Part shown: positions 1 to 64,000 of the stretch, piece after piece
How the letters are laid out: every line of letters begins with the position of its first letter
Position numbering within the stretch: position 1 is the stretch's first letter
From: Chryseobacterium sp. ERMR1:04
GTDB lineage: Bacteria; Bacteroidota; Bacteroidia; Flavobacteriales; Weeksellaceae
Direction of reading: 5' to 3'
Assembly (NCBI RefSeq): GCF_001297705.1
Contig: NZ_LIRF01000008.1
Coordinates: forward strand, 620,001-684,000
DNA: 64,000 bases
Position numbers and translations under genes: made by a program
The notes under the pieces: generated by a model
The model's database searches: none
The model's input: only the letters and a program-made list of their open reading frames with translations
Told to the model about the DNA's origin: nothing

Positions 1-398
1 AAATGATCTTTTTGAAAGAGATTTCTCCCTTTATCTATGAATTTCTGCTTGTTGAGAAAGGCTAAAAATTTTTGTTGATCTTTCAATTTGATCACAGAAT
101 ACCAATTCGAAAATTTGGAGTTTTTGACATGAAAAATTTGCAAAAAATCTGGAATTTTAATCCCCGAATGTTGCAAAGAAATTCCTTCTTCATGGCTAGC
201 CTCACCTCCAAACCATTGGGAAGGATGCATTATAAAGCTAGAAACATATTGTCTCGTTAATTTTTTCACATCAATTATAACTACTACATCTGCATTTTTA
301 GGCACAAATTGTAACGTCTTATCTTTATGATAAAACACAAAATAAATAGCAATGCCGAGTACAATAACTAACGGGACAATAAATCTCTTTTTATTCAT
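1..398 (-). CDS. Membrane-anchored hypothetical protein, C-terminus cut by window edge
   Basis: The frame opens at ATG 398 and runs off the left edge. The product starts with a short basic stretch (MNKKR) and a hydrophobic segment (about residues 5-22), so it is probably anchored or exported. The following 'VPKNADVVVIIDVKKL' resembles the start of the mature part of the next gene upstream ('IPNDAAFYMEINGKQL'), so the two may be diverged paralogs of the DUF4836-like type. It begins three bases after the stop of that gene, which suggests an operon of three exported proteins. Function unknown. Confidence 0.75.
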   Translation of the reverse strand, partial: MNKKRFIVPLVIVLGIAIYFVFYHKDKTLQFVPKNADVVVIIDVKKLTRQYVSSFIMHPSQWFGGEASHEEGISLQHSGIKIPDFLQIFHVKNSKFSNWYSVIKLKDQQKFLAFLNKQKFIDKGRNLFQKDH

Positions 399-401
399 TG
401 A

Positions 402-2471
402 TTATAGTGTTTTCAAAGCTTTTTCAGGTTCTTGCATGATTTTGTATGCTTCGTCAAATAGATCGAAGAAATACATCAAACTGTTATCAGAAGAATCTTT
501 AATATTATAATCTATTTCTGTTTCTATGCTTTCGCCCTTCACCTCTGTTTTGTAATACAATTCCCCTACATTTTTTCTAAACAAATCAAGCATCTTTTTT
601 TCAGAAGTACTTTTGAATTCTTTTTCCATCCCGATTAAAAGCTTCTGAATATCAAGTCTTCCCGACAAAGGATATTTAGCCGCATCTTTTGCCCATTTTT
701 TAGACCCTTCAGATTGATCTTTAGGAATAATACTATCGGTTGAGGTTGTAAGGTATACAATTCCGTCTTTTACGGTAAAGAACATCTGATCAAGGTATCC
801 ATTATCTTTAGGATCTTTGAAAGAATAGAATTCTCCTTTTTTCGTAAATTTTTTCGACAGCTTTTTATTCGTAATCAATAAATTAAAGACACGATTCCAA
901 TAGTCTTCATTTTCTGTAGCAAAAGCAAAAGTGAAATTAGGAACCACGACATCTTTTGTTTTCTTTACTTCTTTTTCGTTGTAGTCATCATCGTAATCGT
1001 AATCTGTGTAGTCTACTTTTTTAGATTTCAATTCATTCAATACAAAAATTCCATTTCCTGGAGCAATTTTAGCAATGGCCTCTTCATCCAGAACAATTTT
1101 CATGGTTTCCATCATCAGCTCCATTTCTTTCTGATATTCTCCATCTCCCAAATCTTTAAACAGACTGTAGACCATGTCAAAACTTTTCGCTCCGTTTAAA
1201 TTAACAGAATAATACCCAAGACTTTTATCATTAATCAACGCAGTCAGTTTTTTATTTTTCCTGCCTTTGTAAACAGCAGCAATCCCTTTTTGAACCTCTG
1301 CATCTTTATGCTGATAATTGTTAATCAGTTTTACTTTGTCTTTGTCAAAATACAAATTGTATGAAGAGTTTGAATTATAAATTTTCTGGAAAAACTGAGC
1401 ATAATTATAGGTCTTCATGAGCTTCCCGTAAATTCCTTCATTAACGATTCTTCCGTAATCGGTGTATACAAAAACATCTGCATTAACATCTCGGAAAGCC
1501 AACATCTGCTGAGGAACCTCAAGCTCTAAATTCGAATTAAAATATTGATCAAACGAATCTTCAGCCAGCTTTTTTACCACCTTGAATTTTTCTATTCGTA
1601 TGGAATCCATTTCCTTTTGAGCATCCGGATCTATTGCATACTCTTTATTTTCCATCTCCTCATCATTAGCGGTAGGATCTTCTTTTACAGCCTCATCTTC
1701 AGAATATACGGTGTCTGTTGTACTTTTCTTTTCTTCCGGATAGGCATGATGCTTTTGCAGGTATTTAATATCTTTTTGGATTCTTACAATCTCATTATTA
1801 TTGTCTTTAATATTTTCTTTTAAATATTTGATATCTCCTTTTAATGATTGTATCTCTTCTTTATAGTCAAATGGTCTTTCCGGCTCTGCAGCATAAGCAG
1901 TATCTACCACCACTGCCGAACTGTCAACAACAGCCACTGCGCTATCTACCATCACCTCATCAGCCCAAACATTTTTGTATGGTTTTGTGTAGTTGATCAC
2001 GCTTACAACAGCACGGCTTCCATTCCAGGCAACAAAAATATCATCATCAATATCAACGTATGAATATTTGCTTTTCTTAGTAATTTCCTGTCCGCTTTTT
2101 TTGGTAGAATTAATAAATTCCTGAAACTTTTCTTTATTATCTAAAATAAAATAAGCCGTATAAGCCTGTACCGAATCATTGAAAGTTCCGTAATGATATT
2201 GTGTTCCGTCATATTTAATCCCTGTTTTGGAGTAATCATTCCAAGAGGGTTTCTCTTTATTCTCTTTGTCTTTTTTATGCTTCTTTTTGCTGATCTCCTG
2301 TAAAAAAGGATTGAATTTGTCCCAGCTTATTTTCTTATTAAGCTGTTTTCCGTTGATTTCCATATAAAAGGCCGCATCATTGGGAATCTTCATCTTTTGT
2401 TGTGCAAAAACAAGCACAAAGCCAAAGAGTAAAAGCGTAATTTGTTGTGTTTTTTTAAAGATAGATTTCAT
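402..2471 (-). CDS. DUF4836-like exported protein
   Basis: A 689-residue protein with a signal peptide (about residues 1-23, ending VFAQ). The start of the mature part (IPNDAAFYMEINGKQL) and the alternation of such segments with acidic linkers recall the DUF4836 family of Bacteroidetes exported proteins, whose role is unknown. Residues about 205-245 are rich in K/E/D/N with heptad-like spacing and probably form a coiled coil. A very acidic linker follows (about 255-290). It is the middle gene of a minus-strand run with a lipoprotein upstream (15-base gap) and the partial gene downstream. Family assignment is from memory of the pattern and is moderate. Confidence 0.8.
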   Translation of the reverse strand: MKSIFKKTQQITLLLFGFVLVFAQQKMKIPNDAAFYMEINGKQLNKKISWDKFNPFLQEISKKKHKKDKENKEKPSWNDYSKTGIKYDGTQYHYGTFNDSVQAYTAYFILDNKEKFQEFINSTKKSGQEITKKSKYSYVDIDDDIFVAWNGSRAVVSVINYTKPYKNVWADEVMVDSAVAVVDSSAVVVDTAYAAEPERPFDYKEEIQSLKGDIKYLKENIKDNNNEIVRIQKDIKYLQKHHAYPEEKKSTTDTVYSEDEAVKEDPTANDEEMENKEYAIDPDAQKEMDSIRIEKFKVVKKLAEDSFDQYFNSNLELEVPQQMLAFRDVNADVFVYTDYGRIVNEGIYGKLMKTYNYAQFFQKIYNSNSSYNLYFDKDKVKLINNYQHKDAEVQKGIAAVYKGRKNKKLTALINDKSLGYYSVNLNGAKSFDMVYSLFKDLGDGEYQKEMELMMETMKIVLDEEAIAKIAPGNGIFVLNELKSKKVDYTDYDYDDDYNEKEVKKTKDVVVPNFTFAFATENEDYWNRVFNLLITNKKLSKKFTKKGEFYSFKDPKDNGYLDQMFFTVKDGIVYLTTSTDSIIPKDQSEGSKKWAKDAAKYPLSGRLDIQKLLIGMEKEFKSTSEKKMLDLFRKNVGELYYKTEVKGESIETEIDYNIKDSSDNSLMYFFDLFDEAYKIMQEPEKALKTL

Positions 2472-2486
2472 ATTTTATAATTGAAA

Positions 2487-3155
2487 TTATTGGAAAAGGA
2501 TGGTATTTTGAATTTGTTTTTTCTGAAGAATAAAATCTAAAACATTGGCGTCAAGCTTCACCGCTTTTTTATTCGGAGAAAGCGCATAAGAGCTGTTGGT
2601 TTGAGATTTTATCGTGTTTTCGAATTGCAACACAGAAGTATATTTGGCGTTATTAAACACCTCTTTATCTGCAGTACTCATTTTGTCGTAATCTGTTTTA
2701 AACGTACTGACTTTATTTCTGGTAAATGATTTTTTGTCAAGGCTCTGACTGTAAATTTGTGTAGGAATCATTTTACCGAGAATGTTTTTCGCTTTTAACT
2801 GCTCTAATCCGGCATTGATATTTTCAATTTTCTTGAAATTACAGCTTAGTTTGATGACATAATTATCAAAATCTACGCTTGTTTTTACGTTGCTGATCCC
2901 CGGAGTGGCCTTAAAAACCCTTGAAGCTTCATTAATTTTATTTTCAATTTCAGGCTTTTTAGGGATTTTTTTTCCATTCACCGTTTCCATTTTAGAGATA
3001 GAAGCGAGCCTGGTTTTGTTTTTACTAGCGTTTAGAATAACGCTGTATTCACCTGTTCCATCAGCTTTTACATTGACTTTCTCTAAAATATCGAAACAAC
3101 TCGTTAACAGTAATAACGGAAGAAGCAGCATCAACTGCTTGAGAAAAATTTTCAT
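2487..3155 (-). CDS. Lipoprotein of unknown function
   Basis: 222 residues with a lipoprotein signal: MKIFLKQ, a Leu-rich core and lipobox LTSC (Cys about residue 20). The mature part opens 'EKVNVKADGTGEYSVILN', a beta-rich pattern seen in Bacteroidetes lipoproteins that carry a 'K.DGSG' strand. It is the first gene of the operon with the two downstream exported proteins; a -7-like box lies just upstream. Function not recognised. Confidence 0.8.
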   Translation of the reverse strand: MKIFLKQLMLLLPLLLLTSCFDILEKVNVKADGTGEYSVILNASKNKTRLASISKMETVNGKKIPKKPEIENKINEASRVFKATPGISNVKTSVDFDNYVIKLSCNFKKIENINAGLEQLKAKNILGKMIPTQIYSQSLDKKSFTRNKVSTFKTDYDKMSTADKEVFNNAKYTSVLQFENTIKSQTNSSYALSPNKKAVKLDANVLDFILQKKQIQNTILFQ

Positions 3156-3172
3156 GACTTAGGTTTAAAAAG

Positions 3173-3180
3173 CAAAACTA
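3173..3180 (-). promoter_or_regulatory. Probable -7 promoter box for the lipoprotein operon
   Basis: On the minus strand this reads TAGTTTTG, matching the Bacteroidetes -7 consensus TAnnTTTG. It lies about 18 bases before the start codon of the 222-residue lipoprotein. It overlaps one arm of the preceding gene's terminator hairpin. Confidence 0.45.
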
Positions 3181-3207
3181 CTTAATTCTAATGTATTAAG
3201 TAGTTTT
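3174..3207 (-). terminator. Rho-independent terminator of the AlkD-like gene
   Basis: A perfect 13-bp stem (AAAACTACTTAAT / ATTAAGTAGTTTT) with an 8-base loop just after the AlkD-like stop codon. On the minus strand it is followed by TTTTGCTTTTT. Confidence 0.7.
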
Positions 3208-3211
3208 ATTT

Positions 3212-3922
3212 TTATATTCTCCCTTTAAGATAATCCTGTCGTACTTCTTCATCCAACTTTTCTATTGAATATCGAAGACAGGTTCGTGGCATTTCTTTAT
3301 AATAGGTATTTAGATATTTGATGAGTTCGGCTTCATTTTTCTCGCCCATTTCTCTTAGCATCCATCCGTTTGCTTTGTGCATCAAATCGTGGGGATGTTT
3401 TAAATTGTGGGTTACAAATTCTTTTGTCAGATCAAATTCTCCTTTTTTCACATAGTGCATTGTTCCTACCACCGCAATTCTTTTGTGCCACATTTCATCT
3501 GAATTGGAAAGCTTTCTCAACAAGTCTTCTTTCTGATTTTCAAAGGCATATCTGCCTAAGATCTTATAGCAAGTAGAATCTACCAGATCCCAATTGTTAA
3601 CATACTGCAAATGATTCAGATAAAATGTTACCACTTCCTCTTTTACTTTTGGATCTTTTGTTTTTTCAAACTTAGAAATCAACATAAATAGAGCGGTAAG
3701 CCTATGTTCATGGTATTTTGAAGAAAGCAATTCGCCCAGTTCCTCTAAAGAAATTTTAGGATAATATTCTTTAGCTACACTCCTTTGATCAGGAACTTTT
3801 ACCCCTAAAAACAAATCTCCTTCTCCATATTCACCTTTTCCGGTTTTAAAGAATTTTGGAAAAAATGCGGCCTTCTCAGGAATGGATAAAACGGCTAACG
3901 CTTCTTGTATTTCTTTTACCAT
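3212..3922 (-). CDS. DNA alkylation repair protein, AlkD-like
   Basis: About 236 residues. It matches the AlkD family of HEAT-like-repeat DNA glycosylases, which remove N3- and N7-alkylated purines: the N-terminal 'FFKTGKGEYGEGDLFLGVKVP', the 'NNWDLVDSTCYKILG' helix pair and 'MHKANGWMLREMG' are typical. The open frame begins three codons earlier (MINMVKEI), but that start would overlap the previous stop, so the ATG of MVKEI is chosen. It lies directly downstream of a DUF4919 gene and ends at a strong terminator, so it is the last gene of this stretch. Confidence 0.85.
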   Translation of the reverse strand: MVKEIQEALAVLSIPEKAAFFPKFFKTGKGEYGEGDLFLGVKVPDQRSVAKEYYPKISLEELGELLSSKYHEHRLTALFMLISKFEKTKDPKVKEEVVTFYLNHLQYVNNWDLVDSTCYKILGRYAFENQKEDLLRKLSNSDEMWHKRIAVVGTMHYVKKGEFDLTKEFVTHNLKHPHDLMHKANGWMLREMGEKNEAELIKYLNTYYKEMPRTCLRYSIEKLDEEVRQDYLKGRI

Positions 3923-3923
3923 A

Positions 3924-4580
3924 TTAATCAAATCTAAAGCCTCCTACTAATTTTACGTAAATCTGTTTCTTTCCCATTGAATACATTGTAAGGGTACTTC
4001 CGTCCGGCAACATTTTTATATCTTGTTTAAAATCTCTTATCGTTCCGTAACCTCGTAAATCATCAATTTTTTCAAGAACATGTCCCGCCCAAATTACACA
4101 TATAGGAGAATCTGCTGAATCACCTGTTCCACTATTTTTAATTGTATTTTCGATAGCAGCATATTGATCTTCAACCAATTTACTCTTAATTTTATCTCCT
4201 AAAGCATTATAAATATTAGAAAGACCAATTAATATATTTTTATCAAAAGGATATTTGGAATAGGTTTCTTCTGCTTTAGCAACAATTTTTTCAGCTTTAC
4301 TTTTAGATAAGCTTCTTTTTGAAGCAGGGTTCCAAATTTCTTTAGACTCTTTATTATAGACAGACAAATCGTAGTCTAGCTTTATAAAACGACTTCCGTA
4401 ATAAAGCTGGCTCATCTCTTCCTGAGTGAGTTTTGAAGGATCTTTTTTAAAGACTTCCAAATAATCGTAAAAATATTTCTGCGGATTTTCTGTGACGTTT
4501 TTTTTTATTTCATCAGTATTAATCTGGGAAAAATAAGTTCCAAAAATCAACAGAAAGAATACATAAAAAATCTTATTCAT
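3924..4580 (-). CDS. DUF4919 family exported protein
   Basis: About 218 residues from the ATG of MNKIFYVF, which starts a clear signal peptide (FFLLIFGTYFSQ). The upstream in-frame ATG would add seven residues before it. The body has DUF4919 features: 'LYYGSRF', a TPR-like helical middle and 'IKNSGTGDSADSP' before the C-terminal strands. A second family member lies on the other side of the Na+/H+ antiporter gene, which suggests duplication. Function unknown. Confidence 0.8.
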   Translation of the reverse strand: MNKIFYVFFLLIFGTYFSQINTDEIKKNVTENPQKYFYDYLEVFKKDPSKLTQEEMSQLYYGSRFIKLDYDLSVYNKESKEIWNPASKRSLSKSKAEKIVAKAEETYSKYPFDKNILIGLSNIYNALGDKIKSKLVEDQYAAIENTIKNSGTGDSADSPICVIWAGHVLEKIDDLRGYGTIRDFKQDIKMLPDGSTLTMYSMGKKQIYVKLVGGFRFD

Positions 4581-4601
4581 TTTTAAATAAATTTCAATCA
4601 A

Positions 4602-5882
4602 TTAATGTTTTTCATCTGAAGCCATACTTTCCAGCTCCTCTTCTTCTTTTGCAATCTTGTTCGGATTGGCAACTTTCGCAATCGTAAGCCCTTGAACTAT
4701 AATTGAGAATACCACTACACAATAAGTGATACTTAAAATAATTTCACTGAACTCACTTTTAGGAATAGACATGGCTAATGCAATGGAAACACCCCCTCGG
4801 ATTCCTCCCCAAACCAATACTTTTACGGTTTGTGGACTAAAGGTTGTTCTCATAAATTTGGTAGGTCCCCAAATGGATATCACTCTCGCCAATAAAACAA
4901 TAACAATAGCCACTAATCCCGGAACGATAAAATGCTTAAGGTCTTTGATCATTAATAATTCAAAACCAATGAATAAGAATAATACAGCATTCAGAATTTC
5001 ATCAATCAACTCCCAGAATTTAATAAGATAATCCTGCGTGATGGATTTCATTTTAAACCTTACATTAAAATTACCCATGAATAAACCTGCTGCAACCATT
5101 GTTAACGGTCCTGAAATATGCATCTGTCTTGCAATAAGATAACCGCCCATGACCACAGAAAGCGTTACCAACACTGAAATAATATAATCATCTACCTCAC
5201 GCATCAATCTGGAAGTTATCCAACCTAGAATAACCCCTAGAAACAATCCGCCTCCGGCTTCTTTTAATAATAAGAGCCCAATACTTTCAATACCTAAATC
5301 TACCTCTTTCCCGATAGCAACTTGTAATACGACTGAGAAAACCACAACCGCCATACCATCGTTGAAAAGAGATTCTCCCGCCACTTTCGTTTCTAATGAT
5401 TTGGATACATTAGCCTGCTTTAAAATACTTAAAACAGCAACAGGATCAGTAGGTGAAATTAATGCTCCGAAAAGAAGACAATATATAAAAGGTAAATGAA
5501 TTCCTAAAAAGGGCAATATATAAAACATCCCAAATCCTACAATAAATGTAGAAATGACGACTCCCACCGTTGAGAATATCAAAACAGGACGAAACTGTTC
5601 TTTAAGATCATCAATATTAATATGAATACCTCCCGCAAATAACAGGAAATTAAGCATCGCACCCATCAGAACTTCAGTAAAATCGATACTGTTCATCAGG
5701 TCATTAAGATGTCCGAAGGTTCTTGGTAAAACTGCTTCCCCAAAAGAAACCAGAAATATAGAAACCACAATGGCAATAACCATAATACCGATGGTACTCG
5801 GAAGTTTCAAAAACCGGTGATTAAGATAGGCAAATATTGATGCTAGAACGATTAAGGCTGAAAATGAATAATATAACTCCAC
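4602..5882 (-). CDS. Na+/H+ antiporter, CPA1/NhaP type
   Basis: 426 residues with about 12 hydrophobic segments, a typical sodium:proton exchanger. Family motifs are visible: 'GALISPTDPVAVLSILK', and 'GESLFNDGMAVVVFSV' with the Asn-Asp pair typical of electroneutral CPA1 exchangers, plus 'VWGGIRGGVSIALAMSIP' near the C-terminus. It should exchange cytoplasmic Na+ or K+ for protons in the inner membrane. The gene sits between two DUF4919 genes in the same direction with short gaps, so they are probably co-transcribed. The short C-terminal tail is acidic and lacks a TrkA or cNMP domain. Confidence 0.9.
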   Translation of the reverse strand: MELYYSFSALIVLASIFAYLNHRFLKLPSTIGIMVIAIVVSIFLVSFGEAVLPRTFGHLNDLMNSIDFTEVLMGAMLNFLLFAGGIHINIDDLKEQFRPVLIFSTVGVVISTFIVGFGMFYILPFLGIHLPFIYCLLFGALISPTDPVAVLSILKQANVSKSLETKVAGESLFNDGMAVVVFSVVLQVAIGKEVDLGIESIGLLLLKEAGGGLFLGVILGWITSRLMREVDDYIISVLVTLSVVMGGYLIARQMHISGPLTMVAAGLFMGNFNVRFKMKSITQDYLIKFWELIDEILNAVLFLFIGFELLMIKDLKHFIVPGLVAIVIVLLARVISIWGPTKFMRTTFSPQTVKVLVWGGIRGGVSIALAMSIPKSEFSEIILSITYCVVVFSIIVQGLTIAKVANPNKIAKEEEELESMASDEKH

Positions 5883-5897
5883 TAAGTTGTTTTTTAA

Positions 5898-6527
5898 TTA
5901 AAGGTCTAAATAAAGTACTTTGATATAAATTTTATTGTCGTCTTTTTCCCAAATATCATACATCCCGTCTTTTGAGGATTTAGAACCTCTTGTGTAGTCT
6001 TGTCCTATATTCAGCATGTTCAAAAGAATATATTCATCCCCAACAGAATTTACAGCATATGCTGTTTTTTCAGATTTACCGTCTCCAGAATTTTTTATCG
6101 CATCTGCAAGCAGACGGAATTGGCTCAGATGATGGGTAAAATTACTACCATCTTTTTTTTGATCATACGCACGGAGCAAAATAAGAAGAACATCCAGATT
6201 CGTAGGATCTTTATCATAAAGAGCCTTGCCCTGTTTTATACAATCGTCAAAATTCTGATTCTTAAAAGATTCTGCCAGTTGTTTAAAATCATCATCATTG
6301 GTAGAAACCTTTCCATCTCTGAAATTTCTGCCGTAATAAAGATATTGCGCTTCAATACTATCCAAAGATCTTGGATAGCCTTTGTATTTGAAGATCAGTT
6401 TTTCGTAAGTGTACGGAGACTGTTTATTCGTAAGACTTTTTTCAATACTTTTAAAATCGATTTTTGATTTTTGGCTATAACCAAAAACCGAAATAAAAAG
6501 AAGTAAAAGGAAAAAGTGATATTTCAT
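5898..6527 (-). CDS. DUF4919 family exported protein
   Basis: 209 residues with signal peptide MKYHFFLLLLFISVFGYSQ. It has the DUF4919 marks 'QYLYYGRNF', a TPR-like helical middle and 'IKNSGDGKSEKTAY'. It is a paralog of the gene on the far side of the antiporter. Its start codon abuts the hflX stop, so it is probably translated from the same message. Function unknown. Confidence 0.82.
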   Translation of the reverse strand: MKYHFFLLLLFISVFGYSQKSKIDFKSIEKSLTNKQSPYTYEKLIFKYKGYPRSLDSIEAQYLYYGRNFRDGKVSTNDDDFKQLAESFKNQNFDDCIKQGKALYDKDPTNLDVLLILLRAYDQKKDGSNFTHHLSQFRLLADAIKNSGDGKSEKTAYAVNSVGDEYILLNMLNIGQDYTRGSKSSKDGMYDIWEKDDNKIYIKVLYLDL

Positions 6528-7753
6528 TAATCTTTGTTTTCTTCTTCCTCATCATTTTCGAAATACTCGAAAAGGAAATCATTGTAAGGAAATCTCGCAA
6601 TATGAATTTTCATGACCTCATCATAGATCATCTTTTTCATTTCCGGGAAGTTTTCTTTCGTTAAAGCAGAAATAAAAACCGTTGGATGCTTAGATTTACC
6701 CATCCATGTTTTTTGCCACTCTTCTAACGAAACATTTTTCTTGGTAGACGGCGTTAAATCGTCATCCTCTTTTTTATCATAACTGAAATCATCAATTTTA
6801 TTGAACACCATGATCATCGGTTTCTGATGCGCATTGATCTCCATTAACGTATGATTTACAGATTCTATATGATCTTCAAAACTTTCATGAGAAATATCTA
6901 CCACATGAATCAACAAGTCTGCTTCACGCACCTCGTCAAGAGTAGATTTGAAAGATTCAACAAGTTGGGTTGGTAATTTTCTGATGAATCCTACCGTATC
7001 TGTCAACAGGAAAGGTAAATTACCGATCACTACTTTTCTTACCGTAGTGTCCAGTGTTGCAAATAACTTGTTTTCAGCAAAAACGTCAGATTTTGACAAC
7101 GCATTCATCAAGGTAGATTTCCCCACATTGGTATACCCTACCAAAGCTGCACGAACTACCTTTCCACGATTGTTTCTTTGGGTAGCCATTTGCCTATCGA
7201 TTGTTTTCAACTTCTCCTTCAATAAGGAAATTCGGTCACGGATGATACGACGGTCAGTTTCAATTTCCGTTTCCCCGGGACCTCTCATCCCGATTCCCCC
7301 TTTTTGACGCTCCAAGTGAGTCCACATTCTCGTCAATCGAGGTAAAAGATATTGATATTGCGCCAATTCTACCTGAGTTCTTGCATAAGAAGTCTGTGCT
7401 CTTTGGGCAAAAATATCAAGGATAAGATTGGTTCTGTCTAAAATTTTTACTTCTATTTCTTTTTCAAGATTTTTAAGTTGGGAAGGAGATAGTTCATCAT
7501 CAAAAATGACTGTTCCTATCCCATATTCCTTAACATATTCTTTTATTTCCTGAGCTTTCCCGCTTCCAATAAAGGTTTTGGAATCCGGTTGGGTTAATTT
7601 TTGAGTAAAGCGTTTTTGTACGGTAGCTCCCGCTGTAAAAGCCAAAAACTCCAATTCATCCATATATTCCGTAAGCTTATCTTCATCTTGGTTTTGAGTG
7701 ATAACACCCACCAAAATAGCTTTTTCGTAATTATGTTCTTTCTTGTCTAGCAT
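6527..7753 (-). CDS. hflX: Ribosome-associated GTPase HflX
   Basis: 408 residues, the usual length. The N-terminal HflX domain holds the Gly-rich signature 'GGIGMRGPGETEIETDRR' (about 152-169). The GTPase domain follows with G1 GYTNVGKST (206-214), G3 'DTVGFIRKLP' and G4 'NKID'. HflX binds the 50S subunit and splits stalled or heat-stressed ribosomes using GTP. It heads the minus-strand run that continues into the DUF4919 and antiporter genes. Confidence 0.95.
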   Translation of the reverse strand: MLDKKEHNYEKAILVGVITQNQDEDKLTEYMDELEFLAFTAGATVQKRFTQKLTQPDSKTFIGSGKAQEIKEYVKEYGIGTVIFDDELSPSQLKNLEKEIEVKILDRTNLILDIFAQRAQTSYARTQVELAQYQYLLPRLTRMWTHLERQKGGIGMRGPGETEIETDRRIIRDRISLLKEKLKTIDRQMATQRNNRGKVVRAALVGYTNVGKSTLMNALSKSDVFAENKLFATLDTTVRKVVIGNLPFLLTDTVGFIRKLPTQLVESFKSTLDEVREADLLIHVVDISHESFEDHIESVNHTLMEINAHQKPMIMVFNKIDDFSYDKKEDDDLTPSTKKNVSLEEWQKTWMGKSKHPTVFISALTKENFPEMKKMIYDEVMKIHIARFPYNDFLFEYFENDEEEENKD

Positions 7754-8061
7754 TAAATTCTATCTATGTTTGTAAGATTTACAAGTTACCATTTTCAGGA
7801 GAAAAAACAAAATCATTTTTTACATATCCTAAGATTTTAATGTTAATTTAAGTTTATCATACATTTGATTTATAGATTTTTAATCACTTAATGACGCAAA
7901 TTTTTAAAAATCATACTCATTTTTTTTAAATTTATCGTAAAAACTAACAAGCAAAGAATCACGACTGCGCATATCAATCAATCTGAAACTAGAGAAACTC
8001 TTGCTTCGTTTGATTGAGCTGAGAACCAATTATTCAAAAAAAGACTCATAAAAGGTGATTT
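7754..8061. other. Intergenic region without a gene
   Basis: About 300 AT-rich bases between hflX and the META lipoprotein gene. I see no convincing ORF, RNA or repeat. It must hold the hflX promoter, but no clean TAnnTTTG box was found. Confidence 0.5.
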
Positions 8062-8496
8062 TTAATCCCAGTCCGCAGCTACAAATTTCATTGAATTTCC
8101 ATGATCATCGGACAACGTAAGAAAATGCCCTTCAACAGAATATTTCGTCATATTTTGAAAGCTTTTTGAAAATTCGGTTTCCAACTCCATATTTTGACAC
8201 GCTTTCATGGTACCTCCTACTCCTGAAATTTCTACTTTTCCATTGTTTTTAAATGCGGATGTAAAGAACATATTGTTGCATCCCATAAAAGCACTTCCCC
8301 GGATTTTCCCGTTTTCTTGAGCAGCTGTTAGATTGATCCCTGCTTTATCTTTAACTAATTCATTTTTAGTAAAATTACCAAAAGAAACCAGCATCCATTC
8401 TCTTTGAATAGGTGGACTTTTAACCTGCGCTGTTGAACAATTAAAAATTAAACTTAATAACAAAACAGCAAAAACTGATAGTAGTATTTTTCTCAT
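8062..8496 (-). CDS. META-domain lipoprotein (HslJ-like)
   Basis: 144 residues with a lipoprotein signal (lipobox LIFNCS). The mature part is one META domain: 'REWMLVSF', 'GCNNMFFTS', 'MKACQNMELETEFSK' and a last strand 'LTLSDDHGNSMKF'. META proteins such as HslJ are small outer-membrane or periplasmic proteins; several are heat-inducible, and the biochemical role is unclear. It is divergent from the peptidase gene, with 86 bases between. Confidence 0.85.
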   Translation of the reverse strand: MRKILLSVFAVLLLSLIFNCSTAQVKSPPIQREWMLVSFGNFTKNELVKDKAGINLTAAQENGKIRGSAFMGCNNMFFTSAFKNNGKVEISGVGGTMKACQNMELETEFSKSFQNMTKYSVEGHFLTLSDDHGNSMKFVAADWD

Positions 8497-8582
8497 AAAG
8501 GGTAGAATCCCATTTTCATACCATTCGCAGGCAGAATCCCATAAAAATTAGTAAATTAGCGTCACAAAAATTATGTTATAAA

Positions 8583-10775
8583 ATGAAAAGACTATTTCTA
8601 CTATTTACCTTCTTGTTGGGCTTTGTCCAGATGAGGGCAGATGAGGGGATGTGGCTGTTAATGCTCATCAAAAGATTAAATGGTGTTGACATGCAAAAAG
8701 AAGGTTTGCATTTAACCCCTGAAGAAATTTATTCAGTAAACAACTCAAGTATGAAAGATGCTATCGTAAGTTTCGGTGGTTTCTGTACTGGGGAAATTGT
8801 TTCTGACAAAGGACTTATTTTCACAAACCACCACTGTGGTTATGGTGCTGTTGCAGCAGCTTCTACTCCAGAAAAAGACTATTTGAAGAATGGTTTCTGG
8901 GCAATGAAGCAGAAAGACGAATTTAATGCAAAGGATCTTTACGTAAGATTTTTAGTGAGAATGGATGATGCTACGCAAAGAATCAATTCTAAGCTAAACA
9001 ATAAAATGACCGGAGACGAGAGAAAAGCGGTGATTGATGCTGAAACTAAAGCAATCCAGTCTGAAAACTCTGAAAACGGAAAATATACAGTAGTTGTAAG
9101 AGACTTCTTCAACGGAAACGAATTCTACTTTTTCGTTTACCAAGATTATAAAGACATCAGATTAGTAGGTGCACCACCATCTTCTTTAGGGAAATTCGGA
9201 GGTGATACAGACAACTGGGAATGGCCAAGACATACTGCAGACTTTACGGTTTTCAGAGTGTATGCTGATGCTGCAGGAAACCCTGCCGAATTTGCTCCAA
9301 CAAACGTTCCTTTAAAGCCTAAACATTTCTTACCTGTTTCTCTTAAAGGAGTTAAGCCTGGTGATTTCTCAATGATCATGGGTTACCCTGGAAGAACAAA
9401 CCGTTACCTGACTTCTTACGGAATTCAGCAAATGGTTGGTAAAGATTACCCGGCTTGGGTTACCGCTTCTAGATTAGCAATGGATGTTATGAAGAAGTAC
9501 ATGGATAAAGATAAAGGAACTCAATTGAACTATGCTTCTCAGTATGCTTCAGTAGCAAACTACTGGAAAAACAGACAAGGAACAATTGATGCTGTTGAAA
9601 AAAACGGAACTATTACTGACAAACAGAAGATTGAAGACGTTTACAGAAAATGGTCTATACAAACCGGAAACGAAGCATATGATGGGGTTCTAGAAGATAT
9701 TGAAACGTATTACAAGCAGGTTTCTACAAGAAATGTTGAGAGAAACTATATGTCTCAGCTTTCAAGAAACTCAAAATACATCAGTGTTGCTTTCCAATTA
9801 GGTTCTGTGCTTAAAGCTTACGCTGCACAAGACATGCAGGGAAGATTGGCAATGAAGCCAAAAGTAGATGCTGCTGTAAAAGCTGCTTACGAAAACATCA
9901 ATACCAACTTGGAAGGTGAAATGCTAACTTCAATGGTTAACCTTTACCAGACTAAAGTAGATAAAGATGTAGCTTCTGCAACTATTATGGGATTAGATGC
10001 TAAGAATTTATCAAACATTGCTTACTCATCTATCTTCGCTAATAAAACTTCTGCTACCAACTTCGTTTTAAACCCAGATGCTTTAAAACTAGATGCAGAT
10101 CCGCTTCTTAAGATCGCTAACAGCTTAGCTGCAGACCAAAAAATGGCGGGAGAAAGATTCGCTAAAGTGGATGACAATTTTGCTAAAAACAACCGTTTAT
10201 TCTTAGCTGGTTTAATGAAATCAATGCCTGAGAAAAAATTCTATCCTGATGCTAACTCTACAATGAGATTAACATACGGAACGGTAGATAAATTACCTAT
10301 CAGAACAGACAGAAACTATTTCGGTGTTACTGATAACTATTATACAGATATGGCTGGTCTTGTAGGCAAATACAAGAAAGGGGATGAAGAATTTGATCTT
10401 CCACAAAGAGTAATTGACCTTTACAACATGCAGGACTTCGGTCAGTATGCTGATGCTAAAGGATACATGCCTGTAAACTTCTTATCAAACAATGATATTA
10501 CAGGAGGTAACTCTGGTTCTCCGGTAATTGATGGAGATGGAAACCTTATCGGTATCGCATTCGACGGAAACAGTGAAGCGTTAAGCGGTGACATCGTTTT
10601 CGAACAAGAATGGCAAAAAACAATCAACGTAGATGTTCGTTTCGTTCTTTGGACAATCGACAAGTACGCTGGTGCAAGAAGATTGATTGACGAGTTAAAA
10701 TTAGTAAGAGATGAAAATACTCCTGCTGACACAAAAACAAAAGTGTTAAAAACTCCAACTACAAAGAAAAAATAA
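8583..10775 (+). CDS. S46 family dipeptidyl-peptidase, DPP7-like
   Basis: 730 residues with a signal peptide, the usual S46 length. S46 enzymes are periplasmic exopeptidases that release dipeptides from oligopeptides, which feeds amino-acid-using Bacteroidetes. The chymotrypsin-like triad is visible: His84 in TNHHCGY, Asp220 in RHTADF and Ser644 in GGNSGSP. The residue 18 after the catalytic Ser, which sets P1 specificity (Gly in DPP7, Arg in DPP11), is Gly662 here. A DPP7-like preference for hydrophobic P1 is therefore inferred. A strong terminator follows the gene. Confidence 0.95.
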   Translation: MKRLFLLFTFLLGFVQMRADEGMWLLMLIKRLNGVDMQKEGLHLTPEEIYSVNNSSMKDAIVSFGGFCTGEIVSDKGLIFTNHHCGYGAVAAASTPEKDYLKNGFWAMKQKDEFNAKDLYVRFLVRMDDATQRINSKLNNKMTGDERKAVIDAETKAIQSENSENGKYTVVVRDFFNGNEFYFFVYQDYKDIRLVGAPPSSLGKFGGDTDNWEWPRHTADFTVFRVYADAAGNPAEFAPTNVPLKPKHFLPVSLKGVKPGDFSMIMGYPGRTNRYLTSYGIQQMVGKDYPAWVTASRLAMDVMKKYMDKDKGTQLNYASQYASVANYWKNRQGTIDAVEKNGTITDKQKIEDVYRKWSIQTGNEAYDGVLEDIETYYKQVSTRNVERNYMSQLSRNSKYISVAFQLGSVLKAYAAQDMQGRLAMKPKVDAAVKAAYENINTNLEGEMLTSMVNLYQTKVDKDVASATIMGLDAKNLSNIAYSSIFANKTSATNFVLNPDALKLDADPLLKIANSLAADQKMAGERFAKVDDNFAKNNRLFLAGLMKSMPEKKFYPDANSTMRLTYGTVDKLPIRTDRNYFGVTDNYYTDMAGLVGKYKKGDEEFDLPQRVIDLYNMQDFGQYADAKGYMPVNFLSNNDITGGNSGSPVIDGDGNLIGIAFDGNSEALSGDIVFEQEWQKTINVDVRFVLWTIDKYAGARRLIDELKLVRDENTPADTKTKVLKTPTTKKK

Positions 10776-10833
10776 TCTTCATTGAATATATTTTTGAAAA
10801 CCGTGAAAGTTATCTTTCGCGGTTTTTTTATTT
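10771..10833. repeat. 63-bp direct repeat, copy 1 (contains terminator)
   Basis: This segment from the peptidase stop through its terminator recurs 1,078 bp downstream with one difference in 63. The two copies bracket the Cys-rich unknown gene. Confidence 0.9.
10800..10829 (+). terminator. Rho-independent terminator of the S46 peptidase
   Basis: Stem ACCGTGAAAG / CTTTCGCGGT with loop TTAT, followed by a run of T. One G-T wobble. Confidence 0.9.
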
Positions 10834-10854
10834 TTGATTTTAAATAATAAATGG

Positions 10855-11814
10855 ATGAGTGAATTTAGCCACTTTTCAGATGAAAATGTAATTGATACTT
10901 TCTTAGTGTATCGATATAGTGAAGGATATAACCAAGTACTTCTTGAGGAATTAAAAAAACGCAATATTGAAATTAAAAATTTTGATACCGATGAGGGATA
11001 TATAACTTCTTTCATTAGATCTTTCTCAAGGGGATGGCAAAGAGAAATCAAAAATATGTTTAAGGAACTTCAGTCATTAGGCTGGAATAAATTGATGCAT
11101 ATTGAAGCTAAAGAGAAGTGGGGTCGTTTTCATTTTTCAGGAGGAAATTTATCCCTTGAATTATCAGAAGTTATTAATAAGTATAAAGAATTAATTAATG
11201 ATACCTGCTCAAGGTGTGGAAGTAAAGATCATGTTCAGGAAAATGGAGCTGATTGGATAGAAGTTTTATGCCGAAAGTGTACACAAAATGACTTAAAAAA
11301 ATTGGTTATTCATGAGATTTCTGAAAAAGGATTTATTTATTATAATATTAAAAGCTCAAACAATGTTTTCCTATGGCAAGACGTTGATTGTATAAATTTA
11401 AATTTCTCAGAAGAAGTACAATCTATAGATATCACAATGAACAGAATAGTTGAGATATTTTATGATGTTGAAAGCAAATCATTAAACTTCCATCTTTTCA
11501 GAAATCTAAATTTTCTTAAACTCTTGCAAAGTATTCCCGAAAATACCCTCTCCTCTTTTGAATTAGAAAAAAGAAAACATTTTTTGAATAGTCTTAAAAA
11601 ATGTCATTTCTGTGAAAAGAAAACAGTTTATTCTAGCTCTTGCTTATTATGCACAGAAAGTTTAGACAACATTTTGTCAGGAAAAAGACAGCAATATTTA
11701 AAATTTTATAATAATATTCCGGAAATAATAAAAGAGAAAAAACAAAGTGTTCAATATTATTTAGAATACTGGAATTCCCAGAATTTCTTTTTTAAAAATG
11801 ATTATTTTTTATAG
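10855..11814 (+). CDS. Cys-rich protein of unknown function
   Basis: About 319 residues from the ATG of MSEFSHF; the frame also opens from a TTG 21 bases earlier that falls close to the terminator. Two treble-clef-like Cys clusters are visible: CSRCGSKDH...LCRKC in the middle and CHFCEKK...CLLC near the C-terminus. The stretch 'EKWGRFHFSGG' followed by a short helix and CxxCG recalls small accessory domains near phage and toxin-immunity genes, but I cannot name a family. The gene lies exactly between two copies of a 63-bp terminator repeat and is lower in GC than the peptidase, which suggests recent gain. Confidence 0.7.
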   Translation: MSEFSHFSDENVIDTFLVYRYSEGYNQVLLEELKKRNIEIKNFDTDEGYITSFIRSFSRGWQREIKNMFKELQSLGWNKLMHIEAKEKWGRFHFSGGNLSLELSEVINKYKELINDTCSRCGSKDHVQENGADWIEVLCRKCTQNDLKKLVIHEISEKGFIYYNIKSSNNVFLWQDVDCINLNFSEEVQSIDITMNRIVEIFYDVESKSLNFHLFRNLNFLKLLQSIPENTLSSFELEKRKHFLNSLKKCHFCEKKTVYSSSCLLCTESLDNILSGKRQQYLKFYNNIPEIIKEKKQSVQYYLEYWNSQNFFFKNDYFL

Positions 11815-11848
11815 TTAAATGTAAATCAGATCAAAATAATTCCAAATA

Positions 11849-11911
11849 AATAATCTTCATTGAATATATTTTTGAAAACCGTGAAAGTTATCTTTCGCGT
11901 TTTTTTTATTT
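11849..11911. repeat. 63-bp direct repeat, copy 2 (contains terminator)
   Basis: 62 of 63 bases match copy 1. The one change (G to T) falls at the end of the stem, so this copy can still form the hairpin and T run and should end transcription of the inserted gene. The rest of the gap up to the spondin gene is AT-rich with no gene seen. Confidence 0.9.
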
Positions 11912-12149
11912 AACACCATCATCACTCATTCAACTATAAACCAACTAAATAACAACAAATAAATTAATCTTTATTTCGATTTTAAATTCCAATTATTAAT
12001 AATAATTAACACCTAGAAAAGCAAATAATACCATAGGCGCCAATAGATTTGTGGGTACAGAAATATTTTTTTCAAAAATTTTTGTCAGGATTTCAAAACA
12101 CTTCCGACTATAGCTATAGAAAAACAATTTATAACTTAAATAATATTTT

Positions 12150-13367
12150 ATGAAAAAGAACATCTTTAAAATTGCTACGTTGGCCGCTGGTATTATCACA
12201 ACATTTGCACTTACCTCTTGTGACAACAATGATACGATGGAAATTCCTTCATCAGAAAAAACAATTACCTTCGAAAACGTAGTAGCTCCCAAAGATTTCG
12301 TTGAAAGCGGAAGTTTCAAAGGTACAACAGCTCCTATTATTACACCGGGACAATCTGTTTCTATTAAATTTAGTGCAGGAAAAGCACAGTCATTAATGTT
12401 TGCAACGATGTATGGAGCATCAAAAGACTGGTTCTTTGCTTCTCAGCAACCAGGAATCAAGTTATTTGACAACAACGGAAACGCCATTACCGGAGATGTA
12501 TCTTCACAAGTTCTTTTGTGGGATAACGGAACTAAAGACAATGTTTCAGGACAGCCGGAAAGCAAGCCTATCGCACAAGTTCCCGGTGTAACCGCTTCAC
12601 AATTGATGAAATTAAACCTTGCGTACAATGATGTTTCTTCTGAATTTACGTTAACGATCACCAACACCTCAGCAGGTACAGGACATGAAACTCCTTTCTC
12701 TCCGGGAGTTTGGGCAGTTTCTAACTATAATGGTTCACAATTATTAAATTCAGCTCCATTCTTTACTCCAAATGCCTTATCTAATCCTGAGATCACCGAT
12801 ATAGCACAAATGGGAGATATCACTAAAATGGTTACAAGCCTAAATGCCAATACTAAAGTAATGACAGGACTTTCTCCTGCTTTGGTTGTGGTGTATAATG
12901 GAGATAAAAATCCAATTTATGAGCTAGGGCAATTAGATGCAGGAAAAGGATTAAAAGAAATTGCACAAATGGGAGATGTAAACAAACTTCAAAATAGCTT
13001 AAAAGCTTTACCAAACGTAAAAGGAGTTTATATTGCAGGAAATGCACCGGTAGCGCCTGGAGCTAAAGTAATGACTAAATTCCAATCAAATCCGGGAGAC
13101 AAAATTGCGTATGTAACGATGTTTGGGTTCTCTAATGACTGGTTTTATGCTAACGAACAAAGCATCGATGCTAATACAAAAGGTGATCTAACTTCAAAAA
13201 CGACATTGTTTGATTCAGGAACTGGAATTGATCAATATCCTGGAGCAGGAAATCACCAGGCTTTATTTGGAGGAACCCCTCAAGCAGAAAGTAAAGTGAT
13301 TGCAAAAGTAGGAAATGTATTCCCTATTCCTGCCGTACAAAATGTGTTGAAAGTAACGATTAATTAA
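12150..13367 (+). CDS. Spondin-domain lipoprotein
   Basis: 405 residues with a lipoprotein signal (lipobox ALTSC). Two spondin-N-like domains lie in tandem: the first holds 'ITFENV', 'SIKFSAGKAQSLMFATMYG', 'DWFFA' and 'LWDNGT'; the second repeats the plan with 'MTKFQSNPGDKIAYVTMFG', 'DWFYA' and 'LFDSGTGIDQYPGAG'. Such proteins occur widely in Bacteroidetes and are probably surface-exposed and adhesion-like, but the ligand is unknown. It converges on the pectate-lyase-fold gene across a shared terminator. Confidence 0.88.
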   Translation: MKKNIFKIATLAAGIITTFALTSCDNNDTMEIPSSEKTITFENVVAPKDFVESGSFKGTTAPIITPGQSVSIKFSAGKAQSLMFATMYGASKDWFFASQQPGIKLFDNNGNAITGDVSSQVLLWDNGTKDNVSGQPESKPIAQVPGVTASQLMKLNLAYNDVSSEFTLTITNTSAGTGHETPFSPGVWAVSNYNGSQLLNSAPFFTPNALSNPEITDIAQMGDITKMVTSLNANTKVMTGLSPALVVVYNGDKNPIYELGQLDAGKGLKEIAQMGDVNKLQNSLKALPNVKGVYIAGNAPVAPGAKVMTKFQSNPGDKIAYVTMFGFSNDWFYANEQSIDANTKGDLTSKTTLFDSGTGIDQYPGAGNHQALFGGTPQAESKVIAKVGNVFPIPAVQNVLKVTIN

Positions 13368-13397
13368 TCATAAACAGAATCTTCAAAAAACAATAAA

Positions 13398-13430
13398 AAA
13401 TAGCGTTTAGGAATGTCCTAAACGCTATTT
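13398..13430. terminator. Bidirectional terminator between convergent genes
   Basis: A perfect 15-bp stem (AAATAGCGTTTAGGA / TCCTAAACGCTATTT) with loop ATG, A-rich on one side and T-rich on the other. It can serve the spondin gene (+) and the pectate-lyase-fold gene (-). The same hairpin recurs at 15188-15220. Confidence 0.9.
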
Positions 13431-13451
13431 CTAGTATACTATATATTACTA

Positions 13452-15044
13452 TTAAACTTTCAATTCTGCTTTGAGATACTGGGATGCACCATTATTCTTT
13501 ACTGTAAAATATCCATCATAATGAGTAATCTCTACCCCTAATTCATTAAAAACTTGTTTAAAATGACCTGTTTTTTGGGTACCATTTACGTTTCGATGCC
13601 ATAAAAATTGAGCAAACTCTCCGCTGGCATTATGCATCATCAATATTCCGATTGTACTTCCAAACCCAAATGGTTCAATAGCAACATCAAGACTTTCATT
13701 ATTCGCAAATTGTCTTCCAAATAAATTAATAGATCCATTTAGATAAGCTTCCGTTTTTTTACCATTCGTTTGCCATGTATGCTTCATATAATTTGAAGTA
13801 GTGGAATCATTACTTATAGGCGTTGCAGCTAATTGATGATCTCCATTCTCAAAATATCCACCATGAAAAACCTGAGGTCTAAAGATGATTGGAACATTCC
13901 ATTCGGGAGAGATGTTTGCTCTTTCTAGATCAAAATCTCCAATAAATTCAGAAGATTCACTTATAGGAGTTCCTCCTTGCTGTGATGGGATATACCTCCA
14001 TGCATTTCCACTGTAATTAATGTTTTTTTGAGTGGAGTGGAACGTATCTGTAGTACTCTTGTCTGAATTAATTCTAACAGCATGTAAAGTTCCAATATAA
14101 TTCCCTGTGATTGAAATTCCTGCTACATGATGCAGTTTAATAGCCTGCATAGCACCTCTATAAAACAAATTGCCTGCAATATTAATTCCTGCAACAGTTT
14201 CATCAACAGGATTTACAGTAGAAATATAAGTATCAACTTTATTTTCATTATATCCTTCGAAATAATTCCCCGTGATATTAATTCCAAAAGCACGGTCTAA
14301 AATTAATCTTCCTGAAGCATCTTCAAAGCTACACCCAGAAATATTTCCTCCTGTTGTTGTATCAATAATTTCCGATGGAATACCTGCTCCATGAACCTTC
14401 ATATTGGTTACATCAAAAGCATTCGTTGAGTCATGAAATTTAAAAGCCTGATATACTGATTGAAAATACACAGAATTAATTTTGGTAAAATAACAATCAC
14501 TTAAATCAAACCCTAACTTCATCCCATCAAAACGACAATCTGTAATTCTTAAATAATGACTGGAACTTGCTTTAAGGAAAGTCTGAGCTGTTGGTGTATT
14601 CCCCGAAATAAAGTTTTTGATATGAATGTTATGAGCATCATATATATTGTTTGAATTATCAATATTAAAAATTATTATATCTGTCCCTACTCCACTTGAA
14701 AGCACACAGTTTTTACCATCAATAATTAAATCTCCTCTCTCAATATTTAATGTAGAATTGGTAATCACTTTTTCAAGTCCATAGAAAGCAACTTCATTTA
14801 TTTTTTTACTATCCTTAATATCTAGAAGCATTTGTTTCAGAGCATCACTTTCGTCCGTTCCATCACCTTTTACTCCCCACCATCTTACATCGGCAACTTC
14901 AAACATTCTTTCATATTTGTAATTTCCAATGTTTTTTTTGAGTACATTGTTAAGCGAGCTATCTGCTGCTCCAATTTTTTTCCAAGAGTATTCTAATCCT
15001 GTATACTCATCTGCTAATAAAATAAATTCGTCTGGTGTTGGCAT
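13452..15044 (-). CDS. Pectate-lyase-superfamily (beta-helix) protein, tailspike-like
   Basis: About 530 residues from the ATG of MPTPDEF. The open frame extends 26 codons further, but the probable promoter lies inside that extension, so the later start is preferred. 'VRWWGVKGDGTDESDALKQML' is the classic N-terminal stretch of the pectate-lyase-3 domain, followed by repeated 'ISGNYF/ITGNYI'-type coils of a right-handed beta-helix (about residues 60-360). A C-terminal domain of about 90 residues ends NNGASQYLKAELKV and recurs in the next gene upstream. No signal peptide is seen. Phage tailspikes and surface carbohydrate-binding proteins have this plan; the substrate is unknown. Confidence 0.75.
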   Translation of the reverse strand: MPTPDEFILLADEYTGLEYSWKKIGAADSSLNNVLKKNIGNYKYERMFEVADVRWWGVKGDGTDESDALKQMLLDIKDSKKINEVAFYGLEKVITNSTLNIERGDLIIDGKNCVLSSGVGTDIIIFNIDNSNNIYDAHNIHIKNFISGNTPTAQTFLKASSSHYLRITDCRFDGMKLGFDLSDCYFTKINSVYFQSVYQAFKFHDSTNAFDVTNMKVHGAGIPSEIIDTTTGGNISGCSFEDASGRLILDRAFGINITGNYFEGYNENKVDTYISTVNPVDETVAGINIAGNLFYRGAMQAIKLHHVAGISITGNYIGTLHAVRINSDKSTTDTFHSTQKNINYSGNAWRYIPSQQGGTPISESSEFIGDFDLERANISPEWNVPIIFRPQVFHGGYFENGDHQLAATPISNDSTTSNYMKHTWQTNGKKTEAYLNGSINLFGRQFANNESLDVAIEPFGFGSTIGILMMHNASGEFAQFLWHRNVNGTQKTGHFKQVFNELGVEITHYDGYFTVKNNGASQYLKAELKV

Positions 15045-15119
15045 TTTAATATTTTTTTGATTTTGGTTATGTAAGAAGAACATTTCTATATGGCCATATC
15101 TCTCTGTTTTTCTATACTG

Positions 15120-15160
15120 CAAATATCGCCCTGCACAACGACAGAACTTGACGTATTATT
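15120..15160 (-). promoter_or_regulatory. Conserved promoter/dyad motif, copy 1
   Basis: Read on the minus strand this holds an ACGTCAAGTTCTGTCGT dyad, an 11-12 base spacer and a GATATTTG -7-like box. The same block at the same spacing lies upstream of the next gene and of the RHS gene. It places the transcript start about 70 bases before the MPTPDEF codon. Confidence 0.55.
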
Positions 15161-15187
15161 TTTACATTTCAAATTTTTTAATAAAAA

Positions 15188-15220
15188 AAATAGCGTTTAG
15201 GAATGTCCTAAACGCTATTT
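15188..15220 (-). terminator. Terminator of the short tail-domain gene
   Basis: Identical in stem and loop to the hairpin at 13398-13430. It lies just downstream of the 115-residue gene, so the gene tail and terminator were duplicated together. Confidence 0.85.
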
Positions 15221-15235
15221 CTAGTATATCAATTA

Positions 15236-15583
15236 TTAAACTTTTAATTCTGCTTTGAGATATTGGGATGCTCCACCATTGGTTATTGTGATAGAACCTT
15301 CATTATGGGCAATAGTCACCCCTAGCTCATTGACGCTTTCTTTAAAATATCCAGTTTTTGCAGTGCCATCCGGAAGAGTATTTTTTTGCCATAAAAATCG
15401 GGCAAATTGCTTATTTTCATTTTCTAGGATGATGCCTTTTAATGTATTTCTACATTTGAGAGGTGTAATATCTATCACTACACTTTCATGAGCAACGAAA
15501 CTCTTACTCATTAGATCTATAGAATCATTAGCGTCAGTTGGCAATGAGCCATTTTTCAAAATATTTTTATCGATTGTACTCAT
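15236..15583 (-). CDS. Small protein paralogous to the tailspike C-terminal domain
   Basis: 115 residues with no signal peptide. Almost the whole protein aligns with the last ~100 residues of the pectate-lyase-fold protein: 'FARFLWQKN' versus 'FAQFLWHRN', 'NELGVTIAHNEGS' versus 'NELGVEITHYDGY', and a shared ending GASQYLKAELKV. It has its own start, the conserved upstream motif and an identical terminator, so it is a separate expressed unit rather than debris. Function unknown; it could be a free copy of a binding or trimerisation domain. Confidence 0.75.
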   Translation of the reverse strand: MSTIDKNILKNGSLPTDANDSIDLMSKSFVAHESVVIDITPLKCRNTLKGIILENENKQFARFLWQKNTLPDGTAKTGYFKESVNELGVTIAHNEGSITITNGGASQYLKAELKV

Positions 15584-15634
15584 TTGATATCTGATTTAAG
15601 GTATTACTTTACAATTATTTATTATCCTTCTCTA

Positions 15635-15675
15635 CAAATATCACCCTACACAGCGACAAAACTTGACGTATTATT
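15635..15675 (-). promoter_or_regulatory. Conserved promoter/dyad motif, copy 2
   Basis: Minus strand: ACGTCAAGTTTTGTCGC, spacer, GATATTTG. Aligned with copy 1 it has only a few differences over 41 bases and no gaps. The -7-like box lies about 50 bases before the start of the 115-residue gene. Confidence 0.55.
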
Positions 15676-15710
15676 TTTTTATTGAATATATATGCCAACT
15701 GAGTCTTTAT

Positions 15711-16406
15711 TTACACATTCCAGAACTCTCTATCTAAGCTTCTGTATTGTATGGCTTCAGAGATATGATGAGATAAAATATTTTGAGATTCTTCCAAATC
15801 GGCAATTGTTCGGGCTACTTTTAAAATTCGGTCAAAGGCTCTGGCGGAAAGATTCAGTTTTTCCATGGCTAATTTTATGAGATTAAAAGATGCTTTATCC
15901 AGTTCACAATATTTTTCAATTTCTTTGGGGCCAATTTGAGCATTATAACTAATTTCCAAATCTTTATATCGCTCCCCCTGAATTTCACGAGCAATTAAAA
16001 CACGCTTTCTTATATCTTCGCTCTTTTCTCCTTTCCGTTTTTCTGTTAGTTGCTCAAATTCAACTTTCTGAACTTCAATATGAATATCAATTCTATCCAA
16101 AAGAGGTCCCGAAAGTTTATTCATATACCGCTGCATTTCGTAAACAGATGAGGTATTGTTTGGATCGTCCGGGAAAAATCCGCTTGGGCTAGGGTTCATG
16201 GAAGCAACCAACATAAAACTAGCTGGATAATTTACCGTAAACCGCGCTCTTGAGATGGTCACTTCACGATCTTCCAAGGGCTGTCTCATTACTTCCAAAA
16301 CCGTTCTTTTAAATTCAGGCATTTCATCTAAAAATAAAACACCGTTATGCGCCAAAGAAATTTCTCCGGGCTGAGGATAACTTCCGCCCCCAACGAGTGC
16401 AACATC
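15711..16406 (-). pseudogene. comM: YifB/ComM-family Mg-chelatase-like ATPase, C-terminal half
   Basis: This is the second half of a gene whose first half lies 21 kb away. Reading in from the junction it gives TDVALVGGGSYPQPGEISL, then Walker B 'VLFLDEMPEF', 'REVTISRARFTVNYPASFML' and 'NPSPSGFFPDD', the AAA+ core and C-terminal domain of this family. No start codon lies at the junction; only an internal TTG offers one, and it would lack Walker A. Joined to the other half the protein would be about 513 residues, the normal length. ComM is a helicase that helps integrate DNA during natural transformation; this copy must be inactive. Confidence 0.93.
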
Positions 16407-16427
16407 TGTTACTTTCTTAAATGAGGG
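16400..16427. repeat. Left island junction (att site) with 27-bp repeat
   Basis: CAACATC here matches the CAACATC at the right junction, which marks the probable crossover core inside the split ATPase gene. The following 20 bases into the island recur near 17820. Confidence 0.75.
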
Positions 16428-16457
16428 GGCGTTATTTTATTTCTATATAAAATTGTA

Positions 16458-16488
16458 AAAGAGGTCTCCCTGCTTGGGAAACCTCTTT
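16458..16488 (-). terminator. Terminator of the collagen-like gene
   Basis: A 13-bp stem with one mismatch (AAAGAGGTTTCCC / GGGAGACCTCTTT read on the minus strand), a 5-base loop and a following TTTT. The rest of the gap between the junction and the collagen-like gene holds no gene. Confidence 0.7.
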
Positions 16489-16700
16489 ATACATTTAAAT
16501 TTTATTAGATGCTTTGTCTAATATAAGACAGTATTACACTTTGTCCTTGTAAGAAACATTATCTCTTCCAAAATTTCGAATATTTTTAATAATTTCGAAT
16601 TCGGATTATAGAATTATTCGAAAATTAGAATCAATATTTCAATCTTATTCCTCCTATCTATATCTAAATAATTAATGTTTATAAATAATGAGTTGATAAA

Positions 16701-17663
16701 TTATAAGGTATATTTTTGAACAGTCAATTTACCTGGCTCACCTGATTTCCCATCAATTCCCTTTACTCCGTCAGCACCATCAACGCCTTTTTTCCCTCGT
16801 CCCCTTTCAGCACTTAGACGTGAACAGTTTCCAGCATTTGAACCGCCTTCACCACCATCACCACCTCTTCCACCAATACCAATAACACCTGCCTCACCTG
16901 CTAAACCTTTTTCAGACGTTATATTAAAAAGATTTTCAGTCGAAGGGTTTTTATTAATATAATTTACAAAAAGGAATCCTCCATTACCTCCATTACCGCT
17001 ATTCCCGGCATTACCTCCGTTAGTTCCATTAGTTCCATCACTACCTCTTCCTGGACCTCTTCCGCATGAGCCCAAAGCACCGTTCCTTGCATTTGTTCCA
17101 TCGCTTCCTTTAATTCCATTCTTCCCAGGCATACCACTTCCTGCATTACCTCCATTTTGACCATTCAAATTAAGTATGATTGAACTTTCAATTTTGTCCA
17201 ATATAAAAAATTTCACTAGACCACCATTATCACCATTATCACCGCTTGTCCCATTTATATTCTGTTCGTTTCCATTTAAACCATTTTTCACAAAATATTG
17301 ATTGAACGATTGGATACTCGATTTATTGTCAAATTCAATTTTATTTGCGTACACTTCGAGAGAATTTCCATTCGTAATTATTTTAGTGTTTTCTAGCTTT
17401 AATTTCTCAATTGCGAATACAAATAGTGTATCTTTTTCTCTAATGTCACCAAGATTAAGTTCTACATTTCTAAGAATTAAGGTACCACTTTGATTTAACC
17501 TCTGATTTAATTCATTTAGTGTACTTAAAGTTACTGCATTAGTAATTTTTGAAGGAATATCGGTAAATTTAATTTTACCTGATAAAATCAGTATTTCAGT
17601 GTTTTGACAACAAAAGTTTGCAACTGCGAATACTGTGAATAAAAAAGTTGTTAAGATTTTCAT
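16701..17663 (-). CDS. Secreted collagen-like (Gly-X-Y) protein
   Basis: 320 residues with a signal peptide (about 1-19, ending NFCCQ). The Cys pair could alternatively be a weak lipobox. Residues about 25-125 form a beta-rich head ('TLILRNVELNLGD', 'LEVYANKIEF') recalling short beta-solenoids. From about residue 130 to the end the protein is Gly-rich with many G-X-Y triplets (GKNGIKGSDG, GVDGADGVKGIDGKSG) broken by GGNGG runs. It should be exported and fibrous; many such proteins are surface-adhesive, but no function is shown here. It lies alone between the left junction and the internal att-like repeat. Confidence 0.8.
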   Translation of the reverse strand: MKILTTFLFTVFAVANFCCQNTEILILSGKIKFTDIPSKITNAVTLSTLNELNQRLNQSGTLILRNVELNLGDIREKDTLFVFAIEKLKLENTKIITNGNSLEVYANKIEFDNKSSIQSFNQYFVKNGLNGNEQNINGTSGDNGDNGGLVKFFILDKIESSIILNLNGQNGGNAGSGMPGKNGIKGSDGTNARNGALGSCGRGPGRGSDGTNGTNGGNAGNSGNGGNGGFLFVNYINKNPSTENLFNITSEKGLAGEAGVIGIGGRGGDGGEGGSNAGNCSRLSAERGRGKKGVDGADGVKGIDGKSGEPGKLTVQKYTL

Positions 17664-17819
17664 AGCTGTTTTTTTAGTTTATGCTAAATTAATCATATTT
17701 ACACACAATCCGCATTAAATAATAGATAAAATTATTAATTCAATAACAAAAATCCTATTTAATTAAAAACAGAAAGACTTTACAATTGGGTAAAAGTTTT
17801 ACTAACCTCTAATTATATT

Positions 17820-17846
17820 AACATCTGTCACTCTCTTAAATGAGGG
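17820..17846. repeat. Internal att-like repeat
   Basis: 25 of 27 bases match the left junction segment 16401-16427 (differences at positions 10 and 14, both T to C). It separates the 1.4-kb collagen-gene unit from the rest of the island. This is the pattern left by two successive integrations at one site. Confidence 0.7.
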
Positions 17847-17913
17847 CTCGATTAAACTAGGAATACCTCTGTTGTAAAAGTATTCTTGTTTAATTCTAGT
17901 GTTTATTCCAGCA

Positions 17914-18963
17914 TTAATAAAAATCTTCAATCGAATCAAAATAAATTTCGACACCTTCGTTAATTGATTCTATCTCATACTCTTCAGAATAATCTTCTTT
18001 GTTATTCACTTCAATCCCTATAGTCATTGAACACTTAAATGTTTTGATAAGGCTAACACTATCTGTATCAAAGAAATGATATGTCTTATCATCACTGTCG
18101 TAATATCTAAACTCTTCATTATCAGTGGTAACATCTATTTTCACGCTCACATTGGATGTTATTTCAGCAAAAACCTCCTTATCAGTAATATCAACAACAC
18201 TAAACTCTAAGGCATCCACATTTATATCTTCTACCTCAACATCGTGAATATCTTTCCAATTTACAGCATCGTGATAAAGATTATAATCATAGAGTCTATC
18301 TTCAAACCAATCTTTGAATTGGTCAATTATGCTTTCTTGATTAAGTATATAAACCCTTTCTGCTACTTCTGCTTTCTCAAGTTTAGAATTTTCAATATTC
18401 AAGAAAGAAATATAATCTTTACTTATAGTTGCTTTACTATCTAGTTGTGAAAAATCATTATCTAAAGAAAAAATCGTTACATCTGAGAGCCCTTTCTCAG
18501 CAATAAATTCCTCTATTAGTTTTGAAGTAAATGCATCGGGGAATTCTGATTTTTTATTTTTTTGACCAAAAGGTGGATTTCCATTAAAGTAGTCATTGAA
18601 AATGGTATCGATGTTCAAGAGTTTATAAGGAATAATTTCTATAACTCCTTCACTAATATATTTATCTAACTTTCTTTTAAAATCATTAAGTACAGATTCT
18701 TTATTAATGTCTTGAAATAAATTATCATAACCATTCACATTCTTTAATAACTTAAATCCCATAGCACCTTTTAGCTTAATGTAACTAGCTAGCCCTTCCG
18801 TAAAGAAGTCATTAAATTTTTTTAATACTTCATGGTATGTAATCTCTGTAATAAAAATTTTAGCAATTTCTTTATCATGTAAGTTTAGTAAGCCATTTAT
18901 TTTATGTCCATGAAAAAAATTTTCCTGAACAAAGACACATGTATCAATAATTATATTTTTCAT
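17914..18963 (-). CDS. PIN-domain protein (DUF4935-like), putative RNase
   Basis: 349 residues. The N-terminal half is a PIN-type nuclease fold: Asp7 in IIIDTCVF, Glu45 in TYHEVLKKF, Asp143 in FPDAF and Asp168/170 in FSLDND are the expected metal-binding acids. The C-terminal half (about 200-349) is very acidic and beta-rich and not recognised. PIN proteins usually cleave RNA and serve as toxins or defence effectors. It lies downstream of the helicase remnant and ABC-3C-like genes on the same strand, with no classic antitoxin beside it. DUF4935 assignment is from pattern memory. Confidence 0.8.
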   Translation of the reverse strand: MKNIIIDTCVFVQENFFHGHKINGLLNLHDKEIAKIFITEITYHEVLKKFNDFFTEGLASYIKLKGAMGFKLLKNVNGYDNLFQDINKESVLNDFKRKLDKYISEGVIEIIPYKLLNIDTIFNDYFNGNPPFGQKNKKSEFPDAFTSKLIEEFIAEKGLSDVTIFSLDNDFSQLDSKATISKDYISFLNIENSKLEKAEVAERVYILNQESIIDQFKDWFEDRLYDYNLYHDAVNWKDIHDVEVEDINVDALEFSVVDITDKEVFAEITSNVSVKIDVTTDNEEFRYYDSDDKTYHFFDTDSVSLIKTFKCSMTIGIEVNNKEDYSEEYEIESINEGVEIYFDSIEDFY

Positions 18964-19003
18964 TATTTTTTAACAATTAGTATTGCTTAGTTCACAAGTA
19001 ATT

Positions 19004-19475
19004 TTAGTTCACTATCAATAAGCCACTTTTTTTATCTTTAACTCCAACTCCTGTTTTCAACTCTAAGTCTCCTGAACGACAATTTGGGCACTTTAGATTG
19101 CTATTCACTTTGTTATTCAGGCTTTCATCAAGCTCAATAATAAATTTCGAAGCAAACTTCTTATTGGCAATTAGAGATTTATCTTTGCCCTAGTTAGTGC
19201 AACATAGAAAAGCCTCCTTTCTTCACTATTAGGGTATGTTTCAGAGCTCCCCAACAATAACAAGAGAACAGGGTCATCATACATTTCGGAAGGAAATCCA
19301 AGTCTTCAAGAATTACAATTTAATACAAATGTATATTCAGCCTCTAATCCCTTCGACTTATGTGCAGTAAAGAATTCCAATCTAACTTTTAACCTTTCAC
19401 TATACTTGTATTCTAAAGTGTTATAGTCATTAAAAAATGATTTGGTTAAGTAGTATTGTATAGATAAAATATTAT
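19004..19475 (-). pseudogene. UvrD/Rep-family (superfamily 1) helicase, C-terminal remnant
   Basis: Translation of the minus strand gives motif V-like 'TAHKSKGLEAEYTFVLN', then after an in-frame TGA 'GFPSEMYDDPVLLLLLG', motif VI-like 'EERRLFYVALTRAK', a one-base frameshift, and a zinc-ribbon-like tail 'LKCPNCRSGDLELKTG'. This is the end of a DNA-helicase-IV-like enzyme. The N-terminal ATP-binding motifs are missing, because the frame runs straight into the end of the ABC-type ATPase gene. One stop and one frameshift in about 150 codons mean recent decay. It may be a leftover of a defence gene replaced by the neighbouring module. Confidence 0.8.
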
Positions 19476-21500
19476 CTATAGTATTGGCTTTATTAAAGTC
19501 TCTTCAATCTTACTAAGTTTAAAGGTAATCCCGTCAGTTGAATCAGTAAAGGTTTTATCTGAATTTTCAAAGGATGCAAAAACAAAAACTTGTTGATTTT
19601 TGAACTTTGCTAACTCCTGAAGGAAGGTTTTAAAACTTGGTAAAGATATATCCTGTTGCTTTGGTTCATCAAAGATTAAAACTTGAGGATGGTTTCCTCC
19701 AAAAGCGACTGATGTTTTCATTAGAGAAATAGTATAAGACCAGATACAACGTATAAAATCACTTGCTGACGAATCAAACTTAATGTTATATAGACCGTCA
19801 ACAATTGGAAAATAAGTATCTCTTGATAGCTTAATGGCATCAAAACTTTTACTTTTGTAACCAAACTTTCTCAGATAAGAAATAAAATTTTCCTCAAAGT
19901 CTTTTATTTTTTGTTCATCTAGGGCGGATAGATTTAAAGTGGGTAACCCAGAAACGTCAGTCAAGAGTTTTCCATAACTATCAATTAAGGGTGAAAATTG
20001 GTTTTTGATATCTTCTAGTTTCTCAACTGCTTTACGGAAAAGGTTTACTCTCTGTGTTAAACTAAATTTTTTCTCGATTTGTATGATTGAAGGAATTCTT
20101 TCATCCTCTACTAATTCTTTTTTTAAATCTCTAATTTCTTTTCTTAAAATGTGAGCTTCATTTCTTAACTCTTCTGCCTGCTTCTGCTTATCCTGTATTG
20201 ATTTTTTTTGCCCATCAATGTAAATCTTAATCATACTTACTTGTGACTCTAGATAAGAAATATTATCTTCTAACCTCATTGGTGTATGGTTAATATCACT
20301 CGGCAATAAATCTTTTATCTCTTGGGAACATGTAGGACACTTATTTTCTGTAATTTTCAAATCATTTTTCGCCCCTAGTCTATTTAACTTTTGAACTCCC
20401 TTGTTCTTACGTAAATCCTCATTAATTGTTGCATGTTGTCTTTCAAACTGTACGAGCTTTGATTCCTCAACACTAATTTCTGGCAGAAGGATATCATAGT
20501 TGATATTAAATTTATTTAAGAGATTCTGCTTATCGTTAAGTAGTCTTTCATTTGCAGATATATTATCACCTACAGTCTCAAAGTTATCACTATAGCCAAG
20601 TAATTCGTTTTGTAGCTCGGAAAAGTAATCTTCAATTCGCAAGTCTCCTGCTTCTCTTTCTAAGATAAGTTTTATGTCGTTAATATTATTTATTAACTCA
20701 GGAGTCTGTTTAACTCCTACAATCTTTGTATTGGTTCTTTCTGCCAAAGATTCCAAGTCGTTAAAAGTCTTTTGCCAATCATTTTGAAGCTTATTTCTTC
20801 TAGTGTTAATTAACTCCTTTTTTTCATTATTTTCAAAAACATCAAGGTTAAGCAAAAATTCTACAATTCTTTGATTTAAATCTCTAATAGAGTATATAGG
20901 AGCTGTAATAAAGAAGTCACTCCAGCCTTTCTTTTGCTCAATGATAAATGCAGATGCTATCTGCTGAAGGTAAAGGGAAGTAAAATTACCATTATAGGTG
21001 ACAACTTTTGGAAGTTCTAAATTTATAAACTCACACAGGAAAGCATGAAAGCCAAAGTCATTGTCTGAAGCACCACCTTTATCATGAACCCACATCTGTT
21101 TTTGCTGAGTTATGTTTTCTGGCTCTGAAATATAATCACCATAATACACATCTATCAATTGTGACTTTCTATCGGGAACTCTAACCCCACGTCTTACTGT
21201 AATTACTTCACCAGATTGATTTTCAACTACAAGATATACAAAAGACTGTAAAATCTTGTATTGATTTTTTTCTCTGGGATACTCAACGGTATCTTTAAGT
21301 ACAGACTGTAGTGTCTTTTCAAACTTTCCTCCTAAAAGCTCTTCAAAACCGAGTGCATAAATGATTGACTGGAACAATGATGATTTACCTGCTGTATTGT
21401 TTCCTCGAATAATATTCAAACCTGATTCAAAAGTAAAGTCAGCTCCAAACAGACCTTTATCAGTATTTATTTCAACCTTTACACTATTTATTTTCAACAT
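19476..21500 (-). CDS. ABC-3C-type SMC/Rad50-like ATPase
   Basis: 674 residues. Walker A is GNNTAGKSSL (33-42), preceded by the Rad50/RecF-type 'FESGLNIIRG'. A long coiled-coil region (about 215-520) is broken by a CPTC motif (Cys388/Cys391), like half of a Rad50 zinc hook. Walker B is 'VLIFDEP' near residue 610, followed by KQQDIS. In ABC-three-component systems such an ATPase, coupled to a small middle component and an effector, is predicted to sense nucleic acid or phage. Its start overlaps the end of the middle-component gene by 17 bases, supporting a unit. Assignment by architecture and context. Confidence 0.82.
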   Translation of the reverse strand: MLKINSVKVEINTDKGLFGADFTFESGLNIIRGNNTAGKSSLFQSIIYALGFEELLGGKFEKTLQSVLKDTVEYPREKNQYKILQSFVYLVVENQSGEVITVRRGVRVPDRKSQLIDVYYGDYISEPENITQQKQMWVHDKGGASDNDFGFHAFLCEFINLELPKVVTYNGNFTSLYLQQIASAFIIEQKKGWSDFFITAPIYSIRDLNQRIVEFLLNLDVFENNEKKELINTRRNKLQNDWQKTFNDLESLAERTNTKIVGVKQTPELINNINDIKLILEREAGDLRIEDYFSELQNELLGYSDNFETVGDNISANERLLNDKQNLLNKFNINYDILLPEISVEESKLVQFERQHATINEDLRKNKGVQKLNRLGAKNDLKITENKCPTCSQEIKDLLPSDINHTPMRLEDNISYLESQVSMIKIYIDGQKKSIQDKQKQAEELRNEAHILRKEIRDLKKELVEDERIPSIIQIEKKFSLTQRVNLFRKAVEKLEDIKNQFSPLIDSYGKLLTDVSGLPTLNLSALDEQKIKDFEENFISYLRKFGYKSKSFDAIKLSRDTYFPIVDGLYNIKFDSSASDFIRCIWSYTISLMKTSVAFGGNHPQVLIFDEPKQQDISLPSFKTFLQELAKFKNQQVFVFASFENSDKTFTDSTDGITFKLSKIEETLIKPIL

Positions 21501-21975
21501 ATTGTAATTTCCATTGTTTAGTCATTTCGTCAATTCTACTATCCGTAATTTTATTCTTACCAACAAATTTTAAAAACTCTACTTCTTTAGTAAAACTTTC
21601 ACTTTCAATTATTGAATTGTAAAATGATTCTCCTTTTTCTGTTAATTTATATTTTTTTGTACTTGTCATTTCACAGAGTCCATCAGCAACAGCAAACTGT
21701 AGCGCCCTGTTAAGTGCTGGCTCAATGTTCCAAACTTCAATCTCCTTTTTGTAATTACTTATTATATAATTTCGCATCACATTCATGTTGCTATCAGATT
21801 TCAGTATCCAAGAGAACAAATGTAGCTTTAGTAATGTTGAAGCGTTGTCTCTACAGCACAATTTTAGAACAAGTATAATTATCGAAATTTTGTACAATGG
21901 ACGATAATCTACTGGAATTGGTATTGGTCTTTGAGTAAACTTTAAGTGCTGTATGTTAATATCTTTGTCATTCAT
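21484..21975 (-). CDS. ABC-3C middle component-like protein
   Basis: 163 residues, cytosolic and mostly helical. It opens with 'RPIPIPVDYRPLYKISIIILVLKLCCR', a helix typical of the middle component, followed by a winged-helix-like part ('YKLTEKGESFYNSII'). Size, position between the effector-like gene and the ATPase gene, and the overlapping reading frames fit the middle component, which is thought to link ATPase and effector. Not a strong sequence match that I can quote, so part of the call rests on the gene order. Confidence 0.75.
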   Translation of the reverse strand: MNDKDINIQHLKFTQRPIPIPVDYRPLYKISIIILVLKLCCRDNASTLLKLHLFSWILKSDSNMNVMRNYIISNYKKEIEVWNIEPALNRALQFAVADGLCEMTSTKKYKLTEKGESFYNSIIESESFTKEVEFLKFVGKNKITDSRIDEMTKQWKLQYVENK

Positions 21976-21977
21976 AA

Positions 21978-22901
21978 CTATTCGAATTCAATTGGGCATC
22001 TCAAAATCCAATCTGCAAGTACTTGATTTGTTAATCTTTCAATAGTTGTTTCATCTAAATATGGAAAACTTGAAGCTATTTTTGCTTTCAAATCAACAGA
22101 GATTTTTTCATAGAGTGTGTTACTATCTGAACTATTTGTTATACACATTTCTTCCACTTTTTCTTCATATTGGCTAATAATACGAACAAACTTCTCATAG
22201 TCATCGGGAAAGGAAGACTGTATTTTACTTAACATAAGGTTACCGTTCAAAAAATATGAAATTGTAAGAGAGGTTAGTTTATTTATCTTTTCTTCTCTTC
22301 TAGGTACATTAGCAGAAACCCTATGAGTATTTTTTCTATTAGCAGTTTGTACCAAGGAAATACTACTATTCTTCCATCTTTCCTGATTTTCTGTGGACTC
22401 AGGGATATGATTTACTTCAACTTTTCTACCATTAAAACCAACCACGTAAGGGATTTGCTCTGCAAAGAAACCCAAATCTTGAACAAAGACATCAAAATCT
22501 GAATCAAGTATATCTAAAGACATTGCTCTATATTCTTCTGCCTTATCTCTACAATGTTTAACGAGTTCTTTATTTTTGTAACCAGGTGTAACTAAAATCC
22601 ATTTTTTGATTTTAGTATCCTTCAAATACTTTTTTAAATCCTCCTTCTTGGCATCAAGCTTTTTAAGGTCTTTAGTAATTTTGTCTCTTTGCTTTTCATA
22701 AAGTATTGATGGTTCGTACTCTTCATCGGGGCAATAGCACTGAAAAACGACACCGTCACGTGTAAAACCCTCAATACCTAAATCCCCTTGCCAAGCAGTA
22801 AGCTCTTGATATCCAACATTTTCATACTTCAACTTAAAACAAGTTTGACAAAATGCTTCCCATGAGTTTCCATCAAAACTACCATATTCGGTTTTGTACA
22901 T
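21978..22901 (-). CDS. REase-like effector of the ABC-3C-like module
   Basis: About 307 residues from the ATG of MYKTEYGSF; an upstream in-frame ATG would add 14 AT-encoded residues. The N-terminal domain has restriction-endonuclease-like features: 'GNSWEAFCQTCF', then 'GDLGIEGFT' (acidic, metal-site-like) and 'VVFQCYCPDEEY', where Q replaces the usual ExK acid. A K/D/E-rich helix and an 'IKKWILVTPGYKNKELVKHC' strand follow. The C-terminal ~100 residues are helical. First gene of the three, so a nuclease effector is inferred; the catalytic residues are not certain. Confidence 0.7.
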   Translation of the reverse strand: MYKTEYGSFDGNSWEAFCQTCFKLKYENVGYQELTAWQGDLGIEGFTRDGVVFQCYCPDEEYEPSILYEKQRDKITKDLKKLDAKKEDLKKYLKDTKIKKWILVTPGYKNKELVKHCRDKAEEYRAMSLDILDSDFDVFVQDLGFFAEQIPYVVGFNGRKVEVNHIPESTENQERWKNSSISLVQTANRKNTHRVSANVPRREEKINKLTSLTISYFLNGNLMLSKIQSSFPDDYEKFVRIISQYEEKVEEMCITNSSDSNTLYEKISVDLKAKIASSFPYLDETTIERLTNQVLADWILRCPIEFE

Positions 22902-23447
22902 ATCGAAATAATAATTTTTTATAAAAATAATTAAATAATTCAATGTAATGATAGAAAAAATAATTAATACTCTACAATCATTATCACTTATTGAAAAGCA
23001 AGGATTTTATTTACAAGATATGATGACGCACATCCCTTTTTTTATTAAAATCTTTACAATGCAACAAGTTAAGAAATAAAAATATTTTTAAAATACGGGA
23101 AACCGTAATCAAGTCATTTTATGTCTAGGCAATCCAATTTCTTGTTCTTGGGGATATGGTTTTCTAAACGTCATACCAATATCCTCCCTCATATTTGTTT
23201 GGGTTCTTTGAGCCATTTCTTTATCAGGGGAGTATCTTGGGTCTGGAATAAATGGCATTTTCGCCATTTTTTTAATAGTTATGAGATTGAATGGAAAGAC
23301 ATTCTAGAAATTTGGGAATTTGCTGGAAGTGTTAACAAAAAGGAACTTGAAACTCCCAGCAACAATTTTGAAGAAATAAAGATAATGTTCAAAGCTTTAC
23401 AAAATGAAATTAAATCATTGCATTGTCCTTAATCCAAAATTCATTAA
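22902..23447. other. AT-rich gap with doubtful small ORFs
   Basis: This gap between two minus-strand genes has a 43-codon plus-strand frame (22948-23079, 'MIEKIINTLQSLSLIEKQG') and a 103-codon frame (23121-23432) that ends in a plausible helical stretch ('WEFAGSVNKKELETPSNNFEEIK'). The first part of the longer frame is rich in Phe, Trp and His with unlikely composition. They may be pieces of one decayed gene. I do not call either as real. The promoter of the ABC-3C-like genes should lie at the left edge. Confidence 0.3.
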
Positions 23448-24752
23448 CTAGGTCGATTGAAAGATTTTTTCAAACCTATCTCTCTTAATGAATCCAGGAA
23501 TAATTTCTACATTAAAATCTGTATCTGACATAAGAAGTATTGATTTAATTGCATCAAGGCTATTAATCACCTCCTCCATCATCATAAATTCGTCATATGT
23601 GATAATGAAACATATTTTTTCATATTCATTAGTAGAAGTACGAATCTGATTTAATATTTGTGAAACTCTAGATTTCAAATTACCAATACTAGTAAAATCA
23701 ATTATTTCAAAACCTATCCTGCCTCTTCCATTTTCAACTTTTATTGATATTCTGGGAAAACCAATATTATTAATGCTGATTAGATTCTGATATTTATAGT
23801 TATCCCTTATCCACTGTACAATTTTAGATTGAATATCAGATTTATTAAAGGTTAATGAATCTGAATGTAAAGTTTCTTGTTCCTCATGCTCTAATTCCTT
23901 AACGACTTTCTCATCTACTCCATATAATTCTAAAAGTTCAGAAAGTTTAATGATACTAAATGTTTTACCAGGAGCTTTACCTCTGAACTCAGCAGTTAAT
24001 TCAAATTTAGGATATAAACTCTGTTTCTCACTTTGATAAAACCAATCTTTCTTTTCATCACCAGATATAAAAATTATATCTTTTGTATGTTTCTCAGCTA
24101 GCTCTAGAATAGTAAACCATATTAATAAATCACCAATCCCTCCATCTTCTTTGTTTCTATCCTCATATCCAGGAGGAATTTTATTTTCATATCTATACTC
24201 TAGCTCTTTTTTTATTTTTACCTCATCCAATTCAATATCATAGATTACTTCATCCGTAAACAAGACTTTGTAAAGCTGGCTTACTGGGTCATTCCAAGAC
24301 CATTCCTTAACATGTTCAACAACTTTTCCTAGTTTATCGGAATATTCTGTCAATAGAGAATTAATTTCTTTTTCTTTTGAAAACAATTCATCGTATTCTT
24401 TTATTCCATTTAATAATGGGTATTTACCTATCTTTAATGTTGGAATACTAGTTCTACTTTTTGTTAATTTTTGAAAGACTTCTTTAATTTTTTCAGGTCT
24501 GATTCTGGCAAACTCTCGTGCGACTTGTCCTGGGATGAAAAACCTTTTCTCTCGAATAATTTTTGTATAAACCTTTTTTAGTTCATCGAGACTTTCTGAA
24601 CTTGTTGTATAAGGTAGTATCAAAGAGTTTGTATCAAATACAAAAAGACAATCATTTTTTATTTCAGAGATAGGTCTTCCTGATACAGCAAAAATATCTT
24701 TTGCATTTGGAAAAATCTTATTTATGATAAACATATCTTTATCACCACTCAT
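23448..24752 (-). CDS. PIN-like (PIN_8 type) domain protein
   Basis: 434 residues. The N-terminal PIN-like domain carries Asp40 in FVFDTNSL, Glu80 in 'IPGQVAREFARIR', Asp208 in 'GGIGDLLIW' and Asp232 in 'FISGDEKKDWF', the pattern I associate with the PIN_8 family. The C-terminal ~150 residues (after an acidic linker near 275) form an alpha/beta domain that I cannot name. It is probably an RNA- or nucleotide-targeting effector in a defence setting. It stands alone between the ABC-3C-like module and the ardA operon and is transcribed toward the former. Confidence 0.8.
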   Translation of the reverse strand: MSGDKDMFIINKIFPNAKDIFAVSGRPISEIKNDCLFVFDTNSLILPYTTSSESLDELKKVYTKIIREKRFFIPGQVAREFARIRPEKIKEVFQKLTKSRTSIPTLKIGKYPLLNGIKEYDELFSKEKEINSLLTEYSDKLGKVVEHVKEWSWNDPVSQLYKVLFTDEVIYDIELDEVKIKKELEYRYENKIPPGYEDRNKEDGGIGDLLIWFTILELAEKHTKDIIFISGDEKKDWFYQSEKQSLYPKFELTAEFRGKAPGKTFSIIKLSELLELYGVDEKVVKELEHEEQETLHSDSLTFNKSDIQSKIVQWIRDNYKYQNLISINNIGFPRISIKVENGRGRIGFEIIDFTSIGNLKSRVSQILNQIRTSTNEYEKICFIITYDEFMMMEEVINSLDAIKSILLMSDTDFNVEIIPGFIKRDRFEKIFQST

Positions 24753-24960
24753 TTTAAGAAAATTTTATAGGTTATTCACGCTAAATATAATGAAATATAT
24801 TGAGTTTATCTATCCCCTGTAGTGATATAGAAAACACCTCCCCCCTCTCTTTCTGCTTTTTGATATACCCCCACTTTTAAATTCAGATTTTTGTTGTGAG
24901 TTTTATAAAAAGTCATATTTATAAACTATTTGAAATTTTTATTTTTTGTCTCGTAACATT

Positions 24961-24978
24961 TTTAGACTAAAGTCTAAA
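24961..24978. promoter_or_regulatory. Palindrome, possible operator or small hairpin
   Basis: Two perfect 8-bp arms TTTAGACT / AGTCTAAA around AA. It lies between the divergent PIN_8 and ardA genes, about 90 bases before the ardA promoter. The centre CTAAAG is shared with hairpins at 39417 and 48326-48376. The rest of the 24753-25050 gap holds no gene. Confidence 0.4.
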
Positions 24979-25050
24979 CGTGACACAGAAAAGGTTTGTT
25001 CAAAAGATGTTATAAAAGTTTTAAAATATACCAAAAAGACCTATCCTAAA

Positions 25051-25082
25051 TTTGGTGCATTTAAAAAAAATGTGTATATTTG
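25051..25082 (+). promoter_or_regulatory. Promoter of the ardA operon
   Basis: TTTG, a 20-base spacer, then TATATTTG: a near-ideal Bacteroidetes -33/-7 pair. The transcript start should be near 25089, leaving a leader of about 70 bases before ardA. Confidence 0.7.
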
Positions 25083-25095
25083 AATTAATAAAAAA

Positions 25096-25123
25096 GCCTT
25101 GGTGTGGTGGTACACAACAAGGC
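25096..25123 (+). promoter_or_regulatory. Leader hairpin of ardA mRNA
   Basis: GCCTTG pairs with CAAGGC and, inside it, GTGT with ACAC, across a two-base bulge and a six-base loop. It lies in the first 35 bases of the predicted transcript. It could affect stability or translation; no T run follows, so it is not a terminator. Confidence 0.4.
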
Positions 25124-25160
25124 AAATCAATAAATTTTAACGTTACTAAAATTATCGACT

Positions 25161-25703
25161 ATGGCAAAGTTACAACATTGTCTTCAAAGTGCCTGCATTT
25201 ATGTGGGAACGTATCGCAAGTACAACAATTCAAGTTTGTACGGAAAATGGCTAAATCTTTCGGATTATTCAGATTATGACGAATTAATTACTGCAATGTA
25301 TGAATTGCACTCTGATGAAGAAGACCCCGAATTTATGTTTCAGGATTATGAAACCCCAGAATTCTTTATCAATCAAGGCTTAATAAGTGAAAGCTATATT
25401 TCAAAGGACATTTACGAGGTAGCCGAACAAATCGACAGTTCAGACTATGATTTCGAGGTTATAGAAGCTTATGCGGAGTGCATGAGCTACTACCATAAGG
25501 AGGTGGAAGACCTTTTGGAGAGTCTTTCAGATTCTTATTATGGTAAATTTGATTCAGATGAAAATTTCGTTCAGGAAATGTTAGAACAAGATGGTAGCAT
25601 TCCCGAAAATTTACCCTCATACATTTACATTGACTGGACTTCTACAGCAAGACATCTAATGTATGATTATTCAACCTCAAACGGGTACTATTTTAGGAAT
25701 TAA
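25161..25703 (+). CDS. ardA: Antirestriction protein ArdA
   Basis: 180 residues, the usual size, with strong net negative charge. The start 'ACIYVGTYRKYNNSSLYGKWLNLSDYSD' and 'DPEFMFQDYE' are ArdA hallmarks. ArdA mimics bent B-form DNA and blocks type I restriction-modification enzymes, which helps mobile DNA enter a new host. It is the first gene of an operon with a resolvase and a polymerase-like gene, behind a good promoter, so it would be made early after entry. Confidence 0.93.
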   Translation: MAKLQHCLQSACIYVGTYRKYNNSSLYGKWLNLSDYSDYDELITAMYELHSDEEDPEFMFQDYETPEFFINQGLISESYISKDIYEVAEQIDSSDYDFEVIEAYAECMSYYHKEVEDLLESLSDSYYGKFDSDENFVQEMLEQDGSIPENLPSYIYIDWTSTARHLMYDYSTSNGYYFRN

Positions 25704-25749
25704 CAACAACCTTGCACCCTGTTATCAGGGTGCTTTAAACCTTAATCAA

Positions 25750-26346
25750 ATGAAAGCAAGATATGTAAGGATTTCCACAGGAAATCAAAACTCACAAAGA
25801 CAGTTACAAAAGAACCACCCCGATGAAAAACTCTACATTGACACCATTAGTGGGGCTACGCCATTCAGCCAAAGACCAGAGGGAAAAAAAATGCTCGAAG
25901 ACATAGAAGATGGCTTAATAGACTATATAAGTGTGCATTCCATAGACCGATTGGGAAGAAATCTATTTGATATTTTAACCACTTTAGAGCTTCTAAATGA
26001 AAAGAAAATTGTTTTAGAAGTTGATAATCTTGGATTAAAAAGTTTAGTCAATAATAAGCCTAATTCTGCTTTTAAATTGATTATATCGGTTATGGGAAAC
26101 ATCGCTGAAATGGAACGGAATACGCTATTAGAAAGACAGAGAGAGGGAATTGCATTAGCAAAAGCAAAGGGAGTTTACAAAGGTCGCGAATTAGGCTCGA
26201 AAGAAACAGACGAAGAGGTTTTGGATAAATATAAAGATGTTGTCAAATACCTAAGGAAAGGACAATCTTTAAGAAATACAGCTAAACTGTGTAATGTTAG
26301 TCTGGGGACTGTACAAAAAGTAAAAAAGATTTTAAATAAAAATTAA
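25750..26346 (+). CDS. Small serine recombinase (resolvase/invertase)
   Basis: About 198 residues from MKARYVRIST; the open frame extends 29 codons further but overlaps ardA. The resolvase catalytic domain shows 'YVRISTGNQNSQRQL' with the nucleophile Ser, 'SIDRLGRN' and 'MGNIAEMERNTLLERQREGI'. A C-terminal helix-turn-helix ('QSLRNTAKLCNVSLGTVQKV') binds DNA. Likely roles are resolving dimers of a circular form or inverting a segment. Its stop overlaps the next start (TAATG), so the two are translationally coupled. Confidence 0.9.
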   Translation: MKARYVRISTGNQNSQRQLQKNHPDEKLYIDTISGATPFSQRPEGKKMLEDIEDGLIDYISVHSIDRLGRNLFDILTTLELLNEKKIVLEVDNLGLKSLVNNKPNSAFKLIISVMGNIAEMERNTLLERQREGIALAKAKGVYKGRELGSKETDEEVLDKYKDVVKYLRKGQSLRNTAKLCNVSLGTVQKVKKILNKN

Positions 26347-28211
26347 TGATTGAAAACACATCACCTAAGGCATTATCTAATTATGAGTTAATGCTTTTAA
26401 TTCCCGCAAGTATTAATATTGAGGAGTTGGCTAATTCGGTAGTTTCTGAAAATACTGAGATAGAATTTAATAAATTATTATCTCTTATAAACTTAATTGC
26501 AACCAAAACAGTCACCTATAATACTGATAAAAATAGGTATTACACATCTAAAAAAAGAAATATACACAGTAATGATTTAAAAAAATGTTGTGGAAATAAT
26601 TATAGAATATATTACGATTTCCTATTCAAACTAAACATTCTCTCAAAAAGAAGCCCATTTAATAATGAAATAAGAGGTGAACATTTTGGGTACGGCTTTA
26701 CCAAGTCTCATTCTTATCAAAGGTTAAAACTAATAGAGGTAAGCAACTTAAAACCAGTCAATTTTGAGAAAAAATTCGATAATGCTTATGTGAAAAATTT
26801 TGAGAAAATTTTATACAAGCTTTTTGATAGGACTAAATTCTCAATCGATTTTAATCTGGCAGAGGAATTGTTGTTTTGTAAGTATTTGGAAAAAGTGAAA
26901 TTTCCTCTTGATTCAGATATAAAAATTGATTGGAGAAAATATTCTGCATATCATGGAGCATTAAAACAATTGGTAAAGTTTTTTAATGGTCAACATAAAT
27001 TTAATAGAGAACATAAACAATTTGAAAAGAAACCATCTGGTAGATTCTATTCTCCATTGACTATATTAAATAAAACCACACGAAGTTTACTATTTTATGA
27101 AGGTAAAAAGTTACAGCAGTTAGATGTAAAAAATATGTTTCCTTATTTATTATCACAGTATTTACAGAAAACGGCTGTTTTAGACTCACATAGGATTGAA
27201 AGGCTGAAAAATTGCCCAGCATTTGAGGCTAAATATAAATTAAATACTATTTCATACACAACTAAAGGTTATCTTCCGAACCAATGGTTAGAACAGTTCC
27301 TCGTAGAAAGATATGGAACTTTGTTGGTAGCTAAACCAATGTTACAGGTTACAAACGGGAGATTAGTCCAGCAAGTTTCTAACAAATACTTTTTTTTAGA
27401 TAAACCTAAAAGTTTGTTTCAGGATAGTTGTAACCACTTTCAGAATTCTAATAAAAAATTTTATTCCCCTTTTCTTAACAATTCACAAAAGGGGAACTGG
27501 AATCACAATGGCTGGAAATCAAAAAGTGAAAGGGAAACCCCAAGTAGCATTTATCCCAATAGTTACAATCAAACTAAGGGATTACATACTAATTCCCATT
27601 TGGTTACACATTATACTGAAACATTTAATGGTTTAAACTCAGTAAATCAGTTAAGCCCTGAGATAAAGCCTCCCTCTTACTATATCTCGACCAGAATCCT
27701 CAAAACCCTTATGAATAAAGAGATTCACAAATTTAACACACTCACCACTAAGGGAGTTATATATGATTATTTTATTGACCTTTTCAAGGGGAAATCCACT
27801 TTAATAGAATGGGCAACAGACTATCAAAGACTATTTAATGAGGTTTACAATTATTTACCTGAGCAAGACAGAGCATTAACAAAAAGCCTTTTTATTTCAA
27901 TGCTTTATGCTCAAAACAACCGTTACATAGAAGAGCAGGAAGTTTTTAAATCAGAATTCCCAATCCTATATGATTTAATAAGAGAAAAGAAAAAAGGGAA
28001 TCACAAAATCATTTCTCATGAGCTATTCGATTTAGAGGCTGAACTCATTGTTGATAAGGTTGCAAGAGGCTTAATAAAGAAAAAGATTCCAACCTTTACC
28101 ATACATGACTGCATTGCTGTACAAGAGGAAAATATTGAAGTCTCAAAGTTAAAGATGAAAGATGCATTTATTTCAAGGTTCGGGAGTTGCCCACAAATTA
28201 AGTTGGAATAA
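26346..28211 (+). CDS. Divergent family-A DNA polymerase-like protein, putative replication protein
   Basis: 621 residues. I do not recognise a named family, but polymerase-A palm motifs can be traced in order: motif A 'LQQLDVKNMFPYLL' with Asp260; a motif-B-like helix R509-x3-K513-x3-I-x3-Y521 ('RALTKSLFISMLYA'); an 'FDLEAELIVDK' helix; and motif C 'FTIHDCIAV' with Asp588. Between A and B lies a ~190-residue insert rich in Ser and Asn. The N-terminal 200 residues are basic and probably bind DNA. The link with a resolvase suggests replication of an excised circle. The polymerase call is an inference from motifs. Confidence 0.65.
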   Translation: MIENTSPKALSNYELMLLIPASINIEELANSVVSENTEIEFNKLLSLINLIATKTVTYNTDKNRYYTSKKRNIHSNDLKKCCGNNYRIYYDFLFKLNILSKRSPFNNEIRGEHFGYGFTKSHSYQRLKLIEVSNLKPVNFEKKFDNAYVKNFEKILYKLFDRTKFSIDFNLAEELLFCKYLEKVKFPLDSDIKIDWRKYSAYHGALKQLVKFFNGQHKFNREHKQFEKKPSGRFYSPLTILNKTTRSLLFYEGKKLQQLDVKNMFPYLLSQYLQKTAVLDSHRIERLKNCPAFEAKYKLNTISYTTKGYLPNQWLEQFLVERYGTLLVAKPMLQVTNGRLVQQVSNKYFFLDKPKSLFQDSCNHFQNSNKKFYSPFLNNSQKGNWNHNGWKSKSERETPSSIYPNSYNQTKGLHTNSHLVTHYTETFNGLNSVNQLSPEIKPPSYYISTRILKTLMNKEIHKFNTLTTKGVIYDYFIDLFKGKSTLIEWATDYQRLFNEVYNYLPEQDRALTKSLFISMLYAQNNRYIEEQEVFKSEFPILYDLIREKKKGNHKIISHELFDLEAELIVDKVARGLIKKKIPTFTIHDCIAVQEENIEVSKLKMKDAFISRFGSCPQIKLE

Positions 28212-28420
28212 TGCATGTTACTGAACAATAAAGGTGTTTATCATTCTGAAACAGTACAAAAGGCTATTTTACAAGAAATAGATTTTAAACATTCAGGTTG
28301 AATTAATATCTTTGTCCAACTTCAACGAAAAAAAGAGAAAACTTTTGCAAGTGTAATACGAATCGGCAAAATTCAAATTTGACACAAAATGCAAACAGTT
28401 TAGCTCCTTGCCATATAATG

Positions 28421-28495
28421 GTGAGGGCTTTCCTGTTATGTGTCAGAGCTTTGCCGAGCTTGTATTGCTAACATGGACAAGTGCCTCACTTTTTT
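28421..28495 (+). ncRNA. Possible structured RNA ending in a T run
   Basis: Three nested pairings can be drawn: GTGAGG with CCTCAC (28421-28426/28484-28489), CCTGTTA with TAACATGG with one bulge (28432-28438/28469-28476), and AGCT with AGCT around TTGCCG (28447-28460). TTTTTT follows at once. A TATCTTTG box at about 28308 could drive it. It may be a small RNA, or a leader or terminator before the lipoprotein genes. The block is more GC-rich than its surroundings. Confidence 0.4.
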
Positions 28496-28537
28496 GTTGT
28501 TTATACTTTAGATTATGAACAATAAAATTCAATTTAT

Positions 28538-28822
28538 ATGAAACATTTATTTCTTGCAGTTACAACTGCATTCGTTATCACTTCATGTGGAGCTATTTCC
28601 AGAGGAACAACAGGAACAACTGAAAGTAAACTAATTAAAATCGTATCGGTTGAACAGGGCTGTCCTGTTGAAAACATTAAGATTATTGACAAAGTTAAAG
28701 GTATGGGAAGTGGGTCTTATGCCTTAGAAGTTTGTGGTAAACGAATGGTGTACAAACAGGCTGGGACAACCTTTATGGAGTCTTCAAAAATGCAAAATAT
28801 TATGCAAAGTGTAGGAAACTAA
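28538..28822 (+). CDS. Small lipoprotein
   Basis: 94 residues with lipobox VITSC. The mature part (about 75 residues) has two Cys (GCPVENI and LEVCGKR) that may form a disulfide, and the pattern 'QGCPVENIKIIDKVKGMGSGSYALEVCGK' suggests a small alpha/beta domain. First of four plus-strand genes with short gaps. Function not recognised. Confidence 0.75.
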   Translation: MKHLFLAVTTAFVITSCGAISRGTTGTTESKLIKIVSVEQGCPVENIKIIDKVKGMGSGSYALEVCGKRMVYKQAGTTFMESSKMQNIMQSVGN

Positions 28823-28834
28823 AATCCAAACAAG

Positions 28835-29242
28835 ATGAAAAAGATTTTATTTACACTTTTTATTGGGATGTCTTTCATTGGGTGTTCCAATAATGATGAT
28901 GACAATACTGTTCAGCAAACCAACCCTGTAAATACCCAATACTTCCACGTGCCTAATTGGATAATAGGAAGTTATAAGATTTCTGGTACTTCCACAAGTT
29001 ATTTTATTTTTGAGGATGATGATTTTATACTGGTAACTCCTTACACCAGCTACAAAACTGTATTAGAACAGGCAAAATCAGCAGGGCAAACAGCAAAGGT
29101 TGATGAGACAATAACAGATACTGATTATAACTTTGTTATTACAGCAGGTGCTTCCAGTGGCTCTTATAAATTTAAAAAGATTAGTGCTACTAAAATACAG
29201 TGGATAAACGGAATTAACAACATTACTTTAGACAAAGAATAA
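28835..29242 (+). CDS. Small lipoprotein
   Basis: 135 residues with lipobox SFIGCSNNDDD, the Asp-rich stretch after Cys being typical of Bacteroidetes lipoproteins. The rest is beta-rich ('YKISGTSTSYFIFEDDDFIL', 'KFKKISATKIQWING') and resembles short lipocalin-like or META-like folds, without a clear match. The gap to the previous gene is 12 bases, so the two are co-transcribed. Function unknown. Confidence 0.75.
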   Translation: MKKILFTLFIGMSFIGCSNNDDDNTVQQTNPVNTQYFHVPNWIIGSYKISGTSTSYFIFEDDDFILVTPYTSYKTVLEQAKSAGQTAKVDETITDTDYNFVITAGASSGSYKFKKISATKIQWINGINNITLDKE

Positions 29243-29261
29243 TAATTTAAAATCACTGAAT

Positions 29262-29696
29262 ATGAAAAAGTTATTATTACTTTCATTTATCACGTTTTCC
29301 TCCTTTTTATTCTCTCAAAATGATTATAATTCTGCTTACAAAGAGGGTTTTGGAGATGCCTTGTGTTATAAAAAAGGAAGTTATTGCCAACGAAGAGCAC
29401 CTTACGATAGTAATATACCTCTTCCAAATTATAATGAGAAAGCTGATTATTCAACAGGTTATATAAAAGGAATTATTGATGGTTTTAAGTATAGAAATTC
29501 AGAAGATAGAACTAACTATGATTTTTCTGATTACATGGACCAAATACTTCAAAGAAAAATCGAAAGTAGAAGACGTACCGTTGAAAATTATGAAAAATAC
29601 TTAGATGATGATTTGAGGTCAAGGCATCCAAGACCCAAAGACTCGAGACAAGCAGAAATATATGACAAAATAATGAGTAATGACTTGGATTATTAA
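29262..29696 (+). CDS. Exported small protein
   Basis: 144 residues with signal peptide MKKLLLLSFITFSSFLFSQ. The mature part has 'YKEGFGDALCYKKGSYCQRRAP' with two Cys and 'YSTGYIKGIIDGFKYR', a Gly-containing helix pattern found in small secreted Flavobacteria proteins. The C-terminus is charged and Arg-rich. It overlaps the next gene by 17 bases. Function unknown. Confidence 0.7.
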   Translation: MKKLLLLSFITFSSFLFSQNDYNSAYKEGFGDALCYKKGSYCQRRAPYDSNIPLPNYNEKADYSTGYIKGIIDGFKYRNSEDRTNYDFSDYMDQILQRKIESRRRTVENYEKYLDDDLRSRHPRPKDSRQAEIYDKIMSNDLDY

Positions 29697-30522
29697 TTTA
29701 AAAGTCAAGGTAATCGGTAATGTTTACGATAAACTTCACAATTGGTTATTTCCAATAGATGAGTACGCAAGGGATATTGTTACTATTCCACGTTATAACT
29801 ATATTAACTCTGTACCTTTTCAAAAGGTTGTATTAGATTTTTTAGCTTGGAAAGGAATTGATAAAAAGGGAAATATAACCAGTAACAGAGTTTATCCAAC
29901 TCATATTGAAATTCTGGAAAACCAAACAGCACTTGCAAAATGTGGATTTTCAACGGGTAAATATATTGAGAAACTTGTAGTTTCTGAGTTTCTAGAAATG
30001 AAGGAAAGAATACCCGATTTGAATCCAGTATTGTTTGCTCATTTTCTTGATGATAGCTACCATAATTCAAAACTTACTAAATTCACCAATTTAGAGGCTC
30101 AAAAATCAAACCAAACAACGAAGGAGTATTACGATAGATTAAAGGCTTTTTTAATAGAAATTCAAAGCTTTTTCGAGGTCGAGGATTTAAGAACCAGAAT
30201 TGAATGCAATCATACTGAAAACCAAAACTTAGGAAACAGCTTTAAATATGAGGAATTTATAACAGCTTTTGCAAAGATTGATTTGAACTGTGATGAGTTA
30301 GGCAGATTTAGCATGACTTACTTTATAAATCCACATCTAAAGGAACTTATAGGGGAATCTTTGGGGGATACTCTAGAAAAAAGATTTGAAGAGCTAACCA
30401 ATTGTAAAATGGAAGGTTTTATAAAAATGGTTCCTTTAAATCGTAGATATGATAAATGGTTTAAAGAAATTCAGACTATTCCAAATTATAAAGTAACTGT
30501 TACAGAACAAAATTCTTTATAA
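29680..30522 (+). CDS. Hypothetical protein
   Basis: 280 residues with no signal peptide or membrane segment, mostly helical. I recognise no family. The start is uncertain: the ATG used here overlaps the previous gene, and the next good Met is much later. A terminator follows, so it closes the four-gene run of small lipoprotein and exported genes. It could be a cytosolic partner of them or an unrelated cargo gene. Confidence 0.6.
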   Translation: MTWIINLKVKVIGNVYDKLHNWLFPIDEYARDIVTIPRYNYINSVPFQKVVLDFLAWKGIDKKGNITSNRVYPTHIEILENQTALAKCGFSTGKYIEKLVVSEFLEMKERIPDLNPVLFAHFLDDSYHNSKLTKFTNLEAQKSNQTTKEYYDRLKAFLIEIQSFFEVEDLRTRIECNHTENQNLGNSFKYEEFITAFAKIDLNCDELGRFSMTYFINPHLKELIGESLGDTLEKRFEELTNCKMEGFIKMVPLNRRYDKWFKEIQTIPNYKVTVTEQNSL

Positions 30523-30565
30523 ATCCAGAAACAAGGATAAACCTATATTGTATTAACTGCAATAA

Positions 30566-30594
30566 AAAACTTCTCTCAAAATGGGAGAAGTTTT
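30566..30594 (+). terminator. Terminator of the four-gene lipoprotein run
   Basis: AAAACTTCTC / GAGAAGTTTT around a nine-base loop, within TTTTCC. It lies 44 bases after the stop of the 280-residue protein. Confidence 0.65.
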
Positions 30595-31006
30595 CCTATG
30601 TTTACCCTCGTAAGACATTATCTTTGATGTTTCGCATATCAAATAACTGAATTTCAGCACTTTATTAAAAACAAATGGTATATTGGAAGTTTATATATTT
30701 TTTAGTGATATTTGAGGGGAAATTTTACACTTTTTTAGCTTGATGTTTACTATGATTATGTAAAGCTTTTAAATCAATAGAGAAACAGACATAGAGCTTG
30801 TACAGTGTTTCTGAAAAAATTAATTTTCTCATTTTTATAGGAAATTTTGATATTAGCATATTCGTAACGACTTAACAGACTTGTTTCTTATTTAAGTTGC
30901 TGATATTCATTATACTTCTCATTACAAAAGGCAGATTGATATTTTGTGTTATTTTTGGCTGAAAAACTATCTATTTCTACCTCTTTTTTTCTGTTGACAG
31001 CAACAA

Positions 31007-31036
31007 AAAACCTTTACCAAATTTGATAAAGGTTTT
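31007..31036 (-). terminator. Terminator of the Hc1-like gene
   Basis: AAAACCTTTA / TAAAGGTTTT with a 10-base loop. On the minus strand it is followed by TTG and lies a few bases past the stop of the small basic protein. Confidence 0.75.
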
Positions 31037-31039
31037 GTT

Positions 31040-31216
31040 TTACTTTTTGGCTTCTTCAACAGAGACTTTTCTAAACTCTTTGAACAGTTTACTAAGTTCC
31101 AATGCTGATTTTCTGGCTCTCATTCCAGCCGTCTTGTTTCCTTTTTCTGATTGTAGATTAGCATCCGTTGCAAATGTTTCAAATTCTGTTTTGATTTTTT
31201 CAATTAGTTCTTTCAT
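31040..31216 (-). CDS. Histone H1-like protein Hc1
   Basis: 58 residues, below the usual ORF cut-off. The sequence MKELIEKIKTEFETF followed by 'EKGNKTAGMRARKSALEL' and 'LFKEFRKVSVEEAKK' matches the short Hc1-like proteins conserved in Flavobacteriia. These are small, Lys-rich, helical and thought to bind DNA in the nucleoid. It starts nine bases after the stop of the lipoprotein gene, so it ends the RHS-lipoprotein run and is followed by a terminator. Core genomes carry this gene too, so a copy on the island is notable. Confidence 0.82.
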   Translation of the reverse strand: MKELIEKIKTEFETFATDANLQSEKGNKTAGMRARKSALELSKLFKEFRKVSVEEAKK

Positions 31217-31224
31217 AGTTCATT

Positions 31225-31911
31225 TTACTTTTTTGTATTACCTTGTATAGTATCTAATACATAAATATCATTTGCTCCAATACCACCATTTTCTAATTGA
31301 AACATCTCCCAGAAACCTCCTTGAATAATAAAATCATTATCATCAATATTTTTAGGTAGAGAAATTTCGCATTCAAAAATGTTTTTATTTTTAACAGCTT
31401 TAGATTCTAAATGTCTATATTCTTTTCCTTGAAAAGAATATCTATAATTAAGTTTTCCTTCAGAGCGTATTTTTTTTAGTTGATTAGGTATATAAAATCT
31501 ATAACTTACAGAATTTACCTTTTTCTTTAAAGAATAAAATTTACTGCTTAAAGTATCAATTTTTTTATTTTCAAATAAAATATACTGATTGACAAATTCT
31601 TTCTTATCAATTAATTTATATTCTAATTTTGCTACTAATTCTTTCGTATTATTGTCAGTGGCTTCCCACCATCCTATTCTTTTATTATTTTTATTTATTT
31701 GACCTTTTATTTCATAAATACTAAATTGACCTTTTATTTTAAATAAGGAATCGTTTATTTTCAATTTTTCAATTTTTTTTAAATTTTTCAAATTAGTAGC
31801 AATTGAAAAATATTCTGTGGAATTTAAATCTTTATAATTTTTTGTTTCTTCATTCTTTTTGCAAGAAACAAAAAACAAAAAAAGATATAATAAAATAAGT
31901 TTGTTCGTCAT
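31225..31911 (-). CDS. Lipoprotein next to the RHS protein
   Basis: About 228 residues from the ATG of MTNKLILLY; the frame is open further upstream but runs into the RHS gene. Lipobox FFVSCKK. The mature part is Lys-rich with repeated beta-strand patterns and contains 'KIKGQFSIYEIKGQINKNNKRIGWWEATDN', a MORN-like or toxin-antitoxin-like segment found in Chryseobacterium lipoproteins. It starts four bases after the RHS stop, so translation is coupled. It could be an immunity protein that meets the toxin tip in the periplasm; this is inference from position only. Confidence 0.7.
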   Translation of the reverse strand: MTNKLILLYLFLFFVSCKKNEETKNYKDLNSTEYFSIATNLKNLKKIEKLKINDSLFKIKGQFSIYEIKGQINKNNKRIGWWEATDNNTKELVAKLEYKLIDKKEFVNQYILFENKKIDTLSSKFYSLKKKVNSVSYRFYIPNQLKKIRSEGKLNYRYSFQGKEYRHLESKAVKNKNIFECEISLPKNIDDNDFIIQGGFWEMFQLENGGIGANDIYVLDTIQGNTKK

Positions 31912-31915
31912 ATTT

Positions 31916-34900
31916 TTACCATTTTGCACGTGCTGTTGAATCTGCTGTTTTATAAACTCTTGACCAAGCTTGCTCAAAGGACTCTCCTTTTCTTACTGGT
32001 GTTTGGTATAGAGTATCTTGAATCCCTTTTTTATCAAACGTATAACCTCTGAAATAAGCTGTGTCAGTTGGTTTATTTCCTCCAGACATAGTGTTTTTCA
32101 CATCTGCTAATCTATCTGCTACCCACGACCCAGCATAAAACCTACCAGCCCATGTTACTACACCCTTAGAGCCATCGGCTGGGAAAGTACTTGGAGCAAC
32201 AAAACTTCCCCAGTCTAAAGTAAAAGTTTTATCACCTGGTCTTAGCTTATTATGAGTACTTGCATCAAAATCAGTCCTTGCCAATCCTCCAGTATTTGTG
32301 ATTTGAGGAAACTCTTCATTAGTAGTTCCAATAATACTCCCTAAAGCAGAAGTTGTTGCTGAAAGAGCATCTCTAAACCAGTTCGACATTCCAAGCATTC
32401 CTGTAGAGCCATTAGAGTTTGTAGGCAAATAAGTAGCCTGTCCGTTTGCCCCTAAATAAGTTTGTCCAGTATCCCCACTTTCTTGTCCCTGTATCGGTGA
32501 ATTACTAATTATACTACCATCATCTTTATAGTCTGTAAATCCTTGTTGTTGATAATTACCTGCTGTTAAATTTGCATCCCATTTCCAAACATTATCTTTC
32601 AATCCCCAACCTAAGCCTTCGGTTCCCATTGGGTCAATAAAACGTATAGGATTGTTGTATCCATATGCATACGGTTGTAATGTCTTTTCAGAAAGTGGGT
32701 CATGTTGTCCGAAAATAACTGCATCAGGCATATAAAATCTTGCATTTAAATCAAACCATCCTGTTTCTTCCTGTAATTCCTGACCTAAAAACTTGTATTG
32801 ATAGTTAGGAGAGGTATTACTTGTAGTAGCATGTGCTCCAAATTCAAGTCCGAAAGGATAGTAATTTGTTGCCCTGTCTACAACTACATTTCCCGAAGCA
32901 TCTTTATAGTAAGACATTCGAATATTTCCCAAATGGTCTGTAAAGTTGTAAATATAACCATTATTTACAAAATTGTAATACCCCTCAGAGGTAGGTACAA
33001 ACTGTAGTACATTGTCCGTGTATTGGAACCCATCCAGATAATCCGTAGTTTTTTTCACATCCATCTGTGTACGACCTGAAAAGTAATTGTGTACTTTTTT
33101 AAGCTTCGTACCATCGGCACGATACAGGTAAGTTGTATTCTTGTATTTTGCTTCCAATCCAAATCCAAACGGGTCATCACGCATCACGTACTCATTGAAC
33201 TTAATATAATTCGGGAGATTCATTGAATTGTAGCCAATCTGTAGTATTCCTTTGTCTACAAAATCTTTCATATTCCCATTATCATCATAAGATATGGGGG
33301 TTCCCGAAGTCTCAGGATATCCAAAATAGTTTCCTGAAACATCAGTAATGGTATTGGGTTTGTTTCCAGTATAAGTGTAATTAAGGTCGTCTATCAATTC
33401 AGCTCCTATATTGGCTGCTTCTCTGTTTCTTTTCAGATTCTGAATATTTCCATTCAAATCATAGGTAACCGTCTCATTGAAATAGTTATTTACAGGAATA
33501 GAAGCATTAGGCTCTGAGTAAACCCCATTTTTAAGTCTGTTTAGACCGTCATACTGGTAAGAGTATCTTTTAAGGATTCCGTCTTGTGAAGCCATCCAGT
33601 CCACCTCTGCAATGTTGCCATTGTATTTGCCTGTAGAAAGTGAGGTGCTCGTAGGATTATTATATTTTATCTCATAACCAAACATCTTATTGCCTAAACT
33701 TTGTGGGTGGTTGATTTTAGTCAGCCAACCTCTGATATTGTAAGAATAATCTATACTCTGAATAGGTGCAGAAAGGCTTGTTCCTCCTACTTTTTTGTTT
33801 GTGACCTGTGAGAGTTCATTATAGCTGTTTTGAGTCAGTATTTCAACAGGGTTATTGTCTATTTGATGCTTGTGTACCAATAGTCTGTTTTGGTGGTCAT
33901 ATTCAAAGGTTTCAGTAATGGTTTTCTCATTATCAAATGCTGACTTTTTATGATAGGTTTTAGTTTGTTGGGTCACTCCTGTAAAATCCAATTCCGATTC
34001 TGTTTTGGTATAGCCTCCCAAATGGTTGATAGAATAACTTCCTATTGCTCTTCCTCTGTTATCGTAATAAGTAAAGTTTTTTGTCCAACTGTCATTTTCT
34101 AAGTTCTTGACCAAACTCATGACAGGGAGTCCTTTTGTGCTGTGGTTGATTGTTGCAGGGTTGGTCGGGTCGTCTGTTAAAATATCTTTCCCGAAAATAG
34201 TGGTCGGAAATGGAGGGTTAAAGTTGTATGCAGGATACCTGTCGTAATAGTTTAGAGATAATAATGTTACCCATTTCGTAGAGTTTGGGTACGTTGAATC
34301 TTGGTTATTGTAATACACATCGACTCCTTGTCTGTTGAAAGGTGCTGTGTCTACTCTGTTAACATTATTAGAACCTAAAGTGTCAATCAAGTCCTGTTCT
34401 GTACTTCTCGTGCCCCCTGTACCAATTCCAGTAATGGCAACTCTTCCAAACTGGTCAAATTTTGTGTACAGCCATTGACCTTTGACTTTTAAATTGGCAT
34501 CCTGTGCAGCTACAAGTCTATCTTGCTTATCATAAGCTAAATATTCCCAGTCTTTAGTCGGTAACTTTTTTTCTACAAGTCTACCTCTGCCATCATATCT
34601 GAATTGATAGCATAGATTATTTAATGTAGTGTCATTAATGGGAGCTGTTGAAGCCAAAGGAGGAAGTACAAAAGCTCTTTGGTTGTATTCATTATATACA
34701 AAATATGTATCAGCATTTTCTGTGGCACTGAGTACCTTTCTTACCATGAGTAGCTGACCCATTCCATTTTTAAATTCAATGGTCTTGCCTCCATCTTCAT
34801 CAGTAACCGTATTTTTATATAATTGTGCAGCTTTAAAATATCCGTTTTCTGAGTTGGAATCGGTAGCAAGACTTAAAATACTAGAAGTTGCACCGTTAAC

Positions 34901-35398
34901 CCATGTAGTTGTGGTAACATATTTTTTAACCTCACCTCCCGAATTGGCATCATAATCCATTTTCACGGGTTTGTTTGCCCAATCGTTCCCTACTTGTGTT
35001 AGTTCCTGCAATCTATCCAACGGTGAGTTCTCCAATTTCTTTTCAGAGTAAATCTTTTCTGACCCATAGATTACTGAAGCATTACCTAATGGGTTTGGGA
35101 AAATATCTCCGTTTTGAGTTACTGATTGTGGAACGGGTAGGAAATCTTTCGTCTGTCTTCCAAAGCCGTCATACTCAATGTGAGTAACAACATCTTTTCC
35201 AGCAGGAGAAGCTTTTACACCAATAACCTGCTTAGGTCTTCCAAGTCCGTCAAAATACTGTACAGTTACGGCTTTTTTGATACAATCTGCATCAAGGCAG
35301 TTGGTCGTCTCAATATAATTTTCGTTGTTACTTGGGGAGTTTTGGGCATAAGTAAGACCAGCACATAACATGCTGATGGGAATAATAATTTTTTTCAT
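31916..35398 (-). CDS. RHS/YD-repeat protein with DUF6443-like N-terminus, putative polymorphic toxin
   Basis: 1160 residues with signal peptide MKKIIIPISMLCAGLTYAQ. The N-terminal 'VQYFDGLGRPKQVIGVKASP' region is DUF6443-like. Many YD repeats follow (for example 'YDGRGRLVEKKLP', 'YDKQDRLVAAQD', 'YDGLNRLKNG'), making a beta shell, then the RHS core end 'YYPFGLEFG', 'YKFLGQELQEETGWFDLNARFYMP' and 'PYAYGYNNPIRFIDPMG'. The ~220 residues after that are variable in this family and here match no toxin I know. Exported by Sec rather than loaded on a type VI spike. It carries the conserved upstream motif also found near 15 kb. Confidence 0.88.
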   Translation of the reverse strand: MKKIIIPISMLCAGLTYAQNSPSNNENYIETTNCLDADCIKKAVTVQYFDGLGRPKQVIGVKASPAGKDVVTHIEYDGFGRQTKDFLPVPQSVTQNGDIFPNPLGNASVIYGSEKIYSEKKLENSPLDRLQELTQVGNDWANKPVKMDYDANSGGEVKKYVTTTTWVNGATSSILSLATDSNSENGYFKAAQLYKNTVTDEDGGKTIEFKNGMGQLLMVRKVLSATENADTYFVYNEYNQRAFVLPPLASTAPINDTTLNNLCYQFRYDGRGRLVEKKLPTKDWEYLAYDKQDRLVAAQDANLKVKGQWLYTKFDQFGRVAITGIGTGGTRSTEQDLIDTLGSNNVNRVDTAPFNRQGVDVYYNNQDSTYPNSTKWVTLLSLNYYDRYPAYNFNPPFPTTIFGKDILTDDPTNPATINHSTKGLPVMSLVKNLENDSWTKNFTYYDNRGRAIGSYSINHLGGYTKTESELDFTGVTQQTKTYHKKSAFDNEKTITETFEYDHQNRLLVHKHQIDNNPVEILTQNSYNELSQVTNKKVGGTSLSAPIQSIDYSYNIRGWLTKINHPQSLGNKMFGYEIKYNNPTSTSLSTGKYNGNIAEVDWMASQDGILKRYSYQYDGLNRLKNGVYSEPNASIPVNNYFNETVTYDLNGNIQNLKRNREAANIGAELIDDLNYTYTGNKPNTITDVSGNYFGYPETSGTPISYDDNGNMKDFVDKGILQIGYNSMNLPNYIKFNEYVMRDDPFGFGLEAKYKNTTYLYRADGTKLKKVHNYFSGRTQMDVKKTTDYLDGFQYTDNVLQFVPTSEGYYNFVNNGYIYNFTDHLGNIRMSYYKDASGNVVVDRATNYYPFGLEFGAHATTSNTSPNYQYKFLGQELQEETGWFDLNARFYMPDAVIFGQHDPLSEKTLQPYAYGYNNPIRFIDPMGTEGLGWGLKDNVWKWDANLTAGNYQQQGFTDYKDDGSIISNSPIQGQESGDTGQTYLGANGQATYLPTNSNGSTGMLGMSNWFRDALSATTSALGSIIGTTNEEFPQITNTGGLARTDFDASTHNKLRPGDKTFTLDWGSFVAPSTFPADGSKGVVTWAGRFYAGSWVADRLADVKNTMSGGNKPTDTAYFRGYTFDKKGIQDTLYQTPVRKGESFEQAWSRVYKTADSTARAKW

Positions 35399-35504
35399 CG
35401 TTCACTAGTTTCAATTAATAATTCTGTTTCAAATTGGTATAATTAAAGTTCTTGCAAAAATAACCCTTTTTATTTCATTTCAAAGAGATTTATAAGAACT
35501 GAAA

Positions 35505-35544
35505 CAAAGATATACCTGAGCAACGACAAAACTTGTCGTGTTAC
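35505..35544 (-). promoter_or_regulatory. Conserved promoter/dyad motif, copy 3
   Basis: Minus strand: perfect dyad ACGACAAGTTTTGTCGT, then a spacer and TATCTTTG, a full match to TAnnTTTG. The dyad-to-box spacing equals that of the copies at 15120 and 15635. The leader to the RHS start would be about 100 bases. Confidence 0.6.
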
Positions 35545-35630
35545 TAATTAATTGTAAGTTAATCTAAAAGATATTATGAGAATTTTAGGCTTATCCAGAA
35601 TGTGAAAAACTCTTTCGCCATCTAATCAAA

Positions 35631-37574
35631 TCATTTTTTATCAAATCTACTATTTACAGCATTCAAATGTCCTTCAAATACAGAAGTGAACCACTCTTCT
35701 GCTCCTTTATTTTTATATCCCTTATATTTTTCTACAAACAAATTATAAAGTGAGGCTTGCTTATCTAGTACATAGATGTTAAGTCCAGAATCATTACACA
35801 GCCAATGAGGATTTAAATCGTAAAACTCTATAACTTTCTCAAGAGTCCAACTTCTTATTTCACCATAAGGAATAAATGTGTTTTTAATAAATTCAAGACC
35901 ATGTCCATGGTCAAAATGTGGTTTTAATAATATTCCATTTTGAGTGTGAAGACTTTGTTCGTTCATGTCTTCAAAACTTACAATATACTGTATTTCTGAA
36001 CCTACAAGTTTTCTAATTGCTCTGTCTCTAAAAGAAAATAGATAACCATTTTTAACCCTAAAAATATATTTCTCCTTTACTATCTCGTTCTTAAACCCAA
36101 TCTCTAAAGAATAGCAATTAAGGAATTCAGGCGTCTCATTGTATGCAACAATTATTTTATCAATATATTTATGTACAAGATTCATTTTAATCTCAAAATC
36201 AGTCTCCAGAGAATATTTTTTGAAATCTTCCTTCGTCTCAATAATTAAGCTTTCAAAATCTTTCAAATTAGATGTTCTCAAGTCAATTTCTGAAATTTGA
36301 AGTTTAATTTTGCTATTTTCATTCCTAATCTTTTCTATTTCAGGCTTAACCTCATCATTAGTAAGTACATCATTCATAACAGACCTTATTAAGCTTTGTT
36401 TGCCTTTTTCATTGTTTTCTAACTTTTTTTCCAAAAGTTCTCTTTCAACTAAAAGATTTTCCAAAATCGAATTTCCTGAATTTGAAGCTTCATTTAAAAG
36501 CTTTAAAAGCTCATCCTTTATAAAGAAATGCTCCCAAATGATGTTTTCAATTTTATCAATATTTATGGCTCTATTTCCACAGTTTTCGCCCTTGATTCTT
36601 CGTGATGAGCAAATATAAGTATGGTCTCTTTTATCAACCCTACTTCTACCATACATATTTCTCCCACAACTACACTTAATAATACCTTTTAGTAAATATT
36701 TATGCTCAACTTTCTTTCCAGTATTGTTTCTATTCTTTTGTAAATTTTCATTGACTTTTTGCCAATAAACATCCTCAAAAACTGCTGGAACTTTATAGTA
36801 ATTGCCTTTCCAAAATCTCTGACCTTTGTAAATTGTATTTTTAATGATTCCCTGTACGGTTCTCCCTCTCCATTTAGCATCACTCTTTTTCTTTTCAGTT
36901 ACAACATTAGAATATCTATCTCTGATTTTGTAAACACCTCCTTTTTCTAATTTACTATAAGCTGTTAGTACTCCTTCTAAGTTTAGTATTTCAGCAATTT
37001 TATCTGTTCCTTTACCTTCTAAGGACATTTGATAAATCCTTTTCACAGTTTCCGATTCTTTTTCATTGATAATCAAATTTTTATTAGAGTCCTTAGTGTA
37101 ACCAAATGGAGGGCTGGCATGAACTTTTCCACTTTCAACATTCTTTTGTAATGCATTTACAACCTTTTGCTTTGTTAACTTAACAAAAAATGAATTAAAA
37201 ACGGATAGGACATTTGAAGCAAGAAAATTGTCAGGGGAATCAAAATTGAATTCTCCTCCTGAATGAAAATAGAGTTTAGTATCATTTTTTTGGAAAAGTA
37301 ACCATAAACTATTCCAAACAATATGGTCTCGTTCAATTCTTGATTGGTCATAAGCAAAAACATTGGTGATTTCTTTTGCTTCAATATCTTCTATTAATCT
37401 AAATAGTTCAGGACGTTTCTCTATCGGTAATGTTCCAGAAACACCAACATCTTGATAAATTTTGTAACTTAAATTTAATTTCTTTGCATACTCTTTTCCA
37501 AAATGAATTTGGTTCTCTATTGAACTTAGATTATCCCCTTTGTCCTGAGAGAGTCTTGCATAAATAGCTAACAT
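35631..37574 (-). CDS. Large serine recombinase (integrase)
   Basis: 647 residues. Resolvase-type catalytic domain first ('YARLSQDKGDNLSSIENQ', nucleophile Ser in ARLS; 'VSGTLPIEKRPELFRLI'; 'YDQSRIERD'), then a recombinase domain ('PPFGYTKDSNKNLIIN', 'IIKNTIYKGQRFWKGNYY'), a zinc ribbon ('IKCSCGRNMYGRS' ... 'ICSSRRIKGENCGN') and a coiled coil (about 370-440). The long C-terminal extension of ~150 residues is not typical. Such enzymes integrate at specific attB sites and need a directionality factor to excise. Its start lies 46 bases inside the right island end, so this is the island's integrase. Confidence 0.93.
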   Translation of the reverse strand: MLAIYARLSQDKGDNLSSIENQIHFGKEYAKKLNLSYKIYQDVGVSGTLPIEKRPELFRLIEDIEAKEITNVFAYDQSRIERDHIVWNSLWLLFQKNDTKLYFHSGGEFNFDSPDNFLASNVLSVFNSFFVKLTKQKVVNALQKNVESGKVHASPPFGYTKDSNKNLIINEKESETVKRIYQMSLEGKGTDKIAEILNLEGVLTAYSKLEKGGVYKIRDRYSNVVTEKKKSDAKWRGRTVQGIIKNTIYKGQRFWKGNYYKVPAVFEDVYWQKVNENLQKNRNNTGKKVEHKYLLKGIIKCSCGRNMYGRSRVDKRDHTYICSSRRIKGENCGNRAINIDKIENIIWEHFFIKDELLKLLNEASNSGNSILENLLVERELLEKKLENNEKGKQSLIRSVMNDVLTNDEVKPEIEKIRNENSKIKLQISEIDLRTSNLKDFESLIIETKEDFKKYSLETDFEIKMNLVHKYIDKIIVAYNETPEFLNCYSLEIGFKNEIVKEKYIFRVKNGYLFSFRDRAIRKLVGSEIQYIVSFEDMNEQSLHTQNGILLKPHFDHGHGLEFIKNTFIPYGEIRSWTLEKVIEFYDLNPHWLCNDSGLNIYVLDKQASLYNLFVEKYKGYKNKGAEEWFTSVFEGHLNAVNSRFDKK

Positions 37575-37620
37575 ACAGTTGTTTTTCTACAAATATATAC
37601 AAACACCACATTCTATACAA

Positions 37621-37627
37621 CAACATC
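37621..37627. repeat. Right island junction (att core)
   Basis: CAACATC, also present at 16400-16406. Outside it lies the intact 5' half of the ATPase gene; inside lies the integrase promoter region. Confidence 0.7.
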
Positions 37628-38263
37628 AGAAATCGTATGATGGGGTGATCTAAAAGGCCGAACAGTCATTAATGAAGTTTCTGTTCCCATTTTTCCGGCG
37701 ACAGAATGAATTTTTGTTGTTTCTAAGGCTTCTTTTAATGTTAAAGGAGGTAAAATACTGGGAACTCTTTTCGCCAACATTGTTTTTCCGCTTCCCGGTG
37801 GGCCAATTAAAATAATATTATGACCTCCCGCAGCAGCCACTTCCATTGCCCGCTTTGCTGTTTCCTGTCCTTTTACTTCTGAAAAATCAAAAGGAAATAA
37901 ATTCACTTTATCCTGAAACTCTTTTCTGGTATCTAAAACTACTTTTTCAAGAGGTTTCCCTTCATTAAAGAAATCAATAACCTCTTTAATATTTTCAACG
38001 CCATACACATCAAGATTATTAACAATAGCTGCCTCGCGCGTATTTTGTTTGGGTAAAATAATCCCTTTGAAACCTTCTTCCCTCGCCTGAATCGCAATTG
38101 GAAGAACGCCTCGGATAGGCTGTAAACCTCCATCTAATGAAAGCTCACCCATAATAATATAATCCTGAATATTTTCAGCTAAAATCTGATCAGAAGCCGC
38201 TAAAATTCCAATCGCAATACTCAGATCGTAAGCAGCCCCTTCTTTTCGGAGATCGGCAGGTGC

Positions 38264-38467
38264 CATATTGATGGTGATTTTCTTTCCGGGAATCTTGAAA
38301 CCAACGTTTTTTAAAGCAGCCGAAATTCGGTAACTGCTTTCTTTAATTGCATTATCGGCAAGGCCTACCAAATGATAACCTACCCCGCCTGTATCTACAT
38401 TCACTTCAATAGTAATTGTCTGAGCTGCAACTCCATGAATTGCACTTCCATAAATTTTGATCAGCAT
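38264..38467. repeat. 204-bp direct repeat of comM 5' end, copy A
   Basis: Differs from 39485-39688 at one base (a silent AAA/AAG-type change). Similarity falls off quickly both upstream of the ATG and beyond codon 68. Confidence 0.95.
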
Positions 38468-38787
38468 ACTTTGTGTTTTGTAGTAAAAATAATTAATATT
38501 TTATTTTACAAAACAGCATATTATATTGATAATTTTTCATAAAAATAAAAGCACATAATAATACATCAATAAAATAACTTATAATGTTACATTTTCAAAT
38601 TATAGATAATCGTTATTTTGTAGATAATCATTATTTTAAAACCAAAATTATAATAACAAGATATGCTAGATTAACAATATATTTCGATTTAATAGAAATA
38701 TTAAAAAAATATAAATAAAAAAAAACATTATCTTCCATAGATACAGACAGTGAGCTGGAAAAACTTAAAAAGCAATAAACAAATAAA
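38468..38787. other. AT-rich gap before the lipoprotein gene
   Basis: 320 very AT-rich bases between divergent genes. A 17-base unit TAGATAATCgTTATTTT occurs twice in tandem with one change near 38605. No gene is seen; it should hold the promoters of both neighbours. Confidence 0.45.
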
Positions 38788-39414
38788 ATGAGGCTAATCT
38801 TTTTAACTTTATGTTCTTTACTTGTATTACATGCTTGTAAAAATTCAAATACTAAGATTATACAGAAAGAATTAATTGTTCTAAATCCTGATGCTAAGGC
38901 AATAAAAAAAGAGTACCATAAATACTCTACTCATAATCCTTTTCATCCAGACTACCATCTTTATTCTCCTATAGAACCTAGTAAAAAGGAACAAGGAAAA
39001 GCAAAAATATTAATATCAATTTACGACGAATATAATTTTCAACATTTAAAAAATTATATCAGAAAAAATGGGATATATGAATCATATATTTTAAATAATG
39101 ATACAATACTTTATAGACATTTTATTAAAACATATGATAAGAAGGAAAGTAAAAGAATTAATAATTTAGCTGATATTCAAAATTATTTTCATAAAAATAA
39201 TATAGGATTTAGATTATTTAAGGATAAACATAATGAGGGGTCTGGTTACACTTTTTTATTGAATAAAAACAATATAAAGGACTCTGCATTATGTACTATC
39301 TTTCCTAAAAAAGATGAGTTAGAAGTTTATCTTTATTATAATGTAAGGGATACCCTTAAATCTTTATCAAGACAATCAGTCAATCCATATTATGGTAAAG
39401 AGATTGAAGATTAA
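38788..39414 (+). CDS. Lipoprotein of unknown function
   Basis: 208 residues with lipobox VLHACKN. The mature part is rich in Lys, Asn and Tyr with patterns such as 'AKILISIYDEYNFQHLKNYI' and 'IGFRLFKDKHNEGSGYTFLLN'; I recognise no family. It is much more AT-rich than the ATPase gene around it and lies between two near-identical copies of that gene's 5' end, followed by its own terminator. This looks like a recently acquired single-gene cassette. Confidence 0.72.
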   Translation: MRLIFLTLCSLLVLHACKNSNTKIIQKELIVLNPDAKAIKKEYHKYSTHNPFHPDYHLYSPIEPSKKEQGKAKILISIYDEYNFQHLKNYIRKNGIYESYILNNDTILYRHFIKTYDKKESKRINNLADIQNYFHKNNIGFRLFKDKHNEGSGYTFLLNKNNIKDSALCTIFPKKDELEVYLYYNVRDTLKSLSRQSVNPYYGKEIED

Positions 39415-39416
39415 TG

Positions 39417-39444
39417 TTCCGAAGCTAAAGCTTCGGAATTTTTT
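39417..39444 (+). terminator. Rho-independent terminator of the lipoprotein gene
   Basis: Perfect 10-bp stem TTCCGAAGCT / AGCTTCGGAA with a two-base loop (effectively a UAAA-type tetraloop), then TTTTTTG. Confidence 0.9.
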
Positions 39445-39475
39445 GTTACAAATACTCTTCTATTCATAGACTAGA

Positions 39476-39688
39476 TTAATAGTGCATATTGATGGTGATT
39501 TTCTTTCCGGGAATCTTGAAACCAACGTTTTTTAAGGCAGCCGAAATTCGGTAACTGCTTTCTTTAATTGCATTATCGGCAAGGCCTACCAAATGATAAC
39601 CTACCCCGCCTGTATCTACATTCACTTCAATAGTAATTGTCTGAGCTGCAACTCCATGAATTGCACTTCCATAAATTTTGATCAGCAT
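39476..39688 (-). pseudogene. comM: Truncated second copy of comM 5' end
   Basis: 70 codons; the first 68 are identical in protein to the start of the N-terminal half, then HY and stop. It carries its own upstream DNA, which differs from that of the other copy. Either this is the original start of the gene, cut off when a cassette bringing a replacement 5' end inserted, or it is a later partial duplicate. Confidence 0.9.
39485..39688. repeat. 204-bp direct repeat of comM 5' end, copy B
   Basis: 203 of 204 bases identical to copy A, offset by 1,221 bp. Copies A and B bracket the lipoprotein gene. The following gap (39689-40002) is AT-rich and shows no gene. Confidence 0.95.
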
Positions 39689-40002
39689 AATTGTGTTTTA
39701 ATGTAAATATAATTAATATTTTTTTCTGAATGAAACACATCATTCGAAATATATGAGACCTTCCTTTTTCTAACCTGCAAAACACTGGAATTTATTTTAG
39801 CCTGTTTAATCCCAAAATATCAATATAATATTTATCTATTTTTTAATAAAGAGAAATTTATTTGTTCTTATCAAGATAATGATTAAATATAAAAAAATCA
39901 ATTTACCAATTCAATAGCTAAAACAACAAATAACACGATTAAAAACAAAATAAAAAGGCCAATTATTGTTATATTTACATTTAATCACATAAAAAACACA
40001 CT

Positions 40003-41318
40003 ATGAAAAAATTAACAAAATTAGCTTTATTAAGCTACTCAGTACTGCTAATATCTTTTTCATGCAGAGAAAATAACAATGAACCTTTTAATTCTTCATC
40101 TACAGAAGTTCCTTTAGCAGGAAATGCATTTATTACAACCCAACCCAACGAAGCCACTGAAGAAATTAGTGATGAAGCAGATGGAGGACTTAAAAACTGG
40201 ACCAACCCAAAACAGTTATAAGTACTTATTTTCGCGTTTCAAAATCAGGAGATTTAACCTTGGGCTTAAAAGCTAAAGTTCCTAACGGAAACAGTACCAT
40301 TAAAGTCACAGTAAACGGAATATCAAAAAACATTTCCATTACCGGACCATCATATTCTAGCCGTATAATAGGAAATTTCAACGTGCCGGCAGGGTATGTA
40401 AAAGTAGATTTACAAGGGGTAACAAAAACGGGTAGCTATTTTGCAGATGTATCACATATTTTATTCTCGGGTACAGCCGCTTCCGGAACTAATGTATTTA
40501 GCAATATGCCTGAGTATTATTATTGGTCAAGAAGAGGACCTTCCTGCCATCTATCTTATACCATCCCAACTCCTGAAAATATTAGTTATTATTATAATGA
40601 AGTGACCGTGCCTACCGGACAAGATAAAATAGGTTCGGATTTTATGGTTAGCGGATTTAAAGAGGGATATTTTGGCATACAAGTAAATTCTGCAACAGAA
40701 AGAAGAATCTTATTTTCCGTATGGAGCCCATTTGAAACAGATAACCCCGATGATATTCCTGAAGATAAAAAAGTAAAACTATTAAAAATAGGAACAGATG
40801 TAACCACCAATCAATTTGGAGGTGAAGGCGCAGGCGGACAAAGTTATTACAAATACAACTGGGCAGCAGGTAAAACGTATAAATTTTTATTGAAAGGGGA
40901 ACCCGACGGAAATAACAACACAATATATACCGCATGGTTTTTAACCCCGGAAAACAGTAACTGGAAACTTATTGCCAGCTGGAAAAGACCATACACCAAT
41001 ACCTATCTTACAAATTTCCATAGTTTTGTTGAAAACTTTGAGCCTGAAAATGGCTACTTAGAACGTAGCGCTACATTTAAAAACCAATGGATAAGAACAC
41101 AAGAAGGTACATGGAAACCTCTGTCAACAGCGAAGTTTTCAGTAGATGCTACCTATAAAAATGCACAAAGAATTGATGCTATAGGTGGAACCAAGGATGG
41201 AAATACTTTCACTCTACAAAATGGAGGATTTTTCAATACCATTGTTGAGCCCGGTTCCCAATTTACTATAACACCTCCCAGTACTGCTCCTAATATTAAT
41301 CTTAGTACCCTTCCTTAA
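40003..41318 (+). pseudogene. DUF5077/DUF3472-like lipoprotein, frameshifted
   Basis: The first frame starts with a lipoprotein signal (lipobox SFSCREN) and stops after 72 codons (LKNWTNPKQL*). In another frame the reading continues without a break as 'TVISTYFRVSKSGDLTLGLKA' and on to 41318. Adding one A in the run at 40209-40212 joins them. The first ~130 residues of the mature part look like a DUF5077 carbohydrate-binding-like domain ('IGNFNVPAGYVKVDLQG'); the rest ('FGGEGAGGQSYYKYNWAAGKTYKFLL', 'TYLTNFHSFVENFEPENG') fits DUF3472. Natural mutation, phase variation or a sequencing error could explain the break. Confidence 0.85.
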
Positions 41319-41330
41319 AAGCAAAAAAGT

Positions 41331-41364
41331 CTGCCTAAACATCCCTATTAAGGCAGGTTTTTTT
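41331..41364 (+). terminator. Terminator of the DUF3472-like gene
   Basis: CTGCCT / AGGCAG stem with a loop of about 14 bases (partly A-T paired) and a run GTTTTTTT. Confidence 0.75.
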
Positions 41365-41427
41365 CTACATTACCAAAACACTTTAGGTTACTTTTTTAAA
41401 AATTATGAATAACCTTTAAAAATAAAT

Positions 41428-41452
41428 CGGCGCAAGTAAAGAACTTGCACCG
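41428..41452 (-). terminator. Terminator of the T9SS cargo gene
   Basis: Minus strand: CGGTGCAAGT / ACTTGCGCCG, 10-bp stem with one wobble and a five-base loop, followed by ATTTATTTTT. Confidence 0.75.
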
Positions 41453-41482
41453 ACCTAAACATAAATTATTAAAAACTAACTA

Positions 41483-42454
41483 TTACTTCTTGATAAACTT
41501 GTTTTTGTAAACCTTCCCATCCAATGTTTTAGAAACTACCATATAAGTTCCCGGAACAAAACTGCTCACGTCTATGGGTTCATTATATTGATGTCTGGTT
41601 TTCTGTAAAATAAGCTTTCCGGACATATCAATGATAGAAACATTATTATATGTTTTATCAGACTCTTTTCCGATATATAAAAACTGTGTGGTTGGATTTG
41701 GATATACTGTTAAAGCATTCTCTTTGGGTTTTGTTTCTCCAGTTCCCAGGTTACCACAAAAGCCCCAGCTTCCGAAATTAAGCTTGATAAATGCGAAGTT
41801 AGCCAACATTTCACACTGATCGGGGCAATATTCTGTGCACGCATAAAATCCATATACTCCTGATGTAGTCGCATGATAAGAATCTCCTGTTGCACCAGCG
41901 ATGATACAAGGATCTGTAGGCAATGGCGGATTTGTTCCCGGAAGACACTTAAACCAAGTATGTACCCCATACAATTGTGGAAATCCGTCATCCAGCTGCA
42001 CTGTTGCTCCTTCGCAAATATTATATTCTCCAGGTGCGATTTGTTCGTAAGTTCCCGGTGTAAAATTGGCCATCATAAACGGAAGTCCGTATGCATATCC
42101 ATCAGCAAGAATGGCCGGACTTTCTGCTTGACAATCTCCATCTGTTACCACCACTTTAAAGTAATACAACATATCATTGCCCCCATTAATCGTCAATGTC
42201 TGAGAGGTAGCCCCAGCTATCGCAACCCAAGGATTTGGGTTAGGAGACTGCCAATCCCATTGTTGTTTATACCATTGGTAAGTTCCATAAGTTTGCGTTG
42301 TAGAAAGCATTTCTGTCTCTGTATTACAAAACACAACCTTGTCTGCAAACAGCGTCCCAAGCCTTGGGCTCGTAATCGTTGGAGAGCATTGTGCCTGAAC
42401 ATTGACAATGCTCAGAAGAAGATAAAACGCTAAAAAAATTAGTTTTGTTTTCAT
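41483..42454 (-). CDS. Secreted protein with T9SS type A sorting domain
   Basis: 323 residues with signal peptide (MKTKLIFLAFYLLLSIVNVQAQ). The middle has Ig-like/PKD-like segments ('GTYQWYKQQWDWQSPNPNPW', 'QTLTINGGNDMLYYFKVVVTDGDC', 'DSYHATTSGVYGFYACTEYC') and several Cys. The C-terminal ~75 residues are a sorting domain: 'LTVYPNPTTQFLYI', 'VSIIDMSGKLIL', 'IDVSSFVPGTYMVV', ending KNKFIKK. Such proteins cross the outer membrane by the type IX system. It follows the ECF sigma and barrel genes after 118 bases and may be their target. Confidence 0.9.
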   Translation of the reverse strand: MKTKLIFLAFYLLLSIVNVQAQCSPTITSPRLGTLFADKVVFCNTETEMLSTTQTYGTYQWYKQQWDWQSPNPNPWVAIAGATSQTLTINGGNDMLYYFKVVVTDGDCQAESPAILADGYAYGLPFMMANFTPGTYEQIAPGEYNICEGATVQLDDGFPQLYGVHTWFKCLPGTNPPLPTDPCIIAGATGDSYHATTSGVYGFYACTEYCPDQCEMLANFAFIKLNFGSWGFCGNLGTGETKPKENALTVYPNPTTQFLYIGKESDKTYNNVSIIDMSGKLILQKTRHQYNEPIDVSSFVPGTYMVVSKTLDGKVYKNKFIKK

Positions 42455-42572
42455 AGTAAATTATTTATTGGTGAGTTTTATGAATTAAAAATTAAAGCAT
42501 ACAAAACCAACCGGACTCATATATTTACAAGCCTAAAATGGGGGTTAAAAAAATAGTTGAACTAAAAAAGGA

Positions 42573-43967
42573 TTACTTATCGATCAGTAATCTAATCCCA
42601 AAGTTCATATTAAAATTGAATGGTTTTTCTTTGTATATGGTGTTTAAGGAACTATTATCTTTAAAGTGGTAACCAATACCCGGCTCTGCATAAATTCCTA
42701 TTTTATTGGCCACTTTTAATTGTATTCCCACGGCGGTATTTACCGAAAACTGAAATGGTTTAGCTTCTATGTTCTCTTTTATTTGGTCCTTTACTTCATC
42801 ATTCACGATATATTTCGTCTTCACATTTCCGGCAACCGATTTTTCAATAAGCGCTCCGGCGGTAACATATCCTGTGAAAGCTCCTTTCTGTACGACATTA
42901 TAATTTACCTGAACCGGAACGCCAATGTAATGAACGGTCTGATCACTTTTTATAAAGTTAGTTTCACTTCCGGTACGAAGTTCAGAGGATAATTTGGTGT
43001 AATTTATTCCCGTCCCTATTCCCCATTTTTTTCCAAGACTGTAATACATGGAGATTCCTAATGTCACCGGTATTTTATGTTGGATCTTTGCATCTACTTT
43101 TTCATTTTGATTGGCTAATAAAACCTCTCTCAGCGGACTTTCTTCATATCCTGCTGCACTAAACAGATCACTCACTCTCACCGGACTTCCATTTAAAGTA
43201 GCATATCCCGGAAATTGCTCTGCAGAATTTGGAGACGCTTTACCTGTAAGTAAACTCAACATCCAAGATGGATCACGTTGTCTTTTTATCTTCTTTGGAA
43301 CATCTGCCGTTGCCAGTTTATTTTGAAACTCAACTTCATTTCCTAAGGTTTCTTTATTAGCATTTATTTCATTAAGAGACTGGTCACTGGTATTAATTGT
43401 AGCCTCCTGTGCTGTATGTTGATCTTGTTTAAATACGTCTGCTCCTGTAGCAATATTTTGATTTTCAGAGGTTGAATTTTTAATTGTATTCAATTCATTG
43501 TCTACGACTTTAGTTAAATACTTCGTTGAAGATGAGGTTGTTGTATTTAATATATTATTTTGCTGTTCATTGTTTTGCTGAATTGCTAAGTTCCTTTCTT
43601 TTTCTCGCATTGGATCACTTGATACAACTGGATCATTATTCTTTTGAACTGAATCTCCTTTTCCAATCTGTGCTATCTTTTTTGAAGGCGCTTTCTTATT
43701 GTAAAATTGAATAACCTCATTTCCCACAAAAAATAGTGCAACTACTGCTGCAACAGCACTTATACGATACAGAACAGTTCTAATTTTTTTCCCCGAAGTC
43801 TTCTTTTCTTGTCCGGCTAGCTCATTTTCTGATCTCAATCCAACAATGGTGTTCTCATCCTTTTCATTGAATAATTCATCTTTAATATCATCCCACAATC
43901 CATCCGGAACATCACTTTCGTGGTCTTCCATTCTGGAGCGCATATTATCTAACCATTGATTTTTCAT
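42573..43967 (-). CDS. Single-span membrane protein with C-terminal beta-barrel-like domain, ECF-linked
   Basis: 464 residues. The N-terminal ~65 residues are cytosolic and acidic ('DVPDGLWDDIKDEL'), typical of proteins encoded after ECF sigma genes. One membrane segment follows (about 70-85, 'ISAVAAVVALFFVGNEVI'), then a long Gln/Asn/Ser-rich linker. The last ~190 residues resemble an outer-membrane beta-barrel (PorT-like: 'GIGTGINYTKLSSELRTG', 'YIGVPVQVNYNVV', 'YAEPGIGYHF', final strand 'FNMNFGIRLLIDK'). It overlaps the sigma gene by four bases (ATGA). An anti-sigma role for the N-terminus is inferred. Confidence 0.8.
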   Translation of the reverse strand: MKNQWLDNMRSRMEDHESDVPDGLWDDIKDELFNEKDENTIVGLRSENELAGQEKKTSGKKIRTVLYRISAVAAVVALFFVGNEVIQFYNKKAPSKKIAQIGKGDSVQKNNDPVVSSDPMREKERNLAIQQNNEQQNNILNTTTSSSTKYLTKVVDNELNTIKNSTSENQNIATGADVFKQDQHTAQEATINTSDQSLNEINANKETLGNEVEFQNKLATADVPKKIKRQRDPSWMLSLLTGKASPNSAEQFPGYATLNGSPVRVSDLFSAAGYEESPLREVLLANQNEKVDAKIQHKIPVTLGISMYYSLGKKWGIGTGINYTKLSSELRTGSETNFIKSDQTVHYIGVPVQVNYNVVQKGAFTGYVTAGALIEKSVAGNVKTKYIVNDEVKDQIKENIEAKPFQFSVNTAVGIQLKVANKIGIYAEPGIGYHFKDNSSLNTIYKEKPFNFNMNFGIRLLIDK

Positions 43968-44527
43968 ATTGCGCTTTTTTTTACCATTTTATATTCTTTG
44001 ATCTTTTGTGCAAGTAATCCTTTAGCTCTGTGAAACTGGGAGGCAGAAGAATTTTCAGCAATACCCAACAGTCCCGCAATTTCTTTATGACTTTTCTGCT
44101 CAAACACAAACAAGTTAAAAACAGTTCGGTAACCATCAGGAAGCGACCGTACCATCTTCATAATAGTGAGCTCTGATATTTCCTCAAGATCTGGCTCTTC
44201 TTCATCAGACACATCAGGAAATTCGAAATCATCTGTCATTAATTTAAAATCAGAGTTTCGTTTGATATAACTCAACGATTCATTCACTACAATTCTGGAC
44301 ATCCATGCTCTTAAAGAACCTACCCCTCGATATTCAAAAGAATCTATAGAACCAAACATTTTTATAAAGCTGTTTTGCAACACATCATGCACGTCATCTT
44401 TGCTGATAATGTATCGGGAGCATACATAGGTAAGGTTTCTGGAATGGGCTCCAAAAAGCTCTTTCCAGGCAGCTTCCTCCTTCAATCGAAGGCGGTTTGT
44501 TAACATCTGCTCCTTACTTTCTTCCAT
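43964..44527 (-). CDS. ECF RNA polymerase sigma factor
   Basis: 187 residues with sigma region 2 ('YVCSRYIISKDDVHDVLQNSFIKMF', 'GVGSLRAWMSRIVVNESLSYIKR') and region 4 ('LPDGYRTVFNLFVFEQKSHKEIAGLLGIAENSS'). It directs RNA polymerase to a small set of promoters. The overlap with the downstream membrane/barrel gene implies a shared control unit, probably an envelope signal. Confidence 0.93.
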   Translation of the reverse strand: MEESKEQMLTNRLRLKEEAAWKELFGAHSRNLTYVCSRYIISKDDVHDVLQNSFIKMFGSIDSFEYRGVGSLRAWMSRIVVNESLSYIKRNSDFKLMTDDFEFPDVSDEEEPDLEEISELTIMKMVRSLPDGYRTVFNLFVFEQKSHKEIAGLLGIAENSSASQFHRAKGLLAQKIKEYKMVKKSAI

Positions 44528-44631
44528 GAATTTTTACAATCCTGTTCTAATTTTATGATCCGTTTAATTGTAATACAAAAATAGGCTGCCTTTTTTACAA
44601 AGCGCAACCTATCTTGGGTGATATCCGCCTC

Positions 44632-45207
44632 TTAATTTTTTAAAGAATACGGAAAATCATATTTAATAATTTCAAAGGGGGCCAATTCTACACCATCAAC
44701 AGTGATCTTTTCTGCAGCCAAACTATATCTCAGCGACCAGTCTTGCCCTATAAACAATCCTTTTTGTTTAGCAGACAACGTCACAATCGTTTTTTTCGTT
44801 CCTCCGTCTACAGGAATCTGGATTGTAATCTTTTTTGGCACAAAACTCAACTCTACTACATTATTTTCAACATTGATCTTGGAAGAGTAATTAAGTTTAT
44901 ATTCAACTTTTCCAATCGCAGTTAATGCTGTTTCTGTTTTTACAGGATCTTTTACTACCGCTTTTACAATTTCTTTTATTGGAAACTCTTTAAACGTAAT
45001 CAATGTATCTTTTGCGGCAAAATCAATTACCTTTTCTGTTTTATTATTTCCTTGCGTTGTTATCAATTTCGCTCTATAGTTTCCGTTTACATCGCTTAAT
45101 TTTACAGGAACCGGTTCATAACTGTCGTTATTACATGACGTTAAAGACAATGCTGTAAAGGCAACCAAAACCACCATAAAAGCCTTAAGTACTGTTAATT
45201 TCTTCAT
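44632..45207 (-). CDS. DUF4840-like lipoprotein
   Basis: About 191 residues from the ATG of MKKLTVLK, which begins the signal peptide; an ATG six codons upstream is also possible. Lipobox SLTSC. The mature part ('VKLSDVNGNYRAKLITTQG', 'LNYSSKINVENNVVELSFVPKKITIQIPV', 'EIIKYDFPYSLKN') fits the DUF4840 family of Bacteroidetes lipoproteins with unknown role. Monocistronic, with its promoter in the AT-rich gap toward 45.4 kb. Confidence 0.8.
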   Translation of the reverse strand: MKKLTVLKAFMVVLVAFTALSLTSCNNDSYEPVPVKLSDVNGNYRAKLITTQGNNKTEKVIDFAAKDTLITFKEFPIKEIVKAVVKDPVKTETALTAIGKVEYKLNYSSKINVENNVVELSFVPKKITIQIPVDGGTKKTIVTLSAKQKGLFIGQDWSLRYSLAAEKITVDGVELAPFEIIKYDFPYSLKN

Positions 45208-45409
45208 TACTTTAATTATTTTCATTAAACATTATATTACTTTGAGTACTCATTTACATAAATCAGTTTTTTAAAGAATCTTGCATTGAATTTTCAAAAA
45301 AAATTAAAAAAAACCATAACTAACTGATTTTAAATTGAAAAAATTTATGTCCTGAAAATTATTTTTAGGTTTTTAATATTTTAATACATTTGTTAAAACA
45401 TATATTTGA

Positions 45410-45919
45410 ATGAATTTCGAACAAATCAATTTACATCTCAACGCCTACAAAGAGCATGATCAGATTTTGGATGCTGCGAAATATTTAATCAGTTCTTTTA
45501 AGTTGGAACATGAAAATTTTGCAGGATTTGGTTTCAGACAAGAACTTTCACCAACTTCAATGCTTTTAACCGCCGAAGGAGAATTGGGAAAACCTCAAAT
45601 GGTTATGATTCCCAAGAATATATTTGATTTTGATTTGAATCTCGTTCTTAATATGCTGGCTCACGAAATGCTTCATGTAAGACAAAAAGCACCGGGAAAT
45701 GTGGTTGAAGATAAAAATGAAAGAGAATTTCAGGCGTATTGCGAAATGCTTTTCCATACCGTTTTTCCACAAATTCCTGATGTTTCAGATTTTCACCGGA
45801 AATTCTTTGGAAACAAAGCATTGGAATATTACAGAAGAATGGGCGAAGGCTCTGAGCTTCAACAAAAATACACAGAACAAAAAACAGAAGTAGAACACTT
45901 AATCAATTCATTACCATGA
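45410..45919 (+). CDS. SprT/metallopeptidase-like protein
   Basis: 169 residues with no signal peptide. The motif 'LNMLAHEMLHVRQ' contains HExxH, a zinc-protease signature, and a later Glu (in NEREFQAYCE) could be the third ligand. Its size and single domain suggest a small cytosolic zinc-dependent peptidase-like protein; substrate unknown. It overlaps csaA by four bases and heads a four-gene plus-strand operon. Confidence 0.75.
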   Translation: MNFEQINLHLNAYKEHDQILDAAKYLISSFKLEHENFAGFGFRQELSPTSMLLTAEGELGKPQMVMIPKNIFDFDLNLVLNMLAHEMLHVRQKAPGNVVEDKNEREFQAYCEMLFHTVFPQIPDVSDFHRKFFGNKALEYYRRMGEGSELQQKYTEQKTEVEHLINSLP

Positions 45920-46263
45920 CAGTAAAACCAGAAATCTCTTGGGAAGATTTTGAAAAATTAGATATCAGATGTGGAACCATCATTTCAGTAAACGATTTTG
46001 AAAAAGCCAGAAACCCATCCTATCAGTTAGAAATTGATTTTGGAGATTTGGGAATCAGAAAATCATCTGCTCAAATTACTTCTCTTTATCAGAAAGAAGA
46101 ATTGGTAGGGCAACAAATTTTAGCCATCGTCAATTTTCCAAAAAAGCAAATTGCTAACTTTTTCAGCGAATGCCTTGTGTTGGGACTTTATGGAGAAGAT
46201 AAAAAGGACGTTACCCTTTTAAGCCCTTCATTACCCACAAAAAACGGAATGCAGGTTGGATAA
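45916..46263 (+). CDS. csaA: tRNA-binding protein CsaA
   Basis: 115 residues, the full length for CsaA. The single OB-fold shows 'ISWEDFEKLDIRCGTIISV', 'ARNPSYQLEIDFGDLGIRKSS' and the end 'VTLLSPSLPTKNGMQVG'. It binds tRNA as a dimer and has been linked to protein export and chaperone-like activity in Bacillus. Part of the operon with the metallopeptidase-like gene (overlap) and the exonuclease gene (15-base gap). Confidence 0.92.
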   Translation: MTVKPEISWEDFEKLDIRCGTIISVNDFEKARNPSYQLEIDFGDLGIRKSSAQITSLYQKEELVGQQILAIVNFPKKQIANFFSECLVLGLYGEDKKDVTLLSPSLPTKNGMQVG

Positions 46264-46278
46264 ACAGTAAACATACGT

Positions 46279-46983
46279 ATGATACAACATATTCCATTAG
46301 AAAGAGTTTTATTCCTTGATATTGAAACAGTTCCAGGCACCGGTTTGTGGGAAGAACTTCCTGAAACAGATCAAAAACTTTGGGATAAAAAAACAAGATT
46401 CCAGAGAAAAGATGAGATTTCCGCAGAAGAGTTTTATCCTGAAAGAGCCGGAATTATGGCCGAATTTGGAAAGATTATTTGCATTACCATCGGAATGCTC
46501 GAAAAAAACGAGACCCTGAAGATCAAAAGTTTTGCGAACGATGATGAAAAGAAATTGCTGATAGAGTTTGGCGAAATTTTCAATAGTCCAAGACTTCGGG
46601 ATGTTATTCTTTGCGCACATAACGGTAAAGAATTTGACTTCCCCTGGATAGCGAGACGTTTCTTAATTAACGGAATACAACCTCCTATACCTTTCCAGAT
46701 GTTTGGAAAAAAACCGTGGCAAATCCCACATATCGACACCATGGAATTATGGAAGTTTGGAGACTATAAAAGCTTCATTTCTTTAGAATTACTTGCTCAT
46801 GTCTTTGGAATTCCCACTCCGAAAGATGATATCGATGGCTCAATGGTTTCATCAATCTACTACATAGAAAAAGACTTGCAAAGAATAGTCGACTATTGTG
46901 AAAAAGATGTCTTAACTTTGGCAAACGTTTTCCGACGAATGCGTCAGGAAGATTTGTTGAAAAGGAATATCAATCTAGATTAA
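46279..46983 (+). CDS. 3'-5' exonuclease, PolB-like DEDD family
   Basis: 234 residues. Exo I motif 'VLFLDIETVPG' (Asp and Glu), Exo II 'LCAHNGKEFDFPWIARRF' and Exo III-like 'RIVDYCEKDVLTLANVFRRM' (YxxxD) give the DEDDy set. This matches the predicted PolB-like 3'-5' exonuclease family common in Bacteroidetes. It probably trims DNA or RNA; there is no polymerase domain. Confidence 0.88.
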   Translation: MIQHIPLERVLFLDIETVPGTGLWEELPETDQKLWDKKTRFQRKDEISAEEFYPERAGIMAEFGKIICITIGMLEKNETLKIKSFANDDEKKLLIEFGEIFNSPRLRDVILCAHNGKEFDFPWIARRFLINGIQPPIPFQMFGKKPWQIPHIDTMELWKFGDYKSFISLELLAHVFGIPTPKDDIDGSMVSSIYYIEKDLQRIVDYCEKDVLTLANVFRRMRQEDLLKRNINLD

Positions 46984-46986
46984 AAA

Positions 46987-47313
46987 ATGAAATTTACAGA
47001 CGATCAAATTGCTGATATAGGAGAAGAAATCATAGGAATACTAAAAACCGTTTATGACCCCGAAATTCCGGTGGATATTTACGAGTTGGGATTAATTTAT
47101 GACGTTCAGATTTCTGAAGACGGTGATGTGAAGATCATCATGACTCTTACAACACCGAATTGTCCTGTTGCAGAAACACTTCCACAAGAAGTAAAAGATA
47201 AAGTAGCTGAAGCCGAAAACGTAAAAAGCGTTGACTTAGAGCTTACTTTTGAACCTAGCTGGACTAAGGATATGATGAGCGAAGAAGCGAAGTTTGAATT
47301 AGGAATGCTTTAA
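46987..47313 (+). CDS. MIP18/DUF59 family Fe-S cluster assembly protein
   Basis: 108 residues. 'VYDPEIPVDIYELGLIYDV' and 'MTLTTPNCPVAETLPQEV' with the conserved Cys are the MIP18 (SufT/PaaD-like) signature. These proteins help deliver Fe-S clusters to target enzymes, usually with the SUF system. It starts three bases after the exonuclease stop and ends the operon before a terminator. Confidence 0.92.
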   Translation: MKFTDDQIADIGEEIIGILKTVYDPEIPVDIYELGLIYDVQISEDGDVKIIMTLTTPNCPVAETLPQEVKDKVAEAENVKSVDLELTFEPSWTKDMMSEEAKFELGML

Positions 47314-47334
47314 TTCTTGAATTAAAAATAAATT

Positions 47335-47360
47335 AGGCTGTCATTTTTGGCAGCCTTTTA
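47335..47360 (+). terminator. Terminator of the csaA operon
   Basis: AGGCTG / CAGCCT with an additional wobble pair, then TTTTATTTT. Confidence 0.8.
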
Positions 47361-47457
47361 TTTTGTTTATGTTCACTCTATTTCATTTCGTTCAGAATCT
47401 ATATCTTGTTGAGATTCTTCCTTCGTCAGAATGACAAATAAAATGACAAATATCTAT

Positions 47458-48294
47458 TTAGATGTTTCTTGCGACTTCTTTCCCGTCTCTTCTGCTCCAT
47501 TCACTCCATGACCCAACATACAAGTTAGATATTTGAAAACCAGCGTACTCCAATGCTAAAATCGTATGACACGCTGTAACTCCTGAACCACAATGGATGA
47601 TTAAATTTTCTGGTTTATTTTGTAGTAGTTTTACATATTTTTCCTTTAAAATTTCTGGTTTTAGGAAGTTCCCATTTTCGTCAAGGTTTTCAGAAAAGGG
47701 AATATTAATCGCTCCGGGAATATGTCCCGCCACTAAATCAATAGGCTCAGATTCACCATTATATCGGTAAGCATCTCTTACATCAATTATTGTTGAAGAA
47801 TGGTTTACCAATTCATTTTCAACATTTTCCAACATTGAAGTTGGAAGAAGCCAACCCTCTTTCTTGAGCAGTTCTGCTTTTTCAACAATTCCCTCACCTG
47901 ATGAAAACTCTAAACCTTCTTTTTCAGCTGCTTGAATTCCTCCATCTAAAACCTGAACATTTTCAATTCCAAAAGATCGTAACATCCACCAAGCTCTTGC
48001 CCCTGCATTCGCTCCGTTTTTATCATCATAAATAACAACATGAGAATCTTCTGAAATACCAAGATTTGAAAGTGTTTCTGCAAATTTTTTAATGCCCGGA
48101 AGAGGATGTCTTCCGCCAAAAGCCGCATCTTCTCCAATCTCCGCTAAATCTTTATCTAAATCTATGAATCTTGCTCCTTTAAGGTGCTTTTCAAGATAGT
48201 TTTGGTAAACGTCTTTTCCTACCCTTGCATCAAGGATGATTAGATTTTCAGTTGATAGCGTTTTAAGTTCAGAAGGTGAGATTATTGGTGACAT
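47458..48294 (-). CDS. Two-domain rhodanese sulfurtransferase (SseA-like)
   Basis: About 278 residues from MSPIISPSEL; the open frame begins 15 codons earlier, in repeat-like DNA. Two rhodanese domains: the first lacks the active Cys (degenerate, 'LDARVGKDVYQNYLEKHLKGARFIDL'), the second has 'VAGHIPGAINIPF' and the active-site loop 'IHCGSGVTACHTILAL' with catalytic Cys. The CGSGVT loop is typical of 3-mercaptopyruvate sulfurtransferases. It moves sulfane sulfur from mercaptopyruvate or thiosulfate to thiol or cyanide acceptors. Confidence 0.9.
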   Translation of the reverse strand: MSPIISPSELKTLSTENLIILDARVGKDVYQNYLEKHLKGARFIDLDKDLAEIGEDAAFGGRHPLPGIKKFAETLSNLGISEDSHVVIYDDKNGANAGARAWWMLRSFGIENVQVLDGGIQAAEKEGLEFSSGEGIVEKAELLKKEGWLLPTSMLENVENELVNHSSTIIDVRDAYRYNGESEPIDLVAGHIPGAINIPFSENLDENGNFLKPEILKEKYVKLLQNKPENLIIHCGSGVTACHTILALEYAGFQISNLYVGSWSEWSRRDGKEVARNI

Positions 48295-48325
48295 TTTTAT
48301 TGATTTTGGTGTTATTTTATATGTT

Positions 48326-48376
48326 TTGGCTAAAGCCAATCTCAGTTTTGAATAGTAAAGCGGACTAAAGTCCGCT
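48326..48376. repeat. Pair of CTAAAG-centred hairpins, dispersed-repeat-like
   Basis: TTGGC TAAA GCCAA (48326-48339) and AGCGGAC TA AAGTCCGCT (48359-48376) lie 19 bases apart upstream of the sulfurtransferase gene. A third fragment follows at about 48409-48436 (GAGATCCTTCGACTCCGCTC and on), similar in style to 47409-47440. I believe such blocks are dispersed through Chryseobacterium genomes; a genome search would show it. Confidence 0.5.
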
Positions 48377-48473
48377 CCTATTGATATTCTTAATTTTATT
48401 TTAATTATTGAGATCCTTCGACTCCGCTCAGGATGACATCGCTAATACTGAATGAAAATTATAAGATATTTTT

Positions 48474-49343
48474 TTAAAAATGAAAAATATCTTTCGCTCT
48501 GTTATAAGAACTTTCGAAGTTTAACAAATTTAATTTGTGATCTACTTTTTCAACACTCATAAAATTGATGACCTGTTCTGTAGGCATATTTCCTACCAAA
48601 TCATCTTTTGCCATTGGGCAACCGCCAATTCCTTTGATCGCACTGTCGAATCTTCGGCAACCTTTATCATAAGCTGCTTTTAATTTAGAATAAGAATCTT
48701 CATATCGGTTATGAAAATGCCCTCCGAAATTGATATCAGGATATTTTGATGGTATTTTTTCGAATAAAAGAGCAATGGTTTCCGGTGTTGCAACTCCCGT
48801 TGTATCAGAAAGTAAGATATTTTTAATTCCAATTTCCGAAAACCTTTGTGCCCAGAAATCTACATCTTCCCATTTCCACATTTCACCATAAGGATTTCCG
48901 AAAGCCATTGAAAAATAAACATTTAACTCTCTATTTTCACTTTTTGTCAGCTCAAGCATTTTAACAATTTCAGTGAAAGCTTCTTCCTGACTTTTATTCG
49001 TATTTCTATGCTGAAAAGTCTCAGAAATAGAAAATGGAAACCCAAGAATATCTACGGATTTATGCTTCAATGCTTTTTCGGCACCTCTGTAATTTCCGAT
49101 GATTGCTGAAACTTTAGTATTCGATAAAGATTTATCTATATTTTCGGCAACCTCATCAGAATCAGCAAGCTGAGGAATTGCTTTTGGAGAAACAAAGCTT
49201 AGACAATCTAATATATCATACCCAACATCCATCAAGGAGTTGATATAATCTATTTTTTTATCTGTAGGGATAAATTCTCCCCATCCCTGCATTGCATCTC
49301 TCGGACATTCAGTTAGAAACATTAGTACTTTTGATTTTTTCAA
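48474..49343 (-). CDS. Hydroxymethylglutaryl-CoA lyase-like enzyme
   Basis: 289 residues forming a TIM-barrel of the HMGL-like superfamily. 'TECPRDAMQGW' matches the metal-binding start of HMG-CoA lyase (E.GPRDG.Q), 'LSDTTGVATPE' and 'GGHFHNRYEDSYSKLKAAYDKG' carry the His ligands, and 'IKGIGGCPMAKDDLVGNMPTE' has the catalytic Cys loop. It should split HMG-CoA to acetyl-CoA and acetoacetate (leucine breakdown). Substitutions in the first motif leave room for a related lyase. Stands alone. Confidence 0.85.
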   Translation of the reverse strand: MKKSKVLMFLTECPRDAMQGWGEFIPTDKKIDYINSLMDVGYDILDCLSFVSPKAIPQLADSDEVAENIDKSLSNTKVSAIIGNYRGAEKALKHKSVDILGFPFSISETFQHRNTNKSQEEAFTEIVKMLELTKSENRELNVYFSMAFGNPYGEMWKWEDVDFWAQRFSEIGIKNILLSDTTGVATPETIALLFEKIPSKYPDINFGGHFHNRYEDSYSKLKAAYDKGCRRFDSAIKGIGGCPMAKDDLVGNMPTEQVINFMSVEKVDHKLNLLNFESSYNRAKDIFHF

Positions 49344-49513
49344 ATATAATAAAACTTAACAAGTTTATATAGGAATAACACAAAGCTAACACTATTTTGA
49401 TTTTCAACCTTTTATAAGTGATTTAAAATTTCGATAACTGAAATATACTCCCAGATAAACTCTCCAAGAAATGGAAACTGCTATTTTATAGAAAAAGTAC
49501 AATCCAAAAACAT

Positions 49514-51037
49514 TTAGGCTAGTGATTTTACAATGGTAATAAGACTCATCACAATAACCACGACTCCTACTACCACAAACATTTTTTTGGCAGGAAGCCG
49601 TGATGCAAACATTGCTGAAAAAGGAGCGGTAAAAACACCTCCCAAAAGAAGACCAAGAACAATATTCCAATGATGAATTCCGATGGTAAAAACAAAGGTT
49701 AGAGCGCTTACAACGGTCAATAAAAACTTAGCCATCGTTGAACTTCCCACTACATACCGTGGCGTTCTCCCCTCTTTGATTAATGTTCCGGTAACCAACG
49801 GCCCCCAGCCTCCTCCTGCAAAAGAATCTATAAACCCACCAACCAATCCTAAGATTCGGAGATTGGTTCTCTTTTTAGGCTTCTCAGCTCCTGATTTTTT
49901 ATCTTTTCTTTTAAAGGCATTTCTAAGGATATTGATTCCTAAATATAGCGTGTAGCAGGCAATTATAGGTTTTACGATATGAGCATAATGTTCGCCAAAG
50001 TGAGACAAGGTAAATGCTCCGATAAAAGCTCCCACTGCCGCCACAGGAAATAAAATCCACACCATTTTTTTATTGACATTCCCTAACTTATAATGGCTGA
50101 TACTTCCCGCCGCTGATGTAAAAGATTCTGCAGAGTGAATGCTTGCACTTACTACCGGTGGCGGAACATTCAGCAGCAGGAGAATTGTTGTACAGATTAC
50201 TCCATACCCCATCCCCATTGATCCGGCTACAATTTCAGCTAAAAACCCAGCCAGCAACATCCAATAAAAAATATGCCCGTCTTTATTGAGAAAACTTTGA
50301 ATGTCTCCAGAAAGGTTGAATTGGTAAATAATCAATATCAATATTCCGATAAGGAGTAAAACCCCTATTATTCCCAGATAAATATTGGCTCTTCTCTGTA
50401 CTGTTTTGGTGATGTTAATAAGCTTCTCCATCTCCAGTTTTGTTTCAGGAGACTGGCTTCTTTCATCGAGATAATCAGTAGTTAACCTATTAAGCTCTTT
50501 TACTTTGTAGGTGAAATCACCTTTTAATTGATTCCGGATATTCTGCATATTGTCCAGTAATCCATTAATTTCTTCATCAGGTATTACTTCTGTTAAGATC
50601 TCACGTAATCTCTTGGCGACGGTAGGCGATTTGCCATTGGTGGAAACTGCAATTTTAAGATTTCCTTTTCGGACGATGGAGCCTAAATAAAAATCGCACA
50701 GATCTGGTTTATCAGCAATGTTTACCAGTATATTATGTTGATGCGCCCTGCTACGGATGCGCTCTGCTAAAGAAATATCATTAACGGCCACAATTGCAAG
50801 ATCGGCACTATCAAAATCATTATCTGTATACGATCTTTCATACAAGGTAAGATTAGGATAGCCTTGTTTTAGCTCTTTAACCTGATCATTAATTTCTTTT
50901 GCAACAAGCTTAATACGCGCATTGGGAGAATTAGCCAGAACAGATTCTAGTTTCTCCAACGCGATGTTTCCACCACCAATAATAAGCAGTGACAGGTCTT
51001 CGAGTTTTAAGAATATGGGATATAATGGATTACTCAT
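49514..51037 (-). CDS. Fusion of siroheme synthase N-domain and TSUP (TauE/SafE) transporter
   Basis: 507 residues. Residues about 1-200 match the Met8p/CysG N-terminal domain ('LLIIGGGNIALEKLESVL', 'GYPNLTLYERSYTDNDF', 'NIADKPDLCDFYLGSIVRKG', 'STNGKSPTVAKRLREIL'), which oxidises precorrin-2 and inserts iron to make siroheme. Residues about 215-507 are a membrane transporter of the TSUP family ('GYGVICTTILLLLNVPPPVVSASIHSAE', 'GLVGGFIDSFAGGGWGPL'), which export or import sulfite, sulfate or sulfonates. Last gene of the sulfate operon, so cofactor for CysI and anion transport are joined in one chain. Confidence 0.9.
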   Translation of the reverse strand: MSNPLYPIFLKLEDLSLLIIGGGNIALEKLESVLANSPNARIKLVAKEINDQVKELKQGYPNLTLYERSYTDNDFDSADLAIVAVNDISLAERIRSRAHQHNILVNIADKPDLCDFYLGSIVRKGNLKIAVSTNGKSPTVAKRLREILTEVIPDEEINGLLDNMQNIRNQLKGDFTYKVKELNRLTTDYLDERSQSPETKLEMEKLINITKTVQRRANIYLGIIGVLLLIGILILIIYQFNLSGDIQSFLNKDGHIFYWMLLAGFLAEIVAGSMGMGYGVICTTILLLLNVPPPVVSASIHSAESFTSAAGSISHYKLGNVNKKMVWILFPVAAVGAFIGAFTLSHFGEHYAHIVKPIIACYTLYLGINILRNAFKRKDKKSGAEKPKKRTNLRILGLVGGFIDSFAGGGWGPLVTGTLIKEGRTPRYVVGSSTMAKFLLTVVSALTFVFTIGIHHWNIVLGLLLGGVFTAPFSAMFASRLPAKKMFVVVGVVVIVMSLITIVKSLA

Positions 51038-51042
51038 TGTGT

Positions 51043-51308
51043 TTAAAGTTTTAAATCATACGTAAAAGCTAAATAATAGAGACCTCCAATTTCTGGGCCA
51101 GCTGCGTATTGATAATATCTGCGGTTAAGGAGATTTGTAGCGCCTATTTTAACGCTTACCTTTATTTCTGGAATCCGCCATGTGGCCTGTGCGTCAATGG
51201 TATAGTATGCAGGGACATTTCCGGAAGCTAATGGGCTCTCCCATAAGAAACGATCCTGCCACCTTGCTGCGACGGTAAACCCGATATTCTTAATGATTCT
51301 CTGTTTCC
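51043..51308 (-). pseudogene. Out-of-frame 3' end of the TonB-dependent receptor
   Basis: This frame holds the natural C-terminus of the receptor: 'ESPLASGNVPAYYTIDAQATW', 'IKVSVKIGATNLLNRRYYQYA', 'GGLYYLAFTYDLKL', the last barrel strands. It is cut off from the main frame by a 95-bp duplication plus one lost base. Confidence 0.85.
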
Positions 51309-54014
51309 GAGTAGATCGGTTCCCTCGATAGAATACCATAAGAAACGATCCTGCCACCTTGCTGCGACGGTAAACCCGATATTCTTAATGATTTCTCTGT
51401 TTCCTACACTGAGATTGACAGCCCATTTCGGAGTATTGAAAGCAGTAATAAAGAGATCCGAAGTGTTGGATGAAATAAGATCATTATACGATACGTTGGC
51501 GTTCACATTATAATTTCCCACCAGATTGTAACGGATTCCCAAAGACGTTCCTAAGCTTTTGTATATACTGTTGCTGTTGGTATACACTCTGTATCTATCC
51601 TGCTTACTTTTGTCCAACATCGCTAAAACAGCATTATCACTTCCTATATTTTCATTTTTAGGTACGGCTACTTCTACTTGTCCGAGAAAACCTTCGTAAA
51701 CATTATAATAAAAATCCCAATCGATGACCAACCTGTTGTTGAATAAAACTGATTTATACCCTACTTCAAAAGAGGTAACTTTTTCAGGTTGTAATTTCGG
51801 CAGATTGGCAGCAATTAAAAGATTTCTGTTTTTCAATGCGGCCTGGTTCTGATTCTCGCCTCCATCTACGTCTTTATTAACCGCAGAAATGAATTGATCA
51901 ATAGAAGCCAGCGTATATGAATTTTCTAGATATCCAAGACCGTCATTAACTTTTGACAAGCCGCCTACTCTTCTTACGTTTCCATTATTCACAAAAGAGA
52001 GCGCTTCAAATAAAGAGGGAAAACGATATCCATTTTGAATAGAAGCCCTGAAATTATGCTGGTTAACCGGCGAATAAACAACACTTAGTCTTGGATTTAA
52101 TTTAGTGTCAAATTCTGGATTCCTGTCGACACGAAGTGCAAAATTAACCTTTAATTTATCATCAAAGAAAAGCTTAGTAAGCTGAGCAAATGCACCGTAC
52201 TTTTGGTAAATTACATCGTTTCCGAAGGTTCCGTTAGGTAAAGGGATATTTCTCTCACTCACCGGTCTTTCGAAATCAACAAAATTATTCCCATCCGGCG
52301 TTATGCTGTAAAGACGGTAATCTGCTCCGGCAAGAAGATTAAAAACCTTTACGAATCGGGTGAAATCATAAGTAATTTCACCTTGGTAGAAACGGGATTT
52401 TTGCTCAAGCTTTGCTCCTCCTGTAGCGGGTGCTCCCACAATTCCAGAATTTACAGAATCCCAATTATTAATCCCTGCAATGGTATTTTTTAACTGCTCA
52501 AAGGCTGCTGTTCCAGGAATTACCCTGTTTTTATCTGCCTCCTGTCGGGCCAAAATAAAAGCATCATTCAGATTCACGCCTGAATTAAGTCTATCCTGCA
52601 AAGCCGTCTGAAAAATATTTCTCCAGTTGTTATTAGAAAGATTGGTAAGATCCAGATTATCTGCCAAGGGCTTAAGATTATAAGAATCTCCGGTATTTTC
52701 TATGGACATATAGGCTCTGAATGTCAATTCTTTACCCGTAAGTTCTACTTTATGATTCTGAACCGTTGCATTCTGAAGGCGTATTTTATTTCCTCTCTGA
52801 AAAGTTCCATCTAGTAATCCGTAACGGTATACATAGGAAGTCTTCCACTGATCACCAAAACGATAGTATAGCCCGGCATCAAATTTTACATTTTTCACCT
52901 CTGGGCTTACCAAATCTTTTTCATAGTAACCCGTTCTGGATACATTAAAAGTGGTAGGTTTTCCGTCATAATTTACCTTTACGGTTGTTCTATTATTTCT
53001 TTCATCTCCGTATTTATTCCAAAGATCTTCTGCCGGATTATTGGCTAAAGAAAAGTTGGGGTTGGCGGTAATCAGTGAATTAGGGTTCTGATCTGTACGG
53101 TTGTTTGAAATCCAATCTACACCTGTGAAGTAAGAGGCATTTACTTTTACGGCAAAGTTTTTATTAAAAACTTTTGCAATCCTAATGGCACTTTCTCCAA
53201 GAGTTGACATTTTATGGTTGACATTGTCTACGTGGTTCACGCCACCTCTGAAATAAACACTTATCCCTTCCGAGGTAAACGGATCTTTTGTCTGAAGGCT
53301 TGCCAAACCATTAACCGCATTCATCCCATAGAGGGCTGAGGCAGCTCCCGAAGTAATTTCCATTGACTGGATATCTAATTCTGTGGGACCTATGGCATTT
53401 CCTAATGGAACTCCGAGGGTGGCAGACTGAACATCTACCCCATCTACCAACTGCATGAAGCGGAAGTTATTCGGAGAGTTGAATCCTCTTGAGTTAGGAA
53501 CTTTCAACGTAAGACTTGACGTTAAAAGCTGCATTCCTTTTACGTTTTCCAATGTTTCATAAAATGAGGCAGCCGGACTTTCGCGGATGGTTTTAATATC
53601 AATTTTTTCAATCGCAATTGGCGATCTCAATATTTTTTCGGGAACACGAGATGCCGAAATAACCACTTCATTAATGATGCTATTCTGAGGATTTAAGTCT
53701 ATCGTTATTTTATTGGATAATGACAGTACTTCTGTAGTCTGGCTGGCAAAGCCTTCTTTGCTAACCACGATTCTGAAAGGTATTTTCACCCTTGTTCTCA
53801 GATTAAAATTTCCTTCCTGATCCGTTATGGAGGTATCCTGGGTATTTTCTATCTGAACCTTTGCTCCGGCAAGGCCTTTATGAGTATCTGTATGGTTGAT
53901 AATTCCACTTACTTCAATAAGCTGTTGTGCCTGTACAAAGCCCGAGAACGAAAGTGTAAATAAAAAGAGTATAGTTATTTTTTGCTTAAAATATTTAGGT
54001 TGTGTGGGTATCAT
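51228..54014 (-). CDS. TonB-dependent receptor, C-terminally disrupted
   Basis: 928 codons. Signal peptide to about residue 30, carboxypeptidase-regulatory-like domain ('IEVSGIINHTDTHKGLAGAKVQ'), plug ('VVISASRVPEKILRSP', 'GVPLGNAIGPTELDIQSMEITSGAASALYG') and a long barrel. After 'NIGFTVAARWQDRFLW' it leaves the normal reading frame and ends in 'SQQGGRIVSYGRAH'. About 80 residues of the last barrel strands are lost, so folding by BAM is doubtful. Its position inside the cys operon suggests uptake of a sulfur source or a related cofactor across the outer membrane. Confidence 0.88.
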   Translation of the reverse strand: MIPTQPKYFKQKITILFLFTLSFSGFVQAQQLIEVSGIINHTDTHKGLAGAKVQIENTQDTSITDQEGNFNLRTRVKIPFRIVVSKEGFASQTTEVLSLSNKITIDLNPQNSIINEVVISASRVPEKILRSPIAIEKIDIKTIRESPAASFYETLENVKGMQLLTSSLTLKVPNSRGFNSPNNFRFMQLVDGVDVQSATLGVPLGNAIGPTELDIQSMEITSGAASALYGMNAVNGLASLQTKDPFTSEGISVYFRGGVNHVDNVNHKMSTLGESAIRIAKVFNKNFAVKVNASYFTGVDWISNNRTDQNPNSLITANPNFSLANNPAEDLWNKYGDERNNRTTVKVNYDGKPTTFNVSRTGYYEKDLVSPEVKNVKFDAGLYYRFGDQWKTSYVYRYGLLDGTFQRGNKIRLQNATVQNHKVELTGKELTFRAYMSIENTGDSYNLKPLADNLDLTNLSNNNWRNIFQTALQDRLNSGVNLNDAFILARQEADKNRVIPGTAAFEQLKNTIAGINNWDSVNSGIVGAPATGGAKLEQKSRFYQGEITYDFTRFVKVFNLLAGADYRLYSITPDGNNFVDFERPVSERNIPLPNGTFGNDVIYQKYGAFAQLTKLFFDDKLKVNFALRVDRNPEFDTKLNPRLSVVYSPVNQHNFRASIQNGYRFPSLFEALSFVNNGNVRRVGGLSKVNDGLGYLENSYTLASIDQFISAVNKDVDGGENQNQAALKNRNLLIAANLPKLQPEKVTSFEVGYKSVLFNNRLVIDWDFYYNVYEGFLGQVEVAVPKNENIGSDNAVLAMLDKSKQDRYRVYTNSNSIYKSLGTSLGIRYNLVGNYNVNANVSYNDLISSNTSDLFITAFNTPKWAVNLSVGNREIIKNIGFTVAARWQDRFLWYSIEGTDLLGNRESLRISGLPSQQGGRIVSYGRAH
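51241..51404. repeat. Tandem-like duplication inside the receptor gene
   Basis: 51336-51404 (69 bp) recurs as 51241-51308 with one T missing in the run after GAT. The copies are separated by 27 bases that do not occur before the first copy. The net 95-bp insertion is one base short of an in-frame 32-codon duplication. Confidence 0.9.
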
Positions 54015-54151
54015 TTGTTTAAAATTTTAGGGTTGTAGAATGATTTATGCGTCATCAATTAATAAACAGCATGTACACATTCGAATCCCTAAAAGATGAT
54101 GGTAATGTTTTTTGGCTTTTTTTTGCCGATAAAGAAGGTTGATCATATTTT

Positions 54152-55825
54152 TTATTTTTTGATTTGTAAATAGCGGTAAGAGAAATCTCCAAATGTTTCT
54201 TCTGCCTGTCTGCTTTCAGAATAAATTCCAAAAAGGGTATCAAGGGTTTCAAGGATTTCTTCTTCCCCAATATTTTCTTTAAATTTTGTATTGAGGCGCA
54301 TTCCTAGCCGGTCACCACCGATATGAAGATTGTACTTTCCATACGCTGTGCCCACAAAACCGATCTCTGCATTGGGCGATCTTCCGCAACCGTTAGGACA
54401 GCCCGTCATTCTAATGGTGATGTCTTCATTTTGAAGTCCGTGCTTTTCAAGAACAGGTTCTATTTTGGTCACCAAAACCGGTAAATAACGCTGAGCTTCT
54501 GCTAATGCCAAAGAGCACGTATTTAAGGCTACACAAGCCACAGAATTTTTACGTAATGCACTCGCTTCCTGTGTATAATCTGAAATTCCATGTTCTTTAA
54601 GAATCTTCTCAATTTCAGCTTTATCTTTTTCCTGAATATCAGAAAGAATAAGATTTTGATTACAGGTAAACCTGAAATTTACTTTTCCTGTTTCAGCAAT
54701 TTTTAACAGCCCAGATTTTAAAGGATATTCTTCTGTATCGAGAATTCTGCCATGCTCCACAAACACGGTATAAAACCACTTGCCTTCATGGTTCTGTATC
54801 CACCCGTAGCGGTCTTTTCTTTGTTCAAACTTAAATTCCCGAGCAGGTTCAAAACTAAAGCCGCATCTTTTTTCGACTTCTTTTCTGTATTCTTCAATGC
54901 CCAGTTTATCTAAGGTGTATTTTAATCTTGATAATTTTCTATCACTTCTATTCCCAAAATCACGTTGTACGGTGATAATTTCATACACTGCTTTCAGTAC
55001 TTTTTCTTCTGTATCTACAAAGCCTAGAAGAGAAGCCAGACGCGCATAGGTTGCTTCATTTCCGTGAGTGGCACCAAGCCCTCCTCCTGCGGCAATATTA
55101 TATCCTGCAATTTTATCATTTTCAATAACAGCAATCAGCGCGATATCATTAATAAAAACATCCACGTCATTATTGGGAGGAATTGCAATCCCTATTTTCA
55201 TTTTTCTAGGAAGATATCTGTCCTGATACAAGGGATCTTCTTCTATTTTTCGATCAATTAATAATTCATCATCAATCCAAAGATCATAATAAGATTTTGT
55301 TTTCGGAAGACACATTTCACTGATCTTTCCTGCCAGCTCATAGACCGTTTGATGTAATGGTGACTCGGAAGGATTTGAGGTACAGGTTACATTTCTGTTG
55401 ACATCCCCACACGCCGCAATAGAATCCAGATGATGAAGGTTGAAATCCTGAATCGTAGGCTTTATGTGAGATTTTAAAATTCCATGTAACTGCACGGTTT
55501 GCCTCGTGGTAATTTTTATGACTCCTGTAGAATGATTTTCTGCAATTTCATGAAGCCCGGCCCATTGTTCGGAAGTTAAAAACCCTCCTGGAAGCCTCAA
55601 CCGAATCATATAGGAATAGAGCCATTCTAATTTTTTTGCGACTCTCTCTTCACGTCTGTCTCTATCATCCTGCTGATACATGCCGTGAAACTTGATGACA
55701 GTTTGGTCATCTTCTCTGATGGCTCCTGTAAAATCATCTAAAAGGCTTTCTTTTAAAGTTCCCCTGAGCCCGTTACTACCGGTTTTTATCCTTTCTACCG
55801 GCGAAAGGTTATTCTTATCTGTCAT
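54152..55825 (-). CDS. cysI: Assimilatory sulfite reductase, hemoprotein subunit
   Basis: 557 residues, the full length of a nitrite/sulfite reductase. Siroheme and [4Fe-4S] ligands: C-x5-C in 'VACVALNTCSLALAEAQ' and C-x3-C in 'MTGCPNGCGRSPNAEIGFVG'. Two ferredoxin-like half-domains are seen ('LRLPGGFLTSEQWAGLHEIA' and 'GLLKIAETGKVNFRFTCNQN'). It reduces sulfite to sulfide with six electrons, here supplied by the adjacent flavoprotein subunit. It needs siroheme, made by CobA and the CysG-like fusion in the same operon. Confidence 0.95.
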   Translation of the reverse strand: MTDKNNLSPVERIKTGSNGLRGTLKESLLDDFTGAIREDDQTVIKFHGMYQQDDRDRREERVAKKLEWLYSYMIRLRLPGGFLTSEQWAGLHEIAENHSTGVIKITTRQTVQLHGILKSHIKPTIQDFNLHHLDSIAACGDVNRNVTCTSNPSESPLHQTVYELAGKISEMCLPKTKSYYDLWIDDELLIDRKIEEDPLYQDRYLPRKMKIGIAIPPNNDVDVFINDIALIAVIENDKIAGYNIAAGGGLGATHGNEATYARLASLLGFVDTEEKVLKAVYEIITVQRDFGNRSDRKLSRLKYTLDKLGIEEYRKEVEKRCGFSFEPAREFKFEQRKDRYGWIQNHEGKWFYTVFVEHGRILDTEEYPLKSGLLKIAETGKVNFRFTCNQNLILSDIQEKDKAEIEKILKEHGISDYTQEASALRKNSVACVALNTCSLALAEAQRYLPVLVTKIEPVLEKHGLQNEDITIRMTGCPNGCGRSPNAEIGFVGTAYGKYNLHIGGDRLGMRLNTKFKENIGEEEILETLDTLFGIYSESRQAEETFGDFSYRYLQIKK

Positions 55826-55843
55826 TACCTATCCGTTTATGAT

Positions 55844-57553
55844 TTAATACACATCTTTAACATATCTTCCGCTAAGCTCCAATTCTTCAAGATAAGCCTG
55901 AGCTTCTTCCTCGTTGTGTTTCCCTTTCTCTTGAATGATATTCAGAATGGTTTTTTCAACATCTTTGCTCATCGGCTCTTTAGCTCCGCAAACATAAAGT
56001 GATGCTCCACCTTCCAGCCAATGATACACTTCCTGCGCTTTTTGTTCCAGCTTATGCTGTACATAGATTTTTTCTGGTGTATCTCTGGAAAATGCAAGAT
56101 CCAAGTGGGTCAAGGTTCCTGTTTTCAAAAAGTCCTGAAGTTCGGATTGATAAAGGAAGTCTGACACGAAAGTTCGATCTCCGAAAAAGAGCCAATTCCT
56201 TCCCTCTGCTCCCACAGCATCTCTTTCGTAGAGAAAAGACCTGAAAGGGGCAATACCCGTCCCCGGACCAATCATGATGATATCTTTATCCTGTTTCGGA
56301 AGCCTGAAATGTTTAGCTTCCTGAATATAAAATTCTATATTTTGTCCTTCCTTAAATTCTGACAGGAAACCGCTGCACAATCCGTTTTGTTTTTTATTAT
56401 TGATGAAAAATTCAGACTTGGTTACTGTAATATGAATTTCGGTATCGCCATGCGCTTCCAAAGATGAAGAAACAGAATACAGACGTGGAGACTGGCCAGT
56501 TAAAACACCTATAATCTGTTCAAATTCATCCGTGTTTTTTACAGGATGGATCTTCAAAAGTTCTAGAAGGCTTACCCTTAGTTCGGGAATATGATGTCCC
56601 GTAATTGCTGCATATTGAGTCACTACATTTTTAAGCAGATAACTGATATTAAGATGTTTGTAAAGAAGATCTTCTATAGTGGCAGTTATTTTCGAAGTTT
56701 TAATTTCCTTTTTAGGATCAACCCCTGTCAATCTAATAATTTCATCTACTTCCTGTTTTGGATTAAAAGCTAAAACGCCCAATGCATCACCCGGATTATA
56801 CACAAGAGAATCTTCCGTTTCTATCTCTATATGATAGGTTTCTTTGTCGGAGCCTATATCATTAAGGTTAATGATTGTTGAAATCTTCCCCTGATATTTT
56901 TTTCTTCCTGCTGACGTTTTTGGAGCGAGCGCAATTTTCTGACTGTTTTCTTTCGTTTTATTGATAACATCCAAGATATGTTCTGTCCAGCTATGAGCCT
57001 CCTGTTCATAATCTATATCACACCTTTTTAAAGGAATGATTCTCTGGGCTCCAAGTACTTCAAAACGGGAATCAATATCTTCACCTGTTTTACAAAATAA
57101 GGGATAGCTGCTATCTCCGAGCGCAAGAATTCCAAATTTTAAATTACTGATATCCAACTCATTTTCATGAATATGATCGTAAAATTTTTTGGCAAGAATT
57201 GGTGGATCTCCTTCTCCCTGAGTACTGATAATGACGAAAAAAAACTCTTCTTTAGCAAGATCTTTAGGCTTATACTGAGAAAGGTCTGCCAGCTTTACCT
57301 GAATTCCTTTTTTCTTGATTATTCCTGCAAGTTCTACTGCTAATTTCTTACTGTTACCTGTTTCGGTTCCATAAGCGAGGGTAATTTTTTTTAAAGGCCC
57401 ACTATCTGTTTGAACTGCGGGTGTAATCTGATCCTTTATAGCTGAAAATCCTTCTGAAAGACCTGCCAAAAAACCACTTGCCCAAACTGCTTCCTCTCTT
57501 GAAAAGCCTCCGGATATTTCTTTAAGTGCATTTAATTTAGTTTCAGACAGCAT
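55844..57553 (-). CDS. cysJ: Assimilatory sulfite reductase, flavoprotein subunit
   Basis: 569 residues. Flavodoxin domain about 55-200 ('TLAYGTETGNSKKLAVELA', 'STQGEGDPP', 'LGDSSYPLFCKTG'), then an FAD domain ('YHIEIETEDSLVYNPGDALGV', 'PRLYSVSSS') and an NADPH domain ('IGPGTGIAPFRSFLYER', 'LYVCGAKEPMSKDVEK'; C-terminal 'LELSGRYVKDVY'). It passes electrons from NADPH through FAD and FMN to CysI. The gap to cysI is 18 bases and its start overlaps the end of cobA. Confidence 0.95.
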   Translation of the reverse strand: MLSETKLNALKEISGGFSREEAVWASGFLAGLSEGFSAIKDQITPAVQTDSGPLKKITLAYGTETGNSKKLAVELAGIIKKKGIQVKLADLSQYKPKDLAKEEFFFVIISTQGEGDPPILAKKFYDHIHENELDISNLKFGILALGDSSYPLFCKTGEDIDSRFEVLGAQRIIPLKRCDIDYEQEAHSWTEHILDVINKTKENSQKIALAPKTSAGRKKYQGKISTIINLNDIGSDKETYHIEIETEDSLVYNPGDALGVLAFNPKQEVDEIIRLTGVDPKKEIKTSKITATIEDLLYKHLNISYLLKNVVTQYAAITGHHIPELRVSLLELLKIHPVKNTDEFEQIIGVLTGQSPRLYSVSSSLEAHGDTEIHITVTKSEFFINNKKQNGLCSGFLSEFKEGQNIEFYIQEAKHFRLPKQDKDIIMIGPGTGIAPFRSFLYERDAVGAEGRNWLFFGDRTFVSDFLYQSELQDFLKTGTLTHLDLAFSRDTPEKIYVQHKLEQKAQEVYHWLEGGASLYVCGAKEPMSKDVEKTILNIIQEKGKHNEEEAQAYLEELELSGRYVKDVY

Positions 57554-58388
57554 ATTGAATTATATTTTGATTGTTTGACACTAAAGTTCCATTCGTTACA
57601 GATTTAAAGTAAATCCCTTCCTGAATTGATGTTTCTACCCATGAAAATTCTTCATGCAGATTAACTACTTTTCCTATCACCACTAATGACGGAGATACAA
57701 AATCTTTATCTCCAAATTTTTCATGAAAATCTTCTAATGAAGAAGTATATACTTTCTGATAAGGGGTTGTAGCCTGTTCTATAATTGCAATCTTTTTATC
57801 ATCTAATTTCCCCCATGCTAAAAATCTATCTACCAAACCATTGAGGTTTCCTTTAGACATGTAAAAAACAAGTGTATCATCTGACGTTCCCAGTTCTTTC
57901 CAATACGCATCGCTCAGAATTTCTGTTTTATAATAGGTAAGAAAACGTACGGATGTAGCATATCCTCTTGCTGTTAAAGGGATTCCTGCATACGCTGCCG
58001 CTCCTGAGGCTGCTGTAATACCAGGTATAATTTCAAATGATATATGATGTTGTTTTAAAACTTTCAATTCATCCAAAACGTTAGAAAAGAAAGAAATATC
58101 ACCCCCTTTGAGCCTTACCACTGTTTTTCCTTGGGAAGCATGATCTACAATTAAAGTATTGATATGAGGTTGCGGAGTGGACGCGTTTTTACTGCATTCT
58201 TTACCAACATATATAATTTCTGTTTTTTTATTTACGTAACGATCTATTATTTCAGGACTTACCAGACGATCACACAAGATAACATCGGCTAAAGCAATGG
58301 CTTTTACAGCTTTCACAGTGATCAGATCTGGGTCGCCAGGTCCTGCACCGATAAGGTAAACCTTTGGTGTAGTATTCAATTTTTCCAT
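57543..58388 (-). CDS. cobA: Uroporphyrinogen-III C-methyltransferase
   Basis: 281 residues, the size of stand-alone CobA/SUMT. 'VYLIGAGPGDPDLITVKAVKAI', 'VILCDRLVSPEII', 'VRLKGGDISFF' and 'PGITAASGAAAYAGIPLTARGYA' are the expected SAM-binding and substrate motifs. It methylates uroporphyrinogen III to precorrin-2, which the CysG-like domain downstream turns into siroheme. Overlaps cysJ by 11 bases. Confidence 0.95.
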   Translation of the reverse strand: MEKLNTTPKVYLIGAGPGDPDLITVKAVKAIALADVILCDRLVSPEIIDRYVNKKTEIIYVGKECSKNASTPQPHINTLIVDHASQGKTVVRLKGGDISFFSNVLDELKVLKQHHISFEIIPGITAASGAAAYAGIPLTARGYATSVRFLTYYKTEILSDAYWKELGTSDDTLVFYMSKGNLNGLVDRFLAWGKLDDKKIAIIEQATTPYQKVYTSSLEDFHEKFGDKDFVSPSLVVIGKVVNLHEEFSWVETSIQEGIYFKSVTNGTLVSNNQNIIQYAV

Positions 58389-58412
58389 TTTAAATCTTCT
58401 TATTAGTGAGGT

Positions 58413-59324
58413 CTAGAAAAGTCCTTCTATAGACAGGTATCTTTCGCCTGTGTCATAATTTATAGTCAGTATGCTAGATCCAGATGGGATTTGCGGTAGT
58501 TTTTTTGCAACTGCCGCTAAAGCAGCTCCGCTAGAAATTCCTATAAACAAACCTTCTTTTTTGGCAGCTTCTTTGGTAAATTCAAACGCTTCCTCTTTAT
58601 TAATCTGAATAATTTCGTCTAAGATTTCGGTATCAAGAATTGAAGGGATAAATCCTGCTCCCAACCCTTGGAGTGGATGTGCCCCCGGAGATCCTCCACT
58701 AAGTACCGGAGACAGTTGAGGTTCTACCGCAATGACTTTGATATTGGGGAATTTCTGTTTAAGAACCTGTGCAATTCCGGTAATATGTCCTCCGGTTCCT
58801 ACCCCCGTAATCAAGTAATCTAATCCTTCGGGGAAGTCTTTCAGAATTTCCTGAGCAGTAGTTTGAATATGTGCCTTTACATTCGCCGGATTGTCAAACT
58901 GTTTCGGAATCCATGAATTTGGAGTTTCCTTCGCCAATTCTTCCGCTTTTTCAATCGCTCCTTTCATTCCTTTCTCTCTCGGAGTTAAAATAAATTCAGC
59001 TCCATAAGATTCCATAATTTTTCGGCGTTCCAAGCTCATACTTTCAGGCATCACAAGAATAAGCTTATAGTTTTTTACAGCAGCTACCAAGGCCAGTCCA
59101 ATCCCTGTATTCCCACTTGTAGGTTCTATAATGATACTGTCTTTGTTCAGAAGACCTTTAGATTCTGCATCTTCAATCATTGATAAAGCAATCCTGTCTT
59201 TAATACTTCCTCCAGGATTAGCCTTCTCTAGTTTGATCCAGATTTCATGTTCTGTACCGAAAAGCTTATTAATTTTTACTATCGGGGTATTTCCGATTGT
59301 TTCTACTATATTTTGGAACTTCAT
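58413..59324 (-). CDS. cysK: Cysteine synthase A
   Basis: 303 residues. PLP Lys in '[12 protein letters not shown]', the phosphate/substrate loops '[12 protein letters not shown]' and '[14 protein letters not shown]', and '[14 protein letters not shown]' define O-acetylserine sulfhydrylase. It joins sulfide from CysJI with O-acetylserine from the neighbouring acetyltransferase to give cysteine. The last Ile-containing C-terminal peptide of CysE that binds this active site cannot be judged here. Confidence 0.95.
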
Positions 59325-59356
59325 ACCGATTCTATTTTAGGTTGTTATTTTTATTC

Positions 59357-60187
59357 TTATATCACAAATGTTAAAGATTCAGGAAGCGGTCCGTTATCTT
59401 TTATTCTTATTTCACTTTTATTATACACCAAAGAATTGGATGGAACATTTTGTGTAATCCATACATTTCCTCCAATAATACTGTCTCTTCCTATCGTTGT
59501 ATCTCCTCCCAGAATGGTGGCTCCGGAATAGATGATAACATGGTCTTCAATATTGGGATGCCTTTTCTTATTGGCTTTATCCTTTGAAACATTTAGGGCT
59601 CCAAGTGTTACCCCTTGGTACAATTTCACATGATTTCCGATGACGACAGTTTCTCCAATCACAATCCCTGTTCCATGGTCAATAAAGAAATGTTTACCAA
59701 TGACTGCCCCCGGATGAATGTCTATTCCTGTTCTGCTGTGTCCGTATTCTGAAATCACCCGCGGCAGAATTTTTACTTTTTGAATCCAAAGCTGATGCGA
59801 AATCCTATACACATAGGTTGCAAAAAATCCAGGATATGAAAGCAGAATTTCTTCTAACGATTCTGTAGCAGGATCAAATTCTAAAATAGATTCAGCGTCA
59901 AGAATCAGTGTATTATAAATATCAGGCAATGCCAGAAAAAAATCATCAGTATTCTTTTCAGCAAAAACCTCATCGTTTGATGTATTATTAAGCAGGTTTA
60001 ACAGTAATACATGCAGTTCTTCAAACTCAATACCGATCTGATTTTCAGTATTTAAAGTTTGTTTAAGAAACAATACTTGATATAGCTTTGTTACAAAATA
60101 TTCCATCTTGGTCTTATCAAAAAAACCTTGGGAATTGATCTGCTTTTTTTCAATAATGGTTTTAATAAAATGATCCGAAACTTTCAT
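59357..60187 (-). CDS. cysE: Serine O-acetyltransferase
   Basis: 276 residues: a helical N-terminal half and a left-handed beta-helix with hexapeptide repeats ('GIDIHPGAVIGKHFFIDHGT', 'GIVIGETVVIGNHVKLYQGV', 'GGDTTIGRDSIIGGNVWI'). 'DIHPGA.IG..FFIDHGTG' is the family's catalytic block. It makes O-acetylserine for CysK. Its C-terminus ends in 'PESLTFVI'; the terminal Ile is what CysK uses to form the cysteine synthase complex, so complex formation is likely. Confidence 0.92.
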   Translation of the reverse strand: MKVSDHFIKTIIEKKQINSQGFFDKTKMEYFVTKLYQVLFLKQTLNTENQIGIEFEELHVLLLNLLNNTSNDEVFAEKNTDDFFLALPDIYNTLILDAESILEFDPATESLEEILLSYPGFFATYVYRISHQLWIQKVKILPRVISEYGHSRTGIDIHPGAVIGKHFFIDHGTGIVIGETVVIGNHVKLYQGVTLGALNVSKDKANKKRHPNIEDHVIIYSGATILGGDTTIGRDSIIGGNVWITQNVPSNSLVYNKSEIRIKDNGPLPESLTFVI

Positions 60188-60190
60188 TCT

Positions 60191-61429
60191 TTACTGAATT
60201 ATACATGCTGCAACGGTAGCGTTAGAGGTTTCATCCACCAAAATGGCCGATCCCGTTTTTTTATTGCTTATAAAATCATCAAATACTAAAGGCTGCGCAG
60301 TCTTTATGGTTACTTTTGCAATCTCATTAAGCTTAATTTCTCCCTCTGCAGTTTCCTGCTCCAACGTATTGACATTGATTTTATAATCCACATTTTTCAC
60401 GATAGCTTTTAACTGTCTGCTGTGATGCTGTATCAGGTACTTATTTCCCGGTTGCAGCGCTTTATGATCAAGCCAACACAATAATACTTCCACTTCTTTC
60501 TCAACATTGGGAAGCTCTTCAGCAGATGCAAAAAAATCTCCACGACTGATATCTATATCTTCTTTAATCTGAATGACGACCGGTTGCCCTTCAAAAGCTT
60601 CCTGAACCTCAGATCCATTTACTTCTATTGTTTTAATTTCAGTAATAATTCCTGTTGGAAGTATGGCTATTTTATCTCCTTTCTGAAAACTTCCGCTGAT
60701 CATCTGCCCGGCATATCCACGGTAATCATGAAGTTCTTCTGTCTGAGGCCTAATCACATACTGTACCTGAAAACGGCTTCCTTTGTTATCCTCCTGATCA
60801 AGCTGTACTTCTTCCAAATATTCAAGAAGAGAACTTCCTTTATACCATTCTGTAGCAGGCGATAAGGAAACAATATTATCTCCTTTCAATGCAGAAATCG
60901 GGAAATAGGTAACTTCATTAAGACCTAGACCTTTTGCAATTTTAGAATAATCTGCTTTAATGCTTTCAAAAACAGCTTCTGAATAATCTACCATATCCAT
61001 TTTATTAATCGCAACTGCTACTTTTTTCAGTTTAAGCAACGAAGCAATAATAGAATGTCTCCTCGTCTGTTCAATAACGCCCTGACGTGCATCAATAAGA
61101 ATCACCATTACATCTGAATTGGAAGCTCCCGTAATCATGTTTCGGGTATATTGAACATGCCCCGGAGCATCTGCAATGATAAATTTTCTTTTTGAGGTTG
61201 AAAAATATCGATACGCAACATCAATGGTAATTCCCTGTTCTCTTTCTGCCCGAAGTCCATCCGTTAAAAGAGCTAAATCTACCCCGTCTTCATTTTTGTT
61301 TTTAGAGTGTTTTTCAAGTACTTCCAACTGATCTTGTAAAATACTTTTGCTATCGTACAGCAGTCTTCCGATAAGGGTGCTTTTCCCGTCATCTACGCTT
61401 CCTGCTGTTATAAATCTTAATATATCCAT
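60191..61429 (-). CDS. cysN: Sulfate adenylyltransferase large subunit (GTPase)
   Basis: 412 residues. Translation-factor-type GTPase: G1 'GSVDDGKSTLIGRLL', G3 'DAPGHVQYTRNM', G4 'INKMDMVDY', then two beta-barrel domains. Length and C-terminus show no fused CysC (APS kinase) domain. With CysD it activates sulfate to APS, driven by GTP hydrolysis. Three bases separate its stop from the next start, within the operon. Confidence 0.95.
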   Translation of the reverse strand: MDILRFITAGSVDDGKSTLIGRLLYDSKSILQDQLEVLEKHSKNKNEDGVDLALLTDGLRAEREQGITIDVAYRYFSTSKRKFIIADAPGHVQYTRNMITGASNSDVMVILIDARQGVIEQTRRHSIIASLLKLKKVAVAINKMDMVDYSEAVFESIKADYSKIAKGLGLNEVTYFPISALKGDNIVSLSPATEWYKGSSLLEYLEEVQLDQEDNKGSRFQVQYVIRPQTEELHDYRGYAGQMISGSFQKGDKIAILPTGIITEIKTIEVNGSEVQEAFEGQPVVIQIKEDIDISRGDFFASAEELPNVEKEVEVLLCWLDHKALQPGNKYLIQHHSRQLKAIVKNVDYKINVNTLEQETAEGEIKLNEIAKVTIKTAQPLVFDDFISNKKTGSAILVDETSNATVAACIIQ

Positions 61430-61518
61430 GTTTTTTATTTATCCGTGATTCATCATAGGCAAGATCTTTGGAATGGCTATTTTTTCATGCCGTGCTATTA
61501 CCTATTGCTTATTATTCA

Positions 61519-62427
61519 TTAAAAGTAGCCGCCTTTTTTTCGGTCTTCCATCGCTGCTTCTGTTACACGATCATCAATTCGGGTCTCTCCTCTTTCTGAG
61601 ATTCTGGTCGCTATAATCTCTTCAATCACTCTGTCTACTGTAGCAGCTTCCGATTCAACAGCTGCGGTACAAGTCATATCCCCCACGGTACGGTATCTTA
61701 TCCTTTTTGTAATAATGGTATCACTTTCTTCCAGAACAGCAAATTCAGAATTGGCAATCCACTGTCCGTTCAGCTCTACCACTTCTCTTTCATGAGAAAA
61801 ATAAATTGAAGGCAGATTAATCTGCTCTCTACGGATATAATTCCATACATCAAGCTCTGTCCAGTTGCTTATCGGGAAAACCCTTACATTTTCACCTTTA
61901 TGAATTCTTCCATTGAAAATATTCCACAATTCGGGGCGCTGAAGTTTAGGATCCCATTGCCCAAATTCATCCCTTACAGAAAATATTCTTTCTTTTGCAC
62001 GGGCTTTTTCTTCATCTCTTCGGGCACCACCAATGCATGCATCAAATTCAAATTCTTCAATCGTATCTAGCAGCGTAAAGGTCTGCAACCAATTTCTACT
62101 TGGAAACTTACCCTTAGGCTCTGTAAGTTTTCTTTTATGAATGGTATCTTCCACTTTTCTCACAACCAAGTCTACGTTCATTTCTGTGGCCAGCTGATCT
62201 CTGAAGTCTAATACCTCCTGAAAGTTATGCCCCGTATCTACATGAACAAATGTAAAAGGAATTTTTCCATGCGGGAATGCTTTTGCTGCCAAATGCGCCA
62301 AAACGATACTGTCTTTTCCCCCACTGAATAGTAAAGCTGGACGCTCAAACTGTCCCGCTACTTCCCTTAAAATATAGATAGATTCAGATTCTAACTGATC
62401 TAGATAATTTAAATGATATAATGACAT
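61519..62427 (-). CDS. cysD: Sulfate adenylyltransferase small subunit
   Basis: 302 residues of PP-loop ATPase: 'LLFSGGKDSIVLAHLA' near residue 32, 'THVDTGHNF'-like 'FVHVDTGHNFQEVLDFRDQ', and 'GGARRDEEKARAKERIFSVRD'. It forms APS from ATP and sulfate together with CysN. The 89-base gap to cysN holds no gene. Confidence 0.95.
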   Translation of the reverse strand: MSLYHLNYLDQLESESIYILREVAGQFERPALLFSGGKDSIVLAHLAAKAFPHGKIPFTFVHVDTGHNFQEVLDFRDQLATEMNVDLVVRKVEDTIHKRKLTEPKGKFPSRNWLQTFTLLDTIEEFEFDACIGGARRDEEKARAKERIFSVRDEFGQWDPKLQRPELWNIFNGRIHKGENVRVFPISNWTELDVWNYIRREQINLPSIYFSHEREVVELNGQWIANSEFAVLEESDTIITKRIRYRTVGDMTCTAAVESEAATVDRVIEEIIATRISERGETRIDDRVTEAAMEDRKKGGYF

Positions 62428-62437
62428 ATTTTATTTT

Positions 62438-63151
62438 TTATTGATGAACATGTAAACCGCATTCTTTCTTATCTGCATCTTCCCACCACCAGCGGCCTGC
62501 TCTGAAATCCTCTCCTTCTTTAATTGCTCTCGTGCAAGGTTCACATCCGATACTTACAAATCCTTTTTTGTGAAGATGATTATAAGGAAGGTGATGATCT
62601 TTTATATAATCTGTTACCTGCTGTGTAGTCCAATGAAGAATCGGATGAAATTTGATGATCTGATGATCGGGATCCCATTCCAGCTGTGGCATTTCTTTTC
62701 TTCCGGCAGAATGTTCAGACCTTAATCCAGTGACCCAAACCTTATATCCCTGAAGCGCTTTTTTCAACGGAATAACTTTTCTGATATTACAGCATGCTTT
62801 TCTTTGCTCAACTGATTGATAAAATGAATCTGGCCCATTTTCTGAAACAAATTCTTGCAATAATTCTGCATCCGGATAATAAGCTTTAATCCTTTTTTTG
62901 AAAAATGCTCTGGAGGAAGCCCAGGTTTCATAAGTCTGCTCAAAAAGTCTTCCCGTATCCAGCGTGAAAATATCAATATTCAGATTTTTTATCAGATGAG
63001 TCACCACCTGATCTTCATAACTGAAGCTGGTAGAAAAAATAACCTCCCCTGAAAACCTGTTTGCAAGAACTTCTAAAAAATCAGCACCGAAAGCACCCGT
63101 AGAGGCATTATCAAGCAATTTATTGTATTCTATTTTTAGAGTATTTTCCAT
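62438..63151 (-). CDS. cysH: Assimilatory adenylyl-sulfate (APS) reductase
   Basis: 237 residues. The PAPS/APS reductase fold shows 'VIFSTSFSYEDQVVTHLI', 'IFTLDTGRLF' and 'WVTGLRSEHSAGR'. The Cys pairs CC (120-121) and C203-x2-C206 are the [4Fe-4S] ligands found in APS reductases and missing from PAPS-only enzymes, and the catalytic Cys231 lies in KKECGLH. It reduces APS to sulfite using thioredoxin. The lack of an APS kinase gene nearby fits direct use of APS. First gene of the operon. Confidence 0.93.
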   Translation of the reverse strand: MENTLKIEYNKLLDNASTGAFGADFLEVLANRFSGEVIFSTSFSYEDQVVTHLIKNLNIDIFTLDTGRLFEQTYETWASSRAFFKKRIKAYYPDAELLQEFVSENGPDSFYQSVEQRKACCNIRKVIPLKKALQGYKVWVTGLRSEHSAGRKEMPQLEWDPDHQIIKFHPILHWTTQQVTDYIKDHHLPYNHLHKKGFVSIGCEPCTRAIKEGEDFRAGRWWWEDADKKECGLHVHQ

Positions 63152-63175
63152 TGTAAATTGAAATTAACTCTTGCA

Positions 63176-63216
63176 AATATATATAAATCCTATTAATCCT
63201 ACCAAATTAGTAGGAT
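63176..63216 (-). promoter_or_regulatory. cys operon promoter and probable Rrf2 operator
   Basis: Minus strand: -7 box TATATTTG (63176-63183), 25 bases before the cysH start, with a TTTG about 21 bases upstream. A dyad ATCCTAC / GTAGGAT (63196-63202 and 63210-63216, spacer 7) overlaps the -33 region, and a further half-site ATCCTATT lies beside it. Position beside an Rrf2 regulator gene makes this its likely target. Confidence 0.6.
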
Positions 63217-63236
63217 ATAAAAATTAAAAAAAAATA

Positions 63237-63653
63237 TCAGCTGTTTTTTATAAATGAAGTAAGCGTCGCTTCCATCATACTTTTCCTGGTCTTTTCTCTT
63301 ACAATGATTAATTCGTTTCTAAGATAGCAGGTTGCTTCATCAACACAATCGTCGCAAGCTTCATAAAAATTTAGGGAAACACAAGGAGTCAGCGCAATCG
63401 GACCCTCAAAAATACGGTAGATATCGGCTAATGAAACATCGTCTGGAGACTTCAATAAGTAATAACCTCCAGCCATTCCTTGCTTGCTGTTAACAAGCCT
63501 GGCTCGTTTCAGTTCAAGAAGAATTTGTTCTAAAAATTTTTTAGGGATATTTTCATCCTGTGCAATAATAGTGGTTGACAAAAACCCTTGATTATAGTTT
63601 TTTGCCAATCTAACCATTGCTTTTAAAGCATATTTGCAACGTTTGGACATCAT
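63237..63653 (-). CDS. Rrf2-family transcriptional regulator, probable cysteine/sulfur regulator
   Basis: About 138 residues from the MMSKRCKYAL start; the open frame has two more codons. The winged helix-turn-helix shows 'ALKAMVRLAKN', 'IPKKFLEQILLELKRARLV' and 'GMAGGYYLLKSP', and the wing is followed by a Cys cluster C93-x8-C102-x2-C105-x5-C111. In family members such as IscR a Cys trio binds an Fe-S cluster; here four Cys in the same region could sense Fe-S or sulfur status. CymR, the cysteine repressor of Bacillus, is in the same family. It lies directly upstream of cysH, on the same strand. Confidence 0.9.
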   Translation of the reverse strand: MMSKRCKYALKAMVRLAKNYNQGFLSTTIIAQDENIPKKFLEQILLELKRARLVNSKQGMAGGYYLLKSPDDVSLADIYRIFEGPIALTPCVSLNFYEACDDCVDEATCYLRNELIIVREKTRKSMMEATLTSFIKNS

Positions 63654-63784
63654 ATTCATGCAAGTTATGATAATTTATTTAATTAATGAAATCAGGGTTC
63701 GATATTAAAAAAATCAACCAATATGTTCAGGTAGAAAATCTACAGAAACATATACCAAATTTTAGATGTGAAGAATTTACATTG

Positions 63785-63792
63785 TATATTTG
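63785..63792 (+). promoter_or_regulatory. -7 promoter box of pepT
   Basis: TATATTTG, a full match to TAnnTTTG, 21 bases before the pepT start codon. Confidence 0.6.
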
Positions 63793-63812
63793 TTGGAAAT
63801 TTATGATATCTA

Positions 63813-64000
63813 ATGAGTACAATAGAATTCAACCAATTGTGGAAAGAAAAGTTACTGAACCGTTTTCTTAGTTATGTAAAAATATATTCAACAAGTGATG
63901 CAGAAAGTGAAACTACCCCTTCTACAGAAAGGCAGTGGGACATCGCAAAATACATTGTTGAAGAACTGAGAACAATAGGTTTAGAAGATGTTTCAATTGA
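63813..64000 (+). CDS. pepT: Peptidase T, N-terminal part (runs off the window)
   Basis: The 62 visible codons start MSTIEFNQLWKEKLLNRFLSY and go on with 'VKIYSTSDAESETTPSTERQ' and 'AKYIVEELRTIGLEDVSI', the typical N-terminus of the M20 aminotripeptidase PepT. It removes the first residue from tripeptides in the cytosol using two zinc ions; the metal sites lie beyond the window. Divergent from the Rrf2/cys genes. Confidence 0.88.
   Translation, partial: MSTIEFNQLWKEKLLNRFLSYVKIYSTSDAESETTPSTERQWDIAKYIVEELRTIGLEDVSI

Follow-up and report, generated by a model that had tools for sequence, protein, structure and literature searches.

Mobile elements that encode their own polymerase have so far been grouped around family-B enzymes, those of pipolins, casposons and polintons, according to a pipolin study (PMC7385651). 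The same study describes pipolins as piPolB-bearing integrative elements which target tRNA genes, end in direct repeats, rely on tyrosine recombinases and carry variable cargo, including restriction-modification genes (PMC7385651). Islands of a similar build occur elsewhere. The IntY/AlpA defence islands at the tmRNA site of Pseudomonas are reported to excise and to be transduced by a jumbo phage, and the word "polymerase" has 0 occurrences in the main text of that report (PMC12595487). Circular excision of the Riemerella 10K genomic island was demonstrated by PCR (PMC6764341). As for the polymerases themselves, a 2026 bacterial census divides family A into PolA1, PolA2, PolA3 and PolA1-like groups and gives PSI-BLAST at 1e-5 and HHpred over 90% as its search rules (PMC12926913).

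The window, that is, the whole 64-kb stretch of DNA analysed here, encodes a 621-residue protein, hereafter POL, whose relatives recall pipolins: the polymerase gene lies between tRNA-end direct repeats (att) in 19/19 loci having a same-contig pair (11-24 kb). While pipolins, as described, rely on a primer-independent family-B polymerase, POL has a predicted family-A fold and an N-terminal winged helix, and the window copy departs further from them in being linked to a large serine recombinase and comM rather than to a tRNA gene (PMC7385651). With the IntY/AlpA islands the POL elements share a tyrosine integrase, direct repeats, defence cargo and a build without autonomous transfer genes, but the phylum and the site differ (PMC12595487). 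The Riemerella island is closer in that its tyrosine integrase matches the same profile (E about 2e-51), its site is a tRNA gene and its host belongs to the same bacterial family. It was considered as an experimentally excised POL element and ruled out, POL being absent from the loci bearing the integrase primer in the two genomes examined; since the island is reported to excise and has no POL in these two genomes, excision by such an integrase does not require POL. The search rules of the polymerase census would probably miss the POL family (PMC12926913). No description of this family or its elements appeared among the papers that searches of an open-access collection listed.

The comM island and the POL module

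The first-pass annotation of this DNA had proposed that one promoter is followed by ardA, by a small serine recombinase gene and by a 621-residue frame that TAATG couples to the latter. Open reading frames, Pfam searches and a promoter scan recovered each of them in its place (Table 1), with the ATG of POL overlapping the recombinase stop. The pattern TTG-N20-TATATTTG, a Bacteroidota-like promoter, is matched exactly at 2 places of the window versus 0.13 expected, and a comparable site precedes ardA in L026, L027 and L028. A sigma-70 promoter was rejected in favour of this type, the scan having returned 18 sites versus 18.0 expected and hence no excess; terminators numbered 3 versus 1.6 expected. 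The mechanical frame of the small serine recombinase opens at 25663 and would give 227 aa, and its top NCBIfam name is an Mpi-type invertase, at a score far under the cut-off of that model. Clustering showed that each of the four close relatives, L026-L029, has counterparts of the 135-aa and 280-aa frames downstream of its POL gene, and the PIN_8-domain protein cluster is also present in L026 and L028. The ardA-resolvase neighbourhood itself was seen in no more than a few loci, from Chryseobacterium and Kaistella; POL is more commonly accompanied by a tyrosine integrase and an HTH protein.

That this module sits inside an integrated island, as had been assumed, is borne out by the alignment of the interrupted gene with its uninterrupted counterpart and by a copy of the large serine recombinase, 67% identical, at the same site of another genome. 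The interrupted gene, comM/yifB, is a long open frame in 7 of the 9 genus genomes searched. A 21-kb island would have been placed into comM by the large serine recombinase. Should the near-copy of the left junction represent a second att site, the core element may span 17.8-37.6 kb.

Table 1. Features of the window, with strand and supporting evidence
Feature	Positions	Strand	Evidence
3' part of interrupted comM/yifB	15711..16406	-	alignment with the intact comM of L159
Left junction core CAACATC in comM	16400..16406		alignment with L159
Near-copy (27 bp, 93%) of the left junction in comM; may be a second att site	17820..17846		sequence match
Lamassu defence system (LmuB, LmuC, LmuA), island cargo	19476..22943	-	PADLOC E 6e-108, 5e-28, 1e-32
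PIN_8-domain protein adjoining ardA	23448..24752	-	PF18476 E 8.7e-39
Putative Bacteroidota-type promoter TTG-N20-TATATTTG, 5' of ardA	25052..25082	+	exact-pattern scan
ardA, antirestriction protein, 180 aa	25161..25703	+	PF07275 E 4.5e-20
Small serine recombinase/resolvase, 197 aa	25753..26346	+	PF00239 E 1.1e-26; start probable
POL, 621 aa, winged helix and family-A-like polymerase (predicted)	26346..28211	+	ORF, predicted fold, profile alignment
POL N-terminal winged-helix domain (predicted), residues about 6-137	26361..26756	+	AlphaFold model, residues 1-150
POL motif 1 region, R233 ... T239 ... R246	27042..27083	+	compared with PolA G-R-L-S-S-x-x-P-N-L-Q-N
POL motif A, D260-x-x-N-x-x-P266	27123..27143	+	D260, N263, P266 each 79/79
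Clade-specific in-frame insert, residues 296-446	27231..27683	+	predicted disordered
POL motif B, R509 ... K513 ... Y521	27870..27908	+	alignment A4
POL motif C, H587-D588	28104..28109	+	79/79 in A4
Four ORFs 3' of POL (94, 135, 144, 280 aa)	28538..30522	+	ORF list, protein clusters
Large serine recombinase, probable island integrase	35631..37574	-	Resolvase + Recombinase + Zn ribbon
Second putative TTG-N20-TATATTTG promoter, 5' of large serine recombinase	37590..37620	-	same pattern scan
Right junction core CAACATC in comM	37621..37627		alignment with L159
5' part of interrupted comM/yifB	37621..38467	-	same alignment as the 3' part

Fold and motifs of POL

POL matched 0 Pfam families at E up to 10 and no NCBIfam model, and neither PF00476 (DNA_pol_A) nor any other Pfam polymerase family was present in the 10 relatives scanned. 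The first-pass annotation had traced family-A motifs in it, and this assignment is upheld by a predicted model that superposes on family-A polymerases with motifs 1, A, B and C aligned. Residues 147-621 of the AlphaFold model superpose on polymerase domains, best on Pol theta (Z 14.2, 3.6 A, 257 residues), at 10-15% identity over the superposed residues. Family-A DNA polymerases make up 48 of the 50 structural matches listed and yeast mitochondrial RNA polymerase the other 2, a share that partly mirrors which structures exist; Foldseek alone gave a weak best match (E 0.02, TM 0.16). Aligned to PolA with hhalign, the POL profile scored 31.0 versus a maximum of 22.3 for 39 column shuffles, none of which reached the PolA score, and 16.0 for the reversed profile, at a probability of 2-4%; the alignment pairs motifs 1, A, B, the Q helix and C of the two families. 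The superposition implies, indirectly, that Asp260 and Asp588 would lie together in space, as the check proposed in the first-pass annotation demands. POL thus looks like a highly divergent member of the DNA polymerase I kin.

POL shares with Pol I, Pol theta, apPOL and T7 DNA polymerase the palm, fingers and thumb, the ordered motifs 1, A, B and C and the Asp pair. It differs from family-A DNA polymerases in its motif C (HDS or HDC), in falling outside Pfam DNA_pol_A and in having a winged helix in the place of exonuclease domains; a fold search with residues 1-150 returned mostly winged-helix proteins (best Z 7.3). As modelled, POL would be a compact, exonuclease-free family-A enzyme built of a winged helix followed by thumb, palm and fingers.

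The residues D260, R509, K513, Y521, H587 and D588 lie where the earlier annotation had numbered them. Their conservation was assessed in alignment A4, comprising the window POL and 78 of the 86 relatives that reached 385 aa or more in the viral and genome scans; the 8 omitted were truncated, fused or near-copies (L051, L068, L074, L075, L094, L110, L115, L116). An N-terminal alignment (A7) leaves out 13 of these 79 rows, and every alignment excludes L011, whose match covers no more than residues 19-98 and lies in an unrelated frame. D260, K513, H587 and D588 are each found in 79/79 rows, R233 in 78/79 and R509 in 71/79, with K at this position in 7 rows and E in 1. Position 521 is F in 62 rows and Y in 17, so that the motif B pattern of family A, R-x3-K-x7-Y/F, is seen in the POL alignment. 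The third residue of motif C, where PolA has HDE, is S in 72, A in 4, C in 2 and N in 1. Both Asp residues and the motif B Lys are also invariant in two further alignments (11/11 and 20/20 rows), in which a single row, L008, has F instead of H587. Because the genome scan used a motif A pattern only, the conservation of motif A is partly selected in the rows it supplied, while that of motifs B and C is not; the viral scan pattern combined motifs A and C. The dN/dS ratio ranges from 0.08 to 0.29 in 13 POL pairs, and computation on the sequences supports purifying selection on the core.

Elements carrying POL and its possible roles

Genes related to POL belong to the core of many small mobile islands of Bacteroidota, which often carry anti-phage defence genes. 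The common gene order is a tyrosine integrase, a small HTH protein, POL and exchangeable cargo (defence or metal genes). Using an integrase profile built from the POL loci themselves, whose background is 63 hits in ten genomes (about 39.4 Mb together), an integrase was detected within 3 kb of POL in 59 of 80 named loci and within 9 kb in 65; the other 15 include some on short contigs. Among the genus loci, 7 of 20 lack one within 9 kb, L026 and L028 having one further out. In 14 of 17 genomes a tRNA-Ser 13-mer occurs twice on the same strand of one contig, the copies being separated by 11.2-24.1 kb, against 0/17 for a reversed-pattern control; no same-contig pair was seen in L065 (one copy) nor in L059 and L083 (copies split over two contigs). 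A second tRNA search, whose pattern fitted the locus's own tRNA in 5 of 10 loci and left the ends of L092, L097, L099, L104 and L117 unmatched, yielded 5 further elements with a same-contig pair (L090, L096, L109, L110 and, with one mismatch, L111).

One 21.6-kb element is 99.9% identical between hosts over the 12,521 bp compared, while its flank reaches only 76.7%. L063 has in common with L065 and L066 only the 3.5 kb running from tRNA through integrase and HTH gene to POL (93.6 and 96.6% identity) and diverges from both past the POL stop. Computation on these sequences supports site-specific integration, recent host-to-host transfer and cargo exchange beside POL. The cargo was sampled as 49 proteins, each 250 aa or longer and encoded on the POL strand, one per shared cluster, from 47 loci (scan A5); a defence scan of these matched 477 families, and 9 of ten proteins picked as likely defence genes were matched. 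In one set of elements the genes after POL encode a FUR protein, a receptor-like product and a third protein bearing the DKTGT motif of P-type ATPases. The 728-aa protein adjoining POL in metal-cargo elements was tried as the ATPase and rejected, since DKTGT is missing from its sequence and it looks receptor-like; the motif sits in a neighbour of ~650 aa. In 16 of 80 named loci POL is paired with an AAA_24 ATPase and a DUF3871 protein, a recombination-like set with a resemblance to Sak4. Iteron-like repeats are not enriched near POL (11 in 88 kb vs 10 in 106 kb). A Hymenobacter plasmid with POL carries its own annotated replication initiator, and the gene next to POL in L055 matches a different DNA polymerase family, so in these cases the main replicase may be an enzyme other than POL; a sole-replicon argument built on the plasmid was dropped because of that other initiator.

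These observations suggest that the islands bring their own copying enzyme. We consider it rather probable that POL is the replication polymerase of integrative elements, which would form a family-A counterpart of pipolins. POL and a site-specific recombinase would be the core genes of such small elements and the rest exchangeable cargo. POL would synthesise the DNA of its own element once the recombinase has excised it, or on entry to a new cell; its winged helix would bind the DNA of the element while the palm carries out polymerisation. For the window element, the small serine recombinase may resolve multimers of the excised circle. The fold, as predicted, and the mobility of the elements are supported by computation; polymerase activity, a DNA over an RNA product, origin binding, circle replication and the resolvase role are what we infer from them. 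A bolder version, possible but doubtful, makes POL a one-protein replicon: the winged helix would find the element origin and POL initiate DNA there with no primase of its own kind needed beside it. Integrase and POL together would then suffice for a mobile replicon that spreads defence genes phylum-wide, POL being an independently arisen family-A equivalent of piPolB. If the replication reading holds, a family-A-type, phylum-wide group would mean that the self-polymerase lifestyle arose more than once, and many Bacteroidota defence islands would gain a named carrier. POL would also be a directly testable polymerase, whose predicted winged helix hints at element-specific or primer-independent initiation.

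POL might instead be a second-strand or gap-filling polymerase that completes single-stranded or damaged DNA arriving by transformation, transduction or mobilisation, with no episomal circle. No relaxase or capsid family appears among the 25 listed of the 61 Pfam families for the 49 cargo proteins, and the AAA_24 and DUF3871 partners look like a recombination set, both of which fit this role; yet the winged helix and the integrase linkage suit an element-specific initiator equally well or better, and we regard gap filling as rather unlikely. Somewhat less likely still is a single-subunit RNA polymerase transcribing the element's own genes. Motif C of T7 RNA polymerase is HDS, as in most POL relatives and unlike the HDE of PolA, yeast mitochondrial RNA polymerase superposes on the POL model at Z 12.9, little below the best DNA polymerase, and hhalign to single sequences placed T7 RNA polymerase (20.9, 22.1) slightly above T7 DNA polymerase (17.1, 18.5), all of these scores being weak and at shuffle level. 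On the other hand, the R-L-H-T-x-L-T-N stretch ahead of motif A looks like PolA motif 1, and the position D+5 after the motif A Asp, the steric gate of PolA and a Gly in T7 RNA polymerase, is Q, F, V or I in POL relatives; the predominance of DNA polymerases among the structural matches listed points the same way, biased as it is by solved structures.

The defence genes that surround POL could also mean that it is itself cargo, a defence or abortive-infection polymerase like the defence-associated reverse transcriptases. This seems very unlikely to us, as three loci keep integrase, HTH gene and POL while the cargo switches right past the POL stop, and some elements have the FUR, receptor-like and DKTGT proteins as cargo instead. 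We give hardly any credence to a catalytically dead relative that only regulates excision as a DNA-binding protein: the winged helix is of a DNA-binding type, the motif B Tyr is frequently Phe and the motif C Glu is replaced by Ser or Cys, but the invariance of both metal-binding Asp residues and the motif B Lys in all three alignments (79/79, 11/11, 20/20) and the purifying selection indicated for the core argue against a loss of catalysis.

Relatives of POL and the clade-specific insert

The first-pass annotation had considered the protein new and far from known Pol A. Its divergence stands, but it is no isolated oddity: the window POL belongs to one clade of a Bacteroidota-wide family that also extends to some tailed phages. 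The genome scan returned 133 relatives, and a tree of 76 named-genome rows contains Bacteroidota throughout. Compact phage polymerase-like proteins resemble POL along the chain, with sequence similarity at the edge of detection. BFVD entry A0A516L5C2 (409 aa) matches most of the chain (E 2e-18, target TM 0.69), as does a "Putative DNA polymerase I" of a marine phage (403 aa; E 2.5e-13, target TM 0.62); the "DNA polymerase" of Rheinheimera phage Barba31A (435 aa) is a weak match (E 2.3e-3, target TM 0.32), and so are the remaining BFVD rows. The phage family phrog_4756, of unknown function, matches the POL C-terminus through its profile positions 384-430 of 440 only (E 0.0095) and lies at the edge of detection in 7 of 12 POL genomes (E 0.002-0.05). 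The copy on the Hymenobacter plasmid is annotated as a hypothetical protein in its record.

The insert, put at ~190 residues by the earlier annotation, proved to be about 150 residues long, most of them with pLDDT < 50 in the AlphaFold model. It is confined to the clade of the window POL and missing from relatives outside, and its frame is open in 5/5 clade members. An intein or intron was considered and rejected, the frame staying open and a single Rfam match (E 0.96) falling far under the cut-off. Searched against 171 genus genomes, the insert DNA matched 7: its own genome, 3 POL relatives and 3 with short hits (23-46 bases). Synonymous divergence is lower in the insert (pS 0.33 against 0.57 for L026, 0.38 against 0.64 for L027), and dN/dS is higher there (0.62 for L026 and 0.42 for L027, against 0.17 and 0.13).

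Operon and predicted fold of the 621-residue protein

The gene order proposed in the first-pass annotation, ardA, a small serine resolvase and a TAATG-coupled 621-residue protein (hereafter POL), was recovered in the open reading frames. The promoter it had placed ahead of ardA also stood: TTG-N20-TATATTTG, whose consensus we take to be of a Bacteroidota promoter kind, occurs twice in the 64-kb window against 0.13 expected in a pattern scan, once ahead of ardA and once ahead of the large serine recombinase at the island's opposite end. Related sites also lie upstream of ardA at L026, L027 and L028, three loci bearing relatives of POL. A sigma-70 promoter scan of the window gave no excess over expectation. 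The PIN_8-domain protein encoded next to ardA, possibly a nuclease or defence gene product, is retained in two close relatives.

Features of the island and its surroundings (window coordinates)
Feature	Position	Remark
comM/yifB, 3' part	ends 16406	
Glycine-rich protein gene	within 16401-17846	between left comM junction and its near-copy
Near-copy of left comM junction	17820-17846	27 bp, 1.42 kb inside the island
PIN_8-domain protein	23448-24752	adjoins ardA
ardA	25161-25703	Pfam family match
Small serine recombinase	ending at 26346	Pfam family match
POL, 621-aa ORF	26346-28211	start overlaps preceding recombinase stop as TAATG
POL insert	27231-27683	in frame
Large serine recombinase	35631-37574	candidate integrase of the island
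comM/yifB, 5' part	begins 37621	
comM-like segment	39485-39725	putative partial comM duplication

POL matches no Pfam or NCBIfam family, gives a single, chance-level match to PDB sequences and has one weak PHROG match (phrog_4756, function not assigned, E 0.0095). Its AlphaFold model, built with 79 sequences, has 271 residues with pLDDT of at least 90 and 165 with values under 50, most of these in the insert at residues 296-446. Family-A polymerases rank first, weakly (E 0.02), in a Foldseek search with this model, and VIA-align 2 superposed it on Pol theta (Z 14.2, 257 residues, 3.6 A), on apPOL, Taq, T7 and Bst DNA polymerases, and also on the yeast mitochondrial RNA polymerase (Z 12.9). The suspected kinship with family-A polymerases was supported by superposition of the predicted model, and likewise by profile-profile comparison: against a PolA reference profile (20 Bacteroidota PolA plus T7 DNA polymerase) the POL family profile scored 31.0, whereas the best of 39 column shuffles reached 22.3 and the reversed profile 16.0, though hhalign's own probability for the match is only 4%. 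In the printed alignment, where the family profile is led by the relative at L062, a motif-1-like stretch is placed ahead of motif A, and the family's D-I-K-N-S-Q-P falls close to D-Y-S-Q-I-E-L-R of PolA. Motif B is matched by R-x3-K, the Q helix by L-L-Q-x2-E-S and V-H-D-E by I-H-D-S. The residues assigned earlier to motifs A (Asp260), B (R509/K513) and C (HD, 587-588) held up: D260, K513, H587 and D588 are each conserved in 79/79 rows of an alignment of POL and 78 relatives, R233 in 78 and R509 in 71, H587 being replaced by F in one row of two other POL alignments. Based on predicted fold and motifs, POL is a putative member of the family-A superfamily that falls outside the curated Pfam family-A polymerase family.

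The N-terminus, modelled by itself, is a predicted winged helix, whose matches include that of Orc2 (Z 7.3), Fur, TubR and the Rep initiators 4pt7 (Z 6.0) and 5kbj (Z 5.4); because all of these have Z below 8, our claim is limited to the fold. POL dN/dS is 0.08-0.29 in 13 pairs, and that of the insert is 0.62 and 0.42 versus 0.17 and 0.13 for the remainder. Within the window clade, the insert contains short conserved stretches and shows lower synonymous divergence than the rest of POL, as if its DNA or short peptide motifs were under constraint.

Distribution and architecture of POL elements

Matches to POL at E <=0.001 were found in 45 of 173 genomes of the genus and 11 of 395 genomes across the phylum, both counts including the window's own genome and the latter including one, L011, that is probably spurious. 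Among 84,980 species genomes scanned, 133 relatives were found; 80 of these were listed, and the 76 long enough for a tree are all labelled Bacteroidota. The window POL clusters with L026-L029 (support 99 in a quick tree), far from an additional POL in the window's genome (L045, 7131-8621), which has a tyrosine integrase and an HTH protein nearby and is probably part of a second element. Matches to the POL of phage contig L050 were found in five huge-phage records of 595-735 kb, two of them equal in size, and portal, terminase or tape-measure genes occur on four IMG/VR POL contigs (L046, L048, L049 and L050); some POL members therefore belong to tailed phages. BFVD gave two compact, near full-length matches, plus weaker ones. 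On L055 (7245-9694), a contig akin to a 595-kb phage, the gene after POL matches a PHROG DNA polymerase. In a Tenacibaculum record (L074, 8971-11031; L012 is, judged by length, the same contig), a GIY-YIG/NUMOD1 homing-endonuclease-like part is fused to the POL C-terminus.

Of the 80 named loci, 59 have a tyrosine integrase of a single family no more than 3 kb from POL and 65 have one no more than 9 kb away; for the latter distance the counts are 13/20 among genus loci and 2/11 among IMG/VR contigs. Since ten genomes (~39.4 Mb together) contain 63 such integrases, chance proximity would amount to a few per cent. Many Flavobacteriaceae loci have the order tRNA-Ser, integrase, HTH, POL, and a small HTH_17 protein is found within 3 kb of POL in 39/80 loci. 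In 14 of 17 genomes a single contig has two copies of the 13-base tRNA-Ser end, on the same strand and separated by 11.2-24.1 kb (reversed-pattern control, 0/17). Repeats likewise bound five elements at tRNA-Met or tRNA-Asp (12.3-18.8 kb) and one at tRNA-Arg (27-bp repeat, 11.5 kb away), and POL is enclosed in all 19 loci with a same-contig repeat pair. An AAA_24 and DUF3871 pair is present in 16/80 loci; in a second arrangement POL lies opposite this pair, with the integrase on its other side near a tRNA (L090, L092, L096, L097, L099, L100, L104, L109-L111 and L117).

Between Algibacter marinivivus (L075) and Flavobacteriaceae bacterium NBU2973 (L115), 12,521 bp that start shortly ahead of the tRNA and run to where the compared sequence stops are 99.9% identical, and both have repeats 21,623 bp apart, while a host flank stretch is 76.7% identical. 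The element at L063 resembles L065 and L066 only over 3.5 kb from tRNA to POL stop (93.6 and 96.6%) and then diverges, the sole other match to L065 being host flank (74%). Integrase, HTH and POL thus form the core, and the downstream part is exchangeable. Among 49 cargo proteins, the commonest Pfam families (of the 25 of 61 listed) include type III restriction (5), GmrSD (3), N6 methylase (2) and UvrD (2). Of ten proteins picked as likely defence genes, nine had a defence match, examples being restriction-modification proteins of types I, II and III and a Snf2-type helicase that resembles DrmD. Some tRNA-Ser elements (e.g., L063, L067, L073) instead encode FUR, a receptor-like protein and a third product that bears DKTGT, a motif of P-type ATPases.

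Proposed role of POL

The least forced reading is that a recombinase would excise the element and POL would then synthesize its DNA. The predicted fold, the residues, the linkage to integration genes and the exchangeable cargo are supported, while the polymerase activity, what it would synthesize, the origin and the function of the winged helix are putative. Against POL as the element replicase, iteron-like repeats showed no enrichment near POL, the single plasmid record found with POL carries another initiator, and a second polymerase gene adjoins POL in one phage contig. A Riemerella island is reported to be excised by an integrase related to those of POL elements (PMC6764341), but no POL was found at that locus in two genomes. 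By analogy, the element may work like a pipolin, but the family-B polymerase defining pipolins (PMC7385651) is replaced by a family-A fold; the POL element is not a pipolin. POL is not among the family-A groups named in the parts consulted of a 2026 census of bacterial polymerases (PMC12926913). No published description of the family or its elements was found in the open-access literature searched.

The island inside comM

The island setting claimed for the module was confirmed as an insertion in a split gene that we take to be comM/yifB. The uninterrupted copy L159 overlaps both window parts by an identical seven bases, CAACATC. A search with the comM C-terminus found a long open frame in seven of nine genus genomes and a short one in G469 and G430. 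In G469 the same site is occupied by an island (~16.7 kb) that contains a POL module and a large serine recombinase 67% identical to the window's, whereas G430 has both comM parts side by side. The window island is therefore ~21.2 kb in size, and its integrase is probably the large serine recombinase; its cargo includes a Lamassu defence system. The close relatives L026, L028 and L029 have a tyrosine integrase instead, some 6-16 kb from POL. Compared in 200-base bins, the window shows 98-100% identity to L028 across ardA and the resolvase as far as ~26.2 kb, and 98-100% identity to L026 in the genes at 28.6-30.2 kb, while POL in between is 60-90% identical to either; judging by this pattern, POL alleles seem to have been swapped between flanks that are nearly identical.

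Judging by the near-copy of the left junction, the unit integrated last may span 17.8-37.6 kb; the near-copy itself could be left over from a previous integration. Beyond the right junction, near the integration target, the putative partial comM duplication is ~87% identical to a segment of L159 comM and can be aligned with the start of comM in the window as well.
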